A DNA stretch of 64,000 nucleotides, from contig NZ_JACHMX010000001.1 of the NCBI RefSeq assembly GCF_014205155.1, positions 6,882,001 through 6,946,000 on the forward strand, written 5' to 3'. Position numbers and translations under genes: made by a program. Shown piece after piece: positions 1 through 64,000 of this stretch (the stretch's first letter is position 1; every line of letters starts with the position of its first letter). The notes beneath the pieces are model-generated. The model was not told the DNA's origin and did no database searches. It saw only the letters and a list, made by a program, of their open reading frames with translations. This DNA comes from Amycolatopsis umgeniensis (GTDB taxonomy: Bacteria; Actinomycetota; Actinomycetes; Mycobacteriales; Pseudonocardiaceae).

Positions 1-531
1 CTCGAACTCCGTCTGGTCGGCCTGCCCGCCACCGAGAACCCGTTGCGGCTGAACGAACCGAGCGTGCTGGCCGTCGGCCCGCTCCTGCGCGAGCTGATCC
101 GCGCCTACACCGACCCGCCGCACGACGACGGCCCGGAACGCCGCCGGCTGCGCGCGGTCCTGCTCGATCAGCTTCGCGCCTCACCGCAGCAACCCCTGTA
201 CCTGCCGACGCCGGATGATCCGCGGCTGCGGGAGCTGTGCGAGATCCTGAGCGCCGATCCGGCAGACAGCCGGACGTTGGCCGCCCTCGGTGCCCGGGTC
301 GGGGCGAGCGATCGCACCCTGGCCCGGCTCTTCAAGGCCGACCTCGGCATGACCTTCCCGCAATGGCGCACCCAGCTGCGGCTCTACCGCGCGCTGGTCC
401 TCCTGGCCGAGAACACCCCGGTGACCGCGGTGGCGCATGCCTGCGGCTGGTCGTCCACCAGCGCGTTCATCGACGTCTTCCGCCGCGCCTTCGGGCATAC
501 GCCGGGCACGCACTTCAGCCCGGGCTCGTGA
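1..531 (+). CDS. AraC-family transcriptional regulator, C-terminal part (cut by the window edge)
   Basis: The reading frame is open from base 1, so the N-terminal sensor part lies outside the window. The visible end is a double helix-turn-helix of the AraC/XylS type: the first helix pair reads around TLAALGARVGASDRTLARLF, and the second around VAHACGWSSTSAFIDVFRRAFG followed by the usual TPGTHF ending. The family binds promoter DNA and usually responds to a small ligand through the missing N-terminal domain. It converges on the next gene and shares a stem-loop terminator with it. The target genes cannot be read from the window. Confidence 0.9.
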   Translation, partial: LELRLVGLPATENPLRLNEPSVLAVGPLLRELIRAYTDPPHDDGPERRRLRAVLLDQLRASPQQPLYLPTPDDPRLRELCEILSADPADSRTLAALGARVGASDRTLARLFKADLGMTFPQWRTQLRLYRALVLLAENTPVTAVAHACGWSSTSAFIDVFRRAFGHTPGTHFSPGS

Positions 532-572
532 GTGGCGTCTCGGGTTCTGGCGGAGCGGCATTCGCCCAAGAC

Positions 573-609
573 AAAGCGGGGCCGGTCCACAGTGGACCGG
601 CCCCGCTTT
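573..609. terminator. Bidirectional stem-loop terminator
   Basis: Two 18-base arms (573-590 and 592-609) are exact reverse complements. The stem is flanked by AAA on the left and TTT on the right, so it can serve both convergent genes. Confidence 0.85.
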
Positions 610-621
610 CGGTTCGTCTGC

Positions 622-1779
622 TTACGCCTGGCTACGGCGACGACGCACCAGCAGCACCATCAGCACACCCGCGCCGAGGAGCGAGCCGCCGATGACCAGC
701 GGCAGGGTCGCCGAGGCACCGGTGTTCGCCAGCTCGTCGCCGCCACCCGACTCGGCTCCACCGGGCGTGGTGGGGGCCGGGGTCTCGGTGGCGGGCGCGC
801 CGCCCTGCTTCCAGCTCGCGGTCGCGTTCGCGGTGACCGAGGTCTTCTCGGAGTCCGCCACGATCAGCGACTGGGCGGGGACCTTGGCGTAGTTCTCGCC
901 CACGAAGAGACGGCCGGTGTCGAGGTGGCCGCTCACCTTCAGCGAGAACGAGCCGTCGCCGTCCTTGGCGTCCTTGGGGACGTCGACGAAGACCTTGGTG
1001 CCGTCCTTGATGGCGGCGGCCTTGATCTCCTTGCCGTCGGCGTCAACGACCTTGACACCCTCGGGCAGCTTGCTGGTCAGCTCGGTGATGTCACCGGTGG
1101 TGGCCACGCTGAACGGGCCGATCTTGCTGCCGGTCGCACCGGAGGCCTTGGCCGGGCCGATGTCGAGGGTCGGCTTCGGCTGCGCGCTGATGCCGACGTT
1201 GTCCTTGCCGGTGAGGTAGTCGTAGAGGGCGAGCACGTCGGCCGACGCATCGGCGTTGCCGTCCATCAGCGGCTTCTCGCGGTCGAAGTCCTTGCCGTCG
1301 CTGAAGTGCCAGACGGCCGCCTGGGTCGCGGTGACGGCCTCACCGGTCGACAGTCCGCCCTTGAACTTGACCCCGCTCTTGCCGAGCGTGCCCTCGATGG
1401 CCTTCACGCCGACCGCCGGGTAGCCGTGGTGCAGCACCCAGTTGATCTTCGAGTTGTTCTTGTTGAACGGCGACGAGGCGTCCGGGTACTTGTTCCACGG
1501 GCGCTCGATCATGTCCTGATCGGTCCGCATGTTGACCTCGATCTGGACGCAGTACATCTTGAGCTTGCTGCCGTCGGAGAGCTTCAGCTCGAACAGCTCC
1601 GGGACGTAGTGCTTGGGGTCCCCGAAGTTGACGCTGTAGCCCCGCTCGCCGGCCTTGTCGATGACCCGGCCCCGCGCCGCGCCGTCCTCGGCGAGGGCGG
1701 TCGGAGCGGCCATCGTCATCGCGACGGCCGCGGCGGCGACCGCGATCCCGCCGCGAACCAGAACTGACCTGCCGTGCAT
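622..1779 (-). CDS. Thioester-domain surface protein with LANTG-type sortase signal
   Basis: A 385-residue secreted, wall-anchored protein. It has an N-terminal signal peptide (about 1-30, ending ALA). A thioester domain follows: Cys77 in MYCVQI and Gln153 in TATQAAVWHF are the expected pair for an internal Cys-Gln thioester, which in characterised family members binds covalently to surface targets. A beta-rich stretch and a Pro/Thr/Gly-rich linker lead to LANTG at 350-354, a hydrophobic segment and an RRRR tail, which is a sortase sorting signal with A in place of P. It appears monocistronic. The thioester itself is inferred from the motif. Confidence 0.88.
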   Translation of the reverse strand: MHGRSVLVRGGIAVAAAAVAMTMAAPTALAEDGAARGRVIDKAGERGYSVNFGDPKHYVPELFELKLSDGSKLKMYCVQIEVNMRTDQDMIERPWNKYPDASSPFNKNNSKINWVLHHGYPAVGVKAIEGTLGKSGVKFKGGLSTGEAVTATQAAVWHFSDGKDFDREKPLMDGNADASADVLALYDYLTGKDNVGISAQPKPTLDIGPAKASGATGSKIGPFSVATTGDITELTSKLPEGVKVVDADGKEIKAAAIKDGTKVFVDVPKDAKDGDGSFSLKVSGHLDTGRLFVGENYAKVPAQSLIVADSEKTSVTANATASWKQGGAPATETPAPTTPGGAESGGGDELANTGASATLPLVIGGSLLGAGVLMVLLVRRRRSQA

Positions 1780-2587
1780 GTGTCTCCCATCCGATACGGA
1801 CCACGAATGCCAGTGCCGCGTGCGACCACAGGCCCCGACCGCAACGGCTCGCCCACATGGGGGATCAGTAATCCCATCGAGCGAGAGCGGAGCATACAGA
1901 GGTCATACACTCGGCTACCCCGGGGTACGGGCGATGTCCGAATTGCCCCGAAAGAAGAGTGAACGCCGAGAGAATGATCTTGGGCGAGTAGATGACCTCG
2001 AGGGGCGGGCGCCTCGTAGTGCCAGGTCGGCGGCCAGGGGGTCGTCCGGGCATTCCGCCCGAAGATCACTCGAAATCGATAATCCGTCCCGGCATGTCCG
2101 GCGACGGATTCGGAATCGATCGCGGTAGCATTTTTTATCGATTGACATCCGGCTCGGCGCAGCCGTGGATTGCGCGCATTCGTGAGCGCGGCGTGCGGAG
2201 TTGGGGGACGGTGTCGGATGTCACAGTGCGTGGTGACGCCGCCCATCCTCCCGCGTTCAGGTGTCGGCGTCGCTTCCGTATGCCGGAATTCTTGGTTCTT
2301 TCGGGTAGATCTGCCTGCCGTGCAGGGGAAAGCTCCCGTCGGCGAGGTAAACAGAGAGGTTCGAGGATTTGTCGGAAGTTCTCGGATGAGGCGTGAGTGT
2401 GCGGCACGAGGTGGTTCCGCGTCCGGGTACTGTGTGCACAACAAAATAGGCCCGTGCGGGGGAATCACGAGCATGCGATCTTCGGCGATCAATTCACGAT
2501 TGCGCTGGAAATGTCATTGTTTCATCGGTCGTGAAGAATTGCGGCGACACGATTCGGGCTCGAATTGCCACCGGTCGGAGTACCCCC
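1780..2587. other. 808-base intergenic region between divergent genes
   Basis: This separates the thioester-domain gene from the NB-ARC/TPR gene and must hold both promoters. Short open frames on both strands have no ribosome site or protein-like composition. A TTGACA lies at about 2142, but I see no convincing -10 at the right distance. Composition becomes more AT-rich near 2400-2570. Confidence 0.5.
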
Positions 2588-4678
2588 ATGGGAGATGATC
2601 TCGGCACGGCGGCCGCCGAGAGACCGTCCCCCGGTGCCCCGATCCCCCGGCAGTTGCCCCCGACCCCCGCGCATTTCACCAGCAGGACCGCCGAACTCGC
2701 GGCGCTCGACTCGGCCGCCGACGGCGAAGACGACGACTCGGTCGATCAGCTGCCCGCGGTGACCGTGGTGGTCGGCCCCGGGGGAGTCGGCAAGACCGCG
2801 CTCGCCGTCACCTGGGCCGTCCGGAACGCCGGACGTTTCCCGGAGGGGCAGCTGTACGCGGATCTGCGCGGGTTCTCCCCGGAGACAGCCGTCCCGCCCG
2901 AGGACGCCCTCGGAGCGTTCCTGCGGGCCCTTGGCGTCCCTCCCGAGCGGGTGCCGGTCGAGCTGGCCGAGCAGGCGGCGCTGTTCCGGACCACCACGGC
3001 GGGGATGCGCCTGTTGCTGGTGGTGGACAACGCGATCTCGGCCGCCCAGGTCAGGCCGTTGATCCCGGCGTCGTCGGGCTGCGTCGTGGTGGTCACCAGC
3101 AGATTGAGGCTGGACGGCCTGCACGCGGAGGGCGCGAGGTTCGTCGACATGGCGCCCCTGCCCCAGGAACACGCGGTCGAGCTGCTGATGCGATCGGTGG
3201 GGGAGTCGAGGGTGGCCGACGAGCTGCCCGACGTCACGACCTTGGCCGCTTTGTGCGGGCGGCTGCCGATCGCGCTCCGGGTGGCCGGCGCGAGATTGGC
3301 GTCGCGGCCGAAGTGGCCGGTGGCCAGGATGGTGGCAGAGCTCCGGGACGAACGAGTGCGGTTGACGAGGCTGTCACCGGTGGGCGAGGCGTCGTTGACG
3401 GCCACTTTCGATTCGTCGTATTCGGCGCTGCCACCCCACGCCGCCCGGCTCTACCGGCTCCTGAGCGAGCACCCGGGACTGACGGTCGAAGTGGGAGCGG
3501 CCGCCGCCGCGGTCCGGGTTTCCGACGACGAGGCCGCGAACGGGCTCCAGGTGCTGGCGGACGCCAGCCTCCTCGAGGAGATCGGCGAGGACGGCTACCG
3601 CTTCCACGATCTGGTGCGGCTGCACGCGCGGGCGCTGCCCGACGACGAACGGTTCGAAGTCGTCCCCAGGATCGCGGACTGGTATCTGCACCGGATGACC
3701 CGGGCGAACCTGGTGGTGATCCCGATGCGCTGGCGGGTGAGCACTGTCCGCGCCAGGTATGAGGACTCACCGCCGTTGTTCACCACGGGCGCCGAGGCCC
3801 TTCGCTGGCTGGACGACCGGCTGCAGGACATCGTCAAGGTGCTGGAAGAGACGTTCGCACTGCGGCACGACGACCTGACCTGGCAACTGTGCGAAGCGCT
3901 CTGGGAACTGTTTCTCCATCGCAAGCACTATCAGTGGTGGCTCCGGACGCACGAGACAGGTATCGCCGCGGCACGCCGGTGCGGCGAAGCGGTGGCCGAA
4001 GCGCGGCTGCGCTGTCAACTGGCTCGCGCCTACCTCGATCTGGGCCGGTTCGAAGCCGCGGAAAGCGAATGCCTGCAAGCGGCTGAGCTGGCCAGAGGGG
4101 CCGGAAGCCGGCACAACGAGTCCGTGGCACTGGACCAGCTCGGCATGGCGGCCCAAGGACGCGGCGACTTCGACCGGGCGGTCGAGTTCTTCGGCGAAAG
4201 CCTGGTGATCGAAGGGGAACTCGGGATCGATCGCGGCGTCGCCCTGCGGCATCGCCGGATCGGCGAGGCCTTGCTGCAGGCAGGCCGGACCACCGACGCC
4301 GCCCGGCACTTGAATCTCGCGCGAGAGATGTTCGAGGAGATGGGCGACGCGAAGGCCGGGGCCCGGGTCGCCGTCGTGCTGGCCCGGATCGACACGCTGG
4401 CAGGCGAGGTCACCGCGGCGAAGCGAAGACTGGAGCACGCCGCCGCGGTGTTCGCCGAGTCAGGTTCGGCCGGGTACCAGGCCGATGTGCTGATCGTCTT
4501 CGCCGAGGTCGCCGAGCGTGAAGGTGACCTCGACGCGGCCCGCGGTCAGCTGGCCGAGGCACTGGAACTGCTGCGGACGGTCGGAGGAGCGCAGCTGGAA
4601 CTGGTCCGATCCCGGCTGCTCGCCTTGGACGCCGATCGCGATCGTGCCGAGCAGCCGGAGCCTTCGGCGGGTGAGTAG
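2588..4678 (+). CDS. NB-ARC and TPR regulator-like protein, lacking a DNA-binding domain
   Basis: About 696 residues. After a short Pro-rich lead comes an NB-ARC/STAND ATPase: P-loop GPGGVGKTAL near residues 63-72 and a Walker B-like LLLVVDNA near 143. A winged-helix region follows, then TPR-like helical repeats over roughly the last 250 residues. The organisation matches the C-terminal two thirds of AfsR-type SARP regulators, but the N-terminal OmpR-like and BTAD domains are absent. The ATG at 2588 is chosen because CGGAG precedes it at good spacing. An in-frame start at 2531 would add 19 unlikely residues. It faces the full SARP gene at 6431 across two opposed genes, so the two may act in one circuit. 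That link is inferred. Confidence 0.85.
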   Translation: MGDDLGTAAAERPSPGAPIPRQLPPTPAHFTSRTAELAALDSAADGEDDDSVDQLPAVTVVVGPGGVGKTALAVTWAVRNAGRFPEGQLYADLRGFSPETAVPPEDALGAFLRALGVPPERVPVELAEQAALFRTTTAGMRLLLVVDNAISAAQVRPLIPASSGCVVVVTSRLRLDGLHAEGARFVDMAPLPQEHAVELLMRSVGESRVADELPDVTTLAALCGRLPIALRVAGARLASRPKWPVARMVAELRDERVRLTRLSPVGEASLTATFDSSYSALPPHAARLYRLLSEHPGLTVEVGAAAAAVRVSDDEAANGLQVLADASLLEEIGEDGYRFHDLVRLHARALPDDERFEVVPRIADWYLHRMTRANLVVIPMRWRVSTVRARYEDSPPLFTTGAEALRWLDDRLQDIVKVLEETFALRHDDLTWQLCEALWELFLHRKHYQWWLRTHETGIAAARRCGEAVAEARLRCQLARAYLDLGRFEAAESECLQAAELARGAGSRHNESVALDQLGMAAQGRGDFDRAVEFFGESLVIEGELGIDRGVALRHRRIGEALLQAGRTTDAARHLNLAREMFEEMGDAKAGARVAVVLARIDTLAGEVTAAKRRLEHAAAVFAESGSAGYQADVLIVFAEVAEREGDLDAARGQLAEALELLRTVGGAQLELVRSRLLALDADRDRAEQPEPSAGE

Positions 4679-5005
4679 CCAAAGGTAGGCGCCCGCGCCC
4701 GCCGGTCCGGCGGATCCGCACCGGACGAGGGCCACGTCTCCCGAGCGGTCGCCGACCAGGCAGCGCCCGCCGGAACACGCGACGGCGACGACCGTGAGAC
4801 CGGGCAACCGGTCCAGGTCGCTCGCGATCAAGGCTCGGGCGTCCGCGAGCCGGCACGGTCCGGAATGGACCAGCACGTCGGCGAGGGACGCGCGGATGCC
4901 GTCGCCTGCCGTGGACAGAAGGAACGAGCTCCCTTCGATGTCGAAGCGATGGCTCCCGGTGTGAGGCGGACAAAGGACACGCAGACGTGCTCCCGAGATC
5001 AGCAC
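4460..5005 (-). CDS. Small protein of unknown function, coupled to the upstream glycosyltransferase-like gene
   Basis: Starts at a GTG overlapping the stop of the upstream gene (bases 4999-5005, sequence GTGCTGA), a classic translational coupling junction. The first 110 or so residues look like a real protein (start VLISGARLRVLCPPHTG, then a mixed alpha/beta pattern). The last 70 codons run antisense to the 3' end of the NB-ARC gene and look less protein-like, so the true C-terminus is unusual. I do not recognise a family. A frameshift or recent loss of the original stop could explain the 219-base convergent overlap. Confidence 0.55.
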   Translation of the reverse strand: MLISGARLRVLCPPHTGSHRFDIEGSSFLLSTAGDGIRASLADVLVHSGPCRLADARALIASDLDRLPGLTVVAVACSGGRCLVGDRSGDVALVRCGSAGPAGAGAYLWLLTRRRLRLLGTIAIGVQGEQPGSDQFQLRSSDRPQQFQCLGQLTAGRVEVTFTLGDLGEDDQHIGLVPGRT

Positions 5006-6207
5006 GGCAGCACCTCCGCCATCGGCACCGGGGACACCGGAACAGCCCGCGCGGGTTCGGTCAAACCGAGTAGCCGGTACATCTCGGTGCGCAAGATCGC
5101 CCCCGCCCTGCCTTGCCGGGAAGAAAGCAACGCGCGGACCCGGTCGGCCGGCACCGCGGACTCCGCATCGCTCAGCTGAGGCACGAGAGGACGGCCGGGA
5201 TCCCATTTCGGCGCGTGCTCGGCGATGACCGCGCTGGGGGTGCCGGGCAGCAACGGCTGGGTGCCGTCCACGGCCAGGAGCACCGGTTTGCCGATGCCCG
5301 ACGCGTAACCGGTCACGGAGCCGTAGTCGCCGATGACGTGATCAGCGGCGATCAAGGCGGCCCGCCAGCTTCCTTCCGGGCGCAGGAGGGTGAGCCCGGA
5401 CCGCAGACCGTCGGCCAGCCACGCGCGAACCTGCCAAACACCGTGGTGCGACCAGATCTGGGGGTGCAGGACGCCGAGTACCCGGAACCGCCCGGGCGGG
5501 AGCTCGCGGATGACCCGGTCGAACAGGTCGTGGTGACGCCCGAAGGCCGAGCGGTCGGACCACGTCGAGGTGACCACCACCAGGCGCCGGTCGTCGGAGA
5601 CGCCGAGACCCCGCCGGTAGTGGTCGCGAAAGGGGAGGCTGGCCGTGAGCCGGTCCAGGGCGATGTCACCCGCGACGACGGCGGCGGGGACGGCGCGGGG
5701 GCAGGTTTCGGCGAGGACGTCCCTCTCGCGGTCGTGGACGAGCACGATCGAGTCGGCGCGCACCCGCCCTTCCCGCATCAGCTGACCCGCTTCGAGCCCG
5801 ATCTGGGGACGCCAGCCGTCGCCGGCGCCAGGGGGGCGCCACGGGCGGTACTGGCCGAACCCGCCGCCGTGCGGGATCAGGAGCACCGGCCCGGTGACTT
5901 CGTCGATGCCACGCTGACTGGCGGCGAGAACGAGGTCGTATTCGCCGCGCCGGGCCTGGGCCCAGGGCAGGACGATTCCGCCCTGTGCCGCCACGAAATC
6001 GTGCGTGGCACGCCAGGACTCCCATTCCGGCGAGGTGAAGATGACCTGGAGGCGCGAGTCGGCCTCCAGCAGGGGCAGCAGATCGAGCAGCCGGTTTCCG
6101 GCGACGATGTGCGGGATCATCACCAGCACGGATTTGACGCCCGTGCGTGTCGCCAAATGCCGGTCCGGACTTCCCACCGGACTACGGACCCACGTCAACT
6201 CGGTCAT
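4999..6207 (-). CDS. Glycosyltransferase-like protein, resembling CDP-glycerol glycerophosphotransferases
   Basis: 402 residues with a two-lobed Rossmann-type pattern: an N-terminal lobe beginning VKSVLVMIPHIVAGNRL, a middle IPHGGGFGQYRP loop, and a C-terminal lobe with VVVTSTWSDRSAFG, LHPQIW and AADHVIGDYGSVTGYA. The HPQ and DYGSV segments resemble the CDP-glycerol:poly(glycerophosphate) transferase family, which builds teichoic-acid-like polymers at the membrane. No membrane segment is visible. GGGGAAG lies just upstream of the ATG. It is divergent from the SARP gene at 6431. The substrate is unknown. Confidence 0.65.
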   Translation of the reverse strand: MTELTWVRSPVGSPDRHLATRTGVKSVLVMIPHIVAGNRLLDLLPLLEADSRLQVIFTSPEWESWRATHDFVAAQGGIVLPWAQARRGEYDLVLAASQRGIDEVTGPVLLIPHGGGFGQYRPWRPPGAGDGWRPQIGLEAGQLMREGRVRADSIVLVHDRERDVLAETCPRAVPAAVVAGDIALDRLTASLPFRDHYRRGLGVSDDRRLVVVTSTWSDRSAFGRHHDLFDRVIRELPPGRFRVLGVLHPQIWSHHGVWQVRAWLADGLRSGLTLLRPEGSWRAALIAADHVIGDYGSVTGYASGIGKPVLLAVDGTQPLLPGTPSAVIAEHAPKWDPGRPLVPQLSDAESAVPADRVRALLSSRQGRAGAILRTEMYRLLGLTEPARAVPVSPVPMAEVLPC

Positions 6208-6293
6208 GACTCTTCCCCTCGCTCGATCTCCGGTATCCGTAGTCAGCGTGGGAGTGCACGTGAAGAAATCGGCTTCACGCCGTGGTCAGTTCC

Positions 6294-6332
6294 TTGACAA
6301 TCGATCAACGGTGATCGCCGAAGTTTGACAAT
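6294..6332. promoter_or_regulatory. Two direct repeats TTGACAAT, 31 bases apart
   Basis: TTGACAAT occurs at 6294-6301 and again at 6325-6332, in the divergent region between the glycosyltransferase-like gene and the SARP gene. Spacing of about three helical turns puts both on one face. SARP proteins are known to bind direct repeats near promoters, so this could be an operator, but either copy could also be a -35 element. Confidence 0.4.
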
Positions 6333-6430
6333 AATGGTGATGACCTGGCCTTATGTGCCGCCGGGTGGAAAAATGATCCGGCGGGACAGGGGTGGCGAAC
6401 CGGGGTTCGCCATGGGGAAGGGGCGCACTC

Positions 6431-9400
6431 GTGGAAATCGCATTCGGAATTCTCGGGCAAACGGCCATGCTTCTGCACGGGAATGTGGACGTGAACTGGG
6501 CAGGCCCGCGGCCGAGACAGGTGCTGACCGCGTTGCTGACCGCGCCGAACCGGCGGATGCCGTTGGACGTCGTCGTGGACTGGGTGTGGGAAGAGCACGA
6601 AGGGGCGCCCTTGGACGCCCGCTCGACACTGCATCAGAACGCGGCGAAGTTACGGCAGGCGTTCCACGAAAAATCCTTGCCCGCGCAGGTGAGTGTCGGT
6701 AAAGGAGGCTGTCTTCTCGAGGTCGACCCGGGACTGATCGATCACGTCCGGTTCCAGGCCACGATGGACAGGGCCCGTCGATTCCGCGAACTCGGGCAGC
6801 ACGACCGCGCGTTGATCGAAGCGCTGTCCGCCGTGCGATTGTCGCGGGACGACGCCTTGGCCGATCTGCGGACCGAACGCGCCGACGGATGGCGTACCCG
6901 ATGGGTCCGCAGCGAGTGGATTCCGGCGAATGCGTTCGTCGTCGCGGAACAAATGGCGACCGGACAGGCCGATGCCGCGGTACGGAAACTGACGGAACTC
7001 GAACAGGCGCATCCGATGGAGTTGAGCTTCGCGAAATTGAGAATTCGCGCGCTGGCCGAGGCCGATCAACCCGCCGAAGCCGCCGACTTCTTCCGGGCGG
7101 CTCACGCCCGTTACCGGGAAGCGGGGGAGACAAGGGCGGCACAAGAACTGCGAACCGTCAACGAGGAAGTGCTCATCCGGCCGGATCGGGCGATTCCGCG
7201 GCGAAGCCGGGTCATTCCCGATTCTTCCGAGCCGCCGGACCAGGTGATCCGGCATTTGCCGCCGGACATCGACGACATCGCGGGAAGGGCCGAGTTGATC
7301 GCCCTGCTCGACGCCTGCACGACCGATTCGGCGGGTGCGCCGCGGCGCGGCGTCGTGGTGGTGAACGGTGGGCCCGGAGTCGGGAAGACGACCTTGGTGG
7401 CCAAATGGGCCCATCGCGCCGAACGACGTCACCGGCACGGTGCGGTCATGCTGGATCTTCGCGGTGACAGCCAGGCCGCGCGGGCCGACGCGGGAGAGAT
7501 CGTCGACACTTTGTTGTCGTTGCTCGACTTTCCGGTCGATCAGGTGGTCAACCCCATCGCGCGCGCGGCCAAACTGACCACACTGCTCGCCCGGCGTTCG
7601 ATGCTCGTGATCCTCGACAACGTGCGCAGTACCGATCAGGTCGCCCCGTTGCTGGGTGTCCTGTCGTCGTGCACGGTGCTGATCGTTTCGCGGTGGCGTC
7701 TGAAGTCCTTGTCGGCGAAGCTGACCCCGCCGGTGATCACGGTCGCTCCTCTCGAGGACGGCTATTCCTCGTCCCTGCTGGCCCGGCGAATCGGCCCCCG
7801 CGCGCGAGACGATGCGGAGGGCGTCGAAGAGCTGGTGCGGTTGTGCGGAGGCAACCCGCTGGCACTGACCCTGGTGGCCGAACGCGCGGTCTCGCGCGCG
7901 GGCACCAGGATGCGGACCTTGGCGAGCCAGTTGCGCGCGGCCGAAATGCTGCTGGACCTCGGTGACGAGGGCGACTGGCCGGGGACGAGCCTGCGGTCCG
8001 CCTTCACCCTGTCCTATCAAGCGCTTCGACCCGCCGAACAGCGGGTGTTCGCACTGATCGGCCTGCACCCGAGCGCCGAATTGACCGGCGACGCGATCGC
8101 CGCGGCGGACGGTCGTCCGGTGCCGGAAGTACGGCGTTCGCTCGATGTGCTGGTCGCCGCTCATCTGATCGAGCACCCCGCCGACCTCGACCGCTATCGC
8201 GTGCACGATCTTCTGCACCTCTACGCCGCGTCTCTGGCAGCTCGACTGTCCGATGTGGACCTCGCGCGGCGGAAGATGTTCGAGTACTCGCTGCGGATGG
8301 TCGTCGACGCGTACCGGCTGCAGTTCCCGCACAAGAACCTGCTGAACCTGCCTCCGATGGTGCCGGCGGCGCCGACGCCGGGATTCCGCACCGTCGCCGA
8401 AGCGCGGCAATGGGTACTGCGGGAAAGGAGCTCACTGATGGCGATCATCGCGGCGTCGGAGGGCGTCCTGAACGGTATCTCGTGCGCTCTCCCCACGATG
8501 ACAACGGAATTCTTCATGCTGCAAGGACGTTTCCCCGACGCGGTCGAGGGGTTGACCATCGCCGTCCGCGCGGCGGCGGCACAGGGCGACGTGGACTCGT
8601 TGGCTTCGTGCCTGAACGATCTGGCGGTCGTGCACATGCTGATCGGTGCCGACGACGCGGCCGAGGAGTGTCTGCTGCGCGCACTCGAACTGGCCGACGC
8701 CCACGGGATGGCGGTCGGCGGCGCGACGGTCCGGTTGAATCTCGCCCGCGTGCATCTTCATGCCGGTCGCGCGGCCGAAGCGGTCGAGAGGTACCGGAAG
8801 GTGCTCCCGTCCGTTCGTGAACTGGGCGAGCCGATGTTGTGCGCCGTCGCGGAACGCCGGTTCGCCGACGCGCTGGTCGAGATGGGCGGCCACGACGAAG
8901 AGGCGCTCGGTCTGTATCGGGAGGCTCTGCGGCGCGGACGCGAGGCTTGCGACGCCACCGAACTCATGCTGACGCACATCGCACTCGGGACGCTGCTGGT
9001 CCAGCTCGGCAGGCTTGCCGAAGCGTCCGCGGAATGCGATGCGGCGACGGCTTTGGCCGGGGCTGGCCCGCTCCCGGCGGTGATGAAACTCAAGACCCTT
9101 CTCGCTCGGTTGCGGCACGCCGAAGGCGACGATCGGGCGGCGTTACGGCACGCGCATCGGGCGGTCGATCTGGCGAACCGGTCGCAGCACGCGACCGGGC
9201 AAGCGCGTGCTTTGTCCGTTTTGGCCCTGATTGTCTGCGATCACGGCAACCCCGACGACGCGCGGAAGCTGTGGCGGGAGGCCGCGGAGCTGTTCCGCGG
9301 CCGGGCGCGGACAGCGAAGGCCGAAGCGATCGAGACGCGGCTGGCCGAACTGGACGCGCGTGGGTCGCTCATCCCGGCGGCACGTGAAGGCGAGGGGGAC

Positions 9401-9454
9401 ACCGTGGCGATGCCCTCGCCGCATCTCCGGATCCTTCGCGCGAACCGCGTTTGA
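6431..9454 (+). CDS. SARP-family transcriptional regulator (AfsR-like: winged helix, BTAD, NB-ARC, TPR)
   Basis: About 1007 residues. Residues 1-95 form an OmpR-type winged helix (GPRPRQVLTALLTAPN...VVDWVW...), and 100-245 an alpha-helical BTAD. NB-ARC follows with P-loop GGPGVGKTTL near 313-322 and LVILDNV near 393. From about 700 there are TPR repeats. The family activates antibiotic and other secondary-metabolite promoters. The GTG at 6431 is preferred over the ATG at 6392 because GGGGAAGGGG precedes it and the protein then begins VEIAFGILG, typical for the family. The next thing downstream is a micro-ORF with a strong ribosome site. Confidence 0.9.
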   Translation: MEIAFGILGQTAMLLHGNVDVNWAGPRPRQVLTALLTAPNRRMPLDVVVDWVWEEHEGAPLDARSTLHQNAAKLRQAFHEKSLPAQVSVGKGGCLLEVDPGLIDHVRFQATMDRARRFRELGQHDRALIEALSAVRLSRDDALADLRTERADGWRTRWVRSEWIPANAFVVAEQMATGQADAAVRKLTELEQAHPMELSFAKLRIRALAEADQPAEAADFFRAAHARYREAGETRAAQELRTVNEEVLIRPDRAIPRRSRVIPDSSEPPDQVIRHLPPDIDDIAGRAELIALLDACTTDSAGAPRRGVVVVNGGPGVGKTTLVAKWAHRAERRHRHGAVMLDLRGDSQAARADAGEIVDTLLSLLDFPVDQVVNPIARAAKLTTLLARRSMLVILDNVRSTDQVAPLLGVLSSCTVLIVSRWRLKSLSAKLTPPVITVAPLEDGYSSSLLARRIGPRARDDAEGVEELVRLCGGNPLALTLVAERAVSRAGTRMRTLASQLRAAEMLLDLGDEGDWPGTSLRSAFTLSYQALRPAEQRVFALIGLHPSAELTGDAIAAADGRPVPEVRRSLDVLVAAHLIEHPADLDRYRVHDLLHLYAASLAARLSDVDLARRKMFEYSLRMVVDAYRLQFPHKNLLNLPPMVPAAPTPGFRTVAEARQWVLRERSSLMAIIAASEGVLNGISCALPTMTTEFFMLQGRFPDAVEGLTIAVRAAAAQGDVDSLASCLNDLAVVHMLIGADDAAEECLLRALELADAHGMAVGGATVRLNLARVHLHAGRAAEAVERYRKVLPSVRELGEPMLCAVAERRFADALVEMGGHDEEALGLYREALRRGREACDATELMLTHIALGTLLVQLGRLAEASAECDAATALAGAGPLPAVMKLKTLLARLRHAEGDDRAALRHAHRAVDLANRSQHATGQARALSVLALIVCDHGNPDDARKLWREAAELFRGRARTAKAEAIETRLAELDARGSLIPAAREGEGDTVAMPSPHLRILRANRV

Positions 9455-9898
9455 CACTCGCGGGGCGCAATAGCGTACCGGTGAGTAGTCACTGAAAGGT
9501 GTATTCTCGACCGGTTGTTCGCTACTCGGGGTCGTTCTTCGGGGTGGCTTGTACATCCGTCGGTGTTGAATCTTTTTCGTGAATTAGGCCGATTCCGCGA
9601 CTACCGAAGAGTAGATTCAAGGATGACGCGTTTGGTGGGGCCGACGGCCGCTCGTGGGTGGCTTGTGTCGCCAGTACCCCCGGGGTCGGAAACTTGCGCG
9701 AACGCAGAGAGAAACCCCATGTCAAACCTTCGTGTGGGGTGGCACTGAAGACTGACGCACGGAAGTGTGATGGGCCGTCACGGGGCTCTCTGAGAGTGGT
9801 TGTAAGCTGCCCCTCGTCTCAAGCGAGATCATCCGGTCAAAGCCTGCTCAATACGTGAAAGAGCGCTTCGTAAGCTTAAAGATGCGACCTGATCTTGC

Positions 9899-9910
9899 TG
9901 AGTCGACTCA
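9899..9910. promoter_or_regulatory. 12-base perfect palindrome upstream of the micro-ORF
   Basis: TGAGTCGACTCA reads the same on both strands and lies about 30 bases upstream of the micro-ORF start, overlapping where a promoter would be expected (TTGCTG at 9895-9900). It could be a repressor or activator site. Chance occurrence is possible. Confidence 0.35.
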
Positions 9911-9941
9911 CGATAGCGGACATGAGAAGGAGCAGTCGACC

Positions 9942-9980
9942 GTGAACGGACTCGACATTTGGATTGTGTACGCAGCGTGA
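9942..9980 (+). CDS. Candidate 12-residue hydrophobic peptide gene behind the SARP regulator
   Basis: GTG-started ORF encoding MNGLDIWIVYAA. AAGGAG at 9927-9932 sits nine bases before the start, one of the strongest ribosome sites in the window. A perfect stem-loop follows 33 bases after the stop, so the ORF is placed like a complete transcription unit. A seven-codon ORF (ATG 9922) ends on its start codon with a GTGA overlap. The core LDIWIVYAA resembles short hydrophobic pheromones such as DILIIVGG, which act on TPR-containing Rgg regulators. Here the neighbour is a TPR-containing SARP. That functional reading is inference; translation is unproven. Confidence 0.45.
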   Translation: MNGLDIWIVYAA

Positions 9981-10012
9981 TGATGGAAATCATTCGCTGT
10001 GCGTAGGATCTA

Positions 10013-10045
10013 GGTTCTCCGGGTGTGGCGCTCGCCCGGAGAACC
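10013..10045. terminator. Stem-loop terminator between the micro-ORF and the convergent HTH gene
   Basis: Arms GGTTCTCCGGG (10013-10023) and its exact complement (10035-10045) enclose an 11-base loop. There is no T-run, which is common in actinomycetes. Confidence 0.75.
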
Positions 10046-10070
10046 GACCTCGAACTGTCGGTCAGGGTGG

Positions 10071-10385
10071 CTACTGTCGTCCTCGAGGGCGGAGGTCGAC
10101 ACCTTCCGCGAGCAGGATCCGGCGGGTCTGGTTGTAGCTCATGCCGTGGATGTCCGCCAGCTGCCGGATGCTCCTGCCTGCCAGGTAGGCGTTGACGAGA
10201 CCTGGCGGCGTGGGTGGGAGCTGGATCTTCGGAGGTCGCAGGGTGACAGCGGAGGCCAGTAAAATGGTTCGTACCTTTTGGTAACTCAGTCCATAGCGCT
10301 GAGCCAGGCTCTGGATCGTCGCGCCGTCGTTGTAGAGACGGACGAGCTCGGCCGGTTCGCCCGCGTTGTCGTCGTTCTCGGTCAC
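10071..10385 (-). CDS. Small protein with two tandem helix-turn-helix units
   Basis: About 104 residues built from two copies of a 35-residue unit: one beginning YNDGATIQSLAQRYGLSYQK and ending TLRPP, the other beginning YLAGRSIRQLADIHGMSYNQ and ending DLRPR. Each looks like a resolvase-type HTH plus a short beta arm. The same unit occurs singly at 57,272-57,532 and, broken, at 52,263-52,692. The family is widespread in actinomycetes and probably binds DNA, but its role is not established. A GTG at 10385 is chosen because the protein-like part starts there; the frame stays open to a GTG at 10493. Confidence 0.7.
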   Translation of the reverse strand: MTENDDNAGEPAELVRLYNDGATIQSLAQRYGLSYQKVRTILLASAVTLRPPKIQLPPTPPGLVNAYLAGRSIRQLADIHGMSYNQTRRILLAEGVDLRPRGRQ

Positions 10386-10710
10386 CGGATCATCGCCGCC
10401 CGCACAGCTCGATCGTCGCCCGAAGTGAGGACCCTGGTCTTCCAGGCTCCATCCCGATCCTCCAGACAAGGGCACGGAGGCTCGGTCGCACACCGCTGAC
10501 CGGGTATTTCACTCGATTGTGGTGCCCTTCACCGGCATGTCGCCGACAACTCGCGGGGTGCATGGTGTCCATTTCCGGAGTGCCGGGCCGCAACTCCATC
10601 GCTCGGAGGGGTCGGAAAGAAACCGACGGAAAGCTCGCGGATGGAGGTACCGCCGCTGCTCCGGCCGCTGTTGAATTGGACCAGACCATTCAACGGTGAT
10701 TGGAGTCCAC
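10386..10710. other. 325-base divergent intergenic region
   Basis: This lies between the small HTH gene and the sugar dehydrogenase gene. It must carry both promoters. I see no convincing repeat or RNA structure. Confidence 0.45.
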
Positions 10711-11898
10711 ATGACGCGACGCCACCTCCGCCGGGGGTTGTCCCTGGTGGCCGGGCTCGCCATGGCCGGAGCGCTGCTCCCGGCCGCGAGCAGCGCGGAA
10801 CCCCGGGAAACGCGGGGTGTTCCGCTCGGTGAGCTGACCGCCACGGCGACCCAGGTCGCGTCGGGGCTGGTGAACCCCACCGCGATCACGGCGCTCAACG
10901 ACGGGAGCGGCCGGATCCTCGTCGTCGAGAAAAGAGGGGTCGTCCGGGCCTACCACCCCAGGACCGGACTGGCCGCCAAACCGTTTCTGGACATCAGCGC
11001 CAAGGTGAACGGCGCGGACGTCGAACGCGGGCTGCTCGGGCTGGCGATCGCCAAGGACAAGCGGGTCTACGTCGCCTACACCCGCAAGTCCGACAGCGCG
11101 GTGACGCTGTCACGGGTCCGGCCGGACACCGGCGAGCTCACCGAGCTGATCACCCAGCCGCATTCCGAGTTCCCCAACCACAACGGCGGCCAGCTGGCGT
11201 TCGGTCCGGACGGGTATCTGTACTGGGGGATCGGCGACGGCGGCGGCGGGGGCGATCCGCTGGCCAGTGGGCAGCGGCTGGACACGTTGCTGGGCAAGAT
11301 CCTGCGCGTCGACGTCAACCGCGCGTGCCGTCCGCTGAAGTACTGCGTCCCGGCGGGCAACCCCTTCGTCGGTGTCGCGGGCGCGCGGGCGGAGATCTGG
11401 TCGTACGGGCTGCGCAACCCGTGGCGCTTCTCCTTCGACCCGGCCGACGGCTCGCTGTGGATCGGCGACGTCGGACAGGGCCGGTTCGAAGAGGTCGACC
11501 ATCTCGCCGCGGGCAAGGGCGGCGCGAACTTCGGCTGGTCCTGCAAGGAGGGCCCCGTCGTCTTCGATCAGACGCGGTGCAAGGACGGCGTGACCTACAC
11601 CGAACCCGTCTTCCACTACATCTCCGGCGCGGAAGGCTGCGCGGTGATCGGCGGGCACGTCTACCGCGGCAAGAAGTACGCCTCGCTCGCGGGCGGCACT
11701 TACCTCGCCACCGACTTCTGCCAGGGCACGGCGTGGGCCGTCCGCAAGAAGACCGACGGCACCTATGAAAGCGCCCGGATCGGCGAGTTCCCGCTCGACG
11801 CCACCACGTTCGGCACCGACCAGTACGGCGAGCTGTACCTCGCCGACGAGACGCCCGGCGGACTGCACCGGATCTCGTTCGCGCGCAAGGGTTATTGA
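10711..11898 (+). CDS. Secreted PQQ-dependent sugar dehydrogenase family protein
   Basis: 395 residues. A Tat/Sec-like signal (MTRRHLRRGLSLVAGLAMAG, ending AASSA) precedes a six-bladed beta-propeller of the glucose/sorbosone dehydrogenase family. Family hallmarks are FPNHNGGQLAFGPDGYLYWG, IGDGGGGGDP, SYGLRNPWRFSFDP, DVGQGRFEEVD and NFGWSCKEG. Enzymes of this fold oxidise aldoses or sorbosone outside the membrane using PQQ and calcium. Paired Cys residues in the second half suggest disulfides. The ATG at 10711 has GGAG at good spacing. No PQQ synthesis gene is nearby, so the cofactor and substrate are uncertain. Confidence 0.88.
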   Translation: MTRRHLRRGLSLVAGLAMAGALLPAASSAEPRETRGVPLGELTATATQVASGLVNPTAITALNDGSGRILVVEKRGVVRAYHPRTGLAAKPFLDISAKVNGADVERGLLGLAIAKDKRVYVAYTRKSDSAVTLSRVRPDTGELTELITQPHSEFPNHNGGQLAFGPDGYLYWGIGDGGGGGDPLASGQRLDTLLGKILRVDVNRACRPLKYCVPAGNPFVGVAGARAEIWSYGLRNPWRFSFDPADGSLWIGDVGQGRFEEVDHLAAGKGGANFGWSCKEGPVVFDQTRCKDGVTYTEPVFHYISGAEGCAVIGGHVYRGKKYASLAGGTYLATDFCQGTAWAVRKKTDGTYESARIGEFPLDATTFGTDQYGELYLADETPGGLHRISFARKGY

Positions 11899-11992
11899 GG
11901 GGCAAGGCAAGGTGTCGGGTTGCTCGCTCGCCTGTCGGCTTCGGGCGTCGCAACGCACCCACGACCAAGGCACGTTTGCCTTACCCCTCAAT
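11892..11992. repeat. Long-loop inverted repeat at the end of the sugar dehydrogenase gene
   Basis: The 17-base arm at 11892-11908 matches the complement of 11976-11992 at 16 positions. The loop is about 67 bases, so it may act as a terminator or simply be a relic. Confidence 0.4.
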
Positions 11993-12004
11993 GAGAAGCC
12001 GGGT

Positions 12005-12035
12005 CCTCGGCCGCGTCCGCCCGGCGCGGCCGAGG
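12005..12035 (-). terminator. Stem-loop terminator after the histidine kinase gene
   Basis: CCTCGGCCGCG (12005-12015) pairs perfectly with 12025-12035, two bases past the kinase stop codon. Confidence 0.75.
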
Positions 12036-12037
12036 GC

Positions 12038-13189
12038 TCACTCCGCTCGGGGCAGCCGGACCTCGACCGTCCAGCCGCCGTCCGGCGCCGGACCCGCCCG
12101 CGCCGACCCGCCCAGCGCGGTGGCCCGTTCCCGCATCCCGACCAGTCCCATCCCTCCACCGGTGTCCGGCGCGGGGCGTCCTCCGGCGGGGCCGTTCGTG
12201 ACGACGAGCGTGACCGTTTCCGGCGAGAACACGAGTTCCATCGCACGTCCGGCTCCGGGGGCGTACTTGGCCGCGTTCGTCAGCGCTTCCTGCGCCGCGC
12301 GCACCAGGGTGTGCGCGACGCCGCCGCCGAGCGGCCCGGCGGAGCCCTCGACCTCGAACGGCACCGCCTCTCCCGCGCACAACGCCGCCAAGGTCTTCTC
12401 CAGCGGCAAGGCGTCCTCGCGCAATTCGTGCACCGCCTGCCGCATCCGCCCGATACCGTCGACAGCCAGTGATCGCGCGCGGCGCACGGCGTCGCCGGCC
12501 TCCGCGTCCCTGCCCTTCGTGCCGAGGGCGTCGGCCATGTCCAGTTGCAAGGCGATCCCGGTCAGCGAGTGGCCGAGGACGTCGTGCAGTTCCCGCGCGA
12601 TCCGCGTCCGCTCCAGCAGGGCGGCCTCGCGCGACTCGGACGCGGCGGCCCGCCGGGCTTCGGAGGCGGCGCGTTCGGCGTTGAAGAGCGCGTCGCGCCG
12701 GTCTCGGCGGGCGATGCCGAGCAGCACCGGCAGACCCACCGAAAGCGCGAGCCACCACGGCCATCCGTCCGCCGCCGGAGTCACCGCGCCGATCACCGCG
12801 ACCGCCACCGCACAGCAGACGGCGTCGAGGATCGCGATCCCGATCGCCGTGGTGCGGGAGGCGAGTTTGATCCCGGCGACCACGGCGGCGAGGTAGGCGA
12901 ACATCGGCGCGAAGGTGTGCGGGGCCAAGGGAAGGAGTACGGCCGACGAGACCGCGTATCCGCTCGCGAGCAGGGTCTGCGCCCGCCGCGGAATCCGGTC
13001 CCACGGCAGGAACGAGACCACGGCGAAGAGCGCGACGAGGAAGAAGAGCCCCGTCGTCAACGGCCGGAAATGGACGTCCTGGGTGAAGATCCCGACCCCG
13101 GTCGCGACGGTCGCCGCCATGATCATGACAGGCCGGAGGAGCTGGTCGGCGAACCACTCGCGGCGGAGTACCGTCGGGCTTCCGGTCAT
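12038..13189 (-). CDS. Sensor histidine kinase of the NarL-type (HisKA_3) family
   Basis: 383 residues. Four to six membrane helices occupy residues 15-160. The dimerisation motif is ERTRIARELHDVLGHSL with the phospho-accepting His in ELHDVLGHS, and the ATPase follows with an N-box EALTNAAKYA and a GGGMGLVGMRERA G-box. It phosphorylates a LuxR-type response regulator, very likely the one at 13,834-14,493. AGGAG precedes the ATG at 13189. The frame extends upstream antisense to the next gene, which is a shadow. The signal sensed is unknown. Confidence 0.9.
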   Translation of the reverse strand: MTGSPTVLRREWFADQLLRPVMIMAATVATGVGIFTQDVHFRPLTTGLFFLVALFAVVSFLPWDRIPRRAQTLLASGYAVSSAVLLPLAPHTFAPMFAYLAAVVAGIKLASRTTAIGIAILDAVCCAVAVAVIGAVTPAADGWPWWLALSVGLPVLLGIARRDRRDALFNAERAASEARRAAASESREAALLERTRIARELHDVLGHSLTGIALQLDMADALGTKGRDAEAGDAVRRARSLAVDGIGRMRQAVHELREDALPLEKTLAALCAGEAVPFEVEGSAGPLGGGVAHTLVRAAQEALTNAAKYAPGAGRAMELVFSPETVTLVVTNGPAGGRPAPDTGGGMGLVGMRERATALGGSARAGPAPDGGWTVEVRLPRAE

Positions 13190-13279
13190 CGATGCTCCTG
13201 AAGGTGGAGAGGGTTCTCCACCCGAAGATACGGCCGCCGCCGCACGACGGCTCGCGCTCACCGCCTTAGCGTCGGAGTC

Positions 13280-13819
13280 ATGAGCACTCCAGTCGAAATC
13301 GTCCTGATCGTCGCCGCCGTCGGATACATCCTGATCCGGCGGCTGGCCGGGGACGTCGCCGAGGCGAAGCGGATGCTGCTGCTGCCCGCGATCCTCACCG
13401 TGATCGGCCTGTCCGATGTGGACGACAGCGTGAAATCCGCGACCGCGGTGGCGTTCCTGGCGGGCACCCTCGCGGTGAGTGTCCTGTTCGGAGTCCTGCG
13501 CGGCGTGAGCATCCGGATCTACCAGCGAGACGGCGTCGCGCACATGCGCTACACCTGGCTCACGATCGCGCTGTGGGCGCTGAACGTGGCCGCCAAGGTC
13601 GGCGCGAACCTGCTGCTGGGCCTGATCACCGGGGTGGCCTCCGGCGGCAACAGTGTCATCCTGACCATCGGCGCCGGCATGCTCGTCGAGGGTGTCGTGG
13701 TGCTCGCCAGGGCGGTGCGCACCGACAGCCGTATCGTCTGGAAGAAGGGCGAGGACGGCAAGGCGCACACCACGTCTCCGTTCCTCGACGATTTGCAGGC
13801 CAGGATGACCCGCCGCTGA
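13280..13819 (+). CDS. Membrane protein of unknown function, next to the two-component genes
   Basis: 179 residues with about four membrane helices (1-20, 30-45, 55-72, 95-125). The pattern starting MSTPVEIVLIVAAVGYILIRRLAGD recalls small CcdC/DUF1453-like membrane proteins, but I am not sure of the family. It is divergent from the kinase gene and ends 14 bases before the response regulator start, so it is probably cotranscribed with the regulator. It could be a sensor accessory or a target gene. Confidence 0.75.
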   Translation: MSTPVEIVLIVAAVGYILIRRLAGDVAEAKRMLLLPAILTVIGLSDVDDSVKSATAVAFLAGTLAVSVLFGVLRGVSIRIYQRDGVAHMRYTWLTIALWALNVAAKVGANLLLGLITGVASGGNSVILTIGAGMLVEGVVVLARAVRTDSRIVWKKGEDGKAHTTSPFLDDLQARMTRR

Positions 13820-13833
13820 CCGGAGGTGCCGAG

Positions 13834-14493
13834 GTGACCGTCTCGCTCGTCGTCGTCGACGATCAGGCGTCCGTGAGAGAAGCCCTCGCGGTGATGCTCG
13901 ACATCGCCGACGGCATCACCGTCGTCGCGACGGCCACCAACGGGGAGGAGGCCGTCGCCGTGGTCTCCCGGCACACGCCGGACGTCGTGCTGATGGACCT
14001 CCACATGCCGGTGCTGAACGGCGTCGAAGCGACCGGCCGCATCAAGGCCGCGGCGCCGGAGGTCCAGGTCGTGGTGCTGACCAGCCTGGACGACGACGAG
14101 TCGATCCTCGCCGCGCTCGAAGCCGGTGCGAGCGGCTACCTGACCAAGGAAGCCGACCGCGCCAAGATCGAGCAGGCCGTGCACACCGCCGCGGAAGGGC
14201 AGGTCGTGCTCGCCCCGGAGGTCCAGCGACGGCTGCTCACCCTCGCGTCACGCCGTGCTCGCGCGGCCGACGAGGGCGACCGGTTCGGGTTCACCTCGAG
14301 GGAGAAGGAGATCCTCGGGCTGATCGGCGAAGGCCTGCGCAATCCGGAGATCGCCGCGCGGCTGGTGATCAGCGAGGCCACCGTCAAGACCCACATCAAC
14401 AATCTGTTCGCCAAGGCAGGCTTCCATTCCCGCGCCGAGGCCGTCCGGTACGCGCTGAGCGCCCCGGCTCCCGCGCCCTACCGGTTCACCTGA
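13834..14493 (+). CDS. NarL/LuxR-type response regulator
   Basis: 219 residues. The receiver domain has the acidic pair VVDDQ, phospho-acceptor Asp in VVLMDLHMP and Lys in GYLTKEA. The C-terminal LuxR HTH reads FTSREKEILGLIGEGLRNPE, then IAARLVISEATVKTHINNLF. The GTG at 13834 follows CGGAGGTGCCGAG. The partner kinase is almost certainly encoded at 12,038-13,189, split from it by the membrane protein gene. Targets may include that membrane protein and the gene at 14,566. Confidence 0.92.
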   Translation: MTVSLVVVDDQASVREALAVMLDIADGITVVATATNGEEAVAVVSRHTPDVVLMDLHMPVLNGVEATGRIKAAAPEVQVVVLTSLDDDESILAALEAGASGYLTKEADRAKIEQAVHTAAEGQVVLAPEVQRRLLTLASRRARAADEGDRFGFTSREKEILGLIGEGLRNPEIAARLVISEATVKTHINNLFAKAGFHSRAEAVRYALSAPAPAPYRFT

Positions 14494-14498
14494 TCGCG

Positions 14499-14525
14499 TT
14501 TCATCAAGTTTTCATCCTCCCTCTT
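14499..14525 (+). promoter_or_regulatory. 11-base phased repeats TTTCATC upstream of the membrane-anchored protein gene
   Basis: TTTCATC starts at 14499 and 14510, and CTCTTT follows at 14521. The spacing and motif match the triple repeats at 28,082 and 30,469, so the same OmpR-type regulator, or a PhoP-like one, may act here. The inverted half-site present at the other two loci is missing. Confidence 0.4.
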
Positions 14526-14565
14526 TAGCGTGAGTTCGTCTGGTGAATTCAGCGATGGAGGCGAC

Positions 14566-15858
14566 GTGGAGCACTCATTCCCACCCGAAGGCGCGCAGTG
14601 GCCGCCGCCGCAGGGCTGGGTTCCCCAACCGGCCCCCGCGCCGCCCGCCAGGAAACCCCGGCGGTGGCTGCTGTTCGGCGGGATCGCCGGGCTCGTGCTG
14701 GTACTCCTCGCCGGACTGACGACGTGGCTGCTGTGGCCCTCGAAAGCGGGTCGCGAGCCCTTCGAACAGGCGCTCGCCGCGCTTTCCTCGGCGCCGTCTG
14801 TCCGGCACAGCACCTCCGCGGTCGGCGGGATGATCAAGACGGACGTCAAGACCACCGCGTTCGGCGAGACGTCCGGCACGATGTCCTTCCAGGGCCGGGA
14901 GATCGAGATCCTGGTCGTCGGCGGCAAGGTCTACTTCAAGGCGCCCGACGGCCTGCTGCCCGGGTCGCGTGCGGACTCGTCGGCGGCCGAGGATCTCAAG
15001 GACCGGTGGATCACCGGCGAGGACGCGTTGTTCGGCCCTGTCCTGCAACAGTTCGAGGCCCCGGAGAAGCTCGCCGCCCGCCTGCGCGAGGCGCTGGAGA
15101 AGGCGAAGGCGATTCCGGGCGACCAGAACGAGACCGTCCGCGACGTCCCGGCGATCAAGGCGAGCACGCCCGCCGGCGACCTGTACGTCTCGAAAGCGGC
15201 ACCGCACCGGCTGCTCCGCTACTCCGTGAGCGTGCCGGGCGGGATGCCGTCCGTCCCGAAGCTCCCGACGATGCCCGACACGGAGTCACGGCCCCGGATG
15301 CCTTCGGGCGGGAGCCTCGGCGAGTCCGATGTGGACGCTTTGTCGCCGGAAGAGACCGACGCCGTCTACGAAGATCTCATGTCGAACACCAAGAAGCTGT
15401 CCAACGCCGTCGACACCGGCGTGCGGTTCGACATGGACGGCGCGGCCACGGTCGCCTGCAGCGCTTCGGGCTGCACGGTGACCGCGAACGTGTCCAACTC
15501 CGCCTCGGCGAACAGCGGCGGGAAGGTCACCGGCCAGGTCAACGCCACGATGACCGCGAACGTGACCATCGGCGGCCGCTCGGCGGGCAGCTGTCAGAAC
15601 ACCGCGACCCTGCCGCTGAACGGCTCGGGCTCGATCAGCTGTGTCAACGGCGGGGCGGGCGGGGTCTTCTCGTCCGTCGAAGCGGAGAAGAAGGCGGACG
15701 CGGAGGCGCAGTCGCGGGCCGCGGGCGGGGTGCCGATCCAGTACCGGATCGAGAGCATCGCGTCGGTTTCCGTGGTGGCCGAGGCGATCGGGCAGGTCGA
15801 GATCACCCGGCTCGTCGACGAACTCTCGGAGCGGCGGTCGAAGCTCGGCGGCAAGTGA
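14566..15858 (+). CDS. Membrane-anchored extracytoplasmic protein of unknown function
   Basis: 430 residues. A Pro-rich cytoplasmic tail (EHSFPPEGAQWPPPQGWVPQ) is followed by one membrane helix (about 34-56, WLLFGGIAGLVLVLLAGLTT). The extracytoplasmic part has an LppX/LprG-like start and a C-terminal beta-rich part with two Cys pairs (CSASGC; CQNTA...ISC). The GTG at 14566 is preferred because GGAGG precedes it. The function is not known. It may be a lipid- or envelope-associated protein under two-component control. Confidence 0.8.
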   Translation: MEHSFPPEGAQWPPPQGWVPQPAPAPPARKPRRWLLFGGIAGLVLVLLAGLTTWLLWPSKAGREPFEQALAALSSAPSVRHSTSAVGGMIKTDVKTTAFGETSGTMSFQGREIEILVVGGKVYFKAPDGLLPGSRADSSAAEDLKDRWITGEDALFGPVLQQFEAPEKLAARLREALEKAKAIPGDQNETVRDVPAIKASTPAGDLYVSKAAPHRLLRYSVSVPGGMPSVPKLPTMPDTESRPRMPSGGSLGESDVDALSPEETDAVYEDLMSNTKKLSNAVDTGVRFDMDGAATVACSASGCTVTANVSNSASANSGGKVTGQVNATMTANVTIGGRSAGSCQNTATLPLNGSGSISCVNGGAGGVFSSVEAEKKADAEAQSRAAGGVPIQYRIESIASVSVVAEAIGQVEITRLVDELSERRSKLGGK

Positions 15859-15996
15859 CCTGGAAAACTGCCCGACCCGGACCACTACGGCTTCGCGGGC
15901 GACCGCTGCGTCAAGGACCTGCGTCTCGACTCCGGCGAGGGACCGGCCCGGCTCGACGAGGCCCTGTCGCACGAAACGCGGCTGGATGGAGATCAC
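15859..15996 (+). pseudogene. In-frame protein-like stretch after the stop codon (possible lost C-terminus)
   Basis: The frame continues for 45 codons past the TGA at 15856, reading PGKLPDPDHYGFAGDRCVKD and ending in RLDGDHP, with strong GC third positions and no start codon of its own. It may be the former end of the preceding protein or the tail of a deleted gene. Confidence 0.35.
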
Positions 15997-16000
15997 CCGT

Positions 16001-16063
16001 GATCGGGCGGGGAACTCGCGTGATCAGACGGCGAACTCGTGTGATTGGGCGGAGATCACGCCC
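16001..16063. repeat. Three tandem 21-base repeats between convergent genes
   Basis: Units begin GATCGGGCGGGGAACTCGCG (16001), GATCAGACGGCGAACTCGTG (16022) and GATTGGGCGGAGATCACGCC (16043). They occupy the gap between convergent genes and may act in termination or be a mobile repeat. Confidence 0.7.
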
Positions 16064-16069
16064 GATCAC

Positions 16070-16765
16070 TCACCAGGGGAGCGGCCCCGAGACGTCGAAG
16101 TAGCCGCCGGTCGGGCCGTCCGGCCCGATCGAGGCCATCCGGACGATGATCTCGGCGCCCTCCTCGACGGTCTGATGCCCCGACCGTCCATTGAGGTCTG
16201 TCGCGGTGTAGCCCGGCTCGACGGCGTTGATCCGCATCTCCGGGAACGCCTTGGCGTACTGGACGGTGAGCACGTTGACCGCCGCCTTCGACGCCGGATA
16301 CGACACTCCCGGATAGGCGTACGCGGGCGAGTCGGTCATGGTCAGCCCGGTGAGGGAGGCGAGGCCGCTGCTGACGTTGACCACCACGGGGGCGGCGGAG
16401 CGCCGCAGCAGCGGCAGGAACGCGTGTGTCACCCGCGCGGTGCCGAAGACGTTGGTCTCGAAGGTCGTGCGCAGCTCGTCCGCCGTCACGTCGGCGGCAC
16501 CGAGCATGGGCCGGCTTTCCACGCCCGCGTTGTTGACCAGGACGTCCAGCCCTCCCTCGGCCTCGATGGTCTTCGCGGCGGCTTCGACGGACGCGTCGTC
16601 GGTGACGTCGAGCAGGATCAGGCGTGCGCCCAGTTCTCCGGCGGCGAGGCGGCCGCGTTCGGCGTCGCGGCTGCCCAGGTAGACGGTGTGGCCGTCGGCG
16701 ATGAGGCGGCGGGCGGTCTCGCGGCCGAGGCCTTTGTTGGCCCCGGTGATCAGTGTCGTGGTCAT
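16070..16765 (-). CDS. Short-chain dehydrogenase/reductase
   Basis: 231 residues of classical SDR type. The coenzyme-binding TLITGANKGLGRETAR loop is at residues 3-19, NNAGV near 83, the catalytic Ser in NVSSG, YPASK with catalytic Tyr and Lys near 150-154, and PGYTATD after it. The Arg-containing loop after strand 2 suggests NADP. The ATG at 16765 gives the usual family start MTTTLITGA. It is divergent from an HTH regulator, a common arrangement in which the regulator controls the oxidoreductase. The substrate is unknown. Confidence 0.9.
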   Translation of the reverse strand: MTTTLITGANKGLGRETARRLIADGHTVYLGSRDAERGRLAAGELGARLILLDVTDDASVEAAAKTIEAEGGLDVLVNNAGVESRPMLGAADVTADELRTTFETNVFGTARVTHAFLPLLRRSAAPVVVNVSSGLASLTGLTMTDSPAYAYPGVSYPASKAAVNVLTVQYAKAFPEMRINAVEPGYTATDLNGRSGHQTVEEGAEIIVRMASIGPDGPTGGYFDVSGPLPW

Positions 16766-16868
16766 GGGATCAGCGTCGTCCCGGCGGGACCCGGACAGCC
16801 AGTCGACCGATCTTCCTGGGACTCGCGGTACCAGGCGGTTCCCGGGGGAGCGGGGCAGACTGGAGGAC

Positions 16869-17708
16869 ATGGCGGCGACGGAATTCGGAAGGGCGGTGCG
16901 GCGCTGGCGCGATCGTGTCTCGCCGCCGGACGTCGGCCTGCCCGAAGGCGGTCAGCGGCGCGCGGCCGGGCTGCGCCGCGAGGAACTGGCCCTGCTGGCG
17001 GGGATTTCCGTCGACTACGTGACCAGGCTGGAACAAGGCCGCGCGTCGCATCCGTCCGATCAGGTCGTCGAGGCGCTGGCGAGGGCGCTTCGGCTCTCCG
17101 CGCCCGAACGGGCCCACCTGTTCGGTCTCGCCGGGCTGGCGGTGCCGGGGCCGGACGTCGCCTCCGCGTACCTCACGCCCGGTGTCCAACGGCTGATCGA
17201 CCGGATGACGGGGATACCCGTCGCGGTGTTCGACGCCACCTGGACACTCCTGTCGGCGAACCCGCCGTACGCCGCGCTGATGGGTGATCCGTCCCAGGCG
17301 CGGGGGTTCGAGCGCAACGCCGTCTGGCGGCACTTCCTCGGCGAGGGCACGCGCGCCCGGCACACTCCGGAATCGTTGCGGACCTTCGAAGCGGTCCTCG
17401 TCGCGGATCTGCGCTCGGCGGCCGCCCGCTACCCGGCCGATCAGCGGCTCACCCGGCTGATCGCGGAGCTGCGCGGCGGGAGTGCGCGGTTCGCACGATT
17501 GTGGGACTCGGGCGCCGTCGGACGGCACGAGTCCGCGCGCAAGGTCATCGACCATCCGTCGGTCGGCCCGGTCGAACTCGACTGCGACGTCCTGACCGTC
17601 GAAGGCTGCGACCTGCACATCATGGTCTACACGGCCGAACCCGGTTCCGAAGCCGCCGAGCGGCTCGCGCTGCTCACCGTCCTCGGGACACAGTCCCTGA
17701 CCGGATGA
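16869..17708 (+). CDS. Helix-turn-helix regulator with MmyB-like ligand-binding domain
   Basis: 279 residues. The N-terminal XRE-type HTH includes GGQRRAAGLRREELALLAGI and SVDYVTRLEQGR, which is typical of this actinomycete family. The C-terminal MmyB-like PAS-type domain (from about 100) includes PVAVFDATWTLLSANPPYAA and ends in the conserved HIMVYTAEPGS region. Such regulators usually repress the adjacent divergent oxidoreductase gene until a small hydrophobic ligand binds. GGAGG lies before the ATG. Confidence 0.9.
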   Translation: MAATEFGRAVRRWRDRVSPPDVGLPEGGQRRAAGLRREELALLAGISVDYVTRLEQGRASHPSDQVVEALARALRLSAPERAHLFGLAGLAVPGPDVASAYLTPGVQRLIDRMTGIPVAVFDATWTLLSANPPYAALMGDPSQARGFERNAVWRHFLGEGTRARHTPESLRTFEAVLVADLRSAAARYPADQRLTRLIAELRGGSARFARLWDSGAVGRHESARKVIDHPSVGPVELDCDVLTVEGCDLHIMVYTAEPGSEAAERLALLTVLGTQSLTG

Positions 17709-17714
17709 AAGAAC

Positions 17715-17754
17715 AGCGCCGGACGAATGGCTTCGATGCCGCGCGCCCGGCGCT
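17715..17754. terminator. Bidirectional stem-loop between the HTH regulator and argG
   Basis: AGCGCCGG (17715-17722) pairs with CCGGCGCT (17747-17754), and TTT follows on the right. Confidence 0.55.
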
Positions 17755-17775
17755 TTCGCGTCCCGTTGGTTCGGG

Positions 17776-19401
<1,626 letters not shown>

Positions 19402-19559
19402 TCAGTCGCCGCGGGGTGTCGTGACCGGCGTGACCTTGAGACAACCTGTCGTCCTCGAGCAGGTCCGGCGTAGGTAGGTGAATACGGGGCCGTTCTAACC
19501 CTCGACGCCCCTCGCGACCACCCCGACTGGCCACGGCGCGGCCTCCTGGTCGCCCTGCG

Positions 19560-19614
19560 GTCCGTGAAGGCCTCCTTCCCTACCTTCAGGGTAGGCAAGG
19601 AGGCCTTCACGGAC
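19560..19614. repeat. Interspersed hairpin repeat with 25-base arms
   Basis: Arms 19560-19584 and 19590-19614 are complementary except for one position. The core GTGAAGGCCTCCTT recurs at about 27941, so this is a dispersed repeat family and not a one-off terminator. Confidence 0.8.
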
Positions 19615-19670
19615 CGGGCCTGTCACGACCACCTGCACCGGCACCTCACCGCCGGCCCACCCAGCGGACC

Positions 19671-19726
19671 ATGTCGCGAAAGCCACTTTCAGGACATTAG
19701 ACGTCCCGAAAGTGGCTTTCGCGACA
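19671..19726. repeat. Interspersed hairpin repeat, second type
   Basis: The arm ATGTCGCGAAAGCCACTTTC (19671-19690 and a few bases beyond) pairs with 19704-19726 with one mismatch. The loop is about nine bases. Confidence 0.75.
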
Positions 19727-20040
19727 TCGACGACAGCAGCGACCACCGGGACCGGCTGGTCGCGAGTGGCAATTCGGGTTCTGGTGGACCTGTGTTCACC
19801 TGACCTGCACTGAGGTGACGGTTGCGCGGGTGTCGGAGTCGACGGTGGATGATTTGGGACGTCCGCTCCGACCCGAAACGCCAGGCGTCCACTGTGGACG
19901 TCACGCGACCGTGTCCCTTTTGTGACCTGTCCGCGGGCGCCTTCGCCACGAATACTGGGCGAGGCCCTCTGTGAATCGGCGATTTTCCTTGCGGTGAAAA
20001 GAAAACCAGTCCGTACGACCGGCGGCACCGAATACCTGGC

Positions 20041-21603
20041 ATGAAGACTTCGCGGGCCGATCGGGAACCACGCCTCCCCTTCTTCGGGGCGGCGCTGATC
20101 GGTGTCGTGGCCCTCGCCGCGGCACTGGCGGCCGGACATCTGGTGGCCGGGTTCATCAGCGCCAACGCCTCGCCGTATCTGGCGGTCGGCAACGGGGCGA
20201 TCGACCTGACCCCGGTGGAGCTGAAGGATTTCGCGGTCCGGACGTTCGGTGTCTACGACAAGCTCGTCCTGCTCGGCGGGATGGCCGTGGTGATGGTGCT
20301 CGCCGCCGCGGTGGCGGGGATCGCTTCACGCCGGTCACCCGTTCCGGGGATGGTGCTGATCGCGGCCTTCGGGTTGCTGGGCGGATTCGCCGTGTCGCAG
20401 CGGCCCGACCTCTCCACGGTCGCTCTTCTCGCGCCGCTGGCCAGCCTGATCGCCGGAGTCGGCGTCTTCTTCTGGCTGCACCGCCTGGCCACGGCCAGGG
20501 CGCGCGTCACGGAGGAGACTTCCGAGGACGCTCCGTCGCGCCGGTCGGTGCTGCTGGCCGGCGCCGGTGTGGTGGTCGCCGCGGGCGCGGCGGGCGCCGG
20601 TGGGCAACTGATCTCCGGTACGCGAGACGCGGAGTCTTCCCGGACGGCCATCGGGCGGCTCGTTCCGGCCGAGCCGGCCCCGCCGATCCCGGCCGACGCG
20701 GATTTCGCCAAACTGGGCACGCCGACGTTCCTCACCTCGAACCGCGACTTCTACCGCGTCGACACCGCGTTGTCGGTGCCGCAGGTCCGGGCCGAGGACT
20801 GGAGCCTCCGGCTGCACGGCATGGTGCGCAACGAAAAACGGTTCACCTACGACGACATCCGGAACCGTCCGCTGATCGAGCGCACGATCACGATGACGTG
20901 CGTGTCCAACGAGGTCGGCGGAACCTACGTGTCCACGGCGAACTTCATCGGTGTGGACCTCGGGGATCTGTTGCGGGAGGCCGAAGTCCTGCCCGGTGCC
21001 GAGCAGATCTTCTCCACCAGCGTCGACGGCTGGACCGCGGGCAGCCCGGTCGTGGCCGCGCTCGACCCGGAACGCGGCGCGATGCTGGCGATCGGGATGA
21101 ACGGGGAACCGCTGCCGGTCGAACACGGTTTCCCCGCCCGAATGGTCATCCCCGGTCTCTATGGCTATGTTTCGGCGACGAAATGGGTCAAGGACCTGGA
21201 GATCACCACTTGGAAAGCGCGCCGCGCGTACTGGCTCGACCGCGGCTGGGGTGAACAGGCCCCGATCAAAACGCAGTCCAGGATCGACAGTCCGAAAGGA
21301 TTCGAAACGGTACCCGCGGGCAAGGTCCGGGTTTCGGGTGTCGCCTGGGCGCAGCACACCGGTGTCGAGCGGGTCGAAGTCCGGCTCGGCGCGAACGGGA
21401 ATTGGCAGCCCGCAACGCTTTCCCGCGAGGTGGGTCTCAACACCTGGCGTATGTGGTGGACCGAATTCGACGCCCCGGCCGGCAGTCACCAGGTGACCGT
21501 CCGCGCGGTCGACAAATCCGGTTACACCCAGACCGACGCGCGCGCCGGAACCGTTCCGGACGGCGCGACGGGCTGGCACGTCATCAGTTTCACCGCACGG
21601 TGA
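20041..21603 (+). CDS. Membrane-anchored molybdopterin oxidoreductase of the sulfite oxidase fold
   Basis: 520 residues. Four membrane helices lie in the first 160 residues, then an RRSVLLAG-type stretch with a fifth hydrophobic segment. The external catalytic domain has the Mo-cofactor core: LRLHGMVRNEKRFTYDDIRN and then MTCVSNEVGG, whose Cys would ligate molybdenum. GFPARMVIPGLYGYVSATKW and a C-terminal Ig-like dimerisation domain follow. The family includes YedY-like and sulfite-oxidase-like enzymes, so the substrate is not certain. It is followed by a fasciclin lipoprotein gene, a pairing consistent with an envelope redox unit. Confidence 0.9.
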   Translation: MKTSRADREPRLPFFGAALIGVVALAAALAAGHLVAGFISANASPYLAVGNGAIDLTPVELKDFAVRTFGVYDKLVLLGGMAVVMVLAAAVAGIASRRSPVPGMVLIAAFGLLGGFAVSQRPDLSTVALLAPLASLIAGVGVFFWLHRLATARARVTEETSEDAPSRRSVLLAGAGVVVAAGAAGAGGQLISGTRDAESSRTAIGRLVPAEPAPPIPADADFAKLGTPTFLTSNRDFYRVDTALSVPQVRAEDWSLRLHGMVRNEKRFTYDDIRNRPLIERTITMTCVSNEVGGTYVSTANFIGVDLGDLLREAEVLPGAEQIFSTSVDGWTAGSPVVAALDPERGAMLAIGMNGEPLPVEHGFPARMVIPGLYGYVSATKWVKDLEITTWKARRAYWLDRGWGEQAPIKTQSRIDSPKGFETVPAGKVRVSGVAWAQHTGVERVEVRLGANGNWQPATLSREVGLNTWRMWWTEFDAPAGSHQVTVRAVDKSGYTQTDARAGTVPDGATGWHVISFTAR

Positions 21604-21691
21604 TCGGCGTCACCCGAAAGAGTGGCAATCCGATTTCGCAGTAGTTCCGAATACCCGGTAAGAGTCCGAGAAACAAATGGAGTGATTTTCC

Positions 21692-22363
21692 GTGAGCAAG
21701 CTTCGCGTCGCAGGAATCGGTTTCACCGCGGTCGCCGCACTGGCACTGACCGCCTGCAGCAGCAACGACACCGCTTCGTCGGGCAGCTCCAGCAGCGCAC
21801 CGGCGCCTTCGAGCTCGATGTCCGCCCCGATGTCCAGCGCGGCCTCGGGTGACGGCGTCACCACCAACGCGGACGTGTTCGGCCCGGCCTGTTCGCAGCT
21901 GCCCCAGGGCAGTGCGCCCGGCTCGCTGGACTCGATGGGCCCGCAGCCGGTCGCCAGCGCAGCTTCGACCAACCCGCTGCTGACCAAGCTGGTCGCCGCG
22001 GTCAAGGCCACCGACCTGGTGGACACCCTCAACAGCCAGCAGGCCATCACCGTGTTCGCCCCGGCGGACCCGGCCTTCGCCGCCCTCGGTGACGCGAAGT
22101 TCAACGAGCTGGCCGGCAAGCCTGCCGAGCTGGCCCCGATCCTGCAGTACCACGTCGTCGGCAAGCGTTACGACGCCAAGGGCCTGGAGTCGGCCAAGTC
22201 GCTGGAGAGCCTGAACACCGCGGGCGGCCCGCTCAAGATCGAGGGCTCGGGCGACAACCTGACCGTCAACGGCGCGAAGATCCTGTGTGGCAACATCCCC
22301 ACCAAGAACGCCACCGTCTTCGTCATCGACAAGGTGATGACCCCGGGCACCAACAAGAACTAG
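21692..22363 (+). CDS. Fasciclin-domain lipoprotein
   Basis: 223 residues. A lipobox LTAC at about residues 19-22 follows a signal peptide. A Ser-rich linker then leads to one fasciclin domain of about 130 residues (NPLLTKLVAAVKATDLVDTL, ITVFAPADPAFAAL, LQYHVV, NLTVNGAKILCGNIPTKNAT, VFVIDKVM). It resembles MPT70/MPT83-type secreted antigens. It should be lipid-anchored outside the membrane. The GTG start gives MSKLRVAGIG. It lies 88 bases after the molybdopterin oxidoreductase and may be cotranscribed. Confidence 0.92.
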   Translation: MSKLRVAGIGFTAVAALALTACSSNDTASSGSSSSAPAPSSSMSAPMSSAASGDGVTTNADVFGPACSQLPQGSAPGSLDSMGPQPVASAASTNPLLTKLVAAVKATDLVDTLNSQQAITVFAPADPAFAALGDAKFNELAGKPAELAPILQYHVVGKRYDAKGLESAKSLESLNTAGGPLKIEGSGDNLTVNGAKILCGNIPTKNATVFVIDKVMTPGTNKN

Positions 22364-22375
22364 GTCCCCACACCA

Positions 22376-22417
22376 CGATCGCGGTGGCCGCGCCCTCGGG
22401 CGAGGCCACCGCGATCG
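22376..22417. terminator. Stem-loop terminator after the fasciclin gene
   Basis: CGATCGCGGTGGCC (22376-22389) pairs perfectly with 22404-22417. It lies between convergent genes and may serve both. Confidence 0.8.
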
Positions 22418-22440
22418 TCGCTGTGCCAAGGGAAACGGTG

Positions 22441-22746
22441 TCAGGGCACGAGCGCGGCGGCGTCCACATCGGTCACCACGAGTCGCAGGCTCGCGTTCTC
22501 CCAAGGGGTTCCGGTCAGGACGGCGCGCAACGCGGCGCCGGCGACCTCCGTCAGCGGCGGGATCGGCACCTCCAGCGCGACGACGCGGATCTCGACGACG
22601 TGCTCGGAGATGTCGACGGCCATCACGTCGAGATCCCACGGCACCGCCGAGGCGGCGGCCGTGGTGGACGGCGTGGCCGCGCGCAGCCCCGGTACGTCGC
22701 GGAGCGTGCTGAGCAGCGACGCGGTCAGTTCGGAACGTGCGGTCAC
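22441..22746 (-). CDS. Small Asp23-related protein, last gene of the sigma/Asp23 operon
   Basis: 101 residues. The GTG start overlaps the stop of the Asp23 gene (GTGA), so translation is coupled. The alternating alpha/beta pattern (LTASLLSTLRDVPGLRA..., VDISEHVVEIRVVALEVPIP) resembles the Asp23 fold of the two preceding genes, so it may be a diverged paralogue acting with them. It is cytoplasmic, with no membrane helix. The precise role is unknown. Confidence 0.75.
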   Translation of the reverse strand: MTARSELTASLLSTLRDVPGLRAATPSTTAAASAVPWDLDVMAVDISEHVVEIRVVALEVPIPPLTEVAGAALRAVLTGTPWENASLRLVVTDVDAAALVP

Positions 22747-23144
22747 AACAGTCCTCCACGGATTTCGATGTCCAAAATGGTCACTGACACGGCCGTGGGG
22801 ATGAGTCCGGTCGCCTCGGTGACCGCCCGGCTGACGGCACGCTGCACCGCCTGCGCGGTCGCGGCCGCCTGATCCAGCCCGGAGAGCGCGACGTCGATCT
22901 CCACCCGAACACCCGGCGGATCCTGCTCCAAGAACGCGCGGACCCCTTCGGTCGGCGCCGGTTCGAGGCCCTTGATCCGCTGCCGCGCGATCCGGGTCAC
23001 CGAACCCGCCAGCCCGCGCAACCCGGGTTCCAGGCGTACCACGCCGGGGACCTTCGCCGCTGCATGCGCTGCGACCGCCGCGATCACCGGCGGGGAGATC
23101 ACCGTTTCGACCAGCTGCCCGGCCGGTGCCTGCTCACGCGTCAT
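22743..23144 (-). CDS. Asp23/Gls24-family envelope stress protein
   Basis: 133 residues. The core ISPPVIAAVAAHAAAKVPGV is the usual Asp23 start, followed by a beta-rich segment VRVEIDVALSGLDQAAATAQ and the ending VSVTILDIEI. Family members are abundant at the membrane and respond to alkaline or envelope stress. The ATG at 23144 overlaps the end of the upstream gene by 11 bases. It is part of a four-gene coupled operon led by an ECF sigma factor. Confidence 0.88.
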   Translation of the reverse strand: MTREQAPAGQLVETVISPPVIAAVAAHAAAKVPGVVRLEPGLRGLAGSVTRIARQRIKGLEPAPTEGVRAFLEQDPPGVRVEIDVALSGLDQAAATAQAVQRAVSRAVTEATGLIPTAVSVTILDIEIRGGLL

Positions 23145-23700
23145 AGATGTCCTCCACCACCAGATCGAGCCGCGCCAGGCGGAGGCCCACCCTGGCGCCC
23201 GCCGCCGCCGTGACCCGCTCGCGGACCACGTCCAGCGAGTCACCGTCGAAATCATGCGCGATCGCCAGGCTCAGTTCCACGTCCACGGCCAGCGCGTCGG
23301 TGTCTTCCGGCGAGCGCCGGACCCGGCAGTGCCGCGCGCGGACGCCGTCGACGGAGTCCGCGGCGAACCGCAGCACCGCCGCGACAGCCTGATCGCTCAC
23401 CTGCACCTCCCCCGGCTCCGGGCTGGCCAGCGGCACGAGATCACGTCGCCGGACCTCGGCGCGGACCGCGGACATGATCCGGCCCGCGAGATCCGGCGAC
23501 GGCTCGGCGTCGTCGTCGGCCAGTTCCCTGGTCAGCCCGCGCAGCACCCGGAGGCTCTCGCGGGTCGCCCGGCAGTGCGGGCAGTCGAGTTCGTGCGCGT
23601 CCGCCCGGCCGGCGTCGACCTCGTCGAGTCGTTCCCAGACCTGTTCGACGTCCCTGCCGCACGGGAGCAAGTAGTCCTGAGTCGCGTGGTTCATCGCCAT
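23134..23700 (-). CDS. Anti-sigma factor-like zinc-finger protein with Asp23-like C-terminus
   Basis: 188 residues. The N-terminal 60 residues carry a zinc-binding anti-sigma type motif (H-x3-C-x2-C in HELDCPHC, with an earlier Cys in LLPCGRD). The C-terminal part, VQVSDQAVAAVLRFAADSVD and onward, matches the pattern of the Asp23 protein encoded next to it. No membrane helix is seen, so it is probably a soluble anti-sigma factor. The ATG at 23700 overlaps the sigma gene end. The fusion of anti-sigma and Asp23-like parts is unusual. Confidence 0.8.
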   Translation of the reverse strand: MAMNHATQDYLLPCGRDVEQVWERLDEVDAGRADAHELDCPHCRATRESLRVLRGLTRELADDDAEPSPDLAGRIMSAVRAEVRRRDLVPLASPEPGEVQVSDQAVAAVLRFAADSVDGVRARHCRVRRSPEDTDALAVDVELSLAIAHDFDGDSLDVVRERVTAAAGARVGLRLARLDLVVEDIYDA

Positions 23701-24272
23701 GGCGCCATCACCTCCGCCAACTGTGCTCGTGCTCGCGCGATGCGTCCCCGCACCGCGGTGGTGGTCGCCCCGATCGCCTTCGCGATCTCCTCGTAGGAGC
23801 GGCCGTGGACCTCGCGCAACAGCCAGCAGGCTCGTTGCTCGGCGGTCAGCTGGTCCAAGGCTCCGGTCAGCGCCGTCATCTGCGCGCTGGTCTCCGCGGC
23901 CCGGTCCGGCCGCCCGGCCGACCCCTCGGACTCCCGCAGGTCGAGTTCGACGTCGGCCACCGGCTTCCTGGCGCGGATCACGTTCAGGCACCGGTTGGTC
24001 GTCATCCGGTAGAGCCAGCCGACGAACGCCGCGTCCTCCTGCAGCTGGTCGAGCCGCCGCCAGGCGATGAGGAACACCTCCTGGACGACGTCCTCGGCAT
24101 CCCCCTTGTTCCCCAGCATCCGCAGCGCCAGCCGGTACATCGGCCCCTGGAACCGCAGGACGAGCTGCTCGTACGCGCGGATTTCGCCGTCGCGGGCGCG
24201 CGCCACCAGCGTGGCGTCGTCCAGCACCGTCTCACCCGCGGCGGGCGCGTCACTTCTCGCCGAAGTCGTCAT
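23691..24272 (-). CDS. ECF-type RNA polymerase sigma factor
   Basis: About 193 residues. Region 2 contains YEQLVLRFQGPMYRLALRML, DAEDVVQEVFLIAWRRLDQL and YRMTTNRCLNVIRARKP. Region 4 contains LTAEQRACWLLREVHGRSYE and EIAKAIGATTTAVRGRIARA. It directs transcription of stress genes, probably including its own operon, and should be held by the anti-sigma encoded just downstream. The ATG at 24272 is chosen; a GTG nine bases upstream is also possible. Confidence 0.93.
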   Translation of the reverse strand: MTTSARSDAPAAGETVLDDATLVARARDGEIRAYEQLVLRFQGPMYRLALRMLGNKGDAEDVVQEVFLIAWRRLDQLQEDAAFVGWLYRMTTNRCLNVIRARKPVADVELDLRESEGSAGRPDRAAETSAQMTALTGALDQLTAEQRACWLLREVHGRSYEEIAKAIGATTTAVRGRIARARAQLAEVMAPWR

Positions 24273-24412
24273 CGAGCGCACCTGTGCAGTGCCGCCATGC
24301 CGAAGCTCCCTTCACCCCTGACCGTAAGACACGGCTTCCCCGGAAACGTCACGCGGGAAACCCGGACCAGCCGACCACGCCCCGGCGGCCCGCGCATGTC
24401 GAAGCCGGGTGG

Positions 24413-25591
24413 TCAGCGTGCGCGGACGAGCGCGGGGTAGTCGTCGAGGGTGATGTCGGTCGCGAACTTGTCGGTCACCCACAGCATCCAGCGCAGCATG
24501 AGCGGCCGCCGGAACATCTGGTCGCGCAGCTTGATCCGCAGTTTCGTCGGCGGCGCGAGGAACGGCCCCGCGTTGGCGCTGCGGGCGATCTTGGCGTAAC
24601 CGCGGAACTTCTCCTCGTACCGCCGGAACGCCACCTCGTGGTCACCGTCCGCCGAGGCGAGTTCCCCCGCGATGACGTACGCGGCCACGATGGCGAGCCC
24701 GCTGCCGAAACCGCCCAAAGTGTTGCCGTAAGCCGAATCGCCGATGAGCGCGACGCGTCCGGAGGAGTAGGTGTCCATCGTGACGCGGCTGATCGAGTCC
24801 AGGTAGACGTCGTCCGAACGCTTCACCGCCTCCATCAGCTCGGGCAGCCGCCAGCCACCGTCGGCGTACGCCGCGGCCAGGATCTCCTTCTGCTGTTCGG
24901 TGTCGTACCGGTCGTAGCCGAGTTCGGGGGAGGCGAACACGAAGAACGCGGGTGCCTTGGGCCCGCCGGTGGCGGCCAGGCGGCCGGGCTCGTTGTACAT
25001 GACCGAGGTGCCGCCGGGGCCGCGGAAATCGTCGGCCTCGCTGGTCTCGACCAGGGCGTAGTAGTGGCCGAGGTGCTTCACGTAGTCGGCCTCCGGGCCG
25101 AACGCCAGCCGCCGCACGGTGGAGTGGATGCCGTCCGCGCCGAAGACGAGGTCGAACCGCCTCGGCGCGGCGTGCTTGAAGGTGACATCGACGCCGTCGG
25201 CGGTCTCGGTCAGCGAGGTGATGGAGTCGCCGAAGACGTACTCGCAGTCCCGCGCGGTCCGCTCGTGAAGGAGTTCGGCCAGGTCACCGCGCCGGATCTC
25301 GACGTCGCCGCCGGTGAACTCACCGGGCATGACCGCCAGTGGCCGTTCCGTGGCGTCGATGATGGTCTGGTCTTGCCCGCCGGTCTGGCGCCGGTACACC
25401 TCGTCGAGGATGCCCATCCGCTCCAGCACCGTGCGGTGGGTGGCGCCCTTGAAGTCGACCGCCTGCCCGCCGGTGCGGAGTTCCGGCGACCGCTCGACGA
25501 CGGTGACCGCGTAGCCCTGGCGGGACAGCCAGAAGGCGAGTGCCGGTCCGGCGATACTGGCGCCGGAGATGAGAACTGTCTTGTTCGTCAT
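24413..25591 (-). CDS. FAD-dependent monooxygenase
   Basis: 392 residues of the PHBH-type flavin hydroxylase family. The FAD-binding loop VLISGASIAGPALAFWLSRQ is at residues 5-24, with an ERS end to strand 2. DLVFGADGIHSTVRRLAF (the conserved DG motif) is near 165, and RVALIGDSAYGNTLGGFGSG (GD motif) near 285. It would hydroxylate an aromatic or polyketide-type substrate using NAD(P)H and oxygen. The ATG at 25591 gives the standard MTNKTVLISG start. It lies 58 bases beyond a CoA-transferase gene on the same strand. Confidence 0.92.
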   Translation of the reverse strand: MTNKTVLISGASIAGPALAFWLSRQGYAVTVVERSPELRTGGQAVDFKGATHRTVLERMGILDEVYRRQTGGQDQTIIDATERPLAVMPGEFTGGDVEIRRGDLAELLHERTARDCEYVFGDSITSLTETADGVDVTFKHAAPRRFDLVFGADGIHSTVRRLAFGPEADYVKHLGHYYALVETSEADDFRGPGGTSVMYNEPGRLAATGGPKAPAFFVFASPELGYDRYDTEQQKEILAAAYADGGWRLPELMEAVKRSDDVYLDSISRVTMDTYSSGRVALIGDSAYGNTLGGFGSGLAIVAAYVIAGELASADGDHEVAFRRYEEKFRGYAKIARSANAGPFLAPPTKLRIKLRDQMFRRPLMLRWMLWVTDKFATDITLDDYPALVRAR

Positions 25592-25649
25592 GGCCGAAAG
25601 CTTCGCCATCGGCGTTGACGGAGCGCTGACAGTCCGCTGACGGTGTCCG

Positions 25650-26795
25650 TCAGCTCCAGCCGGGCAACGGAAGGGTGAGCTGCCCGGGGTCGTCCGGGGG
25701 CGCGGTCTCGTACCGCGGCGGCGTCGCGGACAACCCGATCGGGTTACGGGTCAGCCGTACCGAGGTGCCGTCGGGCCGGGGGAGGTCGACTGTCGGGCTC
25801 AAGCCGAGCCGCTCCGCGAGGGCGAACGCGCCCGCGACGTCGTTGACCTCCCCGGCGGGTACCCCGGCCGCGCTCAGATCCGCCGCCCACTCCGCGGCCG
25901 GGCGACGGCCGAAACGCTCTTCGAGCAGCTCGCGGAGCTCGGCGCGGTGCTCGACCCGCGCCGGATTGGTCGCGAATCCGGCCTGGCCCGCGAGCTCGGG
26001 CAGGCCGATGACCTCGCACAACGCCGCGAACTGCCGGTCGTTGCCGACGGCGAGCGCGAGTTCGTGGTCGGCGCAGGGGACGAGTTCGTACGGGGCGATA
26101 CTCGGATGCCGGTTGCCCATCCGCGCCGGGACCTTCCCGCCCGAGGTGTACGCGCTGCCCTGGTTGACCAGCGCGGCGAGCAGACTGGACAGCAGGTCGA
26201 TCTCGACGCGCTGTCCCAGCCCTGTCCGGTCGCGGTGGCGCAGGGCGGCGAGGATGCCGACGCTCGCGAACAGCCCGGCCAGCACGTCGACGAGTGCGAC
26301 GCCCACCTTCTGCGGCTCGCCCGCGGGGTCGCCGGTGACGCTCATCAGCCCGCCGACGGCCTGGATGAGCAGGTCGTAGCCCGGCAGCGCGGCACCGCCG
26401 CCGGAGCCGAAACCCGTGACGGAGCAATAGACCAGCCCGAGGTTCGCCGCTCGCAGGGCTTCCGGGCCGAGGCCGAGGCGGTCCATCACGCCGGGCCGGA
26501 AGTTCTCGACCACGACGTCGGCCTCGAGCGCGAGCGCGCGGGCCTTCGCGAGATCGTCCGGATCGCCGAGGTCCAGCGCCACGCTCGTTTTGTTCCGGTT
26601 CACCGACTGGAAGTACGTCGCCTGGCCGGACGCGTCGTAGGGCGGCCCCCAGCTGCGGGTGTCGTCGCCGGTGCCCGGCCGCTCGACCTTGACCACCGTC
26701 GCGCCGAGGTCGGCCAGCAGCATGGTGGCGAACGGGCCGGCGAGCACCCGCGAGAAGTCGAGGACGCGCAGCGGTCCGAGTGCGGTATCGGGCAT
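25650..26795 (-). CDS. CaiB/BaiF-type (class III) CoA-transferase
   Basis: 381 residues. Family motifs are LRVLDFSRVLAGPFATMLLA at residues 8-27, GDDTRSWGPPY, YFQSVNRNKTSVALDLGDPD, the catalytic Asp region GYDLLIQAVGGLMSVTGDP and VGVALVDVLAGLFA. These enzymes move CoA between carboxylic acids. The substrate cannot be told. It is upstream of, and probably cotranscribed with, the flavin monooxygenase gene. Confidence 0.93.
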   Translation of the reverse strand: MPDTALGPLRVLDFSRVLAGPFATMLLADLGATVVKVERPGTGDDTRSWGPPYDASGQATYFQSVNRNKTSVALDLGDPDDLAKARALALEADVVVENFRPGVMDRLGLGPEALRAANLGLVYCSVTGFGSGGGAALPGYDLLIQAVGGLMSVTGDPAGEPQKVGVALVDVLAGLFASVGILAALRHRDRTGLGQRVEIDLLSSLLAALVNQGSAYTSGGKVPARMGNRHPSIAPYELVPCADHELALAVGNDRQFAALCEVIGLPELAGQAGFATNPARVEHRAELRELLEERFGRRPAAEWAADLSAAGVPAGEVNDVAGAFALAERLGLSPTVDLPRPDGTSVRLTRNPIGLSATPPRYETAPPDDPGQLTLPLPGWS

Positions 26796-26943
26796 GGCCC
26801 CGACCCTAAGCGGCCGCTCGCCCCTTCGAAGTTGTGATCGCGCTCACGAAAGGCCGGTTTTCCCAATACTTTCCTCTAGGTACCTACTATCTCCAGGAAG
26901 GTAGCTTCGGCCGTGTCAACGAGACACGAACCGAGGAGCGACC

Positions 26944-27762
26944 ATGATCGTGGTGACCGGAGCGACCGGGAACGTCGGACGGCGGCTGGTGGAAACCCTT
27001 GCCGCAGCGGGAGAAGACGTGACGGCGGTGTCGCGGCGGATCTCCCCGGCGGACGTGCCGGACGGCGTGCGGACGGTGCGGGCCGACCTCGCGGTGCCCG
27101 GCGACCTGAAGCAGGTTTTCGACGGCGCGGACCGGGTTTTCCTTCTGACGTCGGGGGAGTTCATGGCGGCGGGCGGTGACGTCGCGGACGTCGTCGCGGC
27201 GGCGGGGGAAGCCCGCGTCGTGCTGCTGTCCTCCCAAGGCGTCGGGAGCGGACGGCACGCGCCGGCGTTCGAAGAGGCGGTCAAGACGTCGAGTCCGGAG
27301 TGGACAGTGCTACGGCCGGGAGGCTTCGCGTCGAACGCGTTCCAGTGGGCACCGGCGATCCGCGCCGATCGCGTTGTCGCCGCGCCGTTCGGTGACGTCG
27401 CGCTGCCGGTGATCGACCCGGCCGACATCGCCGACGTCGCGGCCGTCGCGCTGCGGGAATCCGGTCACCACGGCCGGACCTACGTGCTGACCGGACCCGA
27501 GCCGGTCTCGCCCCGGCAGCAGGCGGCGGCCCTCGGCGACGCGCTGGGCGAGCCGCTGCGGTTCGCCGAACTGACCGAGGACGAGGCGCGCGCCGCGATG
27601 TCGGCGTTCATGCCGCCGGTGGTCGTGGAGGCCACGCTCGCCATCCTCGGCAGGCCGACGGAAGACGAACAGCGGGTCAGTCCCGACGTCGAGCGGGTAC
27701 TGGGGCGACCGGGGCGGACCTTCGCCGAGTGGGCGGCGCGGCACGCGGCCGCGTTCAAGTGA
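26944..27762 (+). CDS. NmrA-like NAD(P)-binding protein
   Basis: 272 residues of the atypical SDR class. The Rossmann motif MIVVTGATGNVGRRL is at residues 1-15. VVLLSSQGVGSG, TVLRPGGFASNAFQW and PVIDPADIADVAAVAL follow, as in NmrA/azoreductase-like sensors. It lacks a complete Tyr-x3-Lys site, so it may be a redox sensor or a quinone reductase. GAGGAGCGACC precedes the ATG. It is divergent from the CoA-transferase gene and followed by a perfect 20-base stem-loop. Confidence 0.9.
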   Translation: MIVVTGATGNVGRRLVETLAAAGEDVTAVSRRISPADVPDGVRTVRADLAVPGDLKQVFDGADRVFLLTSGEFMAAGGDVADVVAAAGEARVVLLSSQGVGSGRHAPAFEEAVKTSSPEWTVLRPGGFASNAFQWAPAIRADRVVAAPFGDVALPVIDPADIADVAAVALRESGHHGRTYVLTGPEPVSPRQQAAALGDALGEPLRFAELTEDEARAAMSAFMPPVVVEATLAILGRPTEDEQRVSPDVERVLGRPGRTFAEWAARHAAAFK

Positions 27763-27790
27763 CCAGGCCTCGCGTTGGTCGCCCTGCTTG

Positions 27791-27849
27791 AAGTACATGA
27801 AGGACCCCTTCCTTGCGCCTAGCGCTGTGAAGGGGTCCTTCATGTACTT
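27791..27849. terminator. Large perfect stem-loop after the NmrA-like gene
   Basis: The 20-base arms 27791-27810 and 27830-27849 are exact reverse complements (start AAGTACATGAAGGACC). The loop has 19 bases. It resembles the dispersed hairpins near 19.6 kb in style. Confidence 0.8.
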
Positions 27850-27932
27850 GGGGGGATGAGAAGGTCGAGTTGCCTGCCACCGGGCCGCGACCGGATTGAC
27901 CCGCGCAGCCACCGTCCTCACGCAAGTCAGAC

Positions 27933-27963
27933 GAAGGTAGTGAAGGCCTCCTTCACTACCTTC
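27933..27963. repeat. Hairpin copy of the dispersed GTGAAGGCCTCCTT repeat
   Basis: Arms GAAGGTAGTGAAGG (27933-27946) and their exact complement (27950-27963) leave a three-base loop. The sequence continues with a degenerate version of the 19560 repeat arm. Confidence 0.7.
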
Positions 27964-28070
27964 AGAGTAGGCAAGGAGCCCTTCACGGACCGGACCCACG
28001 AACAACAGCAGCCAGAACCCAGCCGGTACCTAAGACACGCTCGGCTCCGAGCATCCGCACGAGGATCGCG

Positions 28071-28110
28071 GATGAGAAAGTTCTCATCGAGCCCTCATCG
28101 GCGGCTCATC
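28071..28110 (+). promoter_or_regulatory. Phased operator: one inverted plus three direct CTCATC half-sites
   Basis: GATGAGA (28071-28077), four bases, then TCTCATC starting at 28082 and repeating as CCTCATC (28093) and GCTCATC (28104), exactly 11 bases apart. OmpR-family response regulators bind such 11-base direct repeats. It lies just ahead of the acidic peptide, kinase and regulator genes, which suggests autoregulation. An almost identical array occurs at 30458. Confidence 0.65.
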
Positions 28111-28132
28111 CGCGCCGGGCAACCTGGGTGGT

Positions 28133-28399
28133 ATGCGAGTCCGAATCTTGGTCCTGGCCGGGGTCGCCGCCGTCGTGGTGGCGGCCACCGGCACGTTCGC
28201 CGTGATCGCGGCCACCGCCGCCGCGCCGCCCGACCTCGGCCCGGCGGTCGTCGCACCGGCGGGGCACGCAGTCACCGGGCCGGGTGAGGCCGGTGCCCCG
28301 CCCGCCGTCGTCCCGCCCCGGCTGGCCGGGCACGACGACGACCCCGATGATGACCCCGATGACGGTGACGACCACTTCGACTTCGACCTCGACGACTGA
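28133..28399 (+). CDS. Small secreted protein with an Asp-rich tail
   Basis: 88 residues. An N-terminal signal or anchor (MRVRILVLAGVAAVVVAATG) is followed by an Ala/Pro-rich middle and a strongly acidic C-terminus (about 16 Asp in the last 23 residues, for example HDDDPDDDPDDGDDHFDFDL). The tail could bind Ca2+ or other cations outside the cell. Its stop lies ten bases before the kinase gene, so it is probably cotranscribed and could take part in sensing. There is no known family. Confidence 0.75.
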   Translation: MRVRILVLAGVAAVVVAATGTFAVIAATAAAPPDLGPAVVAPAGHAVTGPGEAGAPPAVVPPRLAGHDDDPDDDPDDGDDHFDFDLDD

Positions 28400-28408
28400 G
28401 CGGGGCCG

Positions 28409-29800
28409 ATGAGCGCCCGCGCCCGGATTCTCGCCTGGGTCCTGCTGGTCGTGCTGCTCGCGCTCGCCGGGTCGTTGCTGGCGACCCGCACCGTCCTGCA
28501 CAACCAGCTGGACCAGCGGCTCGACAACGAGATCGCGCACGAGACAGGCAAACTCAGGGCCTTCCTGGCCTCGGCGGACGCCCGCCCGGCCGGTCAGCCC
28601 GCCACCGTCGAGGCGATCCTCGGCCGTCATCTGGAACGGAACCTGCCCGAGAAGTACGAAACGTTCTTCTCGATCATCGACGGCGCCGCCTCGAGGAGGA
28701 GCGCCATCGAGCCGCCTGTCCGGCTCGACACCGATCCGAAGTTCGTCGCCGAACTGTCCCGGGCCACGAGCCCGGCGTACGGCACGGTCACCACCGCTGT
28801 CGGCTCCGCGCGCTACGGCGTCGTCCCGGTGACCATCGAGGGCTCGCCGGGCCGCGGCGCGTTGGTGATCGTCGAGTTCGTCGACCACGCCGCGGGCGAG
28901 ATCAACGACGTCGTCGGAGTGATGGCCGCGATGTCGGGCGCCGCGCTGGTGCTGGCCGGGCTGATCGGCTGGCTGGTCGCCGGCCGCATCCTCGCGCCGG
29001 TGCGAGAAGTCCGCCTCGCCGCGGAACAGATCGGTGAGACCGATCTTTCACGCCGGATCGAGGTCCGCGGCTCGGACGACGTCGCCGCGCTTGGACGCAC
29101 CTTCAACACGATGCTGGACAGGCTCGAAAGCGCCTTCGCGGGGCAGCGCGACTTCATCGACGACGCCGGTCACGAGCTGCGCACGCCGATCACGATCGTC
29201 CGCGGCCACCTCGAGCTGATGGGCGAGGACCCCGAGGAGAACGCGGCCACGCGGCATCTGGTCCTCGACGAACTCGGCCGGATGCAACGGATCGTGGACG
29301 ACCTGCTGGTCCTCGCGAAATCCGGCAGCCCCGACTTCCTCGCGCCCGGAGACACCGACCTCGCCGATCTCACCGTCGAGACCCTCGCCAAATCCCGTCC
29401 GCTCGCCGACCGTGTCTGGCGGCTCGACGCCGTCGCCGAGGTGACCGTCCGCGCGGACGGCCAGCGGCTCACACAAGCACTGCTGCAACTGGTCTCCAAC
29501 GCCGTCCGGCACACCGCGCCCGGCCAGGAGATCGCGCTCGGCTCGGAGGTCACCGCGACGACGGCACGACTCTGGGTCCGCGACACCGGCGAAGGCGTCC
29601 CACCCGATTCGAGGAGCCGGATCTTCGAACGGTTCAAACGCGGCAGCAACTCGAGCGGTGACGACGGCGCCGGACTCGGCTTGGCGATCGTCGCCGCGAT
29701 CGCCGAGGCGCACGGCGGCCGTGTCCTGCTCGACACCGCGCCCGGCGAAGGCGCGCGGTTCACCATGGAGATCCCCGTCGCGGAAGGTGCGGACCGGTGA
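28409..29800 (+). CDS. OmpR-type sensor histidine kinase
   Basis: 463 residues. A membrane helix near 8-28, an external sensor loop of about 130 residues, and a second helix near 165-190 are followed by a HAMP domain. HisKA has the phospho-His in FIDDAGHELRTPITIVRGHL, and the ATPase has an N-box LVSNAVRH, G1 DTGEGVP and G2 GAGLGLAI. It overlaps the response regulator gene by four bases (ATG/GTG-TGA type). It signals to that regulator. The acidic secreted protein encoded upstream may be part of the input. Confidence 0.93.
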   Translation: MSARARILAWVLLVVLLALAGSLLATRTVLHNQLDQRLDNEIAHETGKLRAFLASADARPAGQPATVEAILGRHLERNLPEKYETFFSIIDGAASRRSAIEPPVRLDTDPKFVAELSRATSPAYGTVTTAVGSARYGVVPVTIEGSPGRGALVIVEFVDHAAGEINDVVGVMAAMSGAALVLAGLIGWLVAGRILAPVREVRLAAEQIGETDLSRRIEVRGSDDVAALGRTFNTMLDRLESAFAGQRDFIDDAGHELRTPITIVRGHLELMGEDPEENAATRHLVLDELGRMQRIVDDLLVLAKSGSPDFLAPGDTDLADLTVETLAKSRPLADRVWRLDAVAEVTVRADGQRLTQALLQLVSNAVRHTAPGQEIALGSEVTATTARLWVRDTGEGVPPDSRSRIFERFKRGSNSSGDDGAGLGLAIVAAIAEAHGGRVLLDTAPGEGARFTMEIPVAEGADR

Positions 29801-30459
29801 CCAGTGTGCTGGTGGTGGAGGATTCCGCCCGGATCGGCGCGTTCGTCGAGAAAGGCTTGAAGGCGCAAGGTTTCGCGACCCGCTGGGTCAAGACCGGCTC
29901 CGAGGGGCTGACCGAGGCGTTGACCGGCGCGCACGATCTGGTCGTGCTCGATCTCGGGCTCCCGGACCTCGACGGTTCGGATCTGTTGCGCGCCCTGCGC
30001 GCGGCGGGCCGGACGGTGCCGGTGATCATCCTGACCGCGCGGGACAGCGTCGTCGACAGGGTCGCCGGATTGTCCGGCGGCGCCGACGACTATCTGGCCA
30101 AACCCTTCGCGTTCGAGGAACTCCTGGCGCGGATCCGGTTGCGGCTGAGGGGAAATCCCGAGGCCGAACCGGCGGTGCTGCGCGCCGGGGATCTCTCGCT
30201 CGACCTGCGCACGCGGAAGGTCTCGGTGGCGGGGGAGGATAAGGACCTCACCGCCCGCGAGTTCGCGCTGCTGGAGACGTTGCTGCGCAACCGCGGCCAG
30301 GTCCTGTCACGGGAGCAGCTGCTCGGCGGCGTCTGGGGCTTCGACTTCGACCCCGGCTCGAACGTGGTGGACGTCTACATCCGCTATCTGCGGGGCAAGA
30401 TCGGCGCGGAACGGATCGAAACCGTGCGAGGGATGGGCTACCGGCTCGGTGAGTCCTGA
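29797..30459 (+). CDS. OmpR-type response regulator
   Basis: 220 residues. The receiver has acidic residues in VVEDSARIG, phospho-Asp in LVVLDLGLPDLDG and Lys in YLAKPFAFEEL. The C-terminal winged helix includes VAGEDKDLTAREFALLETLL, RNRGQVLSREQLLGGVWGFD and NVVDVYIRYLRGKIG. It begins with GTG, overlapping the kinase stop. It probably binds the 11-base phased repeats ahead of its own operon and ahead of the DUF4956 gene. Confidence 0.94.
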   Translation: MTSVLVVEDSARIGAFVEKGLKAQGFATRWVKTGSEGLTEALTGAHDLVVLDLGLPDLDGSDLLRALRAAGRTVPVIILTARDSVVDRVAGLSGGADDYLAKPFAFEELLARIRLRLRGNPEAEPAVLRAGDLSLDLRTRKVSVAGEDKDLTAREFALLETLLRNRGQVLSREQLLGGVWGFDFDPGSNVVDVYIRYLRGKIGAERIETVRGMGYRLGES

Positions 30460-30497
30460 TGAGACGGTTCTCATCCGGCTCTCACGACGGTCTCTTT
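30458..30497 (+). promoter_or_regulatory. Second phased operator with the same layout as at 28071
   Basis: GATGAGA (30458-30464), four bases, then TCTCATC (30469), TCTCACG (30480) and TCTCTTT (30491), at exact 11-base steps. It overlaps the stop of the regulator gene and precedes the DUF4956/VTC genes. Confidence 0.65.
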
Positions 30498-30519
30498 TCC
30501 CGGCGGCACAGTGGTTTCC

Positions 30520-31104
30520 ATGACCACGACCTTGCTCCATCTCGCCGTCGACCTCGTCGCCGCCGTCATTCTCGCCTACGGGATCTACGCCCGCCGCCAC
30601 CATCGCGGTGACCTCGCCTGCGCGTACCTCGCGCTGAACGTCGGCGTCTGCGTTTCGGTCGCCGTGCTGCTTTCCGTGTCGACGGCGAGCGCACTCGGAC
30701 TCGGCCTGTTCGGGGTGCTGTCGATCATCCGCCTGCGGTCCGATTCGATCAGCCAGCAGGAGGTCGCGTACTACTTCGTCGCGCTGGTACTGGGCCTGGT
30801 GAACGGGCTGCCGTCCGCGGACTGGCGGATCGTCGCGGTCTTCAACGTCCTGCTGCTCGCCGTCATGTACATCGCCGACCATCCGTCGCGCACGCGCGGG
30901 CCGCAGCGGCGGACGGTCGTACTCGACACCGTGTACCCCGACGAACAGACCATGCTGATGGAGCTGCGGGCGCGGCTCGGCGGAACGGTCGTGCGGCACA
31001 GTGTGTCCGAAGTGGACTATGTCCGCGAGGTCACCGTCGTCGACGTCCGGTTCCGGCCGGACGCAGCCCCGGTCGTCCACGGCGCTCCGGCGGGTCACCG
31101 GTGA
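30520..31104 (+). CDS. DUF4956-family membrane protein
   Basis: 194 residues. Three or four membrane helices occupy residues 5-120, with the hallmark FGVLSIIRLRSDSISQQEVA loop (conserved acidic and Arg residues) characteristic of DUF4956. A soluble C-terminal domain follows (VVLDTVYPDEQTMLMELRAR). These proteins are commonly encoded next to VTC-domain proteins, as here, where it overlaps the VTC gene by four bases. It may couple polyphosphate or cell-envelope processes to the membrane. The ATG at 30520 is chosen. Confidence 0.88.
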   Translation: MTTTLLHLAVDLVAAVILAYGIYARRHHRGDLACAYLALNVGVCVSVAVLLSVSTASALGLGLFGVLSIIRLRSDSISQQEVAYYFVALVLGLVNGLPSADWRIVAVFNVLLLAVMYIADHPSRTRGPQRRTVVLDTVYPDEQTMLMELRARLGGTVVRHSVSEVDYVREVTVVDVRFRPDAAPVVHGAPAGHR

Positions 31105-31871
31105 GCGGGCGCGGAACGGCCACCGTCGCGGCGGTGGCGAAAGGGCTGCCCTCGCTTTCGCTGGCCGAAGTCGTCGCCACGAGCGGGTTGATGAGCCGGA
31201 CGGACCGGAAGTACGTCCTGCCGCTCAACGCTTTCCTGGCCGTCATGGAAACGCTGGGAGCGTCGCTGAGGTGCCTGGAGATCGACGGGAAGCGGGTGTT
31301 CGGCTATTCGTCGACCTATTTCGACACACCGGATCTCGCGATCTTCCGTGCGCACCGGCAGGACCGGCGGCGCCGGTTCAAGATCCGCACGCGCACCTAC
31401 ACCGACTCGGCCGATACCTACTGCGAGCTCAAGGTCAGCGGGCGGCGCGACGAAACGGTGAAGGTCCGCCGCCCGCATCCGGCCGAGGCGGCACACGGCC
31501 TGACCGCGCCCGCGCTGACGTTCCTCGACGACGCCCTCACCGCCGCCTACGGCCGCCCCGCGCCCCGGCCGCTGACCCCCGCGCTGGTCACCGACTACCG
31601 GCGGACCACCCTCGTCACCGCCGACACCCGGATCACTTGCGATACCTCGCTGATCTGGCGTTCGGGCTCGCGGAGCCTCGCCGCCGGGGGAGATTTGGTG
31701 CTGCTGGAGGTGAAGTCGGCTTCCGAACGCAGCAGCGTCACCGAGGCGCTGGCGAAACTGCGGATCCGGGAGCAGTCGGTGAGCAAGTACTGCGCCGGCC
31801 TGGTGGCGCTGGGGCTGGCGACCGGCGGGAACCGGTGGCGCCCGGCGCTGCGGCGGCTCGGGGTGGCGTAA
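31101..31871 (+). CDS. VTC-domain protein (polyphosphate polymerase family)
   Basis: 256 residues. The triphosphate-tunnel fold signature includes LMSRTDRKYVLPLNAFLAVM near the N-terminus, GYSSTYFDTPDLAIFRAHRQ, RRRFKIRTRTYTDSADTYCE (basic strands facing the tunnel), ELKVSG and the late DLVLLEVKSA. In eukaryotes this domain makes polyphosphate from ATP; bacterial members near DUF4956 are less well characterised. It is coupled to the DUF4956 gene and is probably a cytoplasmic partner at the membrane. Confidence 0.87.
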   Translation: MSGRGTATVAAVAKGLPSLSLAEVVATSGLMSRTDRKYVLPLNAFLAVMETLGASLRCLEIDGKRVFGYSSTYFDTPDLAIFRAHRQDRRRRFKIRTRTYTDSADTYCELKVSGRRDETVKVRRPHPAEAAHGLTAPALTFLDDALTAAYGRPAPRPLTPALVTDYRRTTLVTADTRITCDTSLIWRSGSRSLAAGGDLVLLEVKSASERSSVTEALAKLRIREQSVSKYCAGLVALGLATGGNRWRPALRRLGVA

Positions 31872-31936
31872 CGCTCGCGGCACGGCGGCTGACCCCTGCT
31901 GTCGGGCCATCAGGCCGGACGGCAGGGAGGACGAAC

Positions 31937-32350
31937 ATGAAGACGAGGGAGAAAGCCGCGCTCGCCGTGGCGGGGCTGGCCGTCGCCGCGGCGGGGGGAA
32001 CGGTGTTCGCCGGGACGTCCGGGTCGCCGGCGCCGAGTGTGCAGGCCGCGGAGACGTCGTGCGTGACCGACGGCGCCGGGATGTGCACCGTGCAGCACGC
32101 ACTGGGCGCCGTCCCGGCGGTGGTGGTCGTGTCGCCGAACACGCCGGGGCAGTTCAACGCGTTCATGCTGAACACGGTGCAGGGTTCGTACACGGCGACG
32201 ACGTTCCAGGTGTGGGCGATGTTCAACCAGACCACGCCGAAGACGGGCGGGGCGATACCGACTTACCCGCCACGACGACTCCCGCTCCGGAACCTGACTG
32301 TCCAAAAAGGACAGGTCACGGCGGCGGCCGGTCGTCCAGTTCTTCGGTGA
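31937..32350 (+). CDS. Secreted protein of unknown function, possibly lectin-like
   Basis: 137 residues. Signal peptide 1-30 (KAALAVAGLAVAAAGGTVFA). The mature part has two Cys (TSCVTDGAGMC) and a beta-rich stretch VVVVSPNTPGQFNAFMLNTV then YTATTFQVWAMFN that recalls H-type lectin-like domains. GGGAGGACGAAC precedes the ATG. The last 30 residues (YPPRRLPLRNLTV...) look non-native, so a late frameshift or extension is possible. The tail overlaps the next minus-strand gene. Confidence 0.65.
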   Translation: MKTREKAALAVAGLAVAAAGGTVFAGTSGSPAPSVQAAETSCVTDGAGMCTVQHALGAVPAVVVVSPNTPGQFNAFMLNTVQGSYTATTFQVWAMFNQTTPKTGGAIPTYPPRRLPLRNLTVQKGQVTAAAGRPVLR

Positions 32351-32507
32351 AGATCGCGTCGATGTGGAGACTGGCCCGTCGCAGTACCCGGATGCTCGCC
32401 CTCAGTGACAACGCGGCGCCGATGACGGCCACGACGCCGAGCCCGATGGCGACCGAATTCGCCACGAGCGCCTCCCTGCCCTGATGGGCGAGATACCCCA
32501 GGCCCAT
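32316..32507 (-). CDS. Small membrane protein
   Basis: About 63 residues. One long hydrophobic segment (ANSVAIGLGVVAVIGAALSL) is followed by a basic stretch RASIRVLRRAS and an acidic tail. The ATG at 32507 is the best internal start; the ribosome site is weak. It converges on the secreted protein gene and overlaps it by 35 bases. Function unknown. Confidence 0.5.
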   Translation of the reverse strand: MGLGYLAHQGREALVANSVAIGLGVVAVIGAALSLRASIRVLRRASLHIDAIFTEELDDRPPP

Positions 32508-32724
32508 CCCGATGGTCAGCGTGTCCCCGGGCGCGGCCGCCCGGCGTTGGTCTCTGCAACCTAGACGAGCGGAACCCGTCCCGTGATGGAAACCAGCTGT
32601 TTGGCCTAGGCGATCGCGGCAGGTGAGCGCTGTGATAACTTGGAGCGAACTGGGACTTCTGTGCGTAAGCAAACCCGCTGATCGGGCTGGGGACGGCTCC
32701 CGCGGAGGTGTCAGGACACCCTTG

Positions 32725-32798
32725 GGGCCGGTAGCTCAGTTGGTTAGAGCAGGGGACTCATAATCCCTTGGCCGTCGGTTCGAGCCCGACCCGGCCCA
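32725..32798 (+). tRNA. tRNA with CAU anticodon (Met or Ile2)
   Basis: A full cloverleaf: acceptor GGGCCGG pairs with CCGGCCC; D-arm GCTCAGTTGGTTAGAGC; anticodon stem GGGGA/TCCCT around CTCATAA with anticodon CAT at 32759-32761; T-arm GTCGG TTCGAGC CCGAC. CCA is not encoded. CAU can be elongator Met or Ile2 (lysidine-modified); the sequence alone does not decide. It is not the initiator type. It sits at the edge of the accessory region, so it may be an integration site. Confidence 0.93.
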
Positions 32799-33510
32799 CA
32801 ACATCAACATCGCTGTCGACCTGCAGAAATGTTGGCCCTTCGGCGGCATTTTCGCCTTGGCGTTGATCGTGGCTGGGCTCCGTTATGTCTCCGTTTGCTC
32901 CGGTGTGCTCATAGGTGGAGGAGTGTTCTGTGGTGCCAGGTGGTGGCGTAGCAGCCTTCTGTTTGTTCGTCACGACCGCTGGGGTGGGGATTTCAGCAGG
33001 TTTGAAGTTCTTTGCTTCCACAGCTGGACGAGCTGGTGTGGTCGCAGGTCGGCTGGGCGTGATCTGTGTTCTCGAGTAGAAGGCCAGTGACGTCCACGGT
33101 TTTGGTGGGGCGACACTGACCGCGCCGATCCTTTGGCAGTGTCTACCGACTACGTACAACCAATGGTGCTCGAGGTTGATCAGTACTTTGTGCGTGCCGT
33201 CTTGGATGCTTCTAGTGCGATGTCAGCGACAGCACCTGACCTGCAAGAACAGCACTCGTGACCCCCTCACTGCCAGTCAGGTTCTGGCAGGGCGCTGACC
33301 TGCGGTTATCGAGAACCCGCTGGTCGGCTGGCGCAGTTGTGTTCTGTTTGATGCGGTCCGGTGTCGTTGGGCGCTGTTGTAACCGGCGTCGTGCTCCAGA
33401 TTTGCTCCAGGCAAATTGGTGTGAGAGTTGAGCGGCTCGACGGCAGGAGAGTGGGGTGACGACCAGGATCTCCAGCTCGAACAGCCTCCCAGTCCGCGGA
33501 TGGGCAGCCG
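32799..33510. other. About 0.7 kb without a recognisable gene, next to the tRNA
   Basis: This lies between the tRNA and the left end of the IS. Open frames exist on both strands but have no ribosome site; one is the usual tRNA-antisense artefact. If the island inserted at the tRNA, this is its first segment. Confidence 0.5.
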
Positions 33511-34711
33511 ACAACCTGTGGGGTTCCAGAAGTCGGTTCATGCATCAGACCTGCGGCGACAGGCGTGTTCGGCGGGTAGGGCATGATCGGCGGCCATGTC
33601 GTTGCGTTTGTTCTATCTGATCTTCTTTCGGCTGGCGGGTTTGGTGGTGTTGCTCGGCCGCTCGTCGGCGTCGAAGAATGTCGAGTTGCTGGTACTGCGC
33701 CATGAGGTGGCCGTGTTGCGCAGAGGCAACCTGAAACCTCGCCTCGATTGGGCTGACCGGGCTGTGTTCGCCGCGTTGGTCCGCCTGCTGCCCAAGGCGC
33801 TGCGGCTGCACCGGTTGGTCACCCCGGGCACGGTCCTGCGCTGGCATCGGCGCCTGGTGGCTGCGAAGTGGACCTATCTTCACCGGGTCGGTCGTCCACC
33901 GGTCGACGACGCGATCGCTGGGTTGATCGAACGGATGGCCAGGGAGAACCACAGCTGGGGCTACAAGAGGATTCAGGGTGAGCTGCTCAAGCTTGGACAC
34001 CGGGTCGGTGCGTCGACGATCCGGCGGATCCTGAAGCGGGCACGCGTACCTCCCGTGCCGGTCCGGGACACCGATACGACCTGGCGGCAGTTCCTGCGCA
34101 CGCAGGCCTCGACGATGCTGGCGTGCGACTTCTTCCATATCGACTGTGCGCTCACCCTCAGACGAATCTACGTGTTCTTCGTGCTGGAGGTCGGCAGCCG
34201 CTACGTGCACATTCTGGGCACGACAACGAATCCGGACGGCGAGTGGACTACGCAGCAGATCCGCAACCTCGTGATGGATCTCGATGATCGCATCGACGAG
34301 TTCAGGTTTCTCATCCGTGATCGGGCTGGCCAGTTCGCGTCCTCGTTCGACGCCGTCCTGGCCGACGTCGGCATGGAGGCGGTAAGGATTCCTCCGCGTT
34401 GCCCGCGGGCGAACTGCTACGCGGAACGGTTTGTGCTCACGGCCAGAACCGAGCTCACCGACCGGATGTTGATTCTGAGCGAGCGGCATCTGCGCGCCGT
34501 GCTCGCCGAGTACATCCGGCACTACAACGGTCGACGGCCGCACCGTTCCCGCGAGCTTCGCCCGCCCCGGCCGGCCCACCCCGTGGCAGACCTCAACTCT
34601 CAGCGGATCAGGCGACAGCGGCTTCTCGGAGGCCTGATCAACGAGTACGAACGGGCGGCATAACCCTACTGGTCAGAGCCGTCGGCAGACTTGTGGAACC
34701 CCGCAGGTTGT
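33511..34711 (+). mobile_element. Complete insertion sequence, 1.2 kb, with 24-base terminal inverted repeats
   Basis: The left end ACAACCTGTGGGGTTCCAGA (33511 onward, 24 bases) matches the complement of the right end (34688-34711) at 22 of 24 positions. One DDE-type transposase fills the interior. I see no clear target duplication (flanks GCCG and GTTG). The right end lies 12 bases from the stop of the next gene. Confidence 0.85.
33596..34663 (+). CDS. DDE (integrase-core) transposase of the insertion sequence
   Basis: 355 residues. A helical N-terminal part with a LLVLRHEVAVLRRGNLKPRL-type HTH precedes the IS3/IS481-like HTH_21 segment (NHSWGYKRIQGELLKLGHRV). The catalytic core has Asp in ACDFFHIDC, Asp in FLIRDRAGQF and Glu in CYAERFVLTARTE, the D-D-(35)-E arrangement. 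YIRHYNGRRPHRS follows. A single intact ORF means no programmed frameshift is needed. The element appears capable of movement. Confidence 0.92.
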   Translation: MSLRLFYLIFFRLAGLVVLLGRSSASKNVELLVLRHEVAVLRRGNLKPRLDWADRAVFAALVRLLPKALRLHRLVTPGTVLRWHRRLVAAKWTYLHRVGRPPVDDAIAGLIERMARENHSWGYKRIQGELLKLGHRVGASTIRRILKRARVPPVPVRDTDTTWRQFLRTQASTMLACDFFHIDCALTLRRIYVFFVLEVGSRYVHILGTTTNPDGEWTTQQIRNLVMDLDDRIDEFRFLIRDRAGQFASSFDAVLADVGMEAVRIPPRCPRANCYAERFVLTARTELTDRMLILSERHLRAVLAEYIRHYNGRRPHRSRELRPPRPAHPVADLNSQRIRRQRLLGGLINEYERAA

Positions 34712-34723
34712 GTTGAGCGTTCG

Positions 34724-35758
34724 CTAGCGAGCTTTCTCTGCTTGTCGAGGGAGGTCGGTGTAGCGTTTCGTGACTACGAAGGACGTCCCGGCCAGCGCCC
34801 GGCCGACGGGTGTGGCGGCCCAGGTGCGGAGCTGCTCTGGTTGTCCGTCGCTGAGGTTCAGCAGTCCGACGATTTGGGAAGGTTCGGGCGGAATCGACAT
34901 CGCACAGCGGAGCACCGTTTCGCCTGTGGCCGAGCTTGGTTCTTCCTCAGCGTCGTCGGCCGGATCTAGTTCCCACCAACCTAGCTCCACGGTCCATCCG
35001 GTGCGGTTGAGTTCGCCGTTGGGTAGCGGTGCGAGCACGTCGAGGAAGTATCGGTTCGGTCCGTAGGGGTCGGGATCGTCGGAGATGCTGAGGTCTTCAA
35101 GTATGAGCCTCGCCTCGCCGTTGCTGCACTGCTCGTAGGCGTCGATCAGCAGCCGCATGCCATGCACCCCTTCCGCGAGTTCGACCTCCGTCGCGCCGAG
35201 CTCGAGGCGATCGAGGCTTTTACGATCAGATTCGCTCAACCCCTCGAAACCGCCCCCGAACGGGACGAAAGGCAGGTCGGAATCCCATTCCCGACGGCTG
35301 TCGCTCGGGGGAGATTCGATGCCATCCGTGTACTCGGCTAGCGCGTCGCGGAGATCCCGCGCCTCCTTCTCCAGCTCGGCTGTGATCGCGGTCTGGACAG
35401 GAGTCGGCACGCTGGCTGTCGCGTGGTCGAGATCGGTCAGTGCCTGATAGAGGAGTAGCTTGACGTGCTCGTACCACAAGCTGTGCGTACCGAGTAGCAG
35501 GGTTGAGCGGCCGTCCCGGTCAGTCAGTGCCGCGAGGTGCTCGTTGGGATAGGGCTCGAAGCCACCGTGTCGGCGATCTGAGCAGCACAGGGGCACGGTG
35601 GCGCAGGCGGAAATCCGGTTGAGCGCAGAAACGATCTTCGTTGCTGTTGCTTCGTCGTCGACGCTTGTGACAGTCGACGACTGCACGCCTGTGGGGCCGC
35701 GAAAGGTAGCGAGAATCTGAACTTTCCCGCGGTTCGGATGCTGGGAGTAGATCGTCAT
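34724..35758 (-). CDS. Protein of unknown function beside the insertion sequence
   Basis: About 344 residues, soluble, acidic. The N-terminal part is beta-rich (TIYSQHPNRGKVQILATFRG), the middle helical (residues 110-200) and the end mixed. I recognise no family, catalytic motif or membrane segment. The ATG at 35758 follows AAAGGTG; a GTG three codons upstream is an alternative. The IS sits 12 bases past its stop, so any downstream partner may have been cut off. Confidence 0.7.
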   Translation of the reverse strand: MTIYSQHPNRGKVQILATFRGPTGVQSSTVTSVDDEATATKIVSALNRISACATVPLCCSDRRHGGFEPYPNEHLAALTDRDGRSTLLLGTHSLWYEHVKLLLYQALTDLDHATASVPTPVQTAITAELEKEARDLRDALAEYTDGIESPPSDSRREWDSDLPFVPFGGGFEGLSESDRKSLDRLELGATEVELAEGVHGMRLLIDAYEQCSNGEARLILEDLSISDDPDPYGPNRYFLDVLAPLPNGELNRTGWTVELGWWELDPADDAEEEPSSATGETVLRCAMSIPPEPSQIVGLLNLSDGQPEQLRTWAATPVGRALAGTSFVVTKRYTDLPRQAEKAR

Positions 35759-35767
35759 TGGTGTCAC

Positions 35768-36876
35768 CTTTCGGTCGACAGCCCATGTGCGGGACGCCGA
35801 CGATAGCTGAGGAATGCTGGAAAGGCGGTGGCGAAGGCGCGATCCAACGCTCCGTGCCTTGAAATATGTGGTGGTGGCTCAGGTCCGATCCCGAGCTCCT
35901 TGCCTGGAGAGAATCGTACCCGAGCTGTTCTGCGCACGGCAACTACTCGGACTAGCACCGTCGGCCAAGGGGGCGAACATGTGTTCTAATTTGGTGGCAG
36001 ACCGCATGGCCGACCGTGCCGTGGGGTGAGGAGGTGTGCGGGCTGAGTTGGCTGTTGCGGGAGCGTGCGACTGGGCGTGAGTGGCGGGTCGAGACCAGTG
36101 ACATGGCTTGGGAAGCTGGCGGCTATGACCTCCGGCGTTTCGAAGTCCATGTAATGGGCGAACGGGTGGTCGGTGCTCCTGATGGTTACCCGGAGCCGGC
36201 ACCTACGTTGAGTGCTGCTGGAGGGGCGACTGGCGTCGCCGGGCTGGTCAAGCACATCAGGCCGTGACTGAAGCCGTGGGCGACGGCTTGAACGTGGTCG
36301 AGGTGTCGACTTCGCTGAAAGGTGGAGGGTGTGGGTCTTGACGGACTTCAGTGGTTCTCGCTCAGCCACCAGTTAAGGGGGTGCGGATCGGAGCGCTGCC
36401 GCTGTTGATGTCCGCGGAGTGCCACTGCAAGGACCGCCGGCAAACGCCGTGCGTCAGCCACGGGACCGCAGTACGTACTGGAGGCTGCCACCGCCCCTCC
36501 CGGTCCTGGATCGATACCACTGGCAAGCACATCTCGTGCGTACCTATGGTCGAGGACAACGTCGAGTACCGGCGAGCTGCCTATCCCGAGCACGCGGTCC
36601 TCGGGCTCAATGCAGAGTGGCCGGTCGGTGAAGCCTTTCCCCGGCGAGCCAACTGAGAGGTTGCAGTAGCGTAGGCAGGCCGGCGGTGATGCGGCGGGCC
36701 GGCGGACATGTGGCTGCAGCTGGCGGAAGGCGGCGTCCCTGCTGGGCCGATAGCTTGCCGCGGGCATGGGACGCCTTGCTCCAAAGGGGTGATCTTGGGG
36801 GTGCTCTGCGTTAATCGCGTTCGTTCGGCCACAGAGAGCTCATCGGTTTGTCGGTGGTCGTGCTTACTGTGGTGAT
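35768..36876. other. About 1.1 kb with no secure gene
   Basis: Several short frames of doubtful quality occur on both strands, one of which (36034-36267) is listed separately. This looks like decayed DNA between accessory modules. Confidence 0.45.
36034..36267 (+). CDS. Possible small protein or gene remnant
   Basis: 77 codons from a GTG. The inferred protein (WLLRERATGREWRVETSDMA, then EAGGYDLRRFEVHVMGERVV) has natural composition and coding-like third positions, but the ribosome site is too close to the start. It may be the end of a larger lost gene. No family is recognised. Confidence 0.3.
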   Translation: MCGLSWLLRERATGREWRVETSDMAWEAGGYDLRRFEVHVMGERVVGAPDGYPEPAPTLSAAGGATGVAGLVKHIRP

Positions 36877-39800
36877 GTGTCGCTCCGTATCCGACGTTTG
36901 CCCAAAGATCTCAAGAACACCGGCCCGGCGACCGAGGCGCGTAATAGGTATGAGCACGAGTGTGTGACGTTGGCGGTCATTCGTGCGTTGGCTGCTGACG
37001 AGGACCTGGCCGGTGTTGCTGTGCAGCACTCTGCCGATCTACTGCTCATCCGTGAAGAAGTTCCGCCCAAGTTGGTGTCGATCAAGCATCGCGACCCACA
37101 TCAGGCGTCGGATGGAAGTGGGTGGTCGCTGTCGGCCCTGCGCGGTCAGCGAGTGCTGCAGGGGCTGTATGCCTGGTGGAGGGAGGCTGAGTCGGCATGC
37201 CCAGTGGCGTTCTGGACGAACGCGGGTTTCGTTCGCGATGCGCGCGAGCTCCATGCTGTGTGCGCGGGCGGGGCCCAGCCATCCCTAGAGTTGACCAGGC
37301 GCATCGCTCGGGAACTCAACACCAATGAGGCCGAGGCGGCTGCTTTCCTGGAGGCGCTGGAATTACTGCCAGAGCCGTTACCTCGGCGCAAAGAGATCAC
37401 GGCGCTGGGGATCCGGGAGACGAGGCTTTTGCTGGAACGGCACCGGGCGAGCGCGGGCTTGTTCGATGCCCAGTGCTACCACGCACTCCTGGAGCGGATC
37501 ACGCTCATGAGTGGCGACGGCCCGGCTGACGAGTTCCCAGCGCCGACACGCTGCACCGCGGTGGCGTTGTCCGAACTAGACCAGCAAGACCGTCGCGAGC
37601 TCGAAAAGCGATATCTCGACACACGCGCCCTGCTGGATCTGCTGCTCAACGAGTTCGATAGCCACGTCTCAAGAGCACTTCCAGATGTGGGAAGTCACTG
37701 GGTGCCCGACCCGAGGTTCACTGGACGCCGTGCTGAGATACGTCAGCTCGAGGTTCTGCTTGAGCCCGGTCGGACCAGCCCTGTAGTTCCTGTAGTGCTA
37801 CACGGTGTGACTGGCTGTGGGAAGACCAGTCTCGCAGTGCAATTCGCGGCGCTTTATAGCGAACAGCTGAGGCCGGTATTCATCAACGCGACTTCGAGAG
37901 TAGAAGTTGCCCGTGCTTTGGCGGCATTGGCACCAGATTGGGATCCGGGGACCTGGACGTCAGGTGTTGCCGAAGCACGAGGGGCAGTGACGCCGCCATT
38001 GCCCGCTAGTTCGGCGACCTTACTGATATTCGACGGCGTCACTGAGGCTGATGCTATCCGTGGCTTGGTCCCGCGCGAGTCCCTGTGTCGCGTTCTGATC
38101 ACCAGCACTGCTCGTGGCCTCGACGTCGGTTATCACGACGTTGAGCTGACTGGGTGGAGCAGGACGGAGAGCCACGAGTATCTCGCGACGACGCTACCCG
38201 ACGTGAGCGAGCGCAACCGGGACGAGTTGGCTGCAGCTCTGTTCGATCATCCACTTGCCCTGGCCCAGGCGACCAACCACTGCCGGCTCCTCCGCCGGAG
38301 CGTGCCAGCCTTCCTTTTATTGTTGGCCAGGGCGCCGTTGGAGACTTTGCAACTAGGTGAGGCACTAGGGCATCGGACGTCGATTATCGAGGCGATTCGA
38401 CTCAATATCGCCGCGGCGAACGACGAGGAACCAGACGCTTTGGCGTTGCTCACGGTCCTTTCCTTTCTTGGCAGCTCACCTGTCTCCTTCGAGACCATAG
38501 CCTCGGCGGGCGGTGTGGGTATGGTCGTGGCCATAGCTCCTCCGGTGGAGACCGCGAAGCCCCGAAAACAACGTTGGCGCTTACGGGGGGAGAAACGACA
38601 AACTCAGGAATTAATCAATCAACCGGAGAAGCAAATCCATGTAACGCAACTGGCGCGCGACATCGCCGCTAGACTTGCGGATCCCATAGTGCGCGAGCGT
38701 GCGGCTGGAGTGCTCGCTCGCTTTTCGCTAGTCACGGTTCACGACGATGGACTGCTTGTTCATCCCTTGGTCAGTCTGGTGCAGCGCCATTTGGCTGATG
38801 ACAGGCGGCCATGGCTCGAGGTCGGCTTCGGCTTGTTCCTCGAGGTGCAAGATGGAGCAATGTTTGAACCAGACGGCGTGCTGGATCCTCATTTGGAACA
38901 TCTTGCCGAGCTTGTGATCGCAGCGGCCGACGCCGACCTGCGTGGGCCTGTCGTGACGTGGTTCGCAGAGCGCCTTGCGCGTCGCCTTTGCCAGCTTGGT
39001 GATACAGCAGTGACCGTGGTTCATTCCTGGTCTGCCATCGACTTTGCGTCGTGGGCTACCGAAGTCGCAGAAGAGCAAGTTATTATTCAACCCGCGTATG
39101 CCAGGGCGTTGGCGGGGTGTAGATCGGCGCTCGCGCAGTCACTTCTGATTGCTGGACAGATCGATGAAGCGGTCAGAATACTTCACCTCAACCACGACCT
39201 CGGGTTACGCACTCATCCTAATATCTGGCTCGATGCTGTGCGCAGTCTCGGTGATGTTGCCGCTGATACAGGAAGACGCGCGCTTGCCGAGAGCGTCCTC
39301 GCTGCTATCACCAATCTTCCCGGGCGAGCCATTGACAGTATTGGCACCCAGGTCTATGTAGCGCATACGCATGCCAAGCTGCTGCGGTTTCTGAATCGCA
39401 CTCAAGAGGCGGACGCGGTCGTCGCGCGCGCTCTGGAGTTAGCTGCTGCCGACGCCGACTGTCCTCCTCGTGTTGTGGCCATGCTCCACGAAGTCGCAGG
39501 TGTGATCGCCCGAGACCTAGGAGATGACACCCGGACTCTCACACATGAACTGGCTGTACTGGACTTTTACCGGCGGCAGGGAGGAAATCTGAGGACCGAC
39601 AGGAGGCTCGTCTGGATGTTGCTTAGCGTTGCCGACGCCGCTGTGGGCGCAGAGGACCTGGACCTTGCTTCCGACCTCCTGCAGGAGGCCGAACAACGTG
39701 CCCGCGACGAATTCGGCACCGACAGTGCCATGTACGCCGGTGTCCTGGCGACTCGCGGCAGGCTTCACTACCACCGCGGGTGTTTCCTTGATGCCCTCGC

Positions 39801-40080
39801 TGACTTGGAACGAGCAGTCCGCGTTCTTCGTGCCGGCCACGGCGTCGAACGGTCCCAGTTACCGGCTGCACTAGTTCACCTTGCGCATGTGACCAATATT
39901 CTCGGAGACAAACAAACTGCCGTTTCGCTAGCTCGTGAAGCATATGAACTCGACTTGAAGCAATTCGGTCCCGAACATCCGGAAACCCTCAAGGATTTAG
40001 AGGCAATCACCGTGATCAAGAAAACATCCTACCTGCCACGAGGTGATGGGAAGTACTATGCGATAACGGATGAGACGTAA
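36877..40080 (+). CDS. Predicted defence protein: Cap4-like nuclease, STAND NTPase and TPR repeats
   Basis: 1067 residues. The first 125 or so resemble the Cap4/DUF4297 PD-(D/E)xK endonuclease: TEARNRYEHECVTLAVIRAL, then Asp54 in HSADLLLI and Lys70 in KLVSIKHRD as the likely metal-binding and catalytic pair. An NB-ARC/STAND NTPase follows, with P-loop HGVTGCGKTS (309-318) and LLIFDG (382-387). From about 690 there are TPR-like helices ending in a typical AYELDLKQFGPEHPETL. Effector nuclease plus STAND plus repeat sensor is the plan of Avs-type antiphage proteins. It is single-gene and lies next to Gabija. The nuclease call is from motif pattern only. Confidence 0.8.
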   Translation: MSLRIRRLPKDLKNTGPATEARNRYEHECVTLAVIRALAADEDLAGVAVQHSADLLLIREEVPPKLVSIKHRDPHQASDGSGWSLSALRGQRVLQGLYAWWREAESACPVAFWTNAGFVRDARELHAVCAGGAQPSLELTRRIARELNTNEAEAAAFLEALELLPEPLPRRKEITALGIRETRLLLERHRASAGLFDAQCYHALLERITLMSGDGPADEFPAPTRCTAVALSELDQQDRRELEKRYLDTRALLDLLLNEFDSHVSRALPDVGSHWVPDPRFTGRRAEIRQLEVLLEPGRTSPVVPVVLHGVTGCGKTSLAVQFAALYSEQLRPVFINATSRVEVARALAALAPDWDPGTWTSGVAEARGAVTPPLPASSATLLIFDGVTEADAIRGLVPRESLCRVLITSTARGLDVGYHDVELTGWSRTESHEYLATTLPDVSERNRDELAAALFDHPLALAQATNHCRLLRRSVPAFLLLLARAPLETLQLGEALGHRTSIIEAIRLNIAAANDEEPDALALLTVLSFLGSSPVSFETIASAGGVGMVVAIAPPVETAKPRKQRWRLRGEKRQTQELINQPEKQIHVTQLARDIAARLADPIVRERAAGVLARFSLVTVHDDGLLVHPLVSLVQRHLADDRRPWLEVGFGLFLEVQDGAMFEPDGVLDPHLEHLAELVIAAADADLRGPVVTWFAERLARRLCQLGDTAVTVVHSWSAIDFASWATEVAEEQVIIQPAYARALAGCRSALAQSLLIAGQIDEAVRILHLNHDLGLRTHPNIWLDAVRSLGDVAADTGRRALAESVLAAITNLPGRAIDSIGTQVYVAHTHAKLLRFLNRTQEADAVVARALELAAADADCPPRVVAMLHEVAGVIARDLGDDTRTLTHELAVLDFYRRQGGNLRTDRRLVWMLLSVADAAVGAEDLDLASDLLQEAEQRARDEFGTDSAMYAGVLATRGRLHYHRGCFLDALADLERAVRVLRAGHGVERSQLPAALVHLAHVTNILGDKQTAVSLAREAYELDLKQFGPEHPETLKDLEAITVIKKTSYLPRGDGKYYAITDET

Positions 40081-40655
40081 CCCGTCGGCAGTAAGGGTTC
40101 CTCAATTCGCTCTTACTGCGGATTATGGTACCTGCTGGGTCTGTCAGGTGGAGAGAGCTCTCGTGAGTCAATGGACTTGCAGAGAGCCGTGCTTCATGAG
40201 ACACGGACGCGCTGATTTGTGTCGCGACTCGTCAGGCGGTGTTGCGGGTCCGGTGCGCGGAGGGGGAGGGAGCGCACCGGACCCGGCCTCACCTTGCCAC
40301 ATGTCGAGCGGATGTTCAGGGGACGGCGGCGTCGGATGATCAGTAAGTGATCACGATGCGATTGCTGGGTTTACCTGGCTCCAACGTGCTCGACCCGGTC
40401 CTCTCTGCTGCGTACCAGCCTGATGCCGAAGTCTGCCGTCTGAAGGAAAGGCTGCAAGCCACAGCTGAGCGTCTTACCGAATGGGTGTACCTGGACGGCA
40501 CGGCCCAGCACGTCCTATCCACGGTTCCGGGTCACGGACTGGTCCTCGTGGCCCATCCACCGACTGCTAGGACGCTGGCCAGTCGGATCGAACCTCGTCT
40601 CGACGGCACCGAGGTTGGTCCACTGCGTAGTGACGTTGAGTCCCGCCGATGCCTC
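40081..40655. other. Intergenic region with a terminator and a possible gene remnant
   Basis: Holds the stem-loop at 40246. From 40347 an open plus-strand frame (MRLLGLPGSNVLDPVLSAAY...) has coding-like third positions for about 100 codons, then runs antisense into the helicase gene. It has no ribosome site, so I treat it as a possible remnant. Confidence 0.4.
40246..40284. terminator. Stem-loop terminator after the nuclease/TPR gene
   Basis: GGGTCCGGTGCGC (40246-40258) pairs perfectly with 40272-40284, with a 13-base purine-rich loop. Confidence 0.75.
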
Positions 40656-42491
40656 CTAATCGGAGCGGCGAGTCGTCGTCAGCTCGAAGGGAACGTCCCT
40701 CAGCTTGAGATGGGCTGCCACCAGGTCTTGAGCATCCTCGGGCAATGCGATCGCGAGCAGGCGCTTTGCCCGCGTTGCCGCCACGTAAAGTACTCGCAGG
40801 TTCTCCGCGATGTTGGGTGGGTGATTGCCGGTCGTCCAGGCGTTGACAAGGCCGTCGATCCGGGTGTCGGAGGGGATGAGGAGGAGGACCGCTTCCTCTT
40901 CCTCGCCCTTGACCTGATGGACGACACTCGCTCGCACCCCGCTTGCCGAACCTCGTGGAGGAACTCCGCTCGCGTTTCGTGGGGTCTTGTTCCTCAGCTT
41001 TCCCCTGGCGACCAAGGAGCCGCTGTTGTCCAGACGCTTCATGCCGGGACGCGGTGGCAGCAGCCCGAGCTGGCGGCTGGCTTCCTTGCACCAGTCGGTG
41101 AACGTCCCTTGATCAAGGTCGGGAAGCGCCCCAATCAACTGACCGGCCAGTTGACGGATACGCCAAGTGTCGAGACCGACCAGCTCGCAGATCGCCTCCA
41201 CGGAGCGGCCGGTTGTGTCGGCCTCAGCGAACCAGTAGCGGAGTAGTGCCCGCTGGAGGATGTCGTAGGCGAACTGCCGCAGAGTCGCGTTCTTGGGGTT
41301 TGATTTGGCGACTGCCGCGGCCCAGGCCACTCGTGCAGCGTGGTGTGCGGGAGGTTGAGAGCCGGATACGCCCGTCGTCGTGGGCAGGCTTGTTCCGGCA
41401 TGTGCCAACACCACGCGATTCTCACTACGAATGCTCAGTGCATCGGCATGTTCGATGAACACGGCGAGTGCTTCGTCGGGTTGTGACCCGACGGTGCCGA
41501 TGAGCAGGATGCCCGCCGGCTCGGTTCGGTTCGGTCCGACAGGGGAGTCGGCCGGACGGGCGGTGGCTGTGGGGCGAAGCGTCGCGGCCAGGCCGCAGAT
41601 GGCGGGGCTGCTGCGCCAGTTCCCCCGCAGGTCGACTCGACCTTCAAGCGACTTGCCGAACTCGCGGATCCGAGCGGGAAGGGCGCCGCGGAACTCGTAG
41701 ATGGCTTGATCCGGATCACACACGAAGACCAGTGGCATGCCAGCGTGGTGCAGCTGGCCGAGGATCGCCAGGTCGTGGGCGGAGCAGTCCTGCGCTTCAT
41801 CGATGACGATCTCGCGGAATCGTCCGGACAGCATCGCGATGATTTGGTCTTGTCTGCGCTGGAGGTTGTGTAGAGCGAAGATCCGAATTTCGTGGCCGGT
41901 GACGTAGCCCTCGGCAACCAGAGCTCTTTGCTTGTCCACTGCTGCCTTTGCGGCGTCGTCAAGGAGACCAAGCTTGGAGAGGGCGTTATAGCTCTTGATC
42001 GCCCTCTTTCTCGGCTGAAGCCGTGCAGTGCACCTCGCCGCGCCGGGTTCGCGGCTCCACTGGAAGTCGTTCAGGAAGACTTTGTGACGGTTGGGGCCTG
42101 TTCCAACCTCGGTCGAGGCATCGATGCGATCCCACGAATCGATGCGACGCCAGAGCTTCCCGGATCCCAGAAACGGGCGGAGGAGGTAGCGCCAGAGGAA
42201 CGTGTCGATGGTACCTACGAAGTTCGGGAATTCGGCGAGCTCGGGTTTGCCAGCCTCGCGGCAGCGCTGCGCGACCTCGGAGCAAGCGACGTTCGTGAAC
42301 GACAAGACGGCCCGGCCGCGTCTGCCTTGTCCTTCGGCAAGGTGCCGGTCGACGATGACTCGGGTCTTTCCGGCGCCGGGGCAGGCCTGCACGTAAAGCG
42401 GCGCCGGGTGCCGGACCGCGTCCTGCTGTTGCCGGACAGCGGCTTCCGCGTACGGGTCCGGCTCTGTCACGGCTGCGGTTCCGCGATCCAC
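40656..42491 (-). CDS. gajB: Gabija-type UvrD/Rep-like helicase
   Basis: 611 residues of superfamily 1A. Motif I is QACPGAGKTR (35-44), Ia/Ib AVLSFTNVAC, motif II IVIDEAQD (228-235), motif III VFVCDPDQAIYEFRG and motif VI LYVAATRAKRLL. It overlaps the OLD-family nuclease gene by 25 bases and would be translated after it. In Gabija, the A nuclease and B helicase form a complex that cuts phage DNA when nucleotide pools fall. The order, overlap and family pairing all fit Gabija. It is slightly longer than the usual GajB (about 500). Confidence 0.85.
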   Translation of the reverse strand: MDRGTAAVTEPDPYAEAAVRQQQDAVRHPAPLYVQACPGAGKTRVIVDRHLAEGQGRRGRAVLSFTNVACSEVAQRCREAGKPELAEFPNFVGTIDTFLWRYLLRPFLGSGKLWRRIDSWDRIDASTEVGTGPNRHKVFLNDFQWSREPGAARCTARLQPRKRAIKSYNALSKLGLLDDAAKAAVDKQRALVAEGYVTGHEIRIFALHNLQRRQDQIIAMLSGRFREIVIDEAQDCSAHDLAILGQLHHAGMPLVFVCDPDQAIYEFRGALPARIREFGKSLEGRVDLRGNWRSSPAICGLAATLRPTATARPADSPVGPNRTEPAGILLIGTVGSQPDEALAVFIEHADALSIRSENRVVLAHAGTSLPTTTGVSGSQPPAHHAARVAWAAAVAKSNPKNATLRQFAYDILQRALLRYWFAEADTTGRSVEAICELVGLDTWRIRQLAGQLIGALPDLDQGTFTDWCKEASRQLGLLPPRPGMKRLDNSGSLVARGKLRNKTPRNASGVPPRGSASGVRASVVHQVKGEEEEAVLLLIPSDTRIDGLVNAWTTGNHPPNIAENLRVLYVAATRAKRLLAIALPEDAQDLVAAHLKLRDVPFELTTTRRSD

Positions 42492-44389
42492 GTGATGGCA
42501 GTACTCAGGTAGGCGGGCACGACGAACTCGTCGTGCTCCGTGCTGAGCTCAGCGACGTCCTGGGCGAAGTCTCCCTTGCGAAGGTTCTTTTCCTCGAAAG
42601 CCTTCTGAAAGAGCCGGATGCGCTCATCGGGGTCGGTGGAGGCGTTGATCTCGGTCCACACCTCGGGGCCAATCCGGCGCTTCTGCCGGTTGAACGCCTT
42701 TTCCGCGACAGTGAAGTTGGCAGCTCCCCCCGAACGCAGAAGTTCGGGCTCCAGGGTCGGGTCCGCGACGAAGACCTTCAGCCGGTCCTCAGCGCCGAGC
42801 TCCCTGGCAAGGCTCAAGAGGTGCTCGCCCCGGTCGTAGCTTAGTGCGGGGTCCTTGTCGGTGATCACCGCGACTCGTTCGGCGATGCGTCCGCCGGCGG
42901 CTTCGGTCAGCAGGACCCGGATATACGGGGCGAAGTCCACGCCGTCGATCGCCACGATCGTGGTACCGACGAACCGTGCCCAGCGCCCGCGATCGAGGTC
43001 GGCCTGCTCGTCGGCTGTAGACGTGGCAGCTGTGCGGAACAGTGGTGATGCGGCGGGGCGGGGTAAGACCTTTCGCGCGAAAACCGGCAGAAGCAGAGAT
43101 TCTGCGACACCTTCCACAAGGATGACGCGAGGACCGAACAGCATGGCGCTTCGCGTCGCGTCGAGGTAACGCTTGAGCTTCCCGCTGGCGTCCTTGAGGT
43201 CCAGGTCGGCCAAGGGGATCACCTTCGACTCGAATCGACTGCGGTCGAGCGCTGGCCATTCATCTGCGATCATTCCGTCCAAAGGCCGGTCGACGCCGGT
43301 TCGAAGCGGATGGCGCTTGAGGACCACGAGGTCTTCGACCTCGGCCGAAGCGGCGATCAAAGGTGAATGCGTCGTGACGATCACCTGGATTCGGCCGGCG
43401 TACTCCGCGGATGCGGGCGATGCCGCCGATGCCTCGGCGGCATCCCGCAAGTACTCGACGAGCAAGCTCTGCAGCTGGGGGTGCAGGTGCGCCTCGGGCT
43501 CCTCGACGAGGAAGACAGTCAAGTCATGATCCCGGGCGGTCCGTAATTCTGCGACCACAGTCGCGATGTAGAGCAGGTTGGCGTAGCCGAGCCCGGACCC
43601 CCGGATGTCGCGAGGATCGAGCCCTTGGTCGTTCATGCGGATTCGGAGCGATCGTGCGATGGACAACAGGTCGGGATCGGCGAACGAGATGTCCGCGACC
43701 TGCGGGCTGGCGCCAGCCGAGACGTCCGACAGCGGCGCGCGTACCGCACTTTCGACGCCGTCAAGGACCGCCCCTGTCTCCTCGGCCGTGCGGAGGGTGT
43801 CGAGGTTCCTCTTCACGGCCCCGACGAAGTTCTCCACCGGGACTTTGTGCTCGTTCAGCAGGTAGTTCAGGATCACCCGCAGGCGGTTGCCTGAGCCGGA
43901 GTTCAGCTCGCGCTGCGCGTCGCGGAGCGGCGGGAGGTACACGTGCCGCAACCGTCCACGGGCTTCAGGCTCGGGATCGCGATCGCTCGATCTGCCTTCG
44001 CCAGCGACCCACGTGAGCTTTCCCCGGGTCTCGGACCCGACAGGCGCGGTGTAGGTAACTCGGTATCGCACGGACTCCATATCGTCGAGGGCACCTTGGC
44101 TGTAGATGCCCAGCTGGGTCGGGGAGGTCATCGCAAAGGTCGCGCCCAGCTCGACGATGCCGGAGCCGGGCATGCGTGCGACGTCATCGGCGTCCCAGTA
44201 GCGGTCGCGGCGTCCGTCGAGCGGATCGGTGAGGAGACGGACCAGGTCCAGCAGGTTCGACTTGCCGCCGTTGTTTTCGCCGATCACCACCGTCAGGTGC
44301 TCGCGGACGGGCAACCGCACCTCCCTCAAAGAGCGGAAGTTCCGAGCCTCCAGCGACGTCAACCGCACAGGTTTCTCCTTGCTCGGCAC
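42467..44389 (-). CDS. gajA: OLD-family ATPase and TOPRIM endonuclease, Gabija subunit A
   Basis: 640 residues. ABC-type ATPase: P-loop GENNGGKSN (37-45), D-loop/Walker B TVFLVEEPEAHLHP (291-304), then VIVTTHSP. TOPRIM nuclease: Glu426 in ILVEGVAESLLLP and the Asp pair in VITDKDP (511-513), with GVDFAPYI between. This is the class 2 OLD nuclease layout that pairs with a UvrD-like helicase. It senses nucleotide depletion in characterised systems and nicks DNA. It is first in the operon, with the helicase gene overlapping its end. Confidence 0.88.
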   Translation of the reverse strand: MPSKEKPVRLTSLEARNFRSLREVRLPVREHLTVVIGENNGGKSNLLDLVRLLTDPLDGRRDRYWDADDVARMPGSGIVELGATFAMTSPTQLGIYSQGALDDMESVRYRVTYTAPVGSETRGKLTWVAGEGRSSDRDPEPEARGRLRHVYLPPLRDAQRELNSGSGNRLRVILNYLLNEHKVPVENFVGAVKRNLDTLRTAEETGAVLDGVESAVRAPLSDVSAGASPQVADISFADPDLLSIARSLRIRMNDQGLDPRDIRGSGLGYANLLYIATVVAELRTARDHDLTVFLVEEPEAHLHPQLQSLLVEYLRDAAEASAASPASAEYAGRIQVIVTTHSPLIAASAEVEDLVVLKRHPLRTGVDRPLDGMIADEWPALDRSRFESKVIPLADLDLKDASGKLKRYLDATRSAMLFGPRVILVEGVAESLLLPVFARKVLPRPAASPLFRTAATSTADEQADLDRGRWARFVGTTIVAIDGVDFAPYIRVLLTEAAGGRIAERVAVITDKDPALSYDRGEHLLSLARELGAEDRLKVFVADPTLEPELLRSGGAANFTVAEKAFNRQKRRIGPEVWTEINASTDPDERIRLFQKAFEEKNLRKGDFAQDVAELSTEHDEFVVPAYLSTAITWIAEPQP

Positions 44390-44748
44390 TCCGGGCGACC
44401 CGCAAGGTTCCGTCCGGAGTGTCCTAAGTCGATCAATCGGGAGAAGGATCGTGAGCGGACGGCACGCTGTTACGGAAGGTGAGGATAGGTTCGCCCGAAC
44501 GGATGGCGATGGTGCGATCGTAGTAACTCTCGTTGGCTGCTGGGTGCCACATCGAGCTGCCTGGTCGCCATCACGCTAGGAACCGCTAAGCAGTCCCGCT
44601 CCGTCCTCGTGAGGTCGAAACTTGCTGCGTCGTTGCCCAGGCGTAACGCCTGGTTGAGCAGGGTCGACGGAGCCCCTCCAGTCCTCGTCCCGGCCTAAAT
44701 TGATCTTGGTGGCGGCGGAGAGAGCCTCAACGGCCCTCGCAGACCCTG
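44390..44748. other. 359-base region upstream of the Gabija operon
   Basis: No gene is seen. It should hold the gajA promoter on the minus strand. CCAGGCGTAACGCCTGG near 44638 is a short palindrome and might be an operator or a stem-loop for the upstream minus-strand gene. Confidence 0.45.
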
Positions 44749-46008
44749 TTATTCCGGCAGGCCGAAGTCTGGCGATGCAGCGACGCGACTGGCTCTTAAG
44801 ACCTGGGCGAGCGTCGAGAGCGCTTCGAAGATGCCGAGGGTCTCGCTGAGGAACTCGAGGTACGTCATCCCGGAGGGGTCCTCATCGCTGACCACGCGGC
44901 CAGTCTGAAGATCGTGGTGCGCCGTAGCGTGCCCGATCGTGTTGCGTCGACGGTTGTCGAGCAGAACCGCGAACGACTCCCACCCGGGTACCTGAGCCAC
45001 GTATGCGATCTTGTATGCGCTGGACAGCTTGTCGAATTTCTCGAGGCTCTTGGGGCGTTTGTTCACGGGCACGCTCTCGGGGTGGACGTCCCCGAAGTCG
45101 TCGGGGCTGCCGTTCTGCACGGTGTTCTGGGCTGCCATCAACGGCCACAGGCACTTGCAAGCGATCTCGAACCCGTGCTGGTAGAGATCCCGCACCGTCG
45201 AGAACTCGTCGCGGAAGAGCACCAGCTCATCGAATGCCTCTTTCTCCTCCGCGCCGACGAATCTGCCGAGGAGGCCCATCTCCCACGACTCTTGCTCCTC
45301 CACGAAGCGGTTGAGCTCGGTGAACAGATCTCGCTCCAGCGGGGCCGCCGCCTGCCCTCGACACCGAAAGGCCCTGAGGTGGTCCTTGTGCTGGCCCATT
45401 GCGTCGGTGTGCTTCCGCGCGAAGTGGCCGATCACTTCAGGGCCGCACGTCCCCGTGCTCCCCGTGATCATCGCCGTGGCCATCCCCAGCGCCTGGTACG
45501 CGACGCTGGTCCGCTCGTGGCTCGTGCTCGGCTCCCACTCGAGCCCGAAATGCTTCTTTGCGATGCGGGTGAACATCTCGGCATGGCCCTGGAGGTAGTA
45601 CTGGAACAGCATCCGGACCTGGGGCCACAGGGCCCGGCCGGCTTCGAGGGCCTGGTGCCGCTCCGACTCGAACTCGAGGAAGACGTCGTGACCGAGGATC
45701 TGCACGAGGGTCATCGTGGGGAAGGCCCCTGTGGGAGCGAGCGAGTCCGCTTCGTAGAGTGACGGCACGAACGGGTTGACGGTCACCACCGGCACGCCGT
45801 CCGGCTCGGGGTCGTGGCCGCTCAGCACCTCGCAGTCGATGGCAATCCGGTGGTTCGAGAGCTCGGAGCCCGACATCGACCCTCGAATCGGCAGGCGGCA
45901 CAGTGGGCACGGGAGGTAGAAGCGCGTCCCGCGGGTCGGCTCAACCCCGAGCCGCGCGACAAACATTTCATCGCAGCCGGGACACTTGAGGTGGTGGCGG
46001 GAGATCAT
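44749..46008 (-). CDS. Unrecognised zinc-ribbon protein in the defence region
   Basis: 419 residues. The N-terminus has two CxxC knuckles (CPGC near 9 and CPLC near 34), typical of a zinc ribbon. The remainder is mainly helical (FQYYLQGHAEMFTRIAKKHF, ELNRFVEEQESWEMGLLGRF, IFEALSTLAQVLRAS) with no enzyme motif I recognise. It lies upstream of Gabija on the same strand but 360 bases away, so it may be an independent unit. By position it is a candidate defence or accessory gene; this is inferred. Confidence 0.75.
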   Translation of the reverse strand: MISRHHLKCPGCDEMFVARLGVEPTRGTRFYLPCPLCRLPIRGSMSGSELSNHRIAIDCEVLSGHDPEPDGVPVVTVNPFVPSLYEADSLAPTGAFPTMTLVQILGHDVFLEFESERHQALEAGRALWPQVRMLFQYYLQGHAEMFTRIAKKHFGLEWEPSTSHERTSVAYQALGMATAMITGSTGTCGPEVIGHFARKHTDAMGQHKDHLRAFRCRGQAAAPLERDLFTELNRFVEEQESWEMGLLGRFVGAEEKEAFDELVLFRDEFSTVRDLYQHGFEIACKCLWPLMAAQNTVQNGSPDDFGDVHPESVPVNKRPKSLEKFDKLSSAYKIAYVAQVPGWESFAVLLDNRRRNTIGHATAHHDLQTGRVVSDEDPSGMTYLEFLSETLGIFEALSTLAQVLRASRVAASPDFGLPE

Positions 46009-46131
46009 GGAGCTAGATTATCGGCGGCCGTGTGCCTACCACTCGAAGCCGTTGGCTATCCGAAGAAGCTGCGGGTCAGAGGCGTCGAGAAACCGAGCAC
46101 CGCAGCGTCATCGGCGCCGCGCTGCTGTGCA

Positions 46132-47202
46132 CTATCGCACCGGGCCAGGCTCATCGTTTATGCGATACGATTCCAGACGATCAAGTTGATACTCGATCTG
46201 GTCACGGAGCTTGCCATAGGCCACAGAATCAAAACCGTCGCTCTTCAGCTGGAATCGATCTAGCATTATATCCATACCTTGCTGGAAGCCCGAGATTTTA
46301 CCGTCAGCCGTTCGGCGGTCATCCTCGTCTACAGTTATCAGCCCCAGTCGCTCAAGCATGCGATTTGCCGTGTAAGTTGTGCGACTGATGCCATAGTTCA
46401 GCAAGCGAATCTCAGCCTCGATCGCGACTTGATGCTTTTCTGCCCCAAGCGAAGCGATCATCAGCAGAAATGCGATCTCACTGTCCTCCAACACATGGAT
46501 CCAGCCTTGCTTGAAAAAAGCTGCAGGAAGGCTGAATGTAGTATCTTTCGATCGGGGCAGTCGATACTGCTCGTTTTCACCTTGCTCGATTTGGCCGCGC
46601 TCATGCAACAGCTCGAATCTCTCGTGCTTGCCTGATGTCCGCCCTTGATACGGCAGCCGAACTAGCCCTTCGGCAGCCAGAACATCCAACGTGGACTTCA
46701 GCTGACGTACTTTTTTGGCTCTGGCACTCATATAGCTTCGCCCGGCGCCAGCCGACTTCGCGTCGCTCGCGAACGTGTCGATCCATGACGGGGTCGTAAG
46801 CGTGGGTGGCGTTACGGGCAGCAAGTTATCAGGAAGCGTTCCGGCACGGTTGCGCTCCTGCCCTTGAGCCAAGAACAGCGCAGTCAGGTACAGCCGAAGT
46901 GAGATACCACGCGGGCTGATCAACCGCGTCGCCGGCGGGCGATCAGCTCGCTCTGGAGCTCGGCGGTCAGAAGCGTCAGACCTCGGCCTGTGACCGAGTC
47001 GGACAAACTCGTTACGGATTGTCACCACGGTGAAGGCGCGCTTGGTGACCTGGCCAGCTAGAAAAGCAGTCCGATCAGCGACTTCCTGCTCCGTGGCCTT
47101 GAGGCGCGCCAGGCGCTTCTCAAGCCTCGCACGCTCCTTCACCCCGGGTGGCTGGGAGAAGTCCAGGAGCCCCCGCGGGAAGATTGGAGTCGATTCTGAC
47201 AT
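46132..47202 (-). CDS. Unrecognised protein with winged-helix segments
   Basis: 356 residues. A coiled N-terminal stretch (KERARLEKRLARLKATEQEV) is followed by two regions that look like winged helices: RAKKVRQLKSTLDVLAAEGL then VRLPYQGRTSGKHERFELLH, and VAIEAEIRLLNYGISRTTYT then ANRMLERLGLITVDEDDRRT. Plasmid replication initiators and some regulators share this feel, but I cannot assign it. Third positions are less GC-biased than in the core region. It is probably a DNA-binding protein of the island. Confidence 0.7.
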   Translation of the reverse strand: MSESTPIFPRGLLDFSQPPGVKERARLEKRLARLKATEQEVADRTAFLAGQVTKRAFTVVTIRNEFVRLGHRPRSDASDRRAPERADRPPATRLISPRGISLRLYLTALFLAQGQERNRAGTLPDNLLPVTPPTLTTPSWIDTFASDAKSAGAGRSYMSARAKKVRQLKSTLDVLAAEGLVRLPYQGRTSGKHERFELLHERGQIEQGENEQYRLPRSKDTTFSLPAAFFKQGWIHVLEDSEIAFLLMIASLGAEKHQVAIEAEIRLLNYGISRTTYTANRMLERLGLITVDEDDRRTADGKISGFQQGMDIMLDRFQLKSDGFDSVAYGKLRDQIEYQLDRLESYRINDEPGPVR

Positions 47203-47428
47203 CTTGGTCCGTACGTCTTAACCCGCCTGGAGCCTCTGACATTTCGACACTTGCATCGCGATCCTGGCCGGTCAGGCCGTAAGACGATGGTACACGCAGG
47301 GGCGCCGTGTCTGGGGCACCATGGCGTACGGGTCGGCTGAACGAGCTGGCCTTGACCCCGCGGGCTCGATCCCAGAGGGCCACCTGTCGAAGCGCGGCTT
47401 CGTCCGCCCTACCCGCACGTGGGGTGGG

Positions 47429-47456
47429 GCGGTCTCCGGTCCTAGCCGGAGACCGC
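47429..47456. terminator. Stem-loop ahead of a small membrane protein gene
   Basis: GCGGTCTCCGG (47429-47439) pairs perfectly with 47446-47456, loop TCCTAG. It may end a transcript or shape the leader of the next gene. Confidence 0.6.
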
Positions 47457-47500
47457 GCCCGGCAACCTCCCAACTCCGCGCAAGGAAGAAGGAATGCTGC

Positions 47501-47695
47501 GTGTCTAGAGTACGTCGACCTCGTTCCAACGGGGCTGCACCGCGTCCGGAACCCGATCGTCTGCCCCTGCGCTGGGCCCTGATCGGCCTAGTAGCCGCGT
47601 TCGTAGGCGCTGCAGCTCTACCCGTGGGTGGCGCAGCAGCAGGTGTCGTGGCGGCACTAGCTGTAGCTGCTGGTCTCCATCGGATGATCGCCTAG
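47501..47695 (+). CDS. Small two-helix membrane protein
   Basis: 64 residues from a GTG preceded by AAGGAAGAAGGAATGCTGC. A basic N-terminus (SRVRRPRSNGAAPRPEPDRL) is followed by two short hydrophobic helices (WALIGLVAAFVGAAALPVGG, AAAGVVAALAVAAGLHRMIA). Small membrane proteins of this kind occur among transfer genes of actinomycete integrative elements, but no other transfer gene is visible here. Function unknown. Confidence 0.55.
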   Translation: MSRVRRPRSNGAAPRPEPDRLPLRWALIGLVAAFVGAAALPVGGAAAGVVAALAVAAGLHRMIA

Positions 47696-47958
47696 CAACC
47701 AAGCCGGACGCGGGACTCCCCGGTGGTTCCCGCGTCCGGCCCGAGATTCGGCCATTGGGCGCGCTGGCCAGGAGGCTCTCCAACTTGTTTGCGAACCCCT
47801 GCTGCAGCGAGCAGAGCTGAGCTGCCAGCGGGCCGCCGGGCCTTGCCGCCGACTCGCAGCGACGGGCCGGCGGCAGCGCTCGCCTAACAACGGCTCGACG
47901 CCCTCGCCCAAGTCGAAGGCAAGGCCGTCAAACGGGTGCCCGCCACCACGCCGGCACC

Positions 47959-48164
47959 CGCGTGCACATCCGCACCGGCGGCTCGACCCGCACGAGGCGA
48001 TCTACCCCGAGGTCGAACAGATCATGACCGTATCCGGGCTGTCGCTGGCCGAGGAATTCCCCAAACCCCTCACCAACGAAGTCCTCGCCGCCGACGTCGT
48101 GGTCACCATGGGCTGCGGCGAACACTGCCCCGTCCTACCCGCTCGGGTTGGACAATTACCCTAA
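47959..48164 (+). pseudogene. Relic of an ArsC-type (low-molecular-weight phosphatase-like) arsenate reductase gene
   Basis: From 47994 the frame reads EAIYPEVEQIMTVSGLSLAE, EEFPKPLTNEVLAADVVVTM, GCGEHCPVLPAR and a stop at 48162. This matches the second half of thioredoxin-type ArsC, including the MGCG-x2-C segment. The expected preceding piece, RVHIRTGGSTR (47959 onward), is present in another frame, so a frameshift separates them. The catalytic N-terminus (CVHNAGRSQM in intact relatives) is missing. Confidence 0.7.
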
Positions 48165-48632
48165 GTGGTACTCGTAGACCGCGCGGTCCTTGCCAGGTCC
48201 TTTGAAATCAGCCGTCACCCAGATGTCGTTGACCTTGTAGTCGCTCGGTTGGTTGACGAACCCCATGGCTGGCCACGCGGCGTGTGCGGCGGTGTTTTCT
48301 GGCTCGGACGTGAGGTAGAGGCGCTTGGCGCCACACGAGACGGCATGGTCACGGACATCGGCGATCAGGGACTTCGACACGCCCCGCTGTCGGTATGAGG
48401 GATGTGTCATGACGTCCTGGATGTAGACGTCGTCCGGGTTGTCCTGGCTGCGGAAGGCCATGACGGCTCCGGCGAGCGCGTCGTCGATGGTGGCGACGGG
48501 GCACGTCGAGGAGAACAGTGACGCGTAAAGCCAGTAGTCCGAGTAGGTGCGTGGCCGAATGTACGGTGCGCCGAGTTCCATCAGGTCGATCACCTGAGGG
48601 ATCAGCTCCTGGCGAAGCGGCGAGATCTTCAT
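48156..48632 (-). CDS. GNAT-family N-acetyltransferase
   Basis: 158 residues. The acetyl-CoA site is VYIQDVMTHPSYRQRGVSKS (the Q-x2-G-x-A/S loop), preceded by LAGAVMAFRSQDN and followed by AKRLYLTSEPENTAAHAAWP and MGFVNQPSDY. It transfers acetyl from acetyl-CoA to an unknown amine. It is next to a truncated OMPDC-type gene on the same strand, nine bases apart. The ArsC relic overlaps its last bases on the other strand. Confidence 0.88.
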   Translation of the reverse strand: MKISPLRQELIPQVIDLMELGAPYIRPRTYSDYWLYASLFSSTCPVATIDDALAGAVMAFRSQDNPDDVYIQDVMTHPSYRQRGVSKSLIADVRDHAVSCGAKRLYLTSEPENTAAHAAWPAMGFVNQPSDYKVNDIWVTADFKGPGKDRAVYEYHLG

Positions 48633-48640
48633 GTGGCTCC

Positions 48641-49066
48641 TCAGTCGTTCGAGTGGACGAGTTCGGCCATACGTTGAGCAGCGGTTACGGGGTCTACGGC
48701 GTCGGCGACACTGCGGCCGACGATGAGGATGTCCCAGTCAGGGCTGGTGATGATCGCGTGGTCAGCCGGGCTGAAGCCTCCGGATACCGCCACGGGGAGC
48801 TGGGTCCACGACCGTGTCCTGCGGGCCGTGGTCAGGGAGGTCGTGCTCGCGATGCCGATGTCGATGTTGGTAGTGATCGTGAAGCCATCGACCCTGGCGC
48901 GTTCCATGGCGCTGACCCACTGCCGTGATAACGACGTTGTCGGCGCGTCGAGCATGATGGGTATGCCGAGGCGGCGTCCGGCCTCGACAGCCGCCGAGAC
49001 GCTGGCCGTGCTGGCTGGGCCTATGGGATGGGATGGGACATCGACGCGTGGAAACTCTACGACCAC
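48641..49066 (-). CDS. OMP-decarboxylase-fold protein (3-hexulose-6-phosphate synthase-like), N-terminally truncated
   Basis: About 141 residues. The visible part covers the second half of a TIM barrel: VVVEFPRVDVPS, GIPIMLDAPTTS, VDGFTITTNID, LPVAVSGGFSPADHAIITS (phosphate loop) and WDILIVGRSVADAVDPVTAA. Full-length relatives have about 70 more residues at the front, including the KxD-type catalytic site. Upstream DNA stays open but reads Gly/Pro/Trp-rich, unlike the family. I think the gene is 5'-truncated and probably inactive. Confidence 0.6.
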   Translation of the reverse strand: MVVEFPRVDVPSHPIGPASTASVSAAVEAGRRLGIPIMLDAPTTSLSRQWVSAMERARVDGFTITTNIDIGIASTTSLTTARRTRSWTQLPVAVSGGFSPADHAIITSPDWDILIVGRSVADAVDPVTAAQRMAELVHSND

Positions 49067-49115
49067 GACACACCCGGGGGTGCCGCCCCACCCGCACCCC
49101 GCGTACGGGGTGAGA

Positions 49116-49361
49116 TCAGGTCCGTCGGCTGTCCAGCCGGTTGATCACCTCGTTCACCGGATCCCGGCCTCGTCCCGGCGAAGGCGGTGACCGCCGCGCC
49201 TGAGCCGCGACCCACCGATCCCGGCGGTCTCGCTCCTCGGCGGTCAACCCCGCCGGTTCCGGCCCGTCACCCGGCAACGGGTGATACGGATCCTCCAGAT
49301 CACCCGGCGGATCCTCCCACCACTCAGCACGCCGCCACCGCGGCCCCGGCCGCTTGCTCAT
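49116..49361 (-). CDS. Small hydrophilic protein of unknown function
   Basis: 81 residues. Trp- and Pro-rich start (MSKRPGPRWRRAEWWEDPPG, DLEDPYHPLPGDGPEPAGLT) followed by a helical AEERDRRDRWVAAQARRS. No cysteines or membrane segment. Small proteins of this composition are common in actinomycete mobile elements. The ATG at 49361 is chosen. Confidence 0.5.
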   Translation of the reverse strand: MSKRPGPRWRRAEWWEDPPGDLEDPYHPLPGDGPEPAGLTAEERDRRDRWVAAQARRSPPSPGRGRDPVNEVINRLDSRRT

Positions 49362-49797
49362 GCCACACACACCCATGACCGTAACCCCGAACCCCCGCCT
49401 CGCCGCTCACCTGTCCACGATCGCGTGACTCCACAACATGCTCAGTAGTAGCGCCACTAGACCGGGCCGACCTTCGGAAGCAGCAGGCGGCAGAGCCGAT
49501 GCTGGCCAACCGGCATCGCGCCCGCCGCTCGGTGGTCGATCACAAGAGTTGGTCGCGGTACTCCTCGGCTTGTGTGCGAACAGCAGATTCGAAGGCGTCG
49601 TCGAGCCTCGAGCGAACTCGTTGGCGTCACCTTCGCCGAAGTCGCCCTCGGTGCCCTCGTCGTGCTCCGTCCAGGTCGAGAAGCTGAGCAGCAAGCCGCA
49701 GCAGCCGGGTGACGTCGGAAAGATCGACGAGCCGAGATCCAGCGGCAACGCTGCTAATTGATTACAGGAGCCTACAGGTGCTATGTCACACTGAGGC
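49362..49797. other. 436-base region between small genes
   Basis: Contains no secure gene. A decayed minus-strand frame (49540-49760) is listed separately. Confidence 0.45.
49540..49760 (-). pseudogene. Possible decayed gene end, two frame changes
   Basis: One minus frame begins VDLSDVTRLLRLAAQLLDLD and ends RLDDAFESAVRTQAEEYRDQ LL-stop, but carries a TGA between them. A second frame reads DEGTEGDFGEGDANEFA exactly over the gap. The pieces together look like the C-terminus of a helical protein broken by two indels. Confidence 0.3.
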
Positions 49798-50772
49798 ATG
49801 AACGGGTGGACTTTCCCGCCGCGTCGGTCTTCTGCCGATTTGGCGCAGCAACGCGCAACTTTGGTGCCTCAACGAAAGAAGTTGGTGAAGAACCAACACG
49901 TAGTATCGCGGGCCGTGCTGAAGAATTTCAGCTTCAAGGATGCTAATGGTGGCGACACTCTCATTCCCTATAATGTTCGAACTAAGAGGGAGTTGCGTCC
50001 GCTCGGCATTGGCGGATGCGGAAAAATCTTGCACTTCATTCGTTACGCGTCCCAATCCTTGGAAGATCTATGGAAGTCCTCCGTCGAAGACCACTTGCAT
50101 CAGGTGTCGGCTTCGATACAAGATCGCAGCATCCTTGGTAAACCCGACCTGGTCACTGTGGTGAAAGACTGCATTGCCTTGCATCTCGTGCGCTCCCTCA
50201 GGTATCTTGAAGTCCACTCTGCCAGCATTGACCAAGCCCAGCGCGCGCTCGGGCCCGACCTGATCGGCAGGTTCAAACAGCCGCTGAGTCGGCTATTTTT
50301 GGCAAAGTATGGCCTCTATCCGGCTGGCGACGAGGCGCTTGAGTGCGTTGTAGACGAGTTCTTTGCCGAATGGAGACGGGTCAACTCGGACGGCTTAATG
50401 GAGCGCCAAGACGTCGAGCAAGCCTTCGAAAGAATTCGAGGAGGATTTACTCCACTTCAGATCAATGTCATGTATGCCCCTGCGGGAAGCGAATTTTTGA
50501 TATCAGATTCCCCTGCTTTTACCTACCTGTTCGACGCGACAGGGGAGAGGTTCACGAAGATCAGGTCAGCTGTCGGCGATTCCAATGGTGTCGGGATGCC
50601 TATTGCGCGAGACTGTTTTGTCACGACGGCTCCAGACCTAGGGATGGGTGAGGTGCCTGCCAAGTTCGTCGACTACCTGAACATGGTTCAGATGGAGATC
50701 GCCTACGAGCACGTGTACTACCGACAGGGGAGCCCGCTGGCATCTTTTGTTTCTTCCGCCGCCGCCCCTTGA
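49798..50772 (+). CDS. DUF4238 domain protein
   Basis: 324 residues. The family start is KNQHVVSRAVLKNFSFKDAN, equivalent to the usual NQH-[YV]VP-x3-L-x2-F motif. SQSLEDLWKSSVEDHLHQVS and ISDSPAF (typical of DUF4238) follow. The function of the family is unknown; it turns up in variable genomic regions. Third positions are less GC-rich than in the core chromosome, which suggests transfer. No partner gene is obvious. Confidence 0.8.
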   Translation: MNGWTFPPRRSSADLAQQRATLVPQRKKLVKNQHVVSRAVLKNFSFKDANGGDTLIPYNVRTKRELRPLGIGGCGKILHFIRYASQSLEDLWKSSVEDHLHQVSASIQDRSILGKPDLVTVVKDCIALHLVRSLRYLEVHSASIDQAQRALGPDLIGRFKQPLSRLFLAKYGLYPAGDEALECVVDEFFAEWRRVNSDGLMERQDVEQAFERIRGGFTPLQINVMYAPAGSEFLISDSPAFTYLFDATGERFTKIRSAVGDSNGVGMPIARDCFVTTAPDLGMGEVPAKFVDYLNMVQMEIAYEHVYYRQGSPLASFVSSAAAP

Positions 50773-51154
50773 ATCGTCGGAGGACACGGATGATCGTCGT
50801 AGCAACACCATTGGGCCCGCCGCAAAGCAGATCGGTCTGGTTACCTCCACTGCCAAAGCCGGGGCCACCGTATGGACGTCGTCACCCGCCATGGACGATT
50901 GCTGGCCAACGCTGCCGTTCCGATGTAGGCCAGCCGCCACTTCCGTCATGGTGGGACGGCCCGAAATCGTTGTGTGGCAAGCGGTGACCGAAATCGTCGA
51001 GGTGAGCACGGACGATGACCCGGTGTTGGACGTCGTTTTGGTGCACGGCCTTGACCGTTTTCTTGACTTGGTCGCTTCGGGGCTTCCGGGCACCGCATAG
51101 GGTCAAAGGCTGTCGAGAAAAAAGTGCTGGCGTCGGCCAGGTGTCCCTTGGCGC
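50773..51154. other. 382-base region without a confident gene
   Basis: A plus frame ending at 51100 (…VSTDDDPVLDVVLVHGLDRF…) and a minus frame over the same bases both look partly coding. Neither has a ribosome site, so neither is called. Confidence 0.4.
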
Positions 51155-52099
51155 TTACTCGTTGACGTTGTCGAGCGGGAAATGCTCGTTGTCCCAGAGC
51201 CGGCGCAGGGTGAGCAAGGCGGCTCGGTTGATCACCGTGACTTCTGCTGTCTTCTCCGCCGACGTGCGGACGATGAGTCCCTGGGACTCCAGGTAGGTGA
51301 GTGACTTGCTGAGTCGCTGGGTCGAGTAGCGGCCGCTGCGTTTCAACGCTGCGATCTCGGCGGCGGGGGAGTCCAGTAGGTCTGGGGTTCGTTGGTGCCA
51401 GAGTTCGATGAGGTGGGTGCGGTCGCAGGTGGGCTGGGCGTGGTCGGTGATCTCAAGTATGAGGTCGGCGATGTCCACGGTTTCGCCGGTGACTTGTGTG
51501 CCCTGGAAGTCGATGAGTCCGTCTTTGATGTGGCGGGCGGCGCCGCGGCGGCCGCGTTCGGCAGCGACCGCGTCAGCGAGCTGGTAGCTGGCGTTGTCGG
51601 AGGTGGGCCAGGGGAGGAGCTGTAGCCGGGCCCAGAGCGCGGTATCGGCTAGGGATTCCTCGCCGATATGGGCCTGGCCGTGGTCGTCAACAGCGACCGC
51701 CAGAGCAAGCAGTGAGTCTCGTAAGGTCTCCACGACGCTGTCGCGGTAAAGCTTGCGGACCCGGTCAGCGGCCTGCGCGAGGTGCTGGTGGAGGACGATG
51801 TTGAAGAGGCTGGCGCGCTCCCGCCAGGCGATGAACTCGCGATACTGGCTGGCGTACTCGAGGGCGGTCATGAGTCCGGCGTCGCGTTGTTTTTCGGCGA
51901 GCTTGATCTTGTCGCGGCGGAGCGTGGATCCGTGTGCCGCGTTGGCTTCGATGATCTTGAGTACGCGGTAGGTCTGCGAGACGCGGTCGTCGGCGAGCAG
52001 GGCGTCCCATCTGCCGCGGTGATGCGGTCTGAAGGCGTCGCGGATGTAGTGCTCGGCGGCTTCGTCGTTCGTCAGGTCGTACGGGAGCGGGTTCGGCAC
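51155..52099 (-). CDS. Unrecognised helical protein with a C-terminal winged helix
   Basis: 314 residues, mostly helical. From about 260, RSGRYSTQRLSKSLTYLESQ GLIVRTS followed by TVINRAALLTLRRLWDNE looks like a winged-helix DNA-binding end. The N-terminus NDEAAEHYIRDAFRPHHRGR is unlike any family I know. It starts nine bases after a small Cys-containing ORF on the same strand. It is probably an accessory regulator or a module with that neighbour. Confidence 0.7.
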   Translation of the reverse strand: MPNPLPYDLTNDEAAEHYIRDAFRPHHRGRWDALLADDRVSQTYRVLKIIEANAAHGSTLRRDKIKLAEKQRDAGLMTALEYASQYREFIAWRERASLFNIVLHQHLAQAADRVRKLYRDSVVETLRDSLLALAVAVDDHGQAHIGEESLADTALWARLQLLPWPTSDNASYQLADAVAAERGRRGAARHIKDGLIDFQGTQVTGETVDIADLILEITDHAQPTCDRTHLIELWHQRTPDLLDSPAAEIAALKRSGRYSTQRLSKSLTYLESQGLIVRTSAEKTAEVTVINRAALLTLRRLWDNEHFPLDNVNE

Positions 52100-52108
52100 G
52101 GTGGTCTC

Positions 52109-52288
52109 TCACTGGGTGGGCGGTTCGGGGTGGCATACGGCGCAAAGCTGCGCGTCCGGTGGCAGGGGTGCGTCAACGAGGCCGATGCGTGCGCATCGGG
52201 TCAGGACCGCGGTGTACTCGCCGGCGCGGATCGGCATCGGCTTGTCGTCGACCTGATGCACGTCATACGGAGCGGTGAGACCGGACAC
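52109..52288 (-). CDS. Small protein with Cys residues, upstream partner of the helical protein
   Basis: 59 residues from a GTG. LTAPYDVHQVDDKPMPIRAG, EYTAVLTRCARIG and LPPDAQLCAVCHPEPPTQ give three Cys that might bind a metal. The ribosome site is weak. It overlaps the end of the broken HTH gene upstream and lies nine bases ahead of the next gene, so it is likely cotranscribed. Confidence 0.5.
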   Translation of the reverse strand: MSGLTAPYDVHQVDDKPMPIRAGEYTAVLTRCARIGLVDAPLPPDAQLCAVCHPEPPTQ

Positions 52289-52692
52289 AGTGCTGGCCTG
52301 GAGCAGCTGTCGCGAGGAGCTGTCTCGCGCCCGGCTCGTGCGGGGGGTCGAGATCGAAGCGCGGCCAGTACGGCGCGTCCGCGCCGAGCGGTGGTTCACG
52401 GGGCGCGGCAAGCGGGCGGAGCGGGTGCACGGTCGCCAGCACCGCCGTTTCAGTAGGTGCGGGATGACGTTCGGAGGACGGAACGGAGGGGACTCGGACT
52501 GTGCGGCCAGGACGGCGGATCTGGACTCCGTCCGCGATCAGGAAGGCGCGCACCGCCCGGACGGTCAAGGTGGTAGAGGCTCGCGAGCTCGCGGAGGCTG
52601 GCGCCGGCCTGGTAGCGGACGCTCAGCCCCGGTGGCGGGCGTAGGTTCCGGCGGCGGTGTGACGACGCGGTGTGCGCGTTCTGGCTACCCAT
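52263..52692 (-). pseudogene. HTH-family gene with a one-base frameshift
   Basis: The first frame reads to LSVRYQAGASLRELASLYHL and the next frame continues TVRAVRAFLIADGVQIRRPG. Joined, the 35-residue unit aligns without gaps to the intact units at 10,071 and 57,272. An extra A at 52567/52568 (plus strand) in TCAAGG explains the break. After the unit there is a Pro-rich tail. It is either a true pseudogene or a single-base sequence error. Confidence 0.7.
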
Positions 52693-52819
52693 GACGGCCC
52701 CGGATGCAAGTGACGGTGACTGGTGATGTTCTGGTTGAGCCGTTCATTCGGCGCTGAAATGTCTCAAACCCGGGGGCGCCGCCTCACGCGTACGACGAGG
52801 CGGCACCCCAGGCCGATTG

Positions 52820-53728
52820 CTAGGTGGCGTTGCCGGTGCGGGCGACGTGATAGATCCAGTCCCGCAGCTCCGGGTCACTGGTGAAGACGTCGGGCTGGGT
52901 TCCGCAGAACCTGGGGTCGGCCGAGCGGCTGGCGGTCCCGACGAGCTGGGGGATGCCGTTGATCGTGGCCAGCGCGGGTGTCCCGGAGTCTCCGTAGCAG
53001 CTGCCGTCGGTGTCGCTGGGATTGTCGCCGCAGAATTCGCCGGCGGACAGGAACGCGGCCGCGCAGCGCGACGGCGCGGTGACACGAGTGTCGAGTTGCT
53101 GCAGGTGCCTCGGCAGTCCTGAGCGGGTGCTGTCGGGCTCGGTCACGCCCCAGCCGTATACGGAGATCGTGTCGCCACGTCGGGCGGCGTCGCGGGCGAG
53201 TTGCGCGGTCGGTTGCTGGGTCAAATGATCAAGTTTGAGCATCGCGCCATCGAAAGTCTTCTTGGGCGCGCCCTTGCCCCATTGCCAGCCGGGGTGGATC
53301 ACGATCTTGCTCACTGTGGCGGTCTCGCCACCGGCGAGCCGGTCGAGGCTGCCGACCCGGACGTGGAAGGCCTTGTCTGCGGTCGGGATCGGTGCAGGGT
53401 CGGCGTTGAACCACTGGATGGCCGTCGCTCGGGCTGTCGCTTCGGTGGGTGGGTCGGTGACGCAGTGCGCGGCGGTGAACACCCAGCCGCGGAACACCAG
53501 GGCGGCGCCGCAGGTGTGGTAGTCGACGTACTGCTCCCCGTGGTCCGGTGCGTCGTACTGCAGCGAGGTGATCCCCGGCGGCGCGATCGCGGCCGGGTGG
53601 CCACCGATCAGCGTCGGCTCGATCGGTGGCGGTGGTGTGGCGGGAACGGCCGTCGCCGTAGGGGCGGCCAGCGTGGTGGCGATGCCCACCGCCGCGGTGG
53701 CTGCGAACGACCAAGTCTTTCTGAGCAA
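52820..53728 (-). CDS. Secreted trypsin-like serine protease
   Basis: 302 residues. Signal peptide LLRKTWSFAATAAVGIATTL ending TATA, then a short propeptide. The catalytic triad is visible: His in VFTAAHCV, Asp in TFDGAMLKL and Ser in GSCYGDSGTPAL. Cys residues are paired as in the S1 family, and the pocket region before the active Ser (SDTDGSCYGDSG) suggests trypsin-like specificity. A TTG start at 53728 is preferred, as AGGAAG precedes it by eight bases and the signal peptide then starts properly. Confidence 0.87.
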   Translation of the reverse strand: MLRKTWSFAATAAVGIATTLAAPTATAVPATPPPPIEPTLIGGHPAAIAPPGITSLQYDAPDHGEQYVDYHTCGAALVFRGWVFTAAHCVTDPPTEATARATAIQWFNADPAPIPTADKAFHVRVGSLDRLAGGETATVSKIVIHPGWQWGKGAPKKTFDGAMLKLDHLTQQPTAQLARDAARRGDTISVYGWGVTEPDSTRSGLPRHLQQLDTRVTAPSRCAAAFLSAGEFCGDNPSDTDGSCYGDSGTPALATINGIPQLVGTASRSADPRFCGTQPDVFTSDPELRDWIYHVARTGNAT

Positions 53729-54336
53729 GGTGCGTCTTCCTGTCGATGAAGGGGTGTGAACCGTGCGTTGAGGAGTTGCTACCTGTGGCAGGCGGGGCAC
53801 GTCCGGGGTGTGCTAGGCCCGGCGAGTAAAGGCCCGCCCAGCTCGCCGTCTTGCCCGAACGTGCGGACGTCGTTGCTAGCGGGATCGTGGTTTTTGCTGT
53901 GTCCTCGGCTGACGAATGCGGGGAAAGCGGAGAGTCGGCTGGTCGTGATCGGCCGTAGTCCGCCGGAGGTCGCGGTCGGCTCTGGGCCAGGCCAGGTGAG
54001 GTTGTTGGTTCTCGGCCGAAATGCGTTCGGTGATACCCGCTACGGAGTCTGGGCGGGCGTTCCAGCGCCGACGTCGATGGCGGGCGCGGGCTCGCAGGGC
54101 AAGAACCGCGCCAGCCACCAGCAGGACGCCCGCGAGGTCCACATGCAGGGCCGGGTTCATCGCCAGTCCGGTTGTTTTGGGGCATCAGGCACGCATTCAG
54201 TCGCGAATCACGGGTGGTTCTGGGCTGTGTACGGCGCGGGTGCACAGGGGCTCGACGGTCCTGCACGCGCTGGGTGCGGCCGAGGGGTTGCCTAGACGGG
54301 CTTCCTGGGAGAGGGATTTGTTGTTCGCGTTGTTTT
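53729..54336. other. 608-base region between protease and phosphatase genes
   Basis: Holds one plausible small membrane protein ORF (53876-54160) and otherwise nothing I can support. Confidence 0.45.
53876..54160 (-). CDS. Possible small membrane protein
   Basis: 94 residues. One hydrophobic helix (HVDLAGVLLVAGAVLALRAR) near the N-terminus, followed by a very basic tail (RARARHRRRRWNARPDS). The ribosome site is weak. The last 40 residues are Arg/Pro-rich and may not be real coding sequence. Confidence 0.4.
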   Translation of the reverse strand: MNPALHVDLAGVLLVAGAVLALRARARHRRRRWNARPDSVAGITERISAENQQPHLAWPRADRDLRRTTADHDQPTLRFPRIRQPRTQQKPRSR

Positions 54337-55230
54337 TCACGGGAAGTCGTGGCTCAACGGTTCAGCGCCGATGTGCGTTGTGGAGGCGAGACGATCTAGG
54401 TCGGCCTTGTTGCTGCTGGGCCAAAACGAGCTTCCCCGGAGGAGGCGTAAGAGGGGCATCACGTCCTTGGACAGTCCTGGAGTGACGGCCACGGCGCAAC
54501 GGGAATGCACGGAGTGTGGAGTGGCGTCGGAGTCGAGAACGAGAGCTCCGGCCTCACGGGCGATGACGGCGCCGGCCGCGGTGTCCCAGGTGCGGTTGCC
54601 GAGCAGAACGCAGGCGTCGAGGGTTCCGTCGGCGACCCAGACCAAGTCGAGTGCGGTGGATCCGTATCGGCGAAGTCCCTGTGCGCGTGCGGTGAAGGAG
54701 CGGTCCAGGGAGGCGCACAGGACGTCACGTAGACCCGCGTCGGTACCGCTGCCGTAGTCGCCGAAACCGATCAAGGCTTTGTCCAGCCTGTCGGTGCTTG
54801 AGGGTGTGATCGGCTCGTCGTCACGAAAGGCTCCGCCACTCTCAGCGGCCGAGTACCGGTGCCCGAGAAGGGGCAGGGCGATGACCCCGAGCGCGGGTTG
54901 TCCGTTGTGGACCAGGCCGAGTGCGATCGCGCAGAGTGGGTTGCCGTGCTGGTGGTTGATCGTGCCGTCGATGGGATCGAGGACCCAGTAGGTGTCACGA
55001 TTTCCGATCGGGCCGGTCTCTTCACCAAGGAAACCTGTGTCGGCGTCGTCGTCGGTTGCCAAGAACTGGTGTACGAGCCGCTCGACGGTCTCATCGACAT
55101 CCGAAACGGGGTCGCGGTCACCTTTGTAACGGATCTGACGGGGACGGTGGCCAAGCACGTGCTCCACAGCGAGGTCCATCGCGGTGTGGGCCCTGGAGAG
55201 TGCCGACGTGAGGTCAAGCCGCAGCGCCAT
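54337..55230 (-). CDS. Inositol-monophosphatase-family phosphatase
   Basis: 297 residues. Metal-binding motifs are FLGEETG, WVLDPIDGTINHQHG and late WDTAAGAVIAREAGALV, as in the IMPase/FBPase/CysQ superfamily, which removes phosphate from inositol, sugar or nucleotide phosphates using Mg2+. The C-terminal 40 residues (RLLRGSSFWPSSNKADLDRL) extend past the usual end. It is the last gene of the queD-queE strand group, 79 bases after queE, so a role as the phosphatase in a nucleotide-derived pathway is plausible but inferred. Confidence 0.88.
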   Translation of the reverse strand: MALRLDLTSALSRAHTAMDLAVEHVLGHRPRQIRYKGDRDPVSDVDETVERLVHQFLATDDDADTGFLGEETGPIGNRDTYWVLDPIDGTINHQHGNPLCAIALGLVHNGQPALGVIALPLLGHRYSAAESGGAFRDDEPITPSSTDRLDKALIGFGDYGSGTDAGLRDVLCASLDRSFTARAQGLRRYGSTALDLVWVADGTLDACVLLGNRTWDTAAGAVIAREAGALVLDSDATPHSVHSRCAVAVTPGLSKDVMPLLRLLRGSSFWPSSNKADLDRLASTTHIGAEPLSHDFP

Positions 55231-55309
55231 GTGATTCCTCAGACTTCGTGTTCTCGGCGGTATCGCCGGGAGGTGCCCTACTTGCTTGCTGAGAAGAGAA
55301 TTGCCGGTA

Positions 55310-56032
55310 TTAGCGGCCGCGATCGTTCTCCCACAACAGCGTGTGAAGCCGGGGAGACAGGTGCCAGCGACGCGACAGCACGGGCTCAGCCAGCAGCCGC
55401 ATCCGTGTCAGCACGGTGGAGCTGTCGGTGCCCTCCGGCATGATCCAGACGGGGTGCAGGTCGTAGGTCCCCACCAGCTCTTGGACCTCGTCCAAGTCGT
55501 CGGTCTCTTGGACAACGAACTTCCAGACGGCCTTCCTGGTGCCGGCGAAATGGCGCAGCACCGCTGGGCGAATGCGCTGATGTCGGCGCAACCCAGAATG
55601 CGCGAGCTTCGGCGAGACGTTGAATCGTGTCGCCGCCGCGGTGAGCAGGTCCGTGGGCGGGATAGTGCCGGAGGTCTCGATCTCGACTTCGGTGGCGAGG
55701 GCGCGGTCGCGGATCGCGTGCAGTAGCCGTTCCAGGGCGCGCGGTTGTAGCAACGGCTCGCCGCCTGTGATAATCAGCAGGTCGACCGGAGCGGCGGCGA
55801 GCCAGGACAGGATGTCGTCGATCGAGAGAATTCGCTGCTCGGCCCTGAGGTCGTATCGGTTCGGGTCATGGGTTTGTGGGGTGTCGCACCACGTGCACGA
55901 CAGGTGACAGCCGAAGAGGCGGATGAAGTGCGCGTACCGGCCAGTGCTCGGTCCTTCACCTTGGAAGGTGGGGCCGAAGGTTTCGTTGACCACCAGGTCG
56001 CGGTCTGGATCGGGCACAGTGGGTGGCTTCAC
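55310..56032 (-). CDS. queE: 7-carboxy-7-deazaguanine synthase (radical SAM)
   Basis: 240 residues. The start NETFGPTFQGEGPSTGRYAH matches QueE, with a C-x3-C-x2-C cluster in FGCHLSCTWCDTPQTHD, then IITGGEPLLQP and the ETSGTIPP and NVSPKL motifs. It converts 6-carboxytetrahydropterin to 7-carboxy-7-deazaguanine, the second committed step to preQ0. Its ATG overlaps the queD stop by four bases. QueC and GTP cyclohydrolase are not visible and may lie elsewhere. Confidence 0.93.
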   Translation of the reverse strand: MKPPTVPDPDRDLVVNETFGPTFQGEGPSTGRYAHFIRLFGCHLSCTWCDTPQTHDPNRYDLRAEQRILSIDDILSWLAAAPVDLLIITGGEPLLQPRALERLLHAIRDRALATEVEIETSGTIPPTDLLTAAATRFNVSPKLAHSGLRRHQRIRPAVLRHFAGTRKAVWKFVVQETDDLDEVQELVGTYDLHPVWIMPEGTDSSTVLTRMRLLAEPVLSRRWHLSPRLHTLLWENDRGR

Positions 56033-56592
56033 AGCGCGTCCGCCGGGCCGTAGGCCGCTGTGTTGAGATGCGTTTCACGGACGAATACCCGTCCGATCGA
56101 GGCTTTGGGAGCGCAGGGCAGCGCGATGAGCACGGCTTGGCTCACTCGTCGAAGCAGCACTGCTACTGCTTCGACAGTCGGCCAGGGCAAGTCGGAGGCC
56201 AGCCGTTCCTCATCGCTGACCGCCTCCCTGTCGTCGGCGCCGAAGCGAAAGACTTTGGATCCCGCGGTGTACAAAGGCAGCGCGAGCGGATCCCGGATGC
56301 CGAGCATGGTTCCGTGATCAAGGTGGGTGTCGATCCACTGCCGGACTCGGGCCTTGAGAGCGCCGAACTCCACGACTGTCCCGTCGCTGCTCAGAGCAGG
56401 AGCAGACACGGACGCCGTGACCCGCCAGGAATGGCCATGCAGGCTGGTGCACTTGCCCCGCAACTGCGGTAACCGATGCGCGGTTTCGAAAGTGTGCTTG
56501 ATGCTGATCTGATGGGCTGGCGTCGCGACAGCGGCCACCGCGAACTTCCCCTGGTCGGAGTGGATCTGCCCGTTTGCCTCCGTGTCGTGCAT
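56029..56592 (-). CDS. queD: 6-carboxy-5,6,7,8-tetrahydropterin synthase
   Basis: 187 residues. Zinc-binding His residues in KHTFETAHRLP and SLHGHSWRV, and the catalytic Cys in RGKCTSLHGH, identify the 6-pyruvoyl-tetrahydropterin synthase fold. THLDHGTML and the late VRETHLNTAAY follow the QueD pattern. It makes 6-carboxytetrahydropterin from dihydroneopterin triphosphate. The N-terminus has about 25 extra residues, so a later start is possible. It is coupled to queE. A strong stem-loop lies in its leader. Confidence 0.92.
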   Translation of the reverse strand: MHDTEANGQIHSDQGKFAVAAVATPAHQISIKHTFETAHRLPQLRGKCTSLHGHSWRVTASVSAPALSSDGTVVEFGALKARVRQWIDTHLDHGTMLGIRDPLALPLYTAGSKVFRFGADDREAVSDEERLASDLPWPTVEAVAVLLRRVSQAVLIALPCAPKASIGRVFVRETHLNTAAYGPADAL

Positions 56593-56643
56593 CGTGAGAG
56601 TCGAATCCTTTCACGTGAGTGCCGTAGTAAGCGGAAGATGTCT

Positions 56644-56696
56644 GTGGCGTGCGGCGGAAGATCGAGGGGCGGGAGATGTCTTCCGCCGCACACCAC
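56644..56696 (-). promoter_or_regulatory. Stem-loop in the leader between rbpA and queD
   Basis: Arms 56644-56661 (GTGGCGTGCGGCGGAAGA) and 56679-56696 pair at 17 of 18 positions with a 17-base loop. It lies 52 bases before queD on the transcribed strand and 171 bases past the RbpA stop. It could be a terminator for the upstream genes or an attenuator for queD. Confidence 0.55.
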
Positions 56697-56866
56697 GACA
56701 GTCAACGACGGATAGCTGGCGCTATCCAGAGCGCCAATGAGGCGTCGACGAGGCGTGGACAGCGCGTTGCTCACCCTGAGCAGGGAAGTGGGCGACGCCT
56801 AGGGCGTAGCCGCTGGGACGGTGTTCACCAGGTCGGGTTCATGCGATGGCCAGGTGGGCCACGCGG

Positions 56867-57271
56867 TCAGCTGCCGTAGCTGAATGAGTACGGTCTGTCT
56901 CCGATGTGTACACAGCCAGGCTGCGGACCTCCCTGCCGGCGGATCGCCGTCAGAGCCTCGGCGAGCAGGACCTCCAACTGGGCTACGGTGCGCCGCTCCT
57001 GCAGGATGACCAGGTGCGTCCGAGGCGGCTTGGCCTCACCGCCCCCGATCGAGTCGTCGACCGCGGCTTGGATCCGTGCGCAGTCCTCGAGTCCATGCTG
57101 TCGGCAGCTCCAGCGCGGCGGAAGCTCCGCATCTGCCGCGAAGGGCACGCTGAACACGTGACCGTGTGAACATTCGAACCGGGCCGTCACTCGGGCTGCG
57201 GGCTCGACGGCTTGATCAGACTCCACGCTGGCGCCGCCCCAGCGGTAACCGCGCAACACAGCTCGTGGCAT
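56867..57271 (-). CDS. RbpA-family RNA-polymerase-binding protein (accessory paralogue)
   Basis: 134 residues. The RbpA pattern is clear: a core beginning VTARFECSHGHVFSVPFAAD AELPPRWSC, then the C-terminal sigma-interaction part THLVILQERRTVAQLEVLLA EALTAIRRQ. RbpA binds sigma and the RNA polymerase beta subunit in actinomycetes and can lower rifampicin sensitivity. The zinc-ligand pattern is altered (CSHGH; CRQHG). A C-terminal tail (GGPQPGCVHIGDRPYSFSYG) is added. A housekeeping copy presumably exists elsewhere, so this one may be specialised. It starts directly at the end of the HTH gene. Confidence 0.85.
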   Translation of the reverse strand: MPRAVLRGYRWGGASVESDQAVEPAARVTARFECSHGHVFSVPFAADAELPPRWSCRQHGLEDCARIQAAVDDSIGGGEAKPPRTHLVILQERRTVAQLEVLLAEALTAIRRQGGPQPGCVHIGDRPYSFSYGS

Positions 57272-57532
57272 CTACCTGGTACCGGACTGGCGAGCCACGC
57301 GCTCAGTGCTACGCCTGGGCGGGCGGGTGAAGGGGCGGCCGCCGCGCGGGCGCAGCTGTACGCCGGATTCAAGCAAGAGCCGGTGAATGAAGCCGTAGGA
57401 TCGGCCAGTCAGCTCGACCAAAGCGCGAATGCTGGAACCGCGCTCGTACATTTCCTTCAGTTCCGAGCCCATGCGGGATCGTGCGGCGCCGGTGACCTGC
57501 TTCCCTTTTGTGAACTTCAAGGTCGACGTCAT
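57272..57532 (-). CDS. Small helix-turn-helix protein coupled to the RbpA paralogue
   Basis: 86 residues. A basic start (MTSTLKFTKGKQVTGAARSR) leads to the 35-residue unit beginning YERGSSIRALVELTGRSYGF and ending VQLRPR, a resolvase-type HTH with a beta arm, then a basic Arg-rich tail. It belongs to a widespread actinomycete family. The same unit is duplicated at 10,071 and frameshifted at 52,263. The ATG at 57532 overlaps the stop of the small ORF upstream (ATGA). Confidence 0.82.
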   Translation of the reverse strand: MTSTLKFTKGKQVTGAARSRMGSELKEMYERGSSIRALVELTGRSYGFIHRLLLESGVQLRPRGGRPFTRPPRRSTERVARQSGTR

Positions 57533-57705
57533 GGGCGCTCGCTCCATACGTGGCAAACGGTGGTTCTCGATCGGACTGATTGCCCGTCGTTGAGCGTGAC
57601 AAGTGCTGATGCCGACGTCCGTGCGTTACGAGAGTGTCTGCAAGCGGCGATGACGGGAAGGTTGGCCACGCTGCCGCGCCGCGCTTCCGAAACGAGCATG
57701 TGCAT
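57529..57705 (-). CDS. Small ORF leading the HTH-RbpA operon
   Basis: 58 residues. GAAAGGAACG precedes the ATG, and the stop overlaps the HTH start (ATGA), so it is placed as a coupled leader gene. The sequence (MHMLVSEARRGSVANLPVIA, ACRHSRNARTSASALVTLND) shows no known domain. It could be a short protein or a leader that controls translation of the HTH gene. Confidence 0.5.
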   Translation of the reverse strand: MHMLVSEARRGSVANLPVIAACRHSRNARTSASALVTLNDGQSVRSRTTVCHVWSERP

Positions 57706-58135
57706 CGAATTCGTTCCTTTCATATCTTGTTTGCTACCTGCCCCTTGATTTGGAACGGTGTTCGCGCTTCCTGAAGCAGTCATGCGAACAATCTGCGTTC
57801 GCGAGAATTGATTCGCGATGTGAACAGGGAGTCGTGGGCCGCCAGTCTCGATTTCGCGGATATATCACCTGCGCCAGTAGAACGCCTGCTGCCATGGGTT
57901 ACCAGGGCGCGTAGTGAGCGATCGTAGGGCGCTAATGCGGCGTTGAGTGCTATAAGCTGTGTCGCTGAATTTGGAGTAGCGTGACAGATGTGCACGATGC
58001 GGTGACGGGTTGGCGCTCTCTCGACCGGTCTGCTGGAGTGTGGTAGTCCGAACGGGTGTGGCTTGCCGAGGGGTCCTCGGACTTGATCAATTGCTGGTTA
58101 TCGTGGCATGTGACTGGCGAGGCAAGGTGACGTTC
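57706..58135. other. 430-base divergent promoter region
   Basis: Lies between the minus-strand HTH-RbpA-que group and the plus-strand flavoprotein pair. I see no gene. It should hold promoters for both groups. Confidence 0.45.
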
Positions 58136-58300
58136 ATGGGTGTTCAGAGAAAGGCCTTCGCGGCGCGGCGTGTGGCTCCTGAACTGGTTCGAGCAAACCC
58201 GAACGCACGATCGCTGATCGCGGATTTGCTGGCCCGTGAGCGCCGCGTCGAGGTGCCCGCTCTGCGGGGTCTCGCTGTGCGAGCAGGGGTCGCGGTGTGA
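58136..58300 (+). CDS. Small protein coupled to the flavoprotein
   Basis: 54 residues: a basic first half (MGVQRKAFAARRVAPELVRA, NPNARSLIADLLARERRVEV) then PALRGLAVRAGVAV. Its stop overlaps the flavoprotein GTG start (GTGA), a strong coupling sign. The helical, Arg-rich content could bind nucleic acid or act as a partner subunit. No family is recognised. Confidence 0.6.
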   Translation: MGVQRKAFAARRVAPELVRANPNARSLIADLLARERRVEVPALRGLAVRAGVAV

Positions 58301-58845
58301 CCCCTGCTCAACGGTGTCTCTATCTGGTGGTCTCGGCAGCGCCGCCGGTGTTGCGGCTCGAGGAATTCATTCCCCGCCTGTCGGCTGATGGCTGGACGGT
58401 GTGCGTGATCGCGACACCGACGGCCGCCTCGTGGGTTGACCTCGACGCTTTGGCTGCGGAGACGGGATGTGTGACGCGGGTACACCCGCGGCCGCCTCGT
58501 CAGAAGGAGAAGTCGCTCCCGCGAGCCGACGTCATTCTTGCCGCGCCACTGACCTTCAACTCGGTGAACAAGTGGGCGGCAGGTATCAGCGATACTTTCG
58601 CCTTGGGCGTGTTCAACGAGATGCTCGGCACCGAAGTCCCCATCGTCGCGGCTCCGTGTATAAAACCCGCCCTTCGCCGCCATCCCGCGTACGCGGACAG
58701 CATCGCTCGACTGACGAAGGCCGGTGTGACGCTGCTCGACCCGGACACGATCACTACGCGCGCCGAGGACGGCCTGGCCAACTTCGACTGGTCGTACGTC
58801 GTCTCCGCCCTGCACAGCGCGGTCACGTCCGATGTGGATAGATAA
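58297..58845 (+). CDS. Flavoprotein of the HFCD (PPC decarboxylase/EpiD) family
   Basis: 182 residues. A Rossmann-like flavodoxin fold: LYLVVSAAPPVLRLEEFIPR at the N-terminus, VCVIATPTAASWVD, LPRADVILAAPLTFNSVNKW AAGISDTFALG (FMN-binding Asn/Ser region typical of the family) and EVPIVAAPCIKPAL. HFCD proteins bind FMN and oxidatively decarboxylate Cys-type substrates or act in peptide modification, as EpiD does. It is the only plus-strand enzyme amid the metabolic block and converges on the PIG-L gene. Confidence 0.85.
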   Translation: MTPAQRCLYLVVSAAPPVLRLEEFIPRLSADGWTVCVIATPTAASWVDLDALAAETGCVTRVHPRPPRQKEKSLPRADVILAAPLTFNSVNKWAAGISDTFALGVFNEMLGTEVPIVAAPCIKPALRRHPAYADSIARLTKAGVTLLDPDTITTRAEDGLANFDWSYVVSALHSAVTSDVDR

Positions 58846-58877
58846 GGCTGTTCGGTATGCGAAGCTGGTTCAGCTGA

Positions 58878-59510
58878 TCACAAGGCAGGGGTGGCGGGGA
58901 GGCGTCCGAGTACCGGCAGCGGCACGAAGTTCTCCGCATAGTCCCTGCCGGTGCGGCTTCCCCACAGGCGTGCGAGTGTCTCGGCCATCGGCCCGAAGTG
59001 GTCGGCGATCGGCTGGGAGGCGTGCGCCGCGAGAGCACGCTGCTTTCGGTCGTAGGTATCGGTGATGTCGATGATCGTGTGCGCGGGAATAGGGCCGTCG
59101 AGGGTGAGACTGTTGTAAGAGTCGGCGGTGTAAACCCGGCGTGGATGCCCAGTGGTGATGACGACGTCGGGCAGGGCAGCCACGAGGGTTTCAGCGAGCG
59201 CGCGGTGGTCGGGGTGGACGTCGCGCAGCGGGTGGGTGATGACGACCTCGGGCCGGACGGCGAGCAGTAGTTCGCGCAGCGTCGCCATGGTGGGCCGGTC
59301 GTACTGGTTCAGCGTGGCCCCCAGGATCGCCGCGCCCGCTGCGGCTTCGGCGTCCCGCCCTGGTTCGGCGTGGTGCGGGACGGCGATGGTGACGGCGGCC
59401 GTGGAGGCGGAGCAGCGTGCGAGGGTTCCGCCGGCCCAGAGTTCGGCGTCGTCGGGGTGGGCCATCACAGTCAGCACGGACGCTGGAGAGGTGAACGGCA
59501 CGCCGCTCAC
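58878..59510 (-). CDS. PIG-L-family N-deacetylase
   Basis: 210 residues. Zinc motif AHPDDAELWAGGTLA at 17-31 and HPLRDVHPDHRALAETL near 95-112 supply the metal ligands and catalytic Asp. PIG-L enzymes remove acetyl from N-acetylglucosamine conjugates (as in mycothiol or teicoplanin synthesis). The GTG start overlaps the exonuclease stop (GTGA). It is the last gene of the coupled operon, so a glycosyltransferase in the operon may supply its GlcNAc-bearing substrate (inferred). Confidence 0.9.
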   Translation of the reverse strand: MSGVPFTSPASVLTVMAHPDDAELWAGGTLARCSASTAAVTIAVPHHAEPGRDAEAAAGAAILGATLNQYDRPTMATLRELLLAVRPEVVITHPLRDVHPDHRALAETLVAALPDVVITTGHPRRVYTADSYNSLTLDGPIPAHTIIDITDTYDRKQRALAAHASQPIADHFGPMAETLARLWGSRTGRDYAENFVPLPVLGRLPATPAL

Positions 59511-60364
59511 CAGAGCCCGAGCTTGTCGATGACGTCAGCGGGCCTGGGCAGTTCTCGCGTGGGATCACCGGTCGGGTGGTGCGGGAGCGTGAGGTCGGTG
59601 CGCATCCGGATGAGCTCGCGCCAGGCAAGTACTTGGTCCCAGGTCTCGGTGACCTTGGCCTTCCTCGAGCCGGTCAGTCGTCCGGAGTCCGGGAGCTGGT
59701 CGAGGTGCAGCCCGCCCGCCAGGAGCGTGGCCGCCGTGCCCTCGCCGATCCCTTTCACGCCAGGGATGTTGTCCGCGGGGTCGCCTTTGAGGGCACAGAA
59801 GTCGGGCCACTGCCCGGGGGTGACGTTGTAGCGTTCGGTGACCTCGGCGGGGCCGATGTGCCGCCTGCCCCGCTTCATCACGGTGTTGAGCGCGCGGACG
59901 TGCTCGTCGACGAGCTGGTAGAAGTCGCGGTCGCCGGACATGATCCAGACCCGGCGGCCGGGTTCGCGTTCTCGGGTGGTGGCGACGAGGGTGGCGATGA
60001 CGTCGTCGGCTTCGGCGGTCTCGATCTCGATCCAGGTGATGCTGTAGCCGGTCAGGGCCCGTTGGACGTGCGGGATCGCCCGCAACGGTTTGAGGGCGGC
60101 CTCGTCGATGACCCGGTTGGCTTTGTAGTCGGCGTCGCTGTCCTTGCGGTCGGCGGCGCCGTGCTCGCCGTCGAACACGACGAGGACCTCCGGCGGTTCC
60201 GGCATTTCCTCGCGGATCGCGACGCGGAGCAGGGCGAAGAACCCGAACTCGGCGGTGAGATCGCGGGTTTTGTCGCGGGAGAGGATCGCGGCGGGGAACC
60301 CGAACGCCGCGCGCCAGAGCAGGTTGTGACCGTCTACGAGGAGCAAAGGGACGCCAGCAGGCAT
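59507..60364 (-). CDS. 5'-3' exonuclease of the PolA/FEN type
   Basis: 285 residues. Metal-binding Asp motifs are LLLVDGHNLLWRAAFG, VVFDGEHGAADRKDSDADYK, AEADDVIATL and SGDRDFYQLVD. The helix-hairpin-helix is DPADNIPGVKGIGEGTAATL. It resembles the free-standing N-terminal nuclease of DNA polymerase I. Its ATG overlaps the glycosyltransferase stop (TGATG). A stand-alone nuclease inside a sugar/nucleotide operon is unexpected; it may cut nucleic acid, or its fold may have been reused. Confidence 0.9.
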   Translation of the reverse strand: MPAGVPLLLVDGHNLLWRAAFGFPAAILSRDKTRDLTAEFGFFALLRVAIREEMPEPPEVLVVFDGEHGAADRKDSDADYKANRVIDEAALKPLRAIPHVQRALTGYSITWIEIETAEADDVIATLVATTREREPGRRVWIMSGDRDFYQLVDEHVRALNTVMKRGRRHIGPAEVTERYNVTPGQWPDFCALKGDPADNIPGVKGIGEGTAATLLAGGLHLDQLPDSGRLTGSRKAKVTETWDQVLAWRELIRMRTDLTLPHHPTGDPTRELPRPADVIDKLGLW

Positions 60365-61485
60365 CACCGCACCGCCTTTACGAATGTCTCGGCGACTGTG
60401 GTGGGCAGATAGTCCCGCGAGCGGTAGTACGCAGCCCTGGATAGGTGTGCGTAGCGTACTGGATCTGCGAGGAGCTGTTCGGCGGCGCGCCAGAGACCGT
60501 GTTCGCCCCACGATCGGGGGATGACCACCCCGCCCGCGTCGTCACCAGTACCGATCAGGGAGGGCAGATTGCCCACGTCGAAGGCGACGACCGGGGTCCC
60601 GGCGCTCATGGCTTCCAGCGCGACCAGTCCGAAGGTCTCGCGCAGCGAGGGCACGATCACCACCGCGGCCTGCGCGAGCCAGGACGGCACCCGGTCCCAG
60701 TCGAGGCCGCCGCCGTGGACGGTGGCGAGCGTGAGGTGGGCCGCCGCATAGCGGCACCGGTCCAGTTCGGCCGCCTGGCCGCCGAGGGTGGCCTCGAACC
60801 CGGCCTCGCCGACGATCACTTCGACCGTGCGGTCGACCAAGCGTCCGGCGTCCAGCAAGGCCCGGACGTTCTTCTCCGGTCCGAGCCGGGCCAGGATCCG
60901 GATCGGGCCGTGCCGTCGCAGTGCCTCCCGCCGCGACTCGGGTGGTGGTGCAGGGTCGTGCAGCAGCGCGTTGGGGACGACCTGCCAGCCGCGCGTGTCG
61001 TAGCCGCGATCGCGGGCCTGGTCGAGTACCGCCCGAGACGGTGCGATGACCAGGTCGGCACGGTTCAGGGCGGGCTCGAGGTCCTGGTCGTGCCCGACGA
61101 CGTGCATGGCCAGAACCGTGCGCGCGCCGCTGATCGGTGCGGCTCTGCCGAGACCCCATAAGCCGTCGGTGTAGACGGCGACGTCGACCCGGTGCTCGCG
61201 GTACACCTCGCATAGTTCTGCGGCGAGCAGGGCGTCCTGTCCGTGGGTGCTGATCGCGTCGCGCAGTTCGTCGTCGTCGCAGGGAAAGGCGACGCCTACC
61301 GAGGCCACCCGCATCACGGTGTCGTCCTGGGCGTCGATCGGGGCGGCGGTCAGGATGAGGCTGCGGTGGCCGAGTTGGCGCAGGCCGTGCGCGAGGGCGG
61401 CGGTGGCGCGTTCGATCCCGGCCGGCGCGTTCGGGGTGTAGGAGGCCAGGACGAACGCGACGGTCAGCGGGGGCGCGCTAGACAT
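60364..61485 (-). CDS. Glycosyltransferase family 4
   Basis: 373 residues, GT-B fold. N-terminal nucleotide-sugar lobe: VAFVLASYTPNAPAGIERAT with the GIER loop. C-terminal lobe: PIRILARLGPEKNVRALLDA, then VPSLRETFGLVALEAMSAGT PVVAFDVGNLPSL, the E-x7-E donor motif. It transfers a sugar, often GlcNAc or mannose, to an unknown acceptor. It overlaps the phosphoribosyltransferase end by eight bases and the exonuclease start by one base. Together with PIG-L it suggests a GlcNAc-transfer then deacetylation pair. Confidence 0.92.
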   Translation of the reverse strand: MSSAPPLTVAFVLASYTPNAPAGIERATAALAHGLRQLGHRSLILTAAPIDAQDDTVMRVASVGVAFPCDDDELRDAISTHGQDALLAAELCEVYREHRVDVAVYTDGLWGLGRAAPISGARTVLAMHVVGHDQDLEPALNRADLVIAPSRAVLDQARDRGYDTRGWQVVPNALLHDPAPPPESRREALRRHGPIRILARLGPEKNVRALLDAGRLVDRTVEVIVGEAGFEATLGGQAAELDRCRYAAAHLTLATVHGGGLDWDRVPSWLAQAAVVIVPSLRETFGLVALEAMSAGTPVVAFDVGNLPSLIGTGDDAGGVVIPRSWGEHGLWRAAEQLLADPVRYAHLSRAAYYRSRDYLPTTVAETFVKAVR

Positions 61486-62041
61486 GGCGGAGGACCTTCC
61501 TGGGCGGCGGCAGCGGTGTGGTGTCGTTGTCGGCGGGTGGCTGTTCCCAGGGGAATACGACCCAATCCGAGACGGTCCAGATCGAGTAGTCCGGCAGCGT
61601 GGTCGCCCCGGTGTTGAGGCACAGGACCGCGGTCAGGACCTGGGCGTCCGGGCCGAGCAAAGGGGCGAGGTCGTCATGGGCGCGGCGCAGGGTGGCGCCG
61701 CTGCCGCAGATGTCGTCCACCACCAGCACACGGCCCTTGAGCCGTTGACCGTTGAGGGCGCGGGTCAGCGGGCCGAGATCGAGGGACACCTTGCCGGTTG
61801 CCTGCTGGTAGGCGCCATCGCTGGTGTTGTGGCGGGCACGGACGATGCGTGCGTTCATGCCCAGGGTGGTGGCGATGAGGTGGGCGGGCGAGATACCACC
61901 GTTGGCGAGGCCGATGACGCGCTCGACCGATGAGTGATCACGCAGGATCGCGTCGGTCAGGAGCGCGGTGGCGTCGCGGAGAGTCTCTGGTGTCACGCGC
62001 CAGATCTGGTGGTGTTCGAAGTCGCGGTGTGCTGTGGTCAT
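61478..62041 (-). CDS. Purine-type phosphoribosyltransferase
   Basis: 187 residues. The PRPP motif is RVLVVDDICGSGATLRRAHD near 104-123. ERVIGLANGGISPAHLIATT forms the N-terminal pyrophosphate loop. The late VSDWVVFPWEQP is characteristic of xanthine/guanine/hypoxanthine PRT relatives. It would attach ribose-5-phosphate to a purine-like base, possibly a 7-deazapurine given queD/queE nearby (inferred). AAGGAAT precedes the ATG at 62041, 14 bases after the XRE gene. Confidence 0.9.
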   Translation of the reverse strand: MTTAHRDFEHHQIWRVTPETLRDATALLTDAILRDHSSVERVIGLANGGISPAHLIATTLGMNARIVRARHNTSDGAYQQATGKVSLDLGPLTRALNGQRLKGRVLVVDDICGSGATLRRAHDDLAPLLGPDAQVLTAVLCLNTGATTLPDYSIWTVSDWVVFPWEQPPADNDTTPLPPPRKVLRHV

Positions 62042-62055
62042 TCGCGGTGTATTCC

Positions 62056-62598
62056 TTACAAAGCGGGGGATAGCGCGGCAGCGAGCTGGGACCCTCGGTC
62101 GTGGGCGGCACGGAGCTCTTGCAGGGCTTGCACGAGGTCGTACTCGGTGGTCTCGGCGATGCTGGCCATCGCCGACAGCGCGGTGGCGTCGAGCTCTTCG
62201 ACCAGGGCCCGCTTTGCCGCCGGGGACTGCTGGATCCGGACCCGCGCCCATTGCCGGAGAGACCGCAACCTGGGATCAGTGGTGTGCGCGAGGCCAAGGA
62301 GGTCGACCGTGATGCGAGTGCCGTAGTGGCCGCTGAAGGCGAGGGTGGTTGCGCTGAGGAGTAGCTCGTCTGGTTGCTTGTTCAGCACGGCGCATACTTC
62401 GATCAGCCGCTCGACGGATATCCGGCGCGTGCCGAGTTCATAGCTGGCGAGGGTTTGCACGGAGAGGTCGACTTCGTTGGCGCCCATCGCGGCGCCCATC
62501 TGTTTGCGGGTCCAGCCGCGTTCTCTCCGTGCGGAACGCAGCAATTCGCCCAGGGCGTGCGCGAACTGGTCGAGCTGTTCGCTCGTAGGTGTGTTCAT
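62056..62598 (-). CDS. XRE-family regulator inside the operon
   Basis: 180 residues. The N-terminal HTH (ALGELLRSARRERGWTRKQM GAAMGANEVDLSVQTLASYE LGTRRISVERL) has a BldD-like layout. The C-terminal half is helical with DLVQALQELRAAHDRGSQLA, perhaps a dimer or ligand domain. It sits in the middle of the coupled operon, so it probably regulates it. Its ATG overlaps the stop of the 24-codon ORF. Confidence 0.9.
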   Translation of the reverse strand: MNTPTSEQLDQFAHALGELLRSARRERGWTRKQMGAAMGANEVDLSVQTLASYELGTRRISVERLIEVCAVLNKQPDELLLSATTLAFSGHYGTRITVDLLGLAHTTDPRLRSLRQWARVRIQQSPAAKRALVEELDATALSAMASIAETTEYDLVQALQELRAAHDRGSQLAAALSPAL

Positions 62599-62669
62599 GG
62601 CCTGTCCTCCGTAGCGGGGCGGGTGCTGGCGAGCCAGGCAGTTTCGACGTCGTCCGCGGAGTCGCTCAT
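62595..62669 (-). CDS. 24-residue ORF coupled at both ends (radical SAM to XRE)
   Basis: The ATG overlaps the radical SAM stop (ATGA, 62669-62666) and the TGA overlaps the XRE start (ATGA, 62598-62595). Such exact junctions on both sides argue for translation. The peptide starts MSDSADDVETAWLAS and ends TEDRP: acidic, one Trp, no signal peptide. It sits beside a radical SAM enzyme like a small RiPP precursor, but it could equally be a leader for the XRE gene, whose ribosome site lies in its last codons. Confidence 0.55.
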   Translation of the reverse strand: MSDSADDVETAWLASTRPATEDRP

Positions 62670-63643
62670 GCCGAGCCGTCCCGTGTGGTCAGTGCGAGAT
62701 CGCTGGCCGTGGACAGGGCGCGGAGGGAGCTGATGGCGTGTGCGCTCGGCTGGTTGCGCCAGATCTGGCCGTCGGCGCGGATCACTGTGAAGCCGCCGGC
62801 CGCCTCGCGAGTACGCAGACGTACGGGTACGGCCGCGGTGGTGCTCAGTTCGGCGAGGAGTGCGAGAGCTTCGTCATCGGTCAGCTGTTCGGTTCCGGCC
62901 AGGGCTGTGCCTTCTCCGATGGGAAGCATCTGCAGGAACGTCACCCCGCTCACTCCGAGGGTGGCGGCCAGGTCAACCATCGCTCGGATGCCGGCCAGGG
63001 CCGTGGAACGCAGAAGCACGGCCTGAATCTGCGTGGGGATGCCCTGGGTGATCGCCGCGCGGATTCCGGCGATGGCGTGATCGAAACTGCCTGCGCCGCG
63101 CCACCGGTCGTGGTGTTCGGCGTCCGGTCCGTCCAGGCTCACCCGTACGGCGTCCACACGAGTGGCCAGGGCTTCGGCGCGGCGGGCCAGGTGGGTTCCG
63201 TTGGTCGTCACGCTGACGGCGCAGCCGCCCGCGACGAGCACGTCGACTAGTTCGGGCAGGTCGCGCAGCAGCAGCGGTTCGCCGCCGGAGATGTCCACGC
63301 CAAGGACTGTGGATTCGGCGAGCAGGTTCGCGATGCGGTAGCGCTCTGCCCGGCCGAGCTCGAGGATGGACTTGTCATCCAGGCAGTACGGGCAGGTCAG
63401 GTTGCAGCGCACCAGGGGTGACCAGCACACGCTGATCGGCACGTCCGTTTGGACGGCTGCCGGGTGGATTTCAGTCCAGGACGCGACGTCGGTGCCGGGC
63501 AAGCGGACACGTCCCGAGTCGAGCGTGAGACCGGCGTGGTGGGTCAGGCCGGTGAGCGGATCATGGACGACGCTCTCGTTGCCGTGCTTTCGCGTCGCGA
63601 AGGTACGCATCGTGGTGGTCATCGCCGGGGTTGACGGGGTCAT
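62666..63643 (-). CDS. Radical SAM enzyme of the MoaA/PqqE-like type
   Basis: 325 residues. The [4Fe-4S] motif is C-x3-C-x2-C in VRCNLTCPYCLDDKS near 88. ISGGEPLLLRDLPELVDVLV (GGE motif) and VRVSLDGPDAEHHDRWRGAG follow. A leading 65-residue beta-rich segment (TFATRKHGNESVVHDPLTGL) precedes the barrel, as in peptide-modifying members with a peptide-binding domain. No Cys-rich SPASM tail is seen. The ATG at 63643 overlaps the glycosyltransferase stop. The substrate could be a peptide, sugar or nucleotide. Confidence 0.9.
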   Translation of the reverse strand: MTPSTPAMTTTMRTFATRKHGNESVVHDPLTGLTHHAGLTLDSGRVRLPGTDVASWTEIHPAAVQTDVPISVCWSPLVRCNLTCPYCLDDKSILELGRAERYRIANLLAESTVLGVDISGGEPLLLRDLPELVDVLVAGGCAVSVTTNGTHLARRAEALATRVDAVRVSLDGPDAEHHDRWRGAGSFDHAIAGIRAAITQGIPTQIQAVLLRSTALAGIRAMVDLAATLGVSGVTFLQMLPIGEGTALAGTEQLTDDEALALLAELSTTAAVPVRLRTREAAGGFTVIRADGQIWRNQPSAHAISSLRALSTASDLALTTRDGSA

Positions 63644-64000
63644 CGCAGTACCTCGCAGGAGTGCAGCAGTTCGGTCATGTCGGCTGTGAATGCTTGGGAG
63701 CGGCCGGTGGGGGCGGGCCGCCGCATGAGGTTCCAGTAATGGGCGAGGGTGTCTGGCCAGCTGGCGAGTTTGCGTTGCCACTGCTGGTCGGCGTCCGGGG
63801 GGTCGAGGTGGAACCCGACGGCCTGCCGGAGCGGGATGACCAGCAGTCCGTCCGCGATCAGGCACGCGCCGAGGTAGGTGTCTTCCATGCCCCAGCCGAT
63901 TCGCCCGAACTCGGGGTCGAACCCTCCGACGTTGAGCACGGCGGTGCGGGGAACGGCGACCAGGGCGGTGACGACCATGCGGGGGAGGTCCCAGTCGACA
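63640..64000 (-). CDS. Glycosyltransferase family 2/7-type, C-terminal part (cut by the window edge)
   Basis: The frame is open to base 64000 (…VDWDLPRMVVTALVAVPRTA…). VLNVGGFDPEFGRIGWGMED TYLGACLIADGL is the galactosyltransferase-like C-terminal motif with the WG-x-ED acidic pair. The ending is helical. The N-terminal nucleotide-sugar domain lies outside. It is the first visible gene of the coupled operon. Confidence 0.85.
   Translation of the reverse strand, partial: VDWDLPRMVVTALVAVPRTAVLNVGGFDPEFGRIGWGMEDTYLGACLIADGLLVIPLRQAVGFHLDPPDADQQWQRKLASWPDTLAHYWNLMRRPAPTGRSQAFTADMTELLHSCEVLR

What the first reader, a model, noticed from the sequence alone, without database searches (positions are those of the whole stretch)
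58878..64000. Unfamiliar coupled operon: GT2, radical SAM, micro-ORF, XRE, PRT, GT4, 5'-3' exonuclease, PIG-L
Eight minus-strand genes sit end to end. Six of the seven junctions overlap by one to eight bases; only XRE to PRT has a gap, of 14 bases. I know of no described pathway with this set. Two glycosyltransferases, a deacetylase, a purine-type phosphoribosyltransferase and a radical SAM enzyme suggest a modified nucleoside or glycosylated small molecule. The nuclease and XRE protein could equally point to a defence or nucleic-acid-modifying system. The operon runs off the right edge.
Basis: partly seen in the sequence, partly recalled or inferred. Interest (0 to 1): 0.75.

Follow-up and report, generated by a model that had tools for sequence, protein, structure and literature searches.

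The report
Reverse-transcriptase-containing deazaguanine sugar operon with RNA
The gene row at the window's edge is the tail of an actinomycete operon that looks built to make a sugar-decorated 7-deazaguanine compound, and its constant core unexpectedly includes an altered reverse transcriptase and a conserved folded RNA that matched no family in the RNA library searched.

Summary
In the whole genome (Amycolatopsis) it continues upstream with DUF6884 (DpdC-like), an FGE-like protein, a reverse transcriptase (RT), QueC and a small unknown protein; QueD, QueE and an inositol monophosphatase lie 2-5 kb downstream. RT orthologs and FGE occur in the same 8 of 80 genus genomes. RT, FGE, DUF6884 and PRT were matched in 43 of 43 cluster loci (all found through the RT), in two gene orders. 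Compact versions read QueC-QueD-QueE-RT..., so the pathway starts from preQ0. The RT keeps its metal-binding aspartates and motif D lysine but has lost the fingers arginine, steric-gate phenylalanine, motif B glutamine, second YADD aspartate and thumb. And a ~116-nt RNA with strong compensatory changes heads the tailoring genes in both gene orders, without an Rfam match. Best reading: an aminosugar-7-deazaguanine nucleoside(tide) operon with a repurposed RT-RNA module. Product and RT role are inferred; a defence role is not excluded. No listed open-access paper was recognisable as describing it.

The parts
58878..59510 (-). PIG-L family deacetylase, last gene of the operon
   Evidence: PF02585 E=4e-12; NCBIfam nearest BshB1 59.7 bits, below cut-off
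59507..60364 (-). 5'-3' exonuclease (FEN-like, PolA N-terminal type)
   Evidence: PF02739 E=9e-35 and PF01367 E=6e-18; among the best conserved genes of the cluster (70-95% identity in the loci where it is found, except L064 at 57%)
60364..61485 (-). GT4 glycosyltransferase
   Evidence: PF13692 E=9e-22; also PF20706 GT4-conflict 41 bits, above its cut-off of 26
61478..62041 (-). purine-type phosphoribosyltransferase (PRT)
   Evidence: PF00156 E=7e-12; matched in 43 of 43 loci
62056..62598 (-). XRE-type DNA-binding protein; accessory (10 of 43 loci)
62595..62669 (-). 24-codon micro-ORF, 4-nt overlaps on both sides; matched only in one near relative
62666..63643 (-). radical SAM protein, MoaA/viperin-like
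   Evidence: PF04055 E=7e-18; MoaA 91 bits, below cut-off; pVip 65.5 bits; absent from the five type II clusters
63640..64000 (-). GT2 glycosyltransferase; runs past the window end to about 64716 (L002:7641-8717)
64000..64000 (-). Marker for the rest of the operon, which lies beyond the window on the same strand (L002 coordinates; L002 = G000:C1:6938000-6957900): DUF6884 8672-9160, FGE-like protein 9157-9714, remodelled RT 9718-10698, structured RNA (model R1) 10554-10669 inside the RT frame, QueC 10712-11416, P1 of unknown family 11419-11901
   Evidence: DUF6884 PF21818 E=5e-11, FGE PF03781 E=5e-17, RT PF00078 E=9e-11; QueC PF06508 E=2e-66, P1 no Pfam match; RNA; RT. P1 is next to QueC in the genus loci and most loci, but in L057, L059-L061 and L066 only a weak relative lies 5-7 kb upstream
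56029..56592 (-). QueD (PTPS family), 2.3 kb downstream of PIG-L
   Evidence: PF01242 E=2e-21; also downstream in G002 and G020, and about 8.5 kb downstream in G063
55310..56032 (-). QueE-type radical SAM, 4-nt overlap with QueD
   Evidence: inside the operon in other lineages
54337..55230 (-). inositol monophosphatase family protein; also beside QueE in G002 and G020
58297..58845 (+). flavoprotein gene facing the operon; matched in 11 of 45 stretches (window and L002, both this genome, included)

Best explanation
This is a specialised-metabolite operon. QueD, QueE and QueC make preQ0 (7-cyano-7-deazaguanine) from a GTP-derived pterin. DUF6884 most likely hydrates or otherwise transforms the nitrile, as DpdC does on DNA. 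PRT adds ribose-5-phosphate. GT4 adds an N-acetylhexosamine-type sugar that PIG-L deacetylates, GT2 adds a second unit and the radical SAM enzyme remodels the product; in some lineages a sugar aminotransferase and a sugar dehydrogenase add an amino sugar. The RT is a domesticated group-II-type enzyme whose nucleotide pocket has been rebuilt but whose metal site is kept. I propose that it works with the structured leader RNA, as a ribonucleoprotein, at the step that admits or processes the deazaguanine nucleotide or controls translation of the tailoring genes, with the 5'-3' nuclease removing or releasing what it makes. Shown: operon, conservation, RNA structure, RT remodelling. Inferred: every enzymatic step, and the RT-RNA partnership.
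For: Domains. Operon extends to QueC; QueC-QueD-QueE-RT in one run in L064, L092, L093, L095-L097 and others. Same order in the 8 genus genomes with an RT ortholog; FGE, searched on its own, in exactly those 8 of 80. Matched over 43 loci: RT, FGE, DUF6884, PRT 43; GT4 42; PIG-L, exonuclease, QueC 41. Of these 7 missing cells, 4 lie beyond a contig end (L065 three, L067 one) and 3 are true non-finds (exonuclease and PIG-L in L061, whose GT4 match covers only 56 of 373 residues; QueC in G684). DegT- and Gfo/Idh/MocA-type genes follow PIG-L in 11 of 45 stretches (Pfam-checked in L150 and L093). DpdC is described as an amidohydrolase (PMC6884629, passages) and DUF6884 as the dpdC domain (PMC11888242, passages). 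RT: metal Asps 45/45 and 44/44, motif D Lys 44/44, against fingers Arg 0/45, gate Phe 0/45, motif B Gln 0/45, second Asp 1/44. RNA: 10 of 22 pairs with two-sided changes, covariation score 0.271 against 0.127 shuffled and at most 0.078 slid; 12 copies not used in the model fold alike on their own alignment, 16 of 28 pairs with two-sided changes. RNA and RT occur in the same 4 of 394 class genomes (three of the four were in the model).
Against: No product, transcript or phenotype. I did not identify an exporter or resistance gene as a constant member, nor look for one gene by gene. The RNA may be a plain cis-regulatory element: in type II clusters it sits before FGE, about 4 kb from the RT (about 1.7 kb in G684). 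Single-sequence folding is not uniformly better than shuffles (z -0.5 to -4.0 in six copies), and 'further pair types' is not above shuffles (157 of 500). The RT may be catalytically dead: four pocket contacts are gone, and in at least four loci its gene looks broken or mis-assembled (pieces in L065 and L066; in-frame TAG in G1047 and a match ending before motif C in G1138). RNA and RT co-occur with the whole core, so co-occurrence does not single out a partnership. The RNA region is translated in frame with the RT or FGE (open frame) and keeps some protein-level constraint (ratio 0.65 against 0.23). Two defence-leaning profile matches exist (GT4-conflict; pVip).
Confidence: 0.52

Rival explanations
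1. Metabolite operon in which the structured RNA is a cis-regulatory element (riboswitch or attenuator), or the RT is a non-catalytic protein that binds it and sets translation of the tailoring genes, as group II intron proteins are reported to do on their own mRNA (recalled).
For: In the 15 copies laid out and the 25 the RNA heads the first tailoring gene: RT in type I, FGE in type II; in L151 and G684 a FolE gene precedes it. It is part of an open reading frame of the mRNA. Four canonical RT contacts are lost.
Against: Both metal Asps and the motif D Lys are invariant in 44-45 sequences, hard to explain for a dead protein. The RNA was not found apart from the cluster in 394 class genomes (run with stricter filters that lose weak matches), unlike a general preQ0 sensor.
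Confidence: 0.25
2. Anti-phage or nucleic-acid-modification system (Dpd-like or DRT-like) in which deazaguanine nucleotides, RT, RNA and nuclease act on invader nucleic acid.
For: DUF6884 is the dpdC domain; RT plus structured RNA plus nuclease recalls DRT and retron systems; the radical SAM protein matches PADLOC pVip (viperin) at 65.5 bits and DUF6884 matches PDC-M57A at 28.9 bits; GT4 passes the cut-off of Pfam GT4-conflict; a 2026 paper reports QueC-family proteins reused in anti-phage defence (PMC13329287, title and start of abstract); patchy distribution and variable chromosomal position.
Against: No TGT/DpdA-type enzyme among the 20 proteins profiled; UG/DRT models reach 26 bits or less, an RT-Cas1 model 60 and only a generic RT model 125; NCBIfam viperin is below its cut-off and MoaA scores higher; two glycosyltransferases, PIG-L and, in 11 stretches, sugar aminotransferase/dehydrogenase-type genes are metabolite-like.
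Confidence: 0.15
3. Ordinary deazapurine-nucleoside cluster in which the RT and RNA are passengers of a decayed mobile element.
For: The RT profile is closest to group II intron RTs; some copies look broken.
Against: FGE, searched independently, gave the same 8 of 80 genomes (the 43 of 43 RT count is circular); RT core dN/dS-like ratio 0.23; RNA found in all 20 cluster genomes tested.
Confidence: 0.05
4. Diversity-generating retroelement with FGE (C-type-lectin-like) as target protein.
For: An RT directly beside an FGE-fold protein, a common DGR target fold (recalled).
Against: No second copy of the RNA element in the genome, no repeat linking FGE to the RT region among the 20 of 36 direct-repeat families shown; the FGE C-terminus is highly conserved in the 8 genus genomes, not hypervariable; RT lacks YADD.
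Confidence: 0.02

Closest known systems
Pyrrolopyrimidine nucleoside clusters (toyocamycin/sangivamycin toy, tubercidin tub, huimycin hui)
   Same: QueD/QueE/QueC-type genes make preQ0, then tailoring; a glycosyltransferase in huimycin; toyocamycin nitrile hydratase makes the amide of sangivamycin (PMC7439116 and PMC12648386, passages).
   Different: The passages seen mention no RT, 5'-3' nuclease, DUF6884, FGE or structured RNA; 'reverse transcriptase' occurs 0 times in both main texts.
dpd islands (7-deazaguanine in DNA)
   Same: preQ0 genes with a DUF6884/DpdC protein (PMC11888242, passages).
   Different: No TGT/DpdA, DpdB, helicase or PLD partners among the 20 proteins profiled; sugar enzymes instead.
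Group II intron RTs and group-II-like (G2L) RTs
   Same: Sequence and predicted fold: GsI-IIC RT TM 0.86 over 258 columns, 30% identity; G2L4 RT TM 0.67-0.84.
   Different: Ends after motif E; FADN for YADD; pocket residues replaced; no intron RNA match.
Retrons and DRT systems (RT plus dedicated ncRNA)
   Same: A conserved structured RNA that travels with an RT gene; DRT9 RT TM up to 0.78.
   Different: RNA lies inside a reading frame and about 4 kb from the RT in most type II loci, and the partners are biosynthetic enzymes; TM to retron Ec86 RT about 0.60.
GlcNAc transferase plus PIG-L deacetylase pairs (MshA/MshB, BshA/BshB)
   Same: GT4 with a PIG-L deacetylase, with weak similarity to both.
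   Different: All scores far below the curated cut-offs; acceptor presumably a deazaguanine nucleotide (inference).

Membership tests
7-deazapurine nucleoside biosynthetic cluster | preQ0 synthesis genes (QueC, QueD, QueE) in or beside the cluster | tested here: met
   QueC in 41 of 43 loci, QueD 28, QueE 25 within the fetched stretches; one operon in L064, L092 etc.
7-deazapurine nucleoside biosynthetic cluster | enzyme joining base to sugar (PRT or glycosyltransferase) | tested here: met
   PRT 43 of 43, GT4 42 of 43 by tblastn; substrates not tested
7-deazapurine nucleoside biosynthetic cluster | a deazapurine nucleoside product | not testable with these tools
   needs LC-MS
dpd DNA-modification island | DpdA (TGT-like base exchange) and DpdB | tested here: not met
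   no such domain among the 20 proteins of the window genome profiled with Pfam; other loci not scanned gene by gene
dpd DNA-modification island | DUF6884/DpdC domain | tested here: met
   PF21818 43.4 bits, cut-off 30
Group II intron | maturase/X domain and intron RNA | tested here: not met
   protein ends after motif E (motif names recalled); no Rfam match to the element
Active canonical RT | YXDD, steric-gate aromatic, PQG motif, fingers Arg | tested here: not met
   second Asp 1/44, gate Phe 0/45, Gln 0/45, Arg 0/45 against 24/24, 24/24, 24/25, 24/24 in controls
Active canonical RT | metal-binding Asp in motifs A and C | tested here: met
   45/45 and 44/44
Diversity-generating retroelement | template and variable repeat pair | tested here: not met
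   (20 of 36 direct-repeat families shown)
Retron | msr-msd RNA, msDNA and effector | not testable with these tools
   msDNA needs experiment; RNA position and RT fold differ
DRT/UG defence RT | match to a defined UG/DRT class | tested here: not met
   best UG/DRT models 26 bits or less
Viperin (pVip) | match above a curated viperin cut-off | tested here: not met
   NCBIfam viperin 43 bits, cut-off 180; PADLOC pVip 65.5 bits, E=1e-18, no cut-off shown
Known riboswitch or Rfam RNA | match to an Rfam model | tested here: not met
   no match to the element at E<=1 in four copies (one tested twice); one 17-bit hit on the other strand beside it

The most novel reading that the evidence does not exclude
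The RT-derived palm and the leader RNA form an RNA-dependent enzyme of secondary metabolism: with a rebuilt pocket (serine at the steric gate, FADN metal site) it polymerises or transfers a 7-deazaguanine (ribo)nucleotide on the RNA, which serves as template, primer or carrier, and the 5'-3' nuclease then releases the finished nucleotide for glycosylation. This would be RNA-templated or RNA-carried natural-product biosynthesis.
Probability: 0.15. Interest if true: 0.95.

Novelty: categorically new. Interest (0 to 1): 0.8.

Why it matters
If right, a reverse transcriptase and a structured RNA have been drafted into small-molecule biosynthesis, a role I know of for no RT. Clusters were inspected in Amycolatopsis, Saccharothrix, Crossiella, Saccharopolyspora, Actinokineospora and others, and close RT relatives carry names of Micromonospora, Kitasatospora and Streptomyces, so strains to test are in public collections and an undescribed class of aminosugar-deazaguanine compounds may follow. 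Even if the RNA is only regulatory, it is a structured RNA with clear covariation and no Rfam match, and the RT is a natural experiment on which catalytic residues can be given up.

Tried and rejected
Micro-ORF as RiPP precursor beside the radical SAM gene: dropped, matched in 1 of 20 loci. DGR: no template/variable repeats seen. Plain non-coding RNA upstream of a shorter RT: partly rejected, because the RT frame is open through the element in 25 of 25 copies (0 stops against 25 and 34 in the other frames) and the lengths differ by multiples of three; so it looks both read through and structured. Known cluster: ten library searches. No listed paper was recognisable, from title, term counts and start of abstract, as joining an RT with preQ0 biosynthesis; two searches listed only 10 of 1,367 and 10 of 255 papers, and the library is open-access only. 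Passages were read in PMC11888242, PMC11701544, PMC4244168, PMC7439116, PMC6884629 and PMC12648386; PMC13329287 was probed with six terms, including 'reverse transcriptase', with no occurrence. No paper was read whole. An S66 peptidase beside L150 (MccF-like by recall) suggested a peptidyl-nucleotide, but was found in 1 of 45 stretches. A PRT relative in G075 (L153) sits in another sugar-type neighbourhood without the RT or the RNA (best 17 bits). Antisense ORFs swamped the neighbour survey; only DegT and Gfo/Idh/MocA were taken from it and re-checked.

Full report
WHERE IT IS. The window is G000:C1:6882001-6946000 of a 9.2-Mb single-contig genome. One genus member found with the RT (G013, contig of 724,058 bases) has the contig length and RT position of Amycolatopsis coloradensis NZ_MQUQ01000003.1, so the genus is Amycolatopsis. 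I fetched the sequence to the right (L002 position = window position - 55999).

The eight genes and their overlaps are as described. Upstream, on the same strand and nearly end to end, lie DUF6884, an FGE-sulfatase-like protein of 185 aa, a reverse transcriptase (RVT_1, E=9e-11), QueC (E=2e-66) and a 160-aa protein without a Pfam match, P1. Inside the window, downstream of PIG-L, are QueD, QueE and an inositol monophosphatase.

CONSERVATION. At E<=1e-10 the RT search hit 20 of 80 genus genomes; 8, counting this one, are orthologs (67% identity or more), the other 12 have only other RTs at 38% or less. All 8 show the order P1-QueC-RT-FGE-DUF6884-GT2-rSAM-(XRE)-PRT-GT4-exonuclease-PIG-L (XRE missing in G074, G003, G018). 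FGE, searched on its own at E<=1e-15, is in exactly the same 8 of 80; PRT is in those 8 plus a weaker relative in G075 that belongs to another neighbourhood without RT or RNA. The locus is at very different chromosomal places, for instance about 13 kb from the end of a 9.81-Mb contig in G002 and at 374 kb in G020. One scan of genome contigs gave 20 loci in Amycolatopsis, Sciscionella, Actinosynnema, Crossiella, Saccharothrix, Saccharomonospora, Actinokineospora, Saccharopolyspora and Prauserella; it used two short patterns, so distant relatives were out of its reach. A protein search scored 8000 candidates and gave 315 proteins at E<=1e-20, the best 120 listed, including Kitasatospora, Micromonospora, Streptomyces and Microbispora names. 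In sampled genomes, cluster-type RTs (E<=1e-87) were in 9 of 397 (order; 2 further hits, at 2e-35 and 2e-32, are other RTs), 4 of 394 (class), 5 of 225 and 8 of 229 (two other orders); the query alignments contain some of these sequences. In one search there is a gap between the weakest cluster RT (6e-93) and the best other RT (2e-41).

TWO ARCHITECTURES, ONE CORE. Type I (38 of the 43 loci): QueC-(QueD-QueE)-RT-FGE-DUF6884-GT2-rSAM-PRT-GT4-exonuclease-PIG-L. Type II (L143-L146): (FolE)-QueC-QueD-QueE-FGE-DUF6884-PRT-GT4-PIG-L-WbqC-RT-GT-exonuclease; G684 (L094/L152) is a rearranged type II in which QueC was not found. Over 43 loci, by tblastn match, intact or not: RT, FGE, DUF6884 and PRT 43, GT4 42, PIG-L, exonuclease and QueC 41, GT2 and rSAM 38 (the five misses are the type II loci), QueD 28, QueE 25, P1 24, XRE 10, FolE 10, WbqC 5. 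All these loci were found through the RT, so the RT count is circular. QueD and QueE counts are lower bounds, because many fetched stretches end near the cluster. In 11 of 45 stretches PIG-L is followed by a DegT-type and then a Gfo/Idh/MocA-type gene (Pfam in two of them).

THE REVERSE TRANSCRIPTASE. AlphaFold gives a confident RT fold for the 259-aa part (pLDDT 91.8), closest to group II intron RTs: lowest E-values to the Roseburia and Eubacterium RT domains, highest TM (0.86, 30% identity) to GsI-IIC RT; G2L4, DGR and DRT9 RTs follow. It stops after motif E, so there is no thumb or maturase region. On one alignment of 45 cluster RTs (some near-duplicates; L002 twice) and 25 group-II-type RTs from the same searches (one of which did not align in most motifs), the cluster RTs have lost the fingers Arg (0/45; controls 24/24), the motif A gate Phe (0/45, Ser 40 and Thr 5; controls Phe 24/24), the motif B Gln (0/45; controls 24/25) and the second Asp of motif C (Asn 43 of 44; controls Asp 24/24), while the motif A Asp (45/45), the motif C first Asp (44/44) and the motif D Lys (44/44) are kept. 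That these residues contact nucleotide or metal, and the motif names, are recalled from RT structures. Loss of gate, triphosphate and template contacts with the metal site kept points to an enzyme that no longer handles ordinary dNTPs rather than to simple decay (inference). Against this, at least four loci have an RT gene that looks broken (L065, L066; G1047, G1138).

THE RNA. In the ~200 nt at the start of the RT reading frame, blocks are conserved at all three codon positions, and on average first and second positions vary nearly as much as third ones (0.84, 0.82, 1.02 bits, against 0.65, 0.46, 1.03 just after). In 25 copies RNAalifold finds 22 pairs, 10 with two-sided compensatory changes. 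Controls: covariation score 0.271 against 0.127 +/- 0.011 for shuffles (0 of 500 as high) and at most 0.078 for slid structures; cells paired 93.6% against 85.2% shuffled; pairs with two-sided change 10 against 7.2 (8 of 500); 'further pair types' not significant (157 of 500). A covariance model from these 25 copies found the element in exactly the 4 of 394 class genomes that have the RT (stricter filters). Three of these were in the model; G684 was not. It hit 21 of 25 stretches (20 genomes), all clusters, at 46-121 bits, 12 of the genomes being outside the model and not near-duplicates; in the four non-cluster stretches (L100, L101, L003, window) the best hit was 22 bits. Twelve copies not used for the model, five of them type II, were aligned and folded on their own and give the same layout with a longer outer stem, 16 of 28 pairs with two-sided changes. 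Single copies do not all fold better than shuffles (z -0.5 to -4.0). No Rfam match to the element in four copies. No second copy in the genome: the next match has E=0.1 over 33 bases.

READ THROUGH AS WELL. The RT frame is open across the element in 25 of 25 copies and indels keep the frame; in the five type II copies the same RNA frame runs into FGE, and in copies with QueE just upstream (e.g. L143-L145, L148) a GTG start overlaps the QueE stop. Over 14 pairs that share sequences, synonymous change in the leader is lower than in the RT core (0.212 against 0.342) and nonsynonymous change higher (0.138 against 0.079). So the RNA is under nucleotide-level constraint inside a weakly constrained peptide. 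It stays at the head of the tailoring genes even when the RT has moved about 4 kb away, which keeps a cis-regulatory role open.

HOW IT MOST LIKELY WORKS. Inferred chain: FolE (in 10 of 43 stretches, otherwise presumably elsewhere), QueD, QueE, QueC to preQ0; DUF6884 acts on the nitrile (DpdC named as an amidohydrolase: PMC6884629, passages; DUF6884 as the dpdC domain: PMC11888242, passages; CxxxK and LSAxxG motifs: PMC11701544, passages; CSRRK and LSGAHG are present here). PRT makes the nucleotide; GT4 plus PIG-L add and deacetylate an amino sugar, as in mycothiol and bacillithiol pairs (weak similarity); GT2 and a MoaA/viperin-like radical SAM enzyme complete it in type I, WbqC and a second GT in type II. 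The RT-RNA module and the nuclease are the open part: catalytic RNP, or regulator.

KNOWN SYSTEMS. Toyocamycin, tubercidin and huimycin clusters share the preQ0 logic (PMC12648386 and PMC7439116, passages). The bacterial RT survey PMC4244168 (passages) lists 17 RT groups; none of the passages seen describes an RT without the second motif C Asp or in a biosynthetic setting, and I did not read the whole text. For the RT, PADLOC, PHROGs and NCBIfam give general or group II RT matches above all. Defence-leaning matches elsewhere in the operon are GT4-conflict and pVip.

CONFIDENCE. Operon and its conservation: near certain. Deazaguanine-linked metabolite: about 0.8. RT and RNA working together: about 0.5. 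RNA-templated or RNA-carried chemistry: about 0.15.

Noticed in passing
window 56867-57271 (-): An RbpA-family (RNA polymerase-binding) protein gene sits between PIG-L and QueD, and RbpA-like genes recur near the cluster in G002, G020 and G205.
   Followed up: partly
L002:13938-15230 (+) and similar genes in many loci: XRE-TPR regulators, and in some loci a facing flavoprotein gene, recur around the Pseudonocardiaceae clusters, suggesting a shared local regulatory set.
   Followed up: partly
L153:12170-16502 (G075): A separate neighbourhood with a PRT relative, a radical SAM match and, by eye, methyltransferase- and aminotransferase-like ORFs, without RT or RNA: perhaps an RT-free cousin pathway.
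   Followed up: partly
L150:16808-17755 (+): A Peptidase_S66 (LD-carboxypeptidase family) gene just downstream of one type I cluster; found in 1 of 45 stretches.
   Followed up: partly
L049, L059, L061 (Sciscionella marina); L057, L065 (Saccharomonospora sp. CUA-673): Single genomes carry two or three diverged copies of the cluster, two of them about 70 kb apart on one Sciscionella contig.
   Followed up: no
L065, L066, L049, L050, L146 (G1047), L147 (G1138), L061: RT, GT2, PRT or XRE matches come in pieces, carry a stop or are cut short, and L061 lacks the last genes, so some copies may be broken or mis-assembled.
   Followed up: no
window 52820-53800 (-): A trypsin-family protease gene follows the inositol monophosphatase here and in G020.
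   Followed up: no
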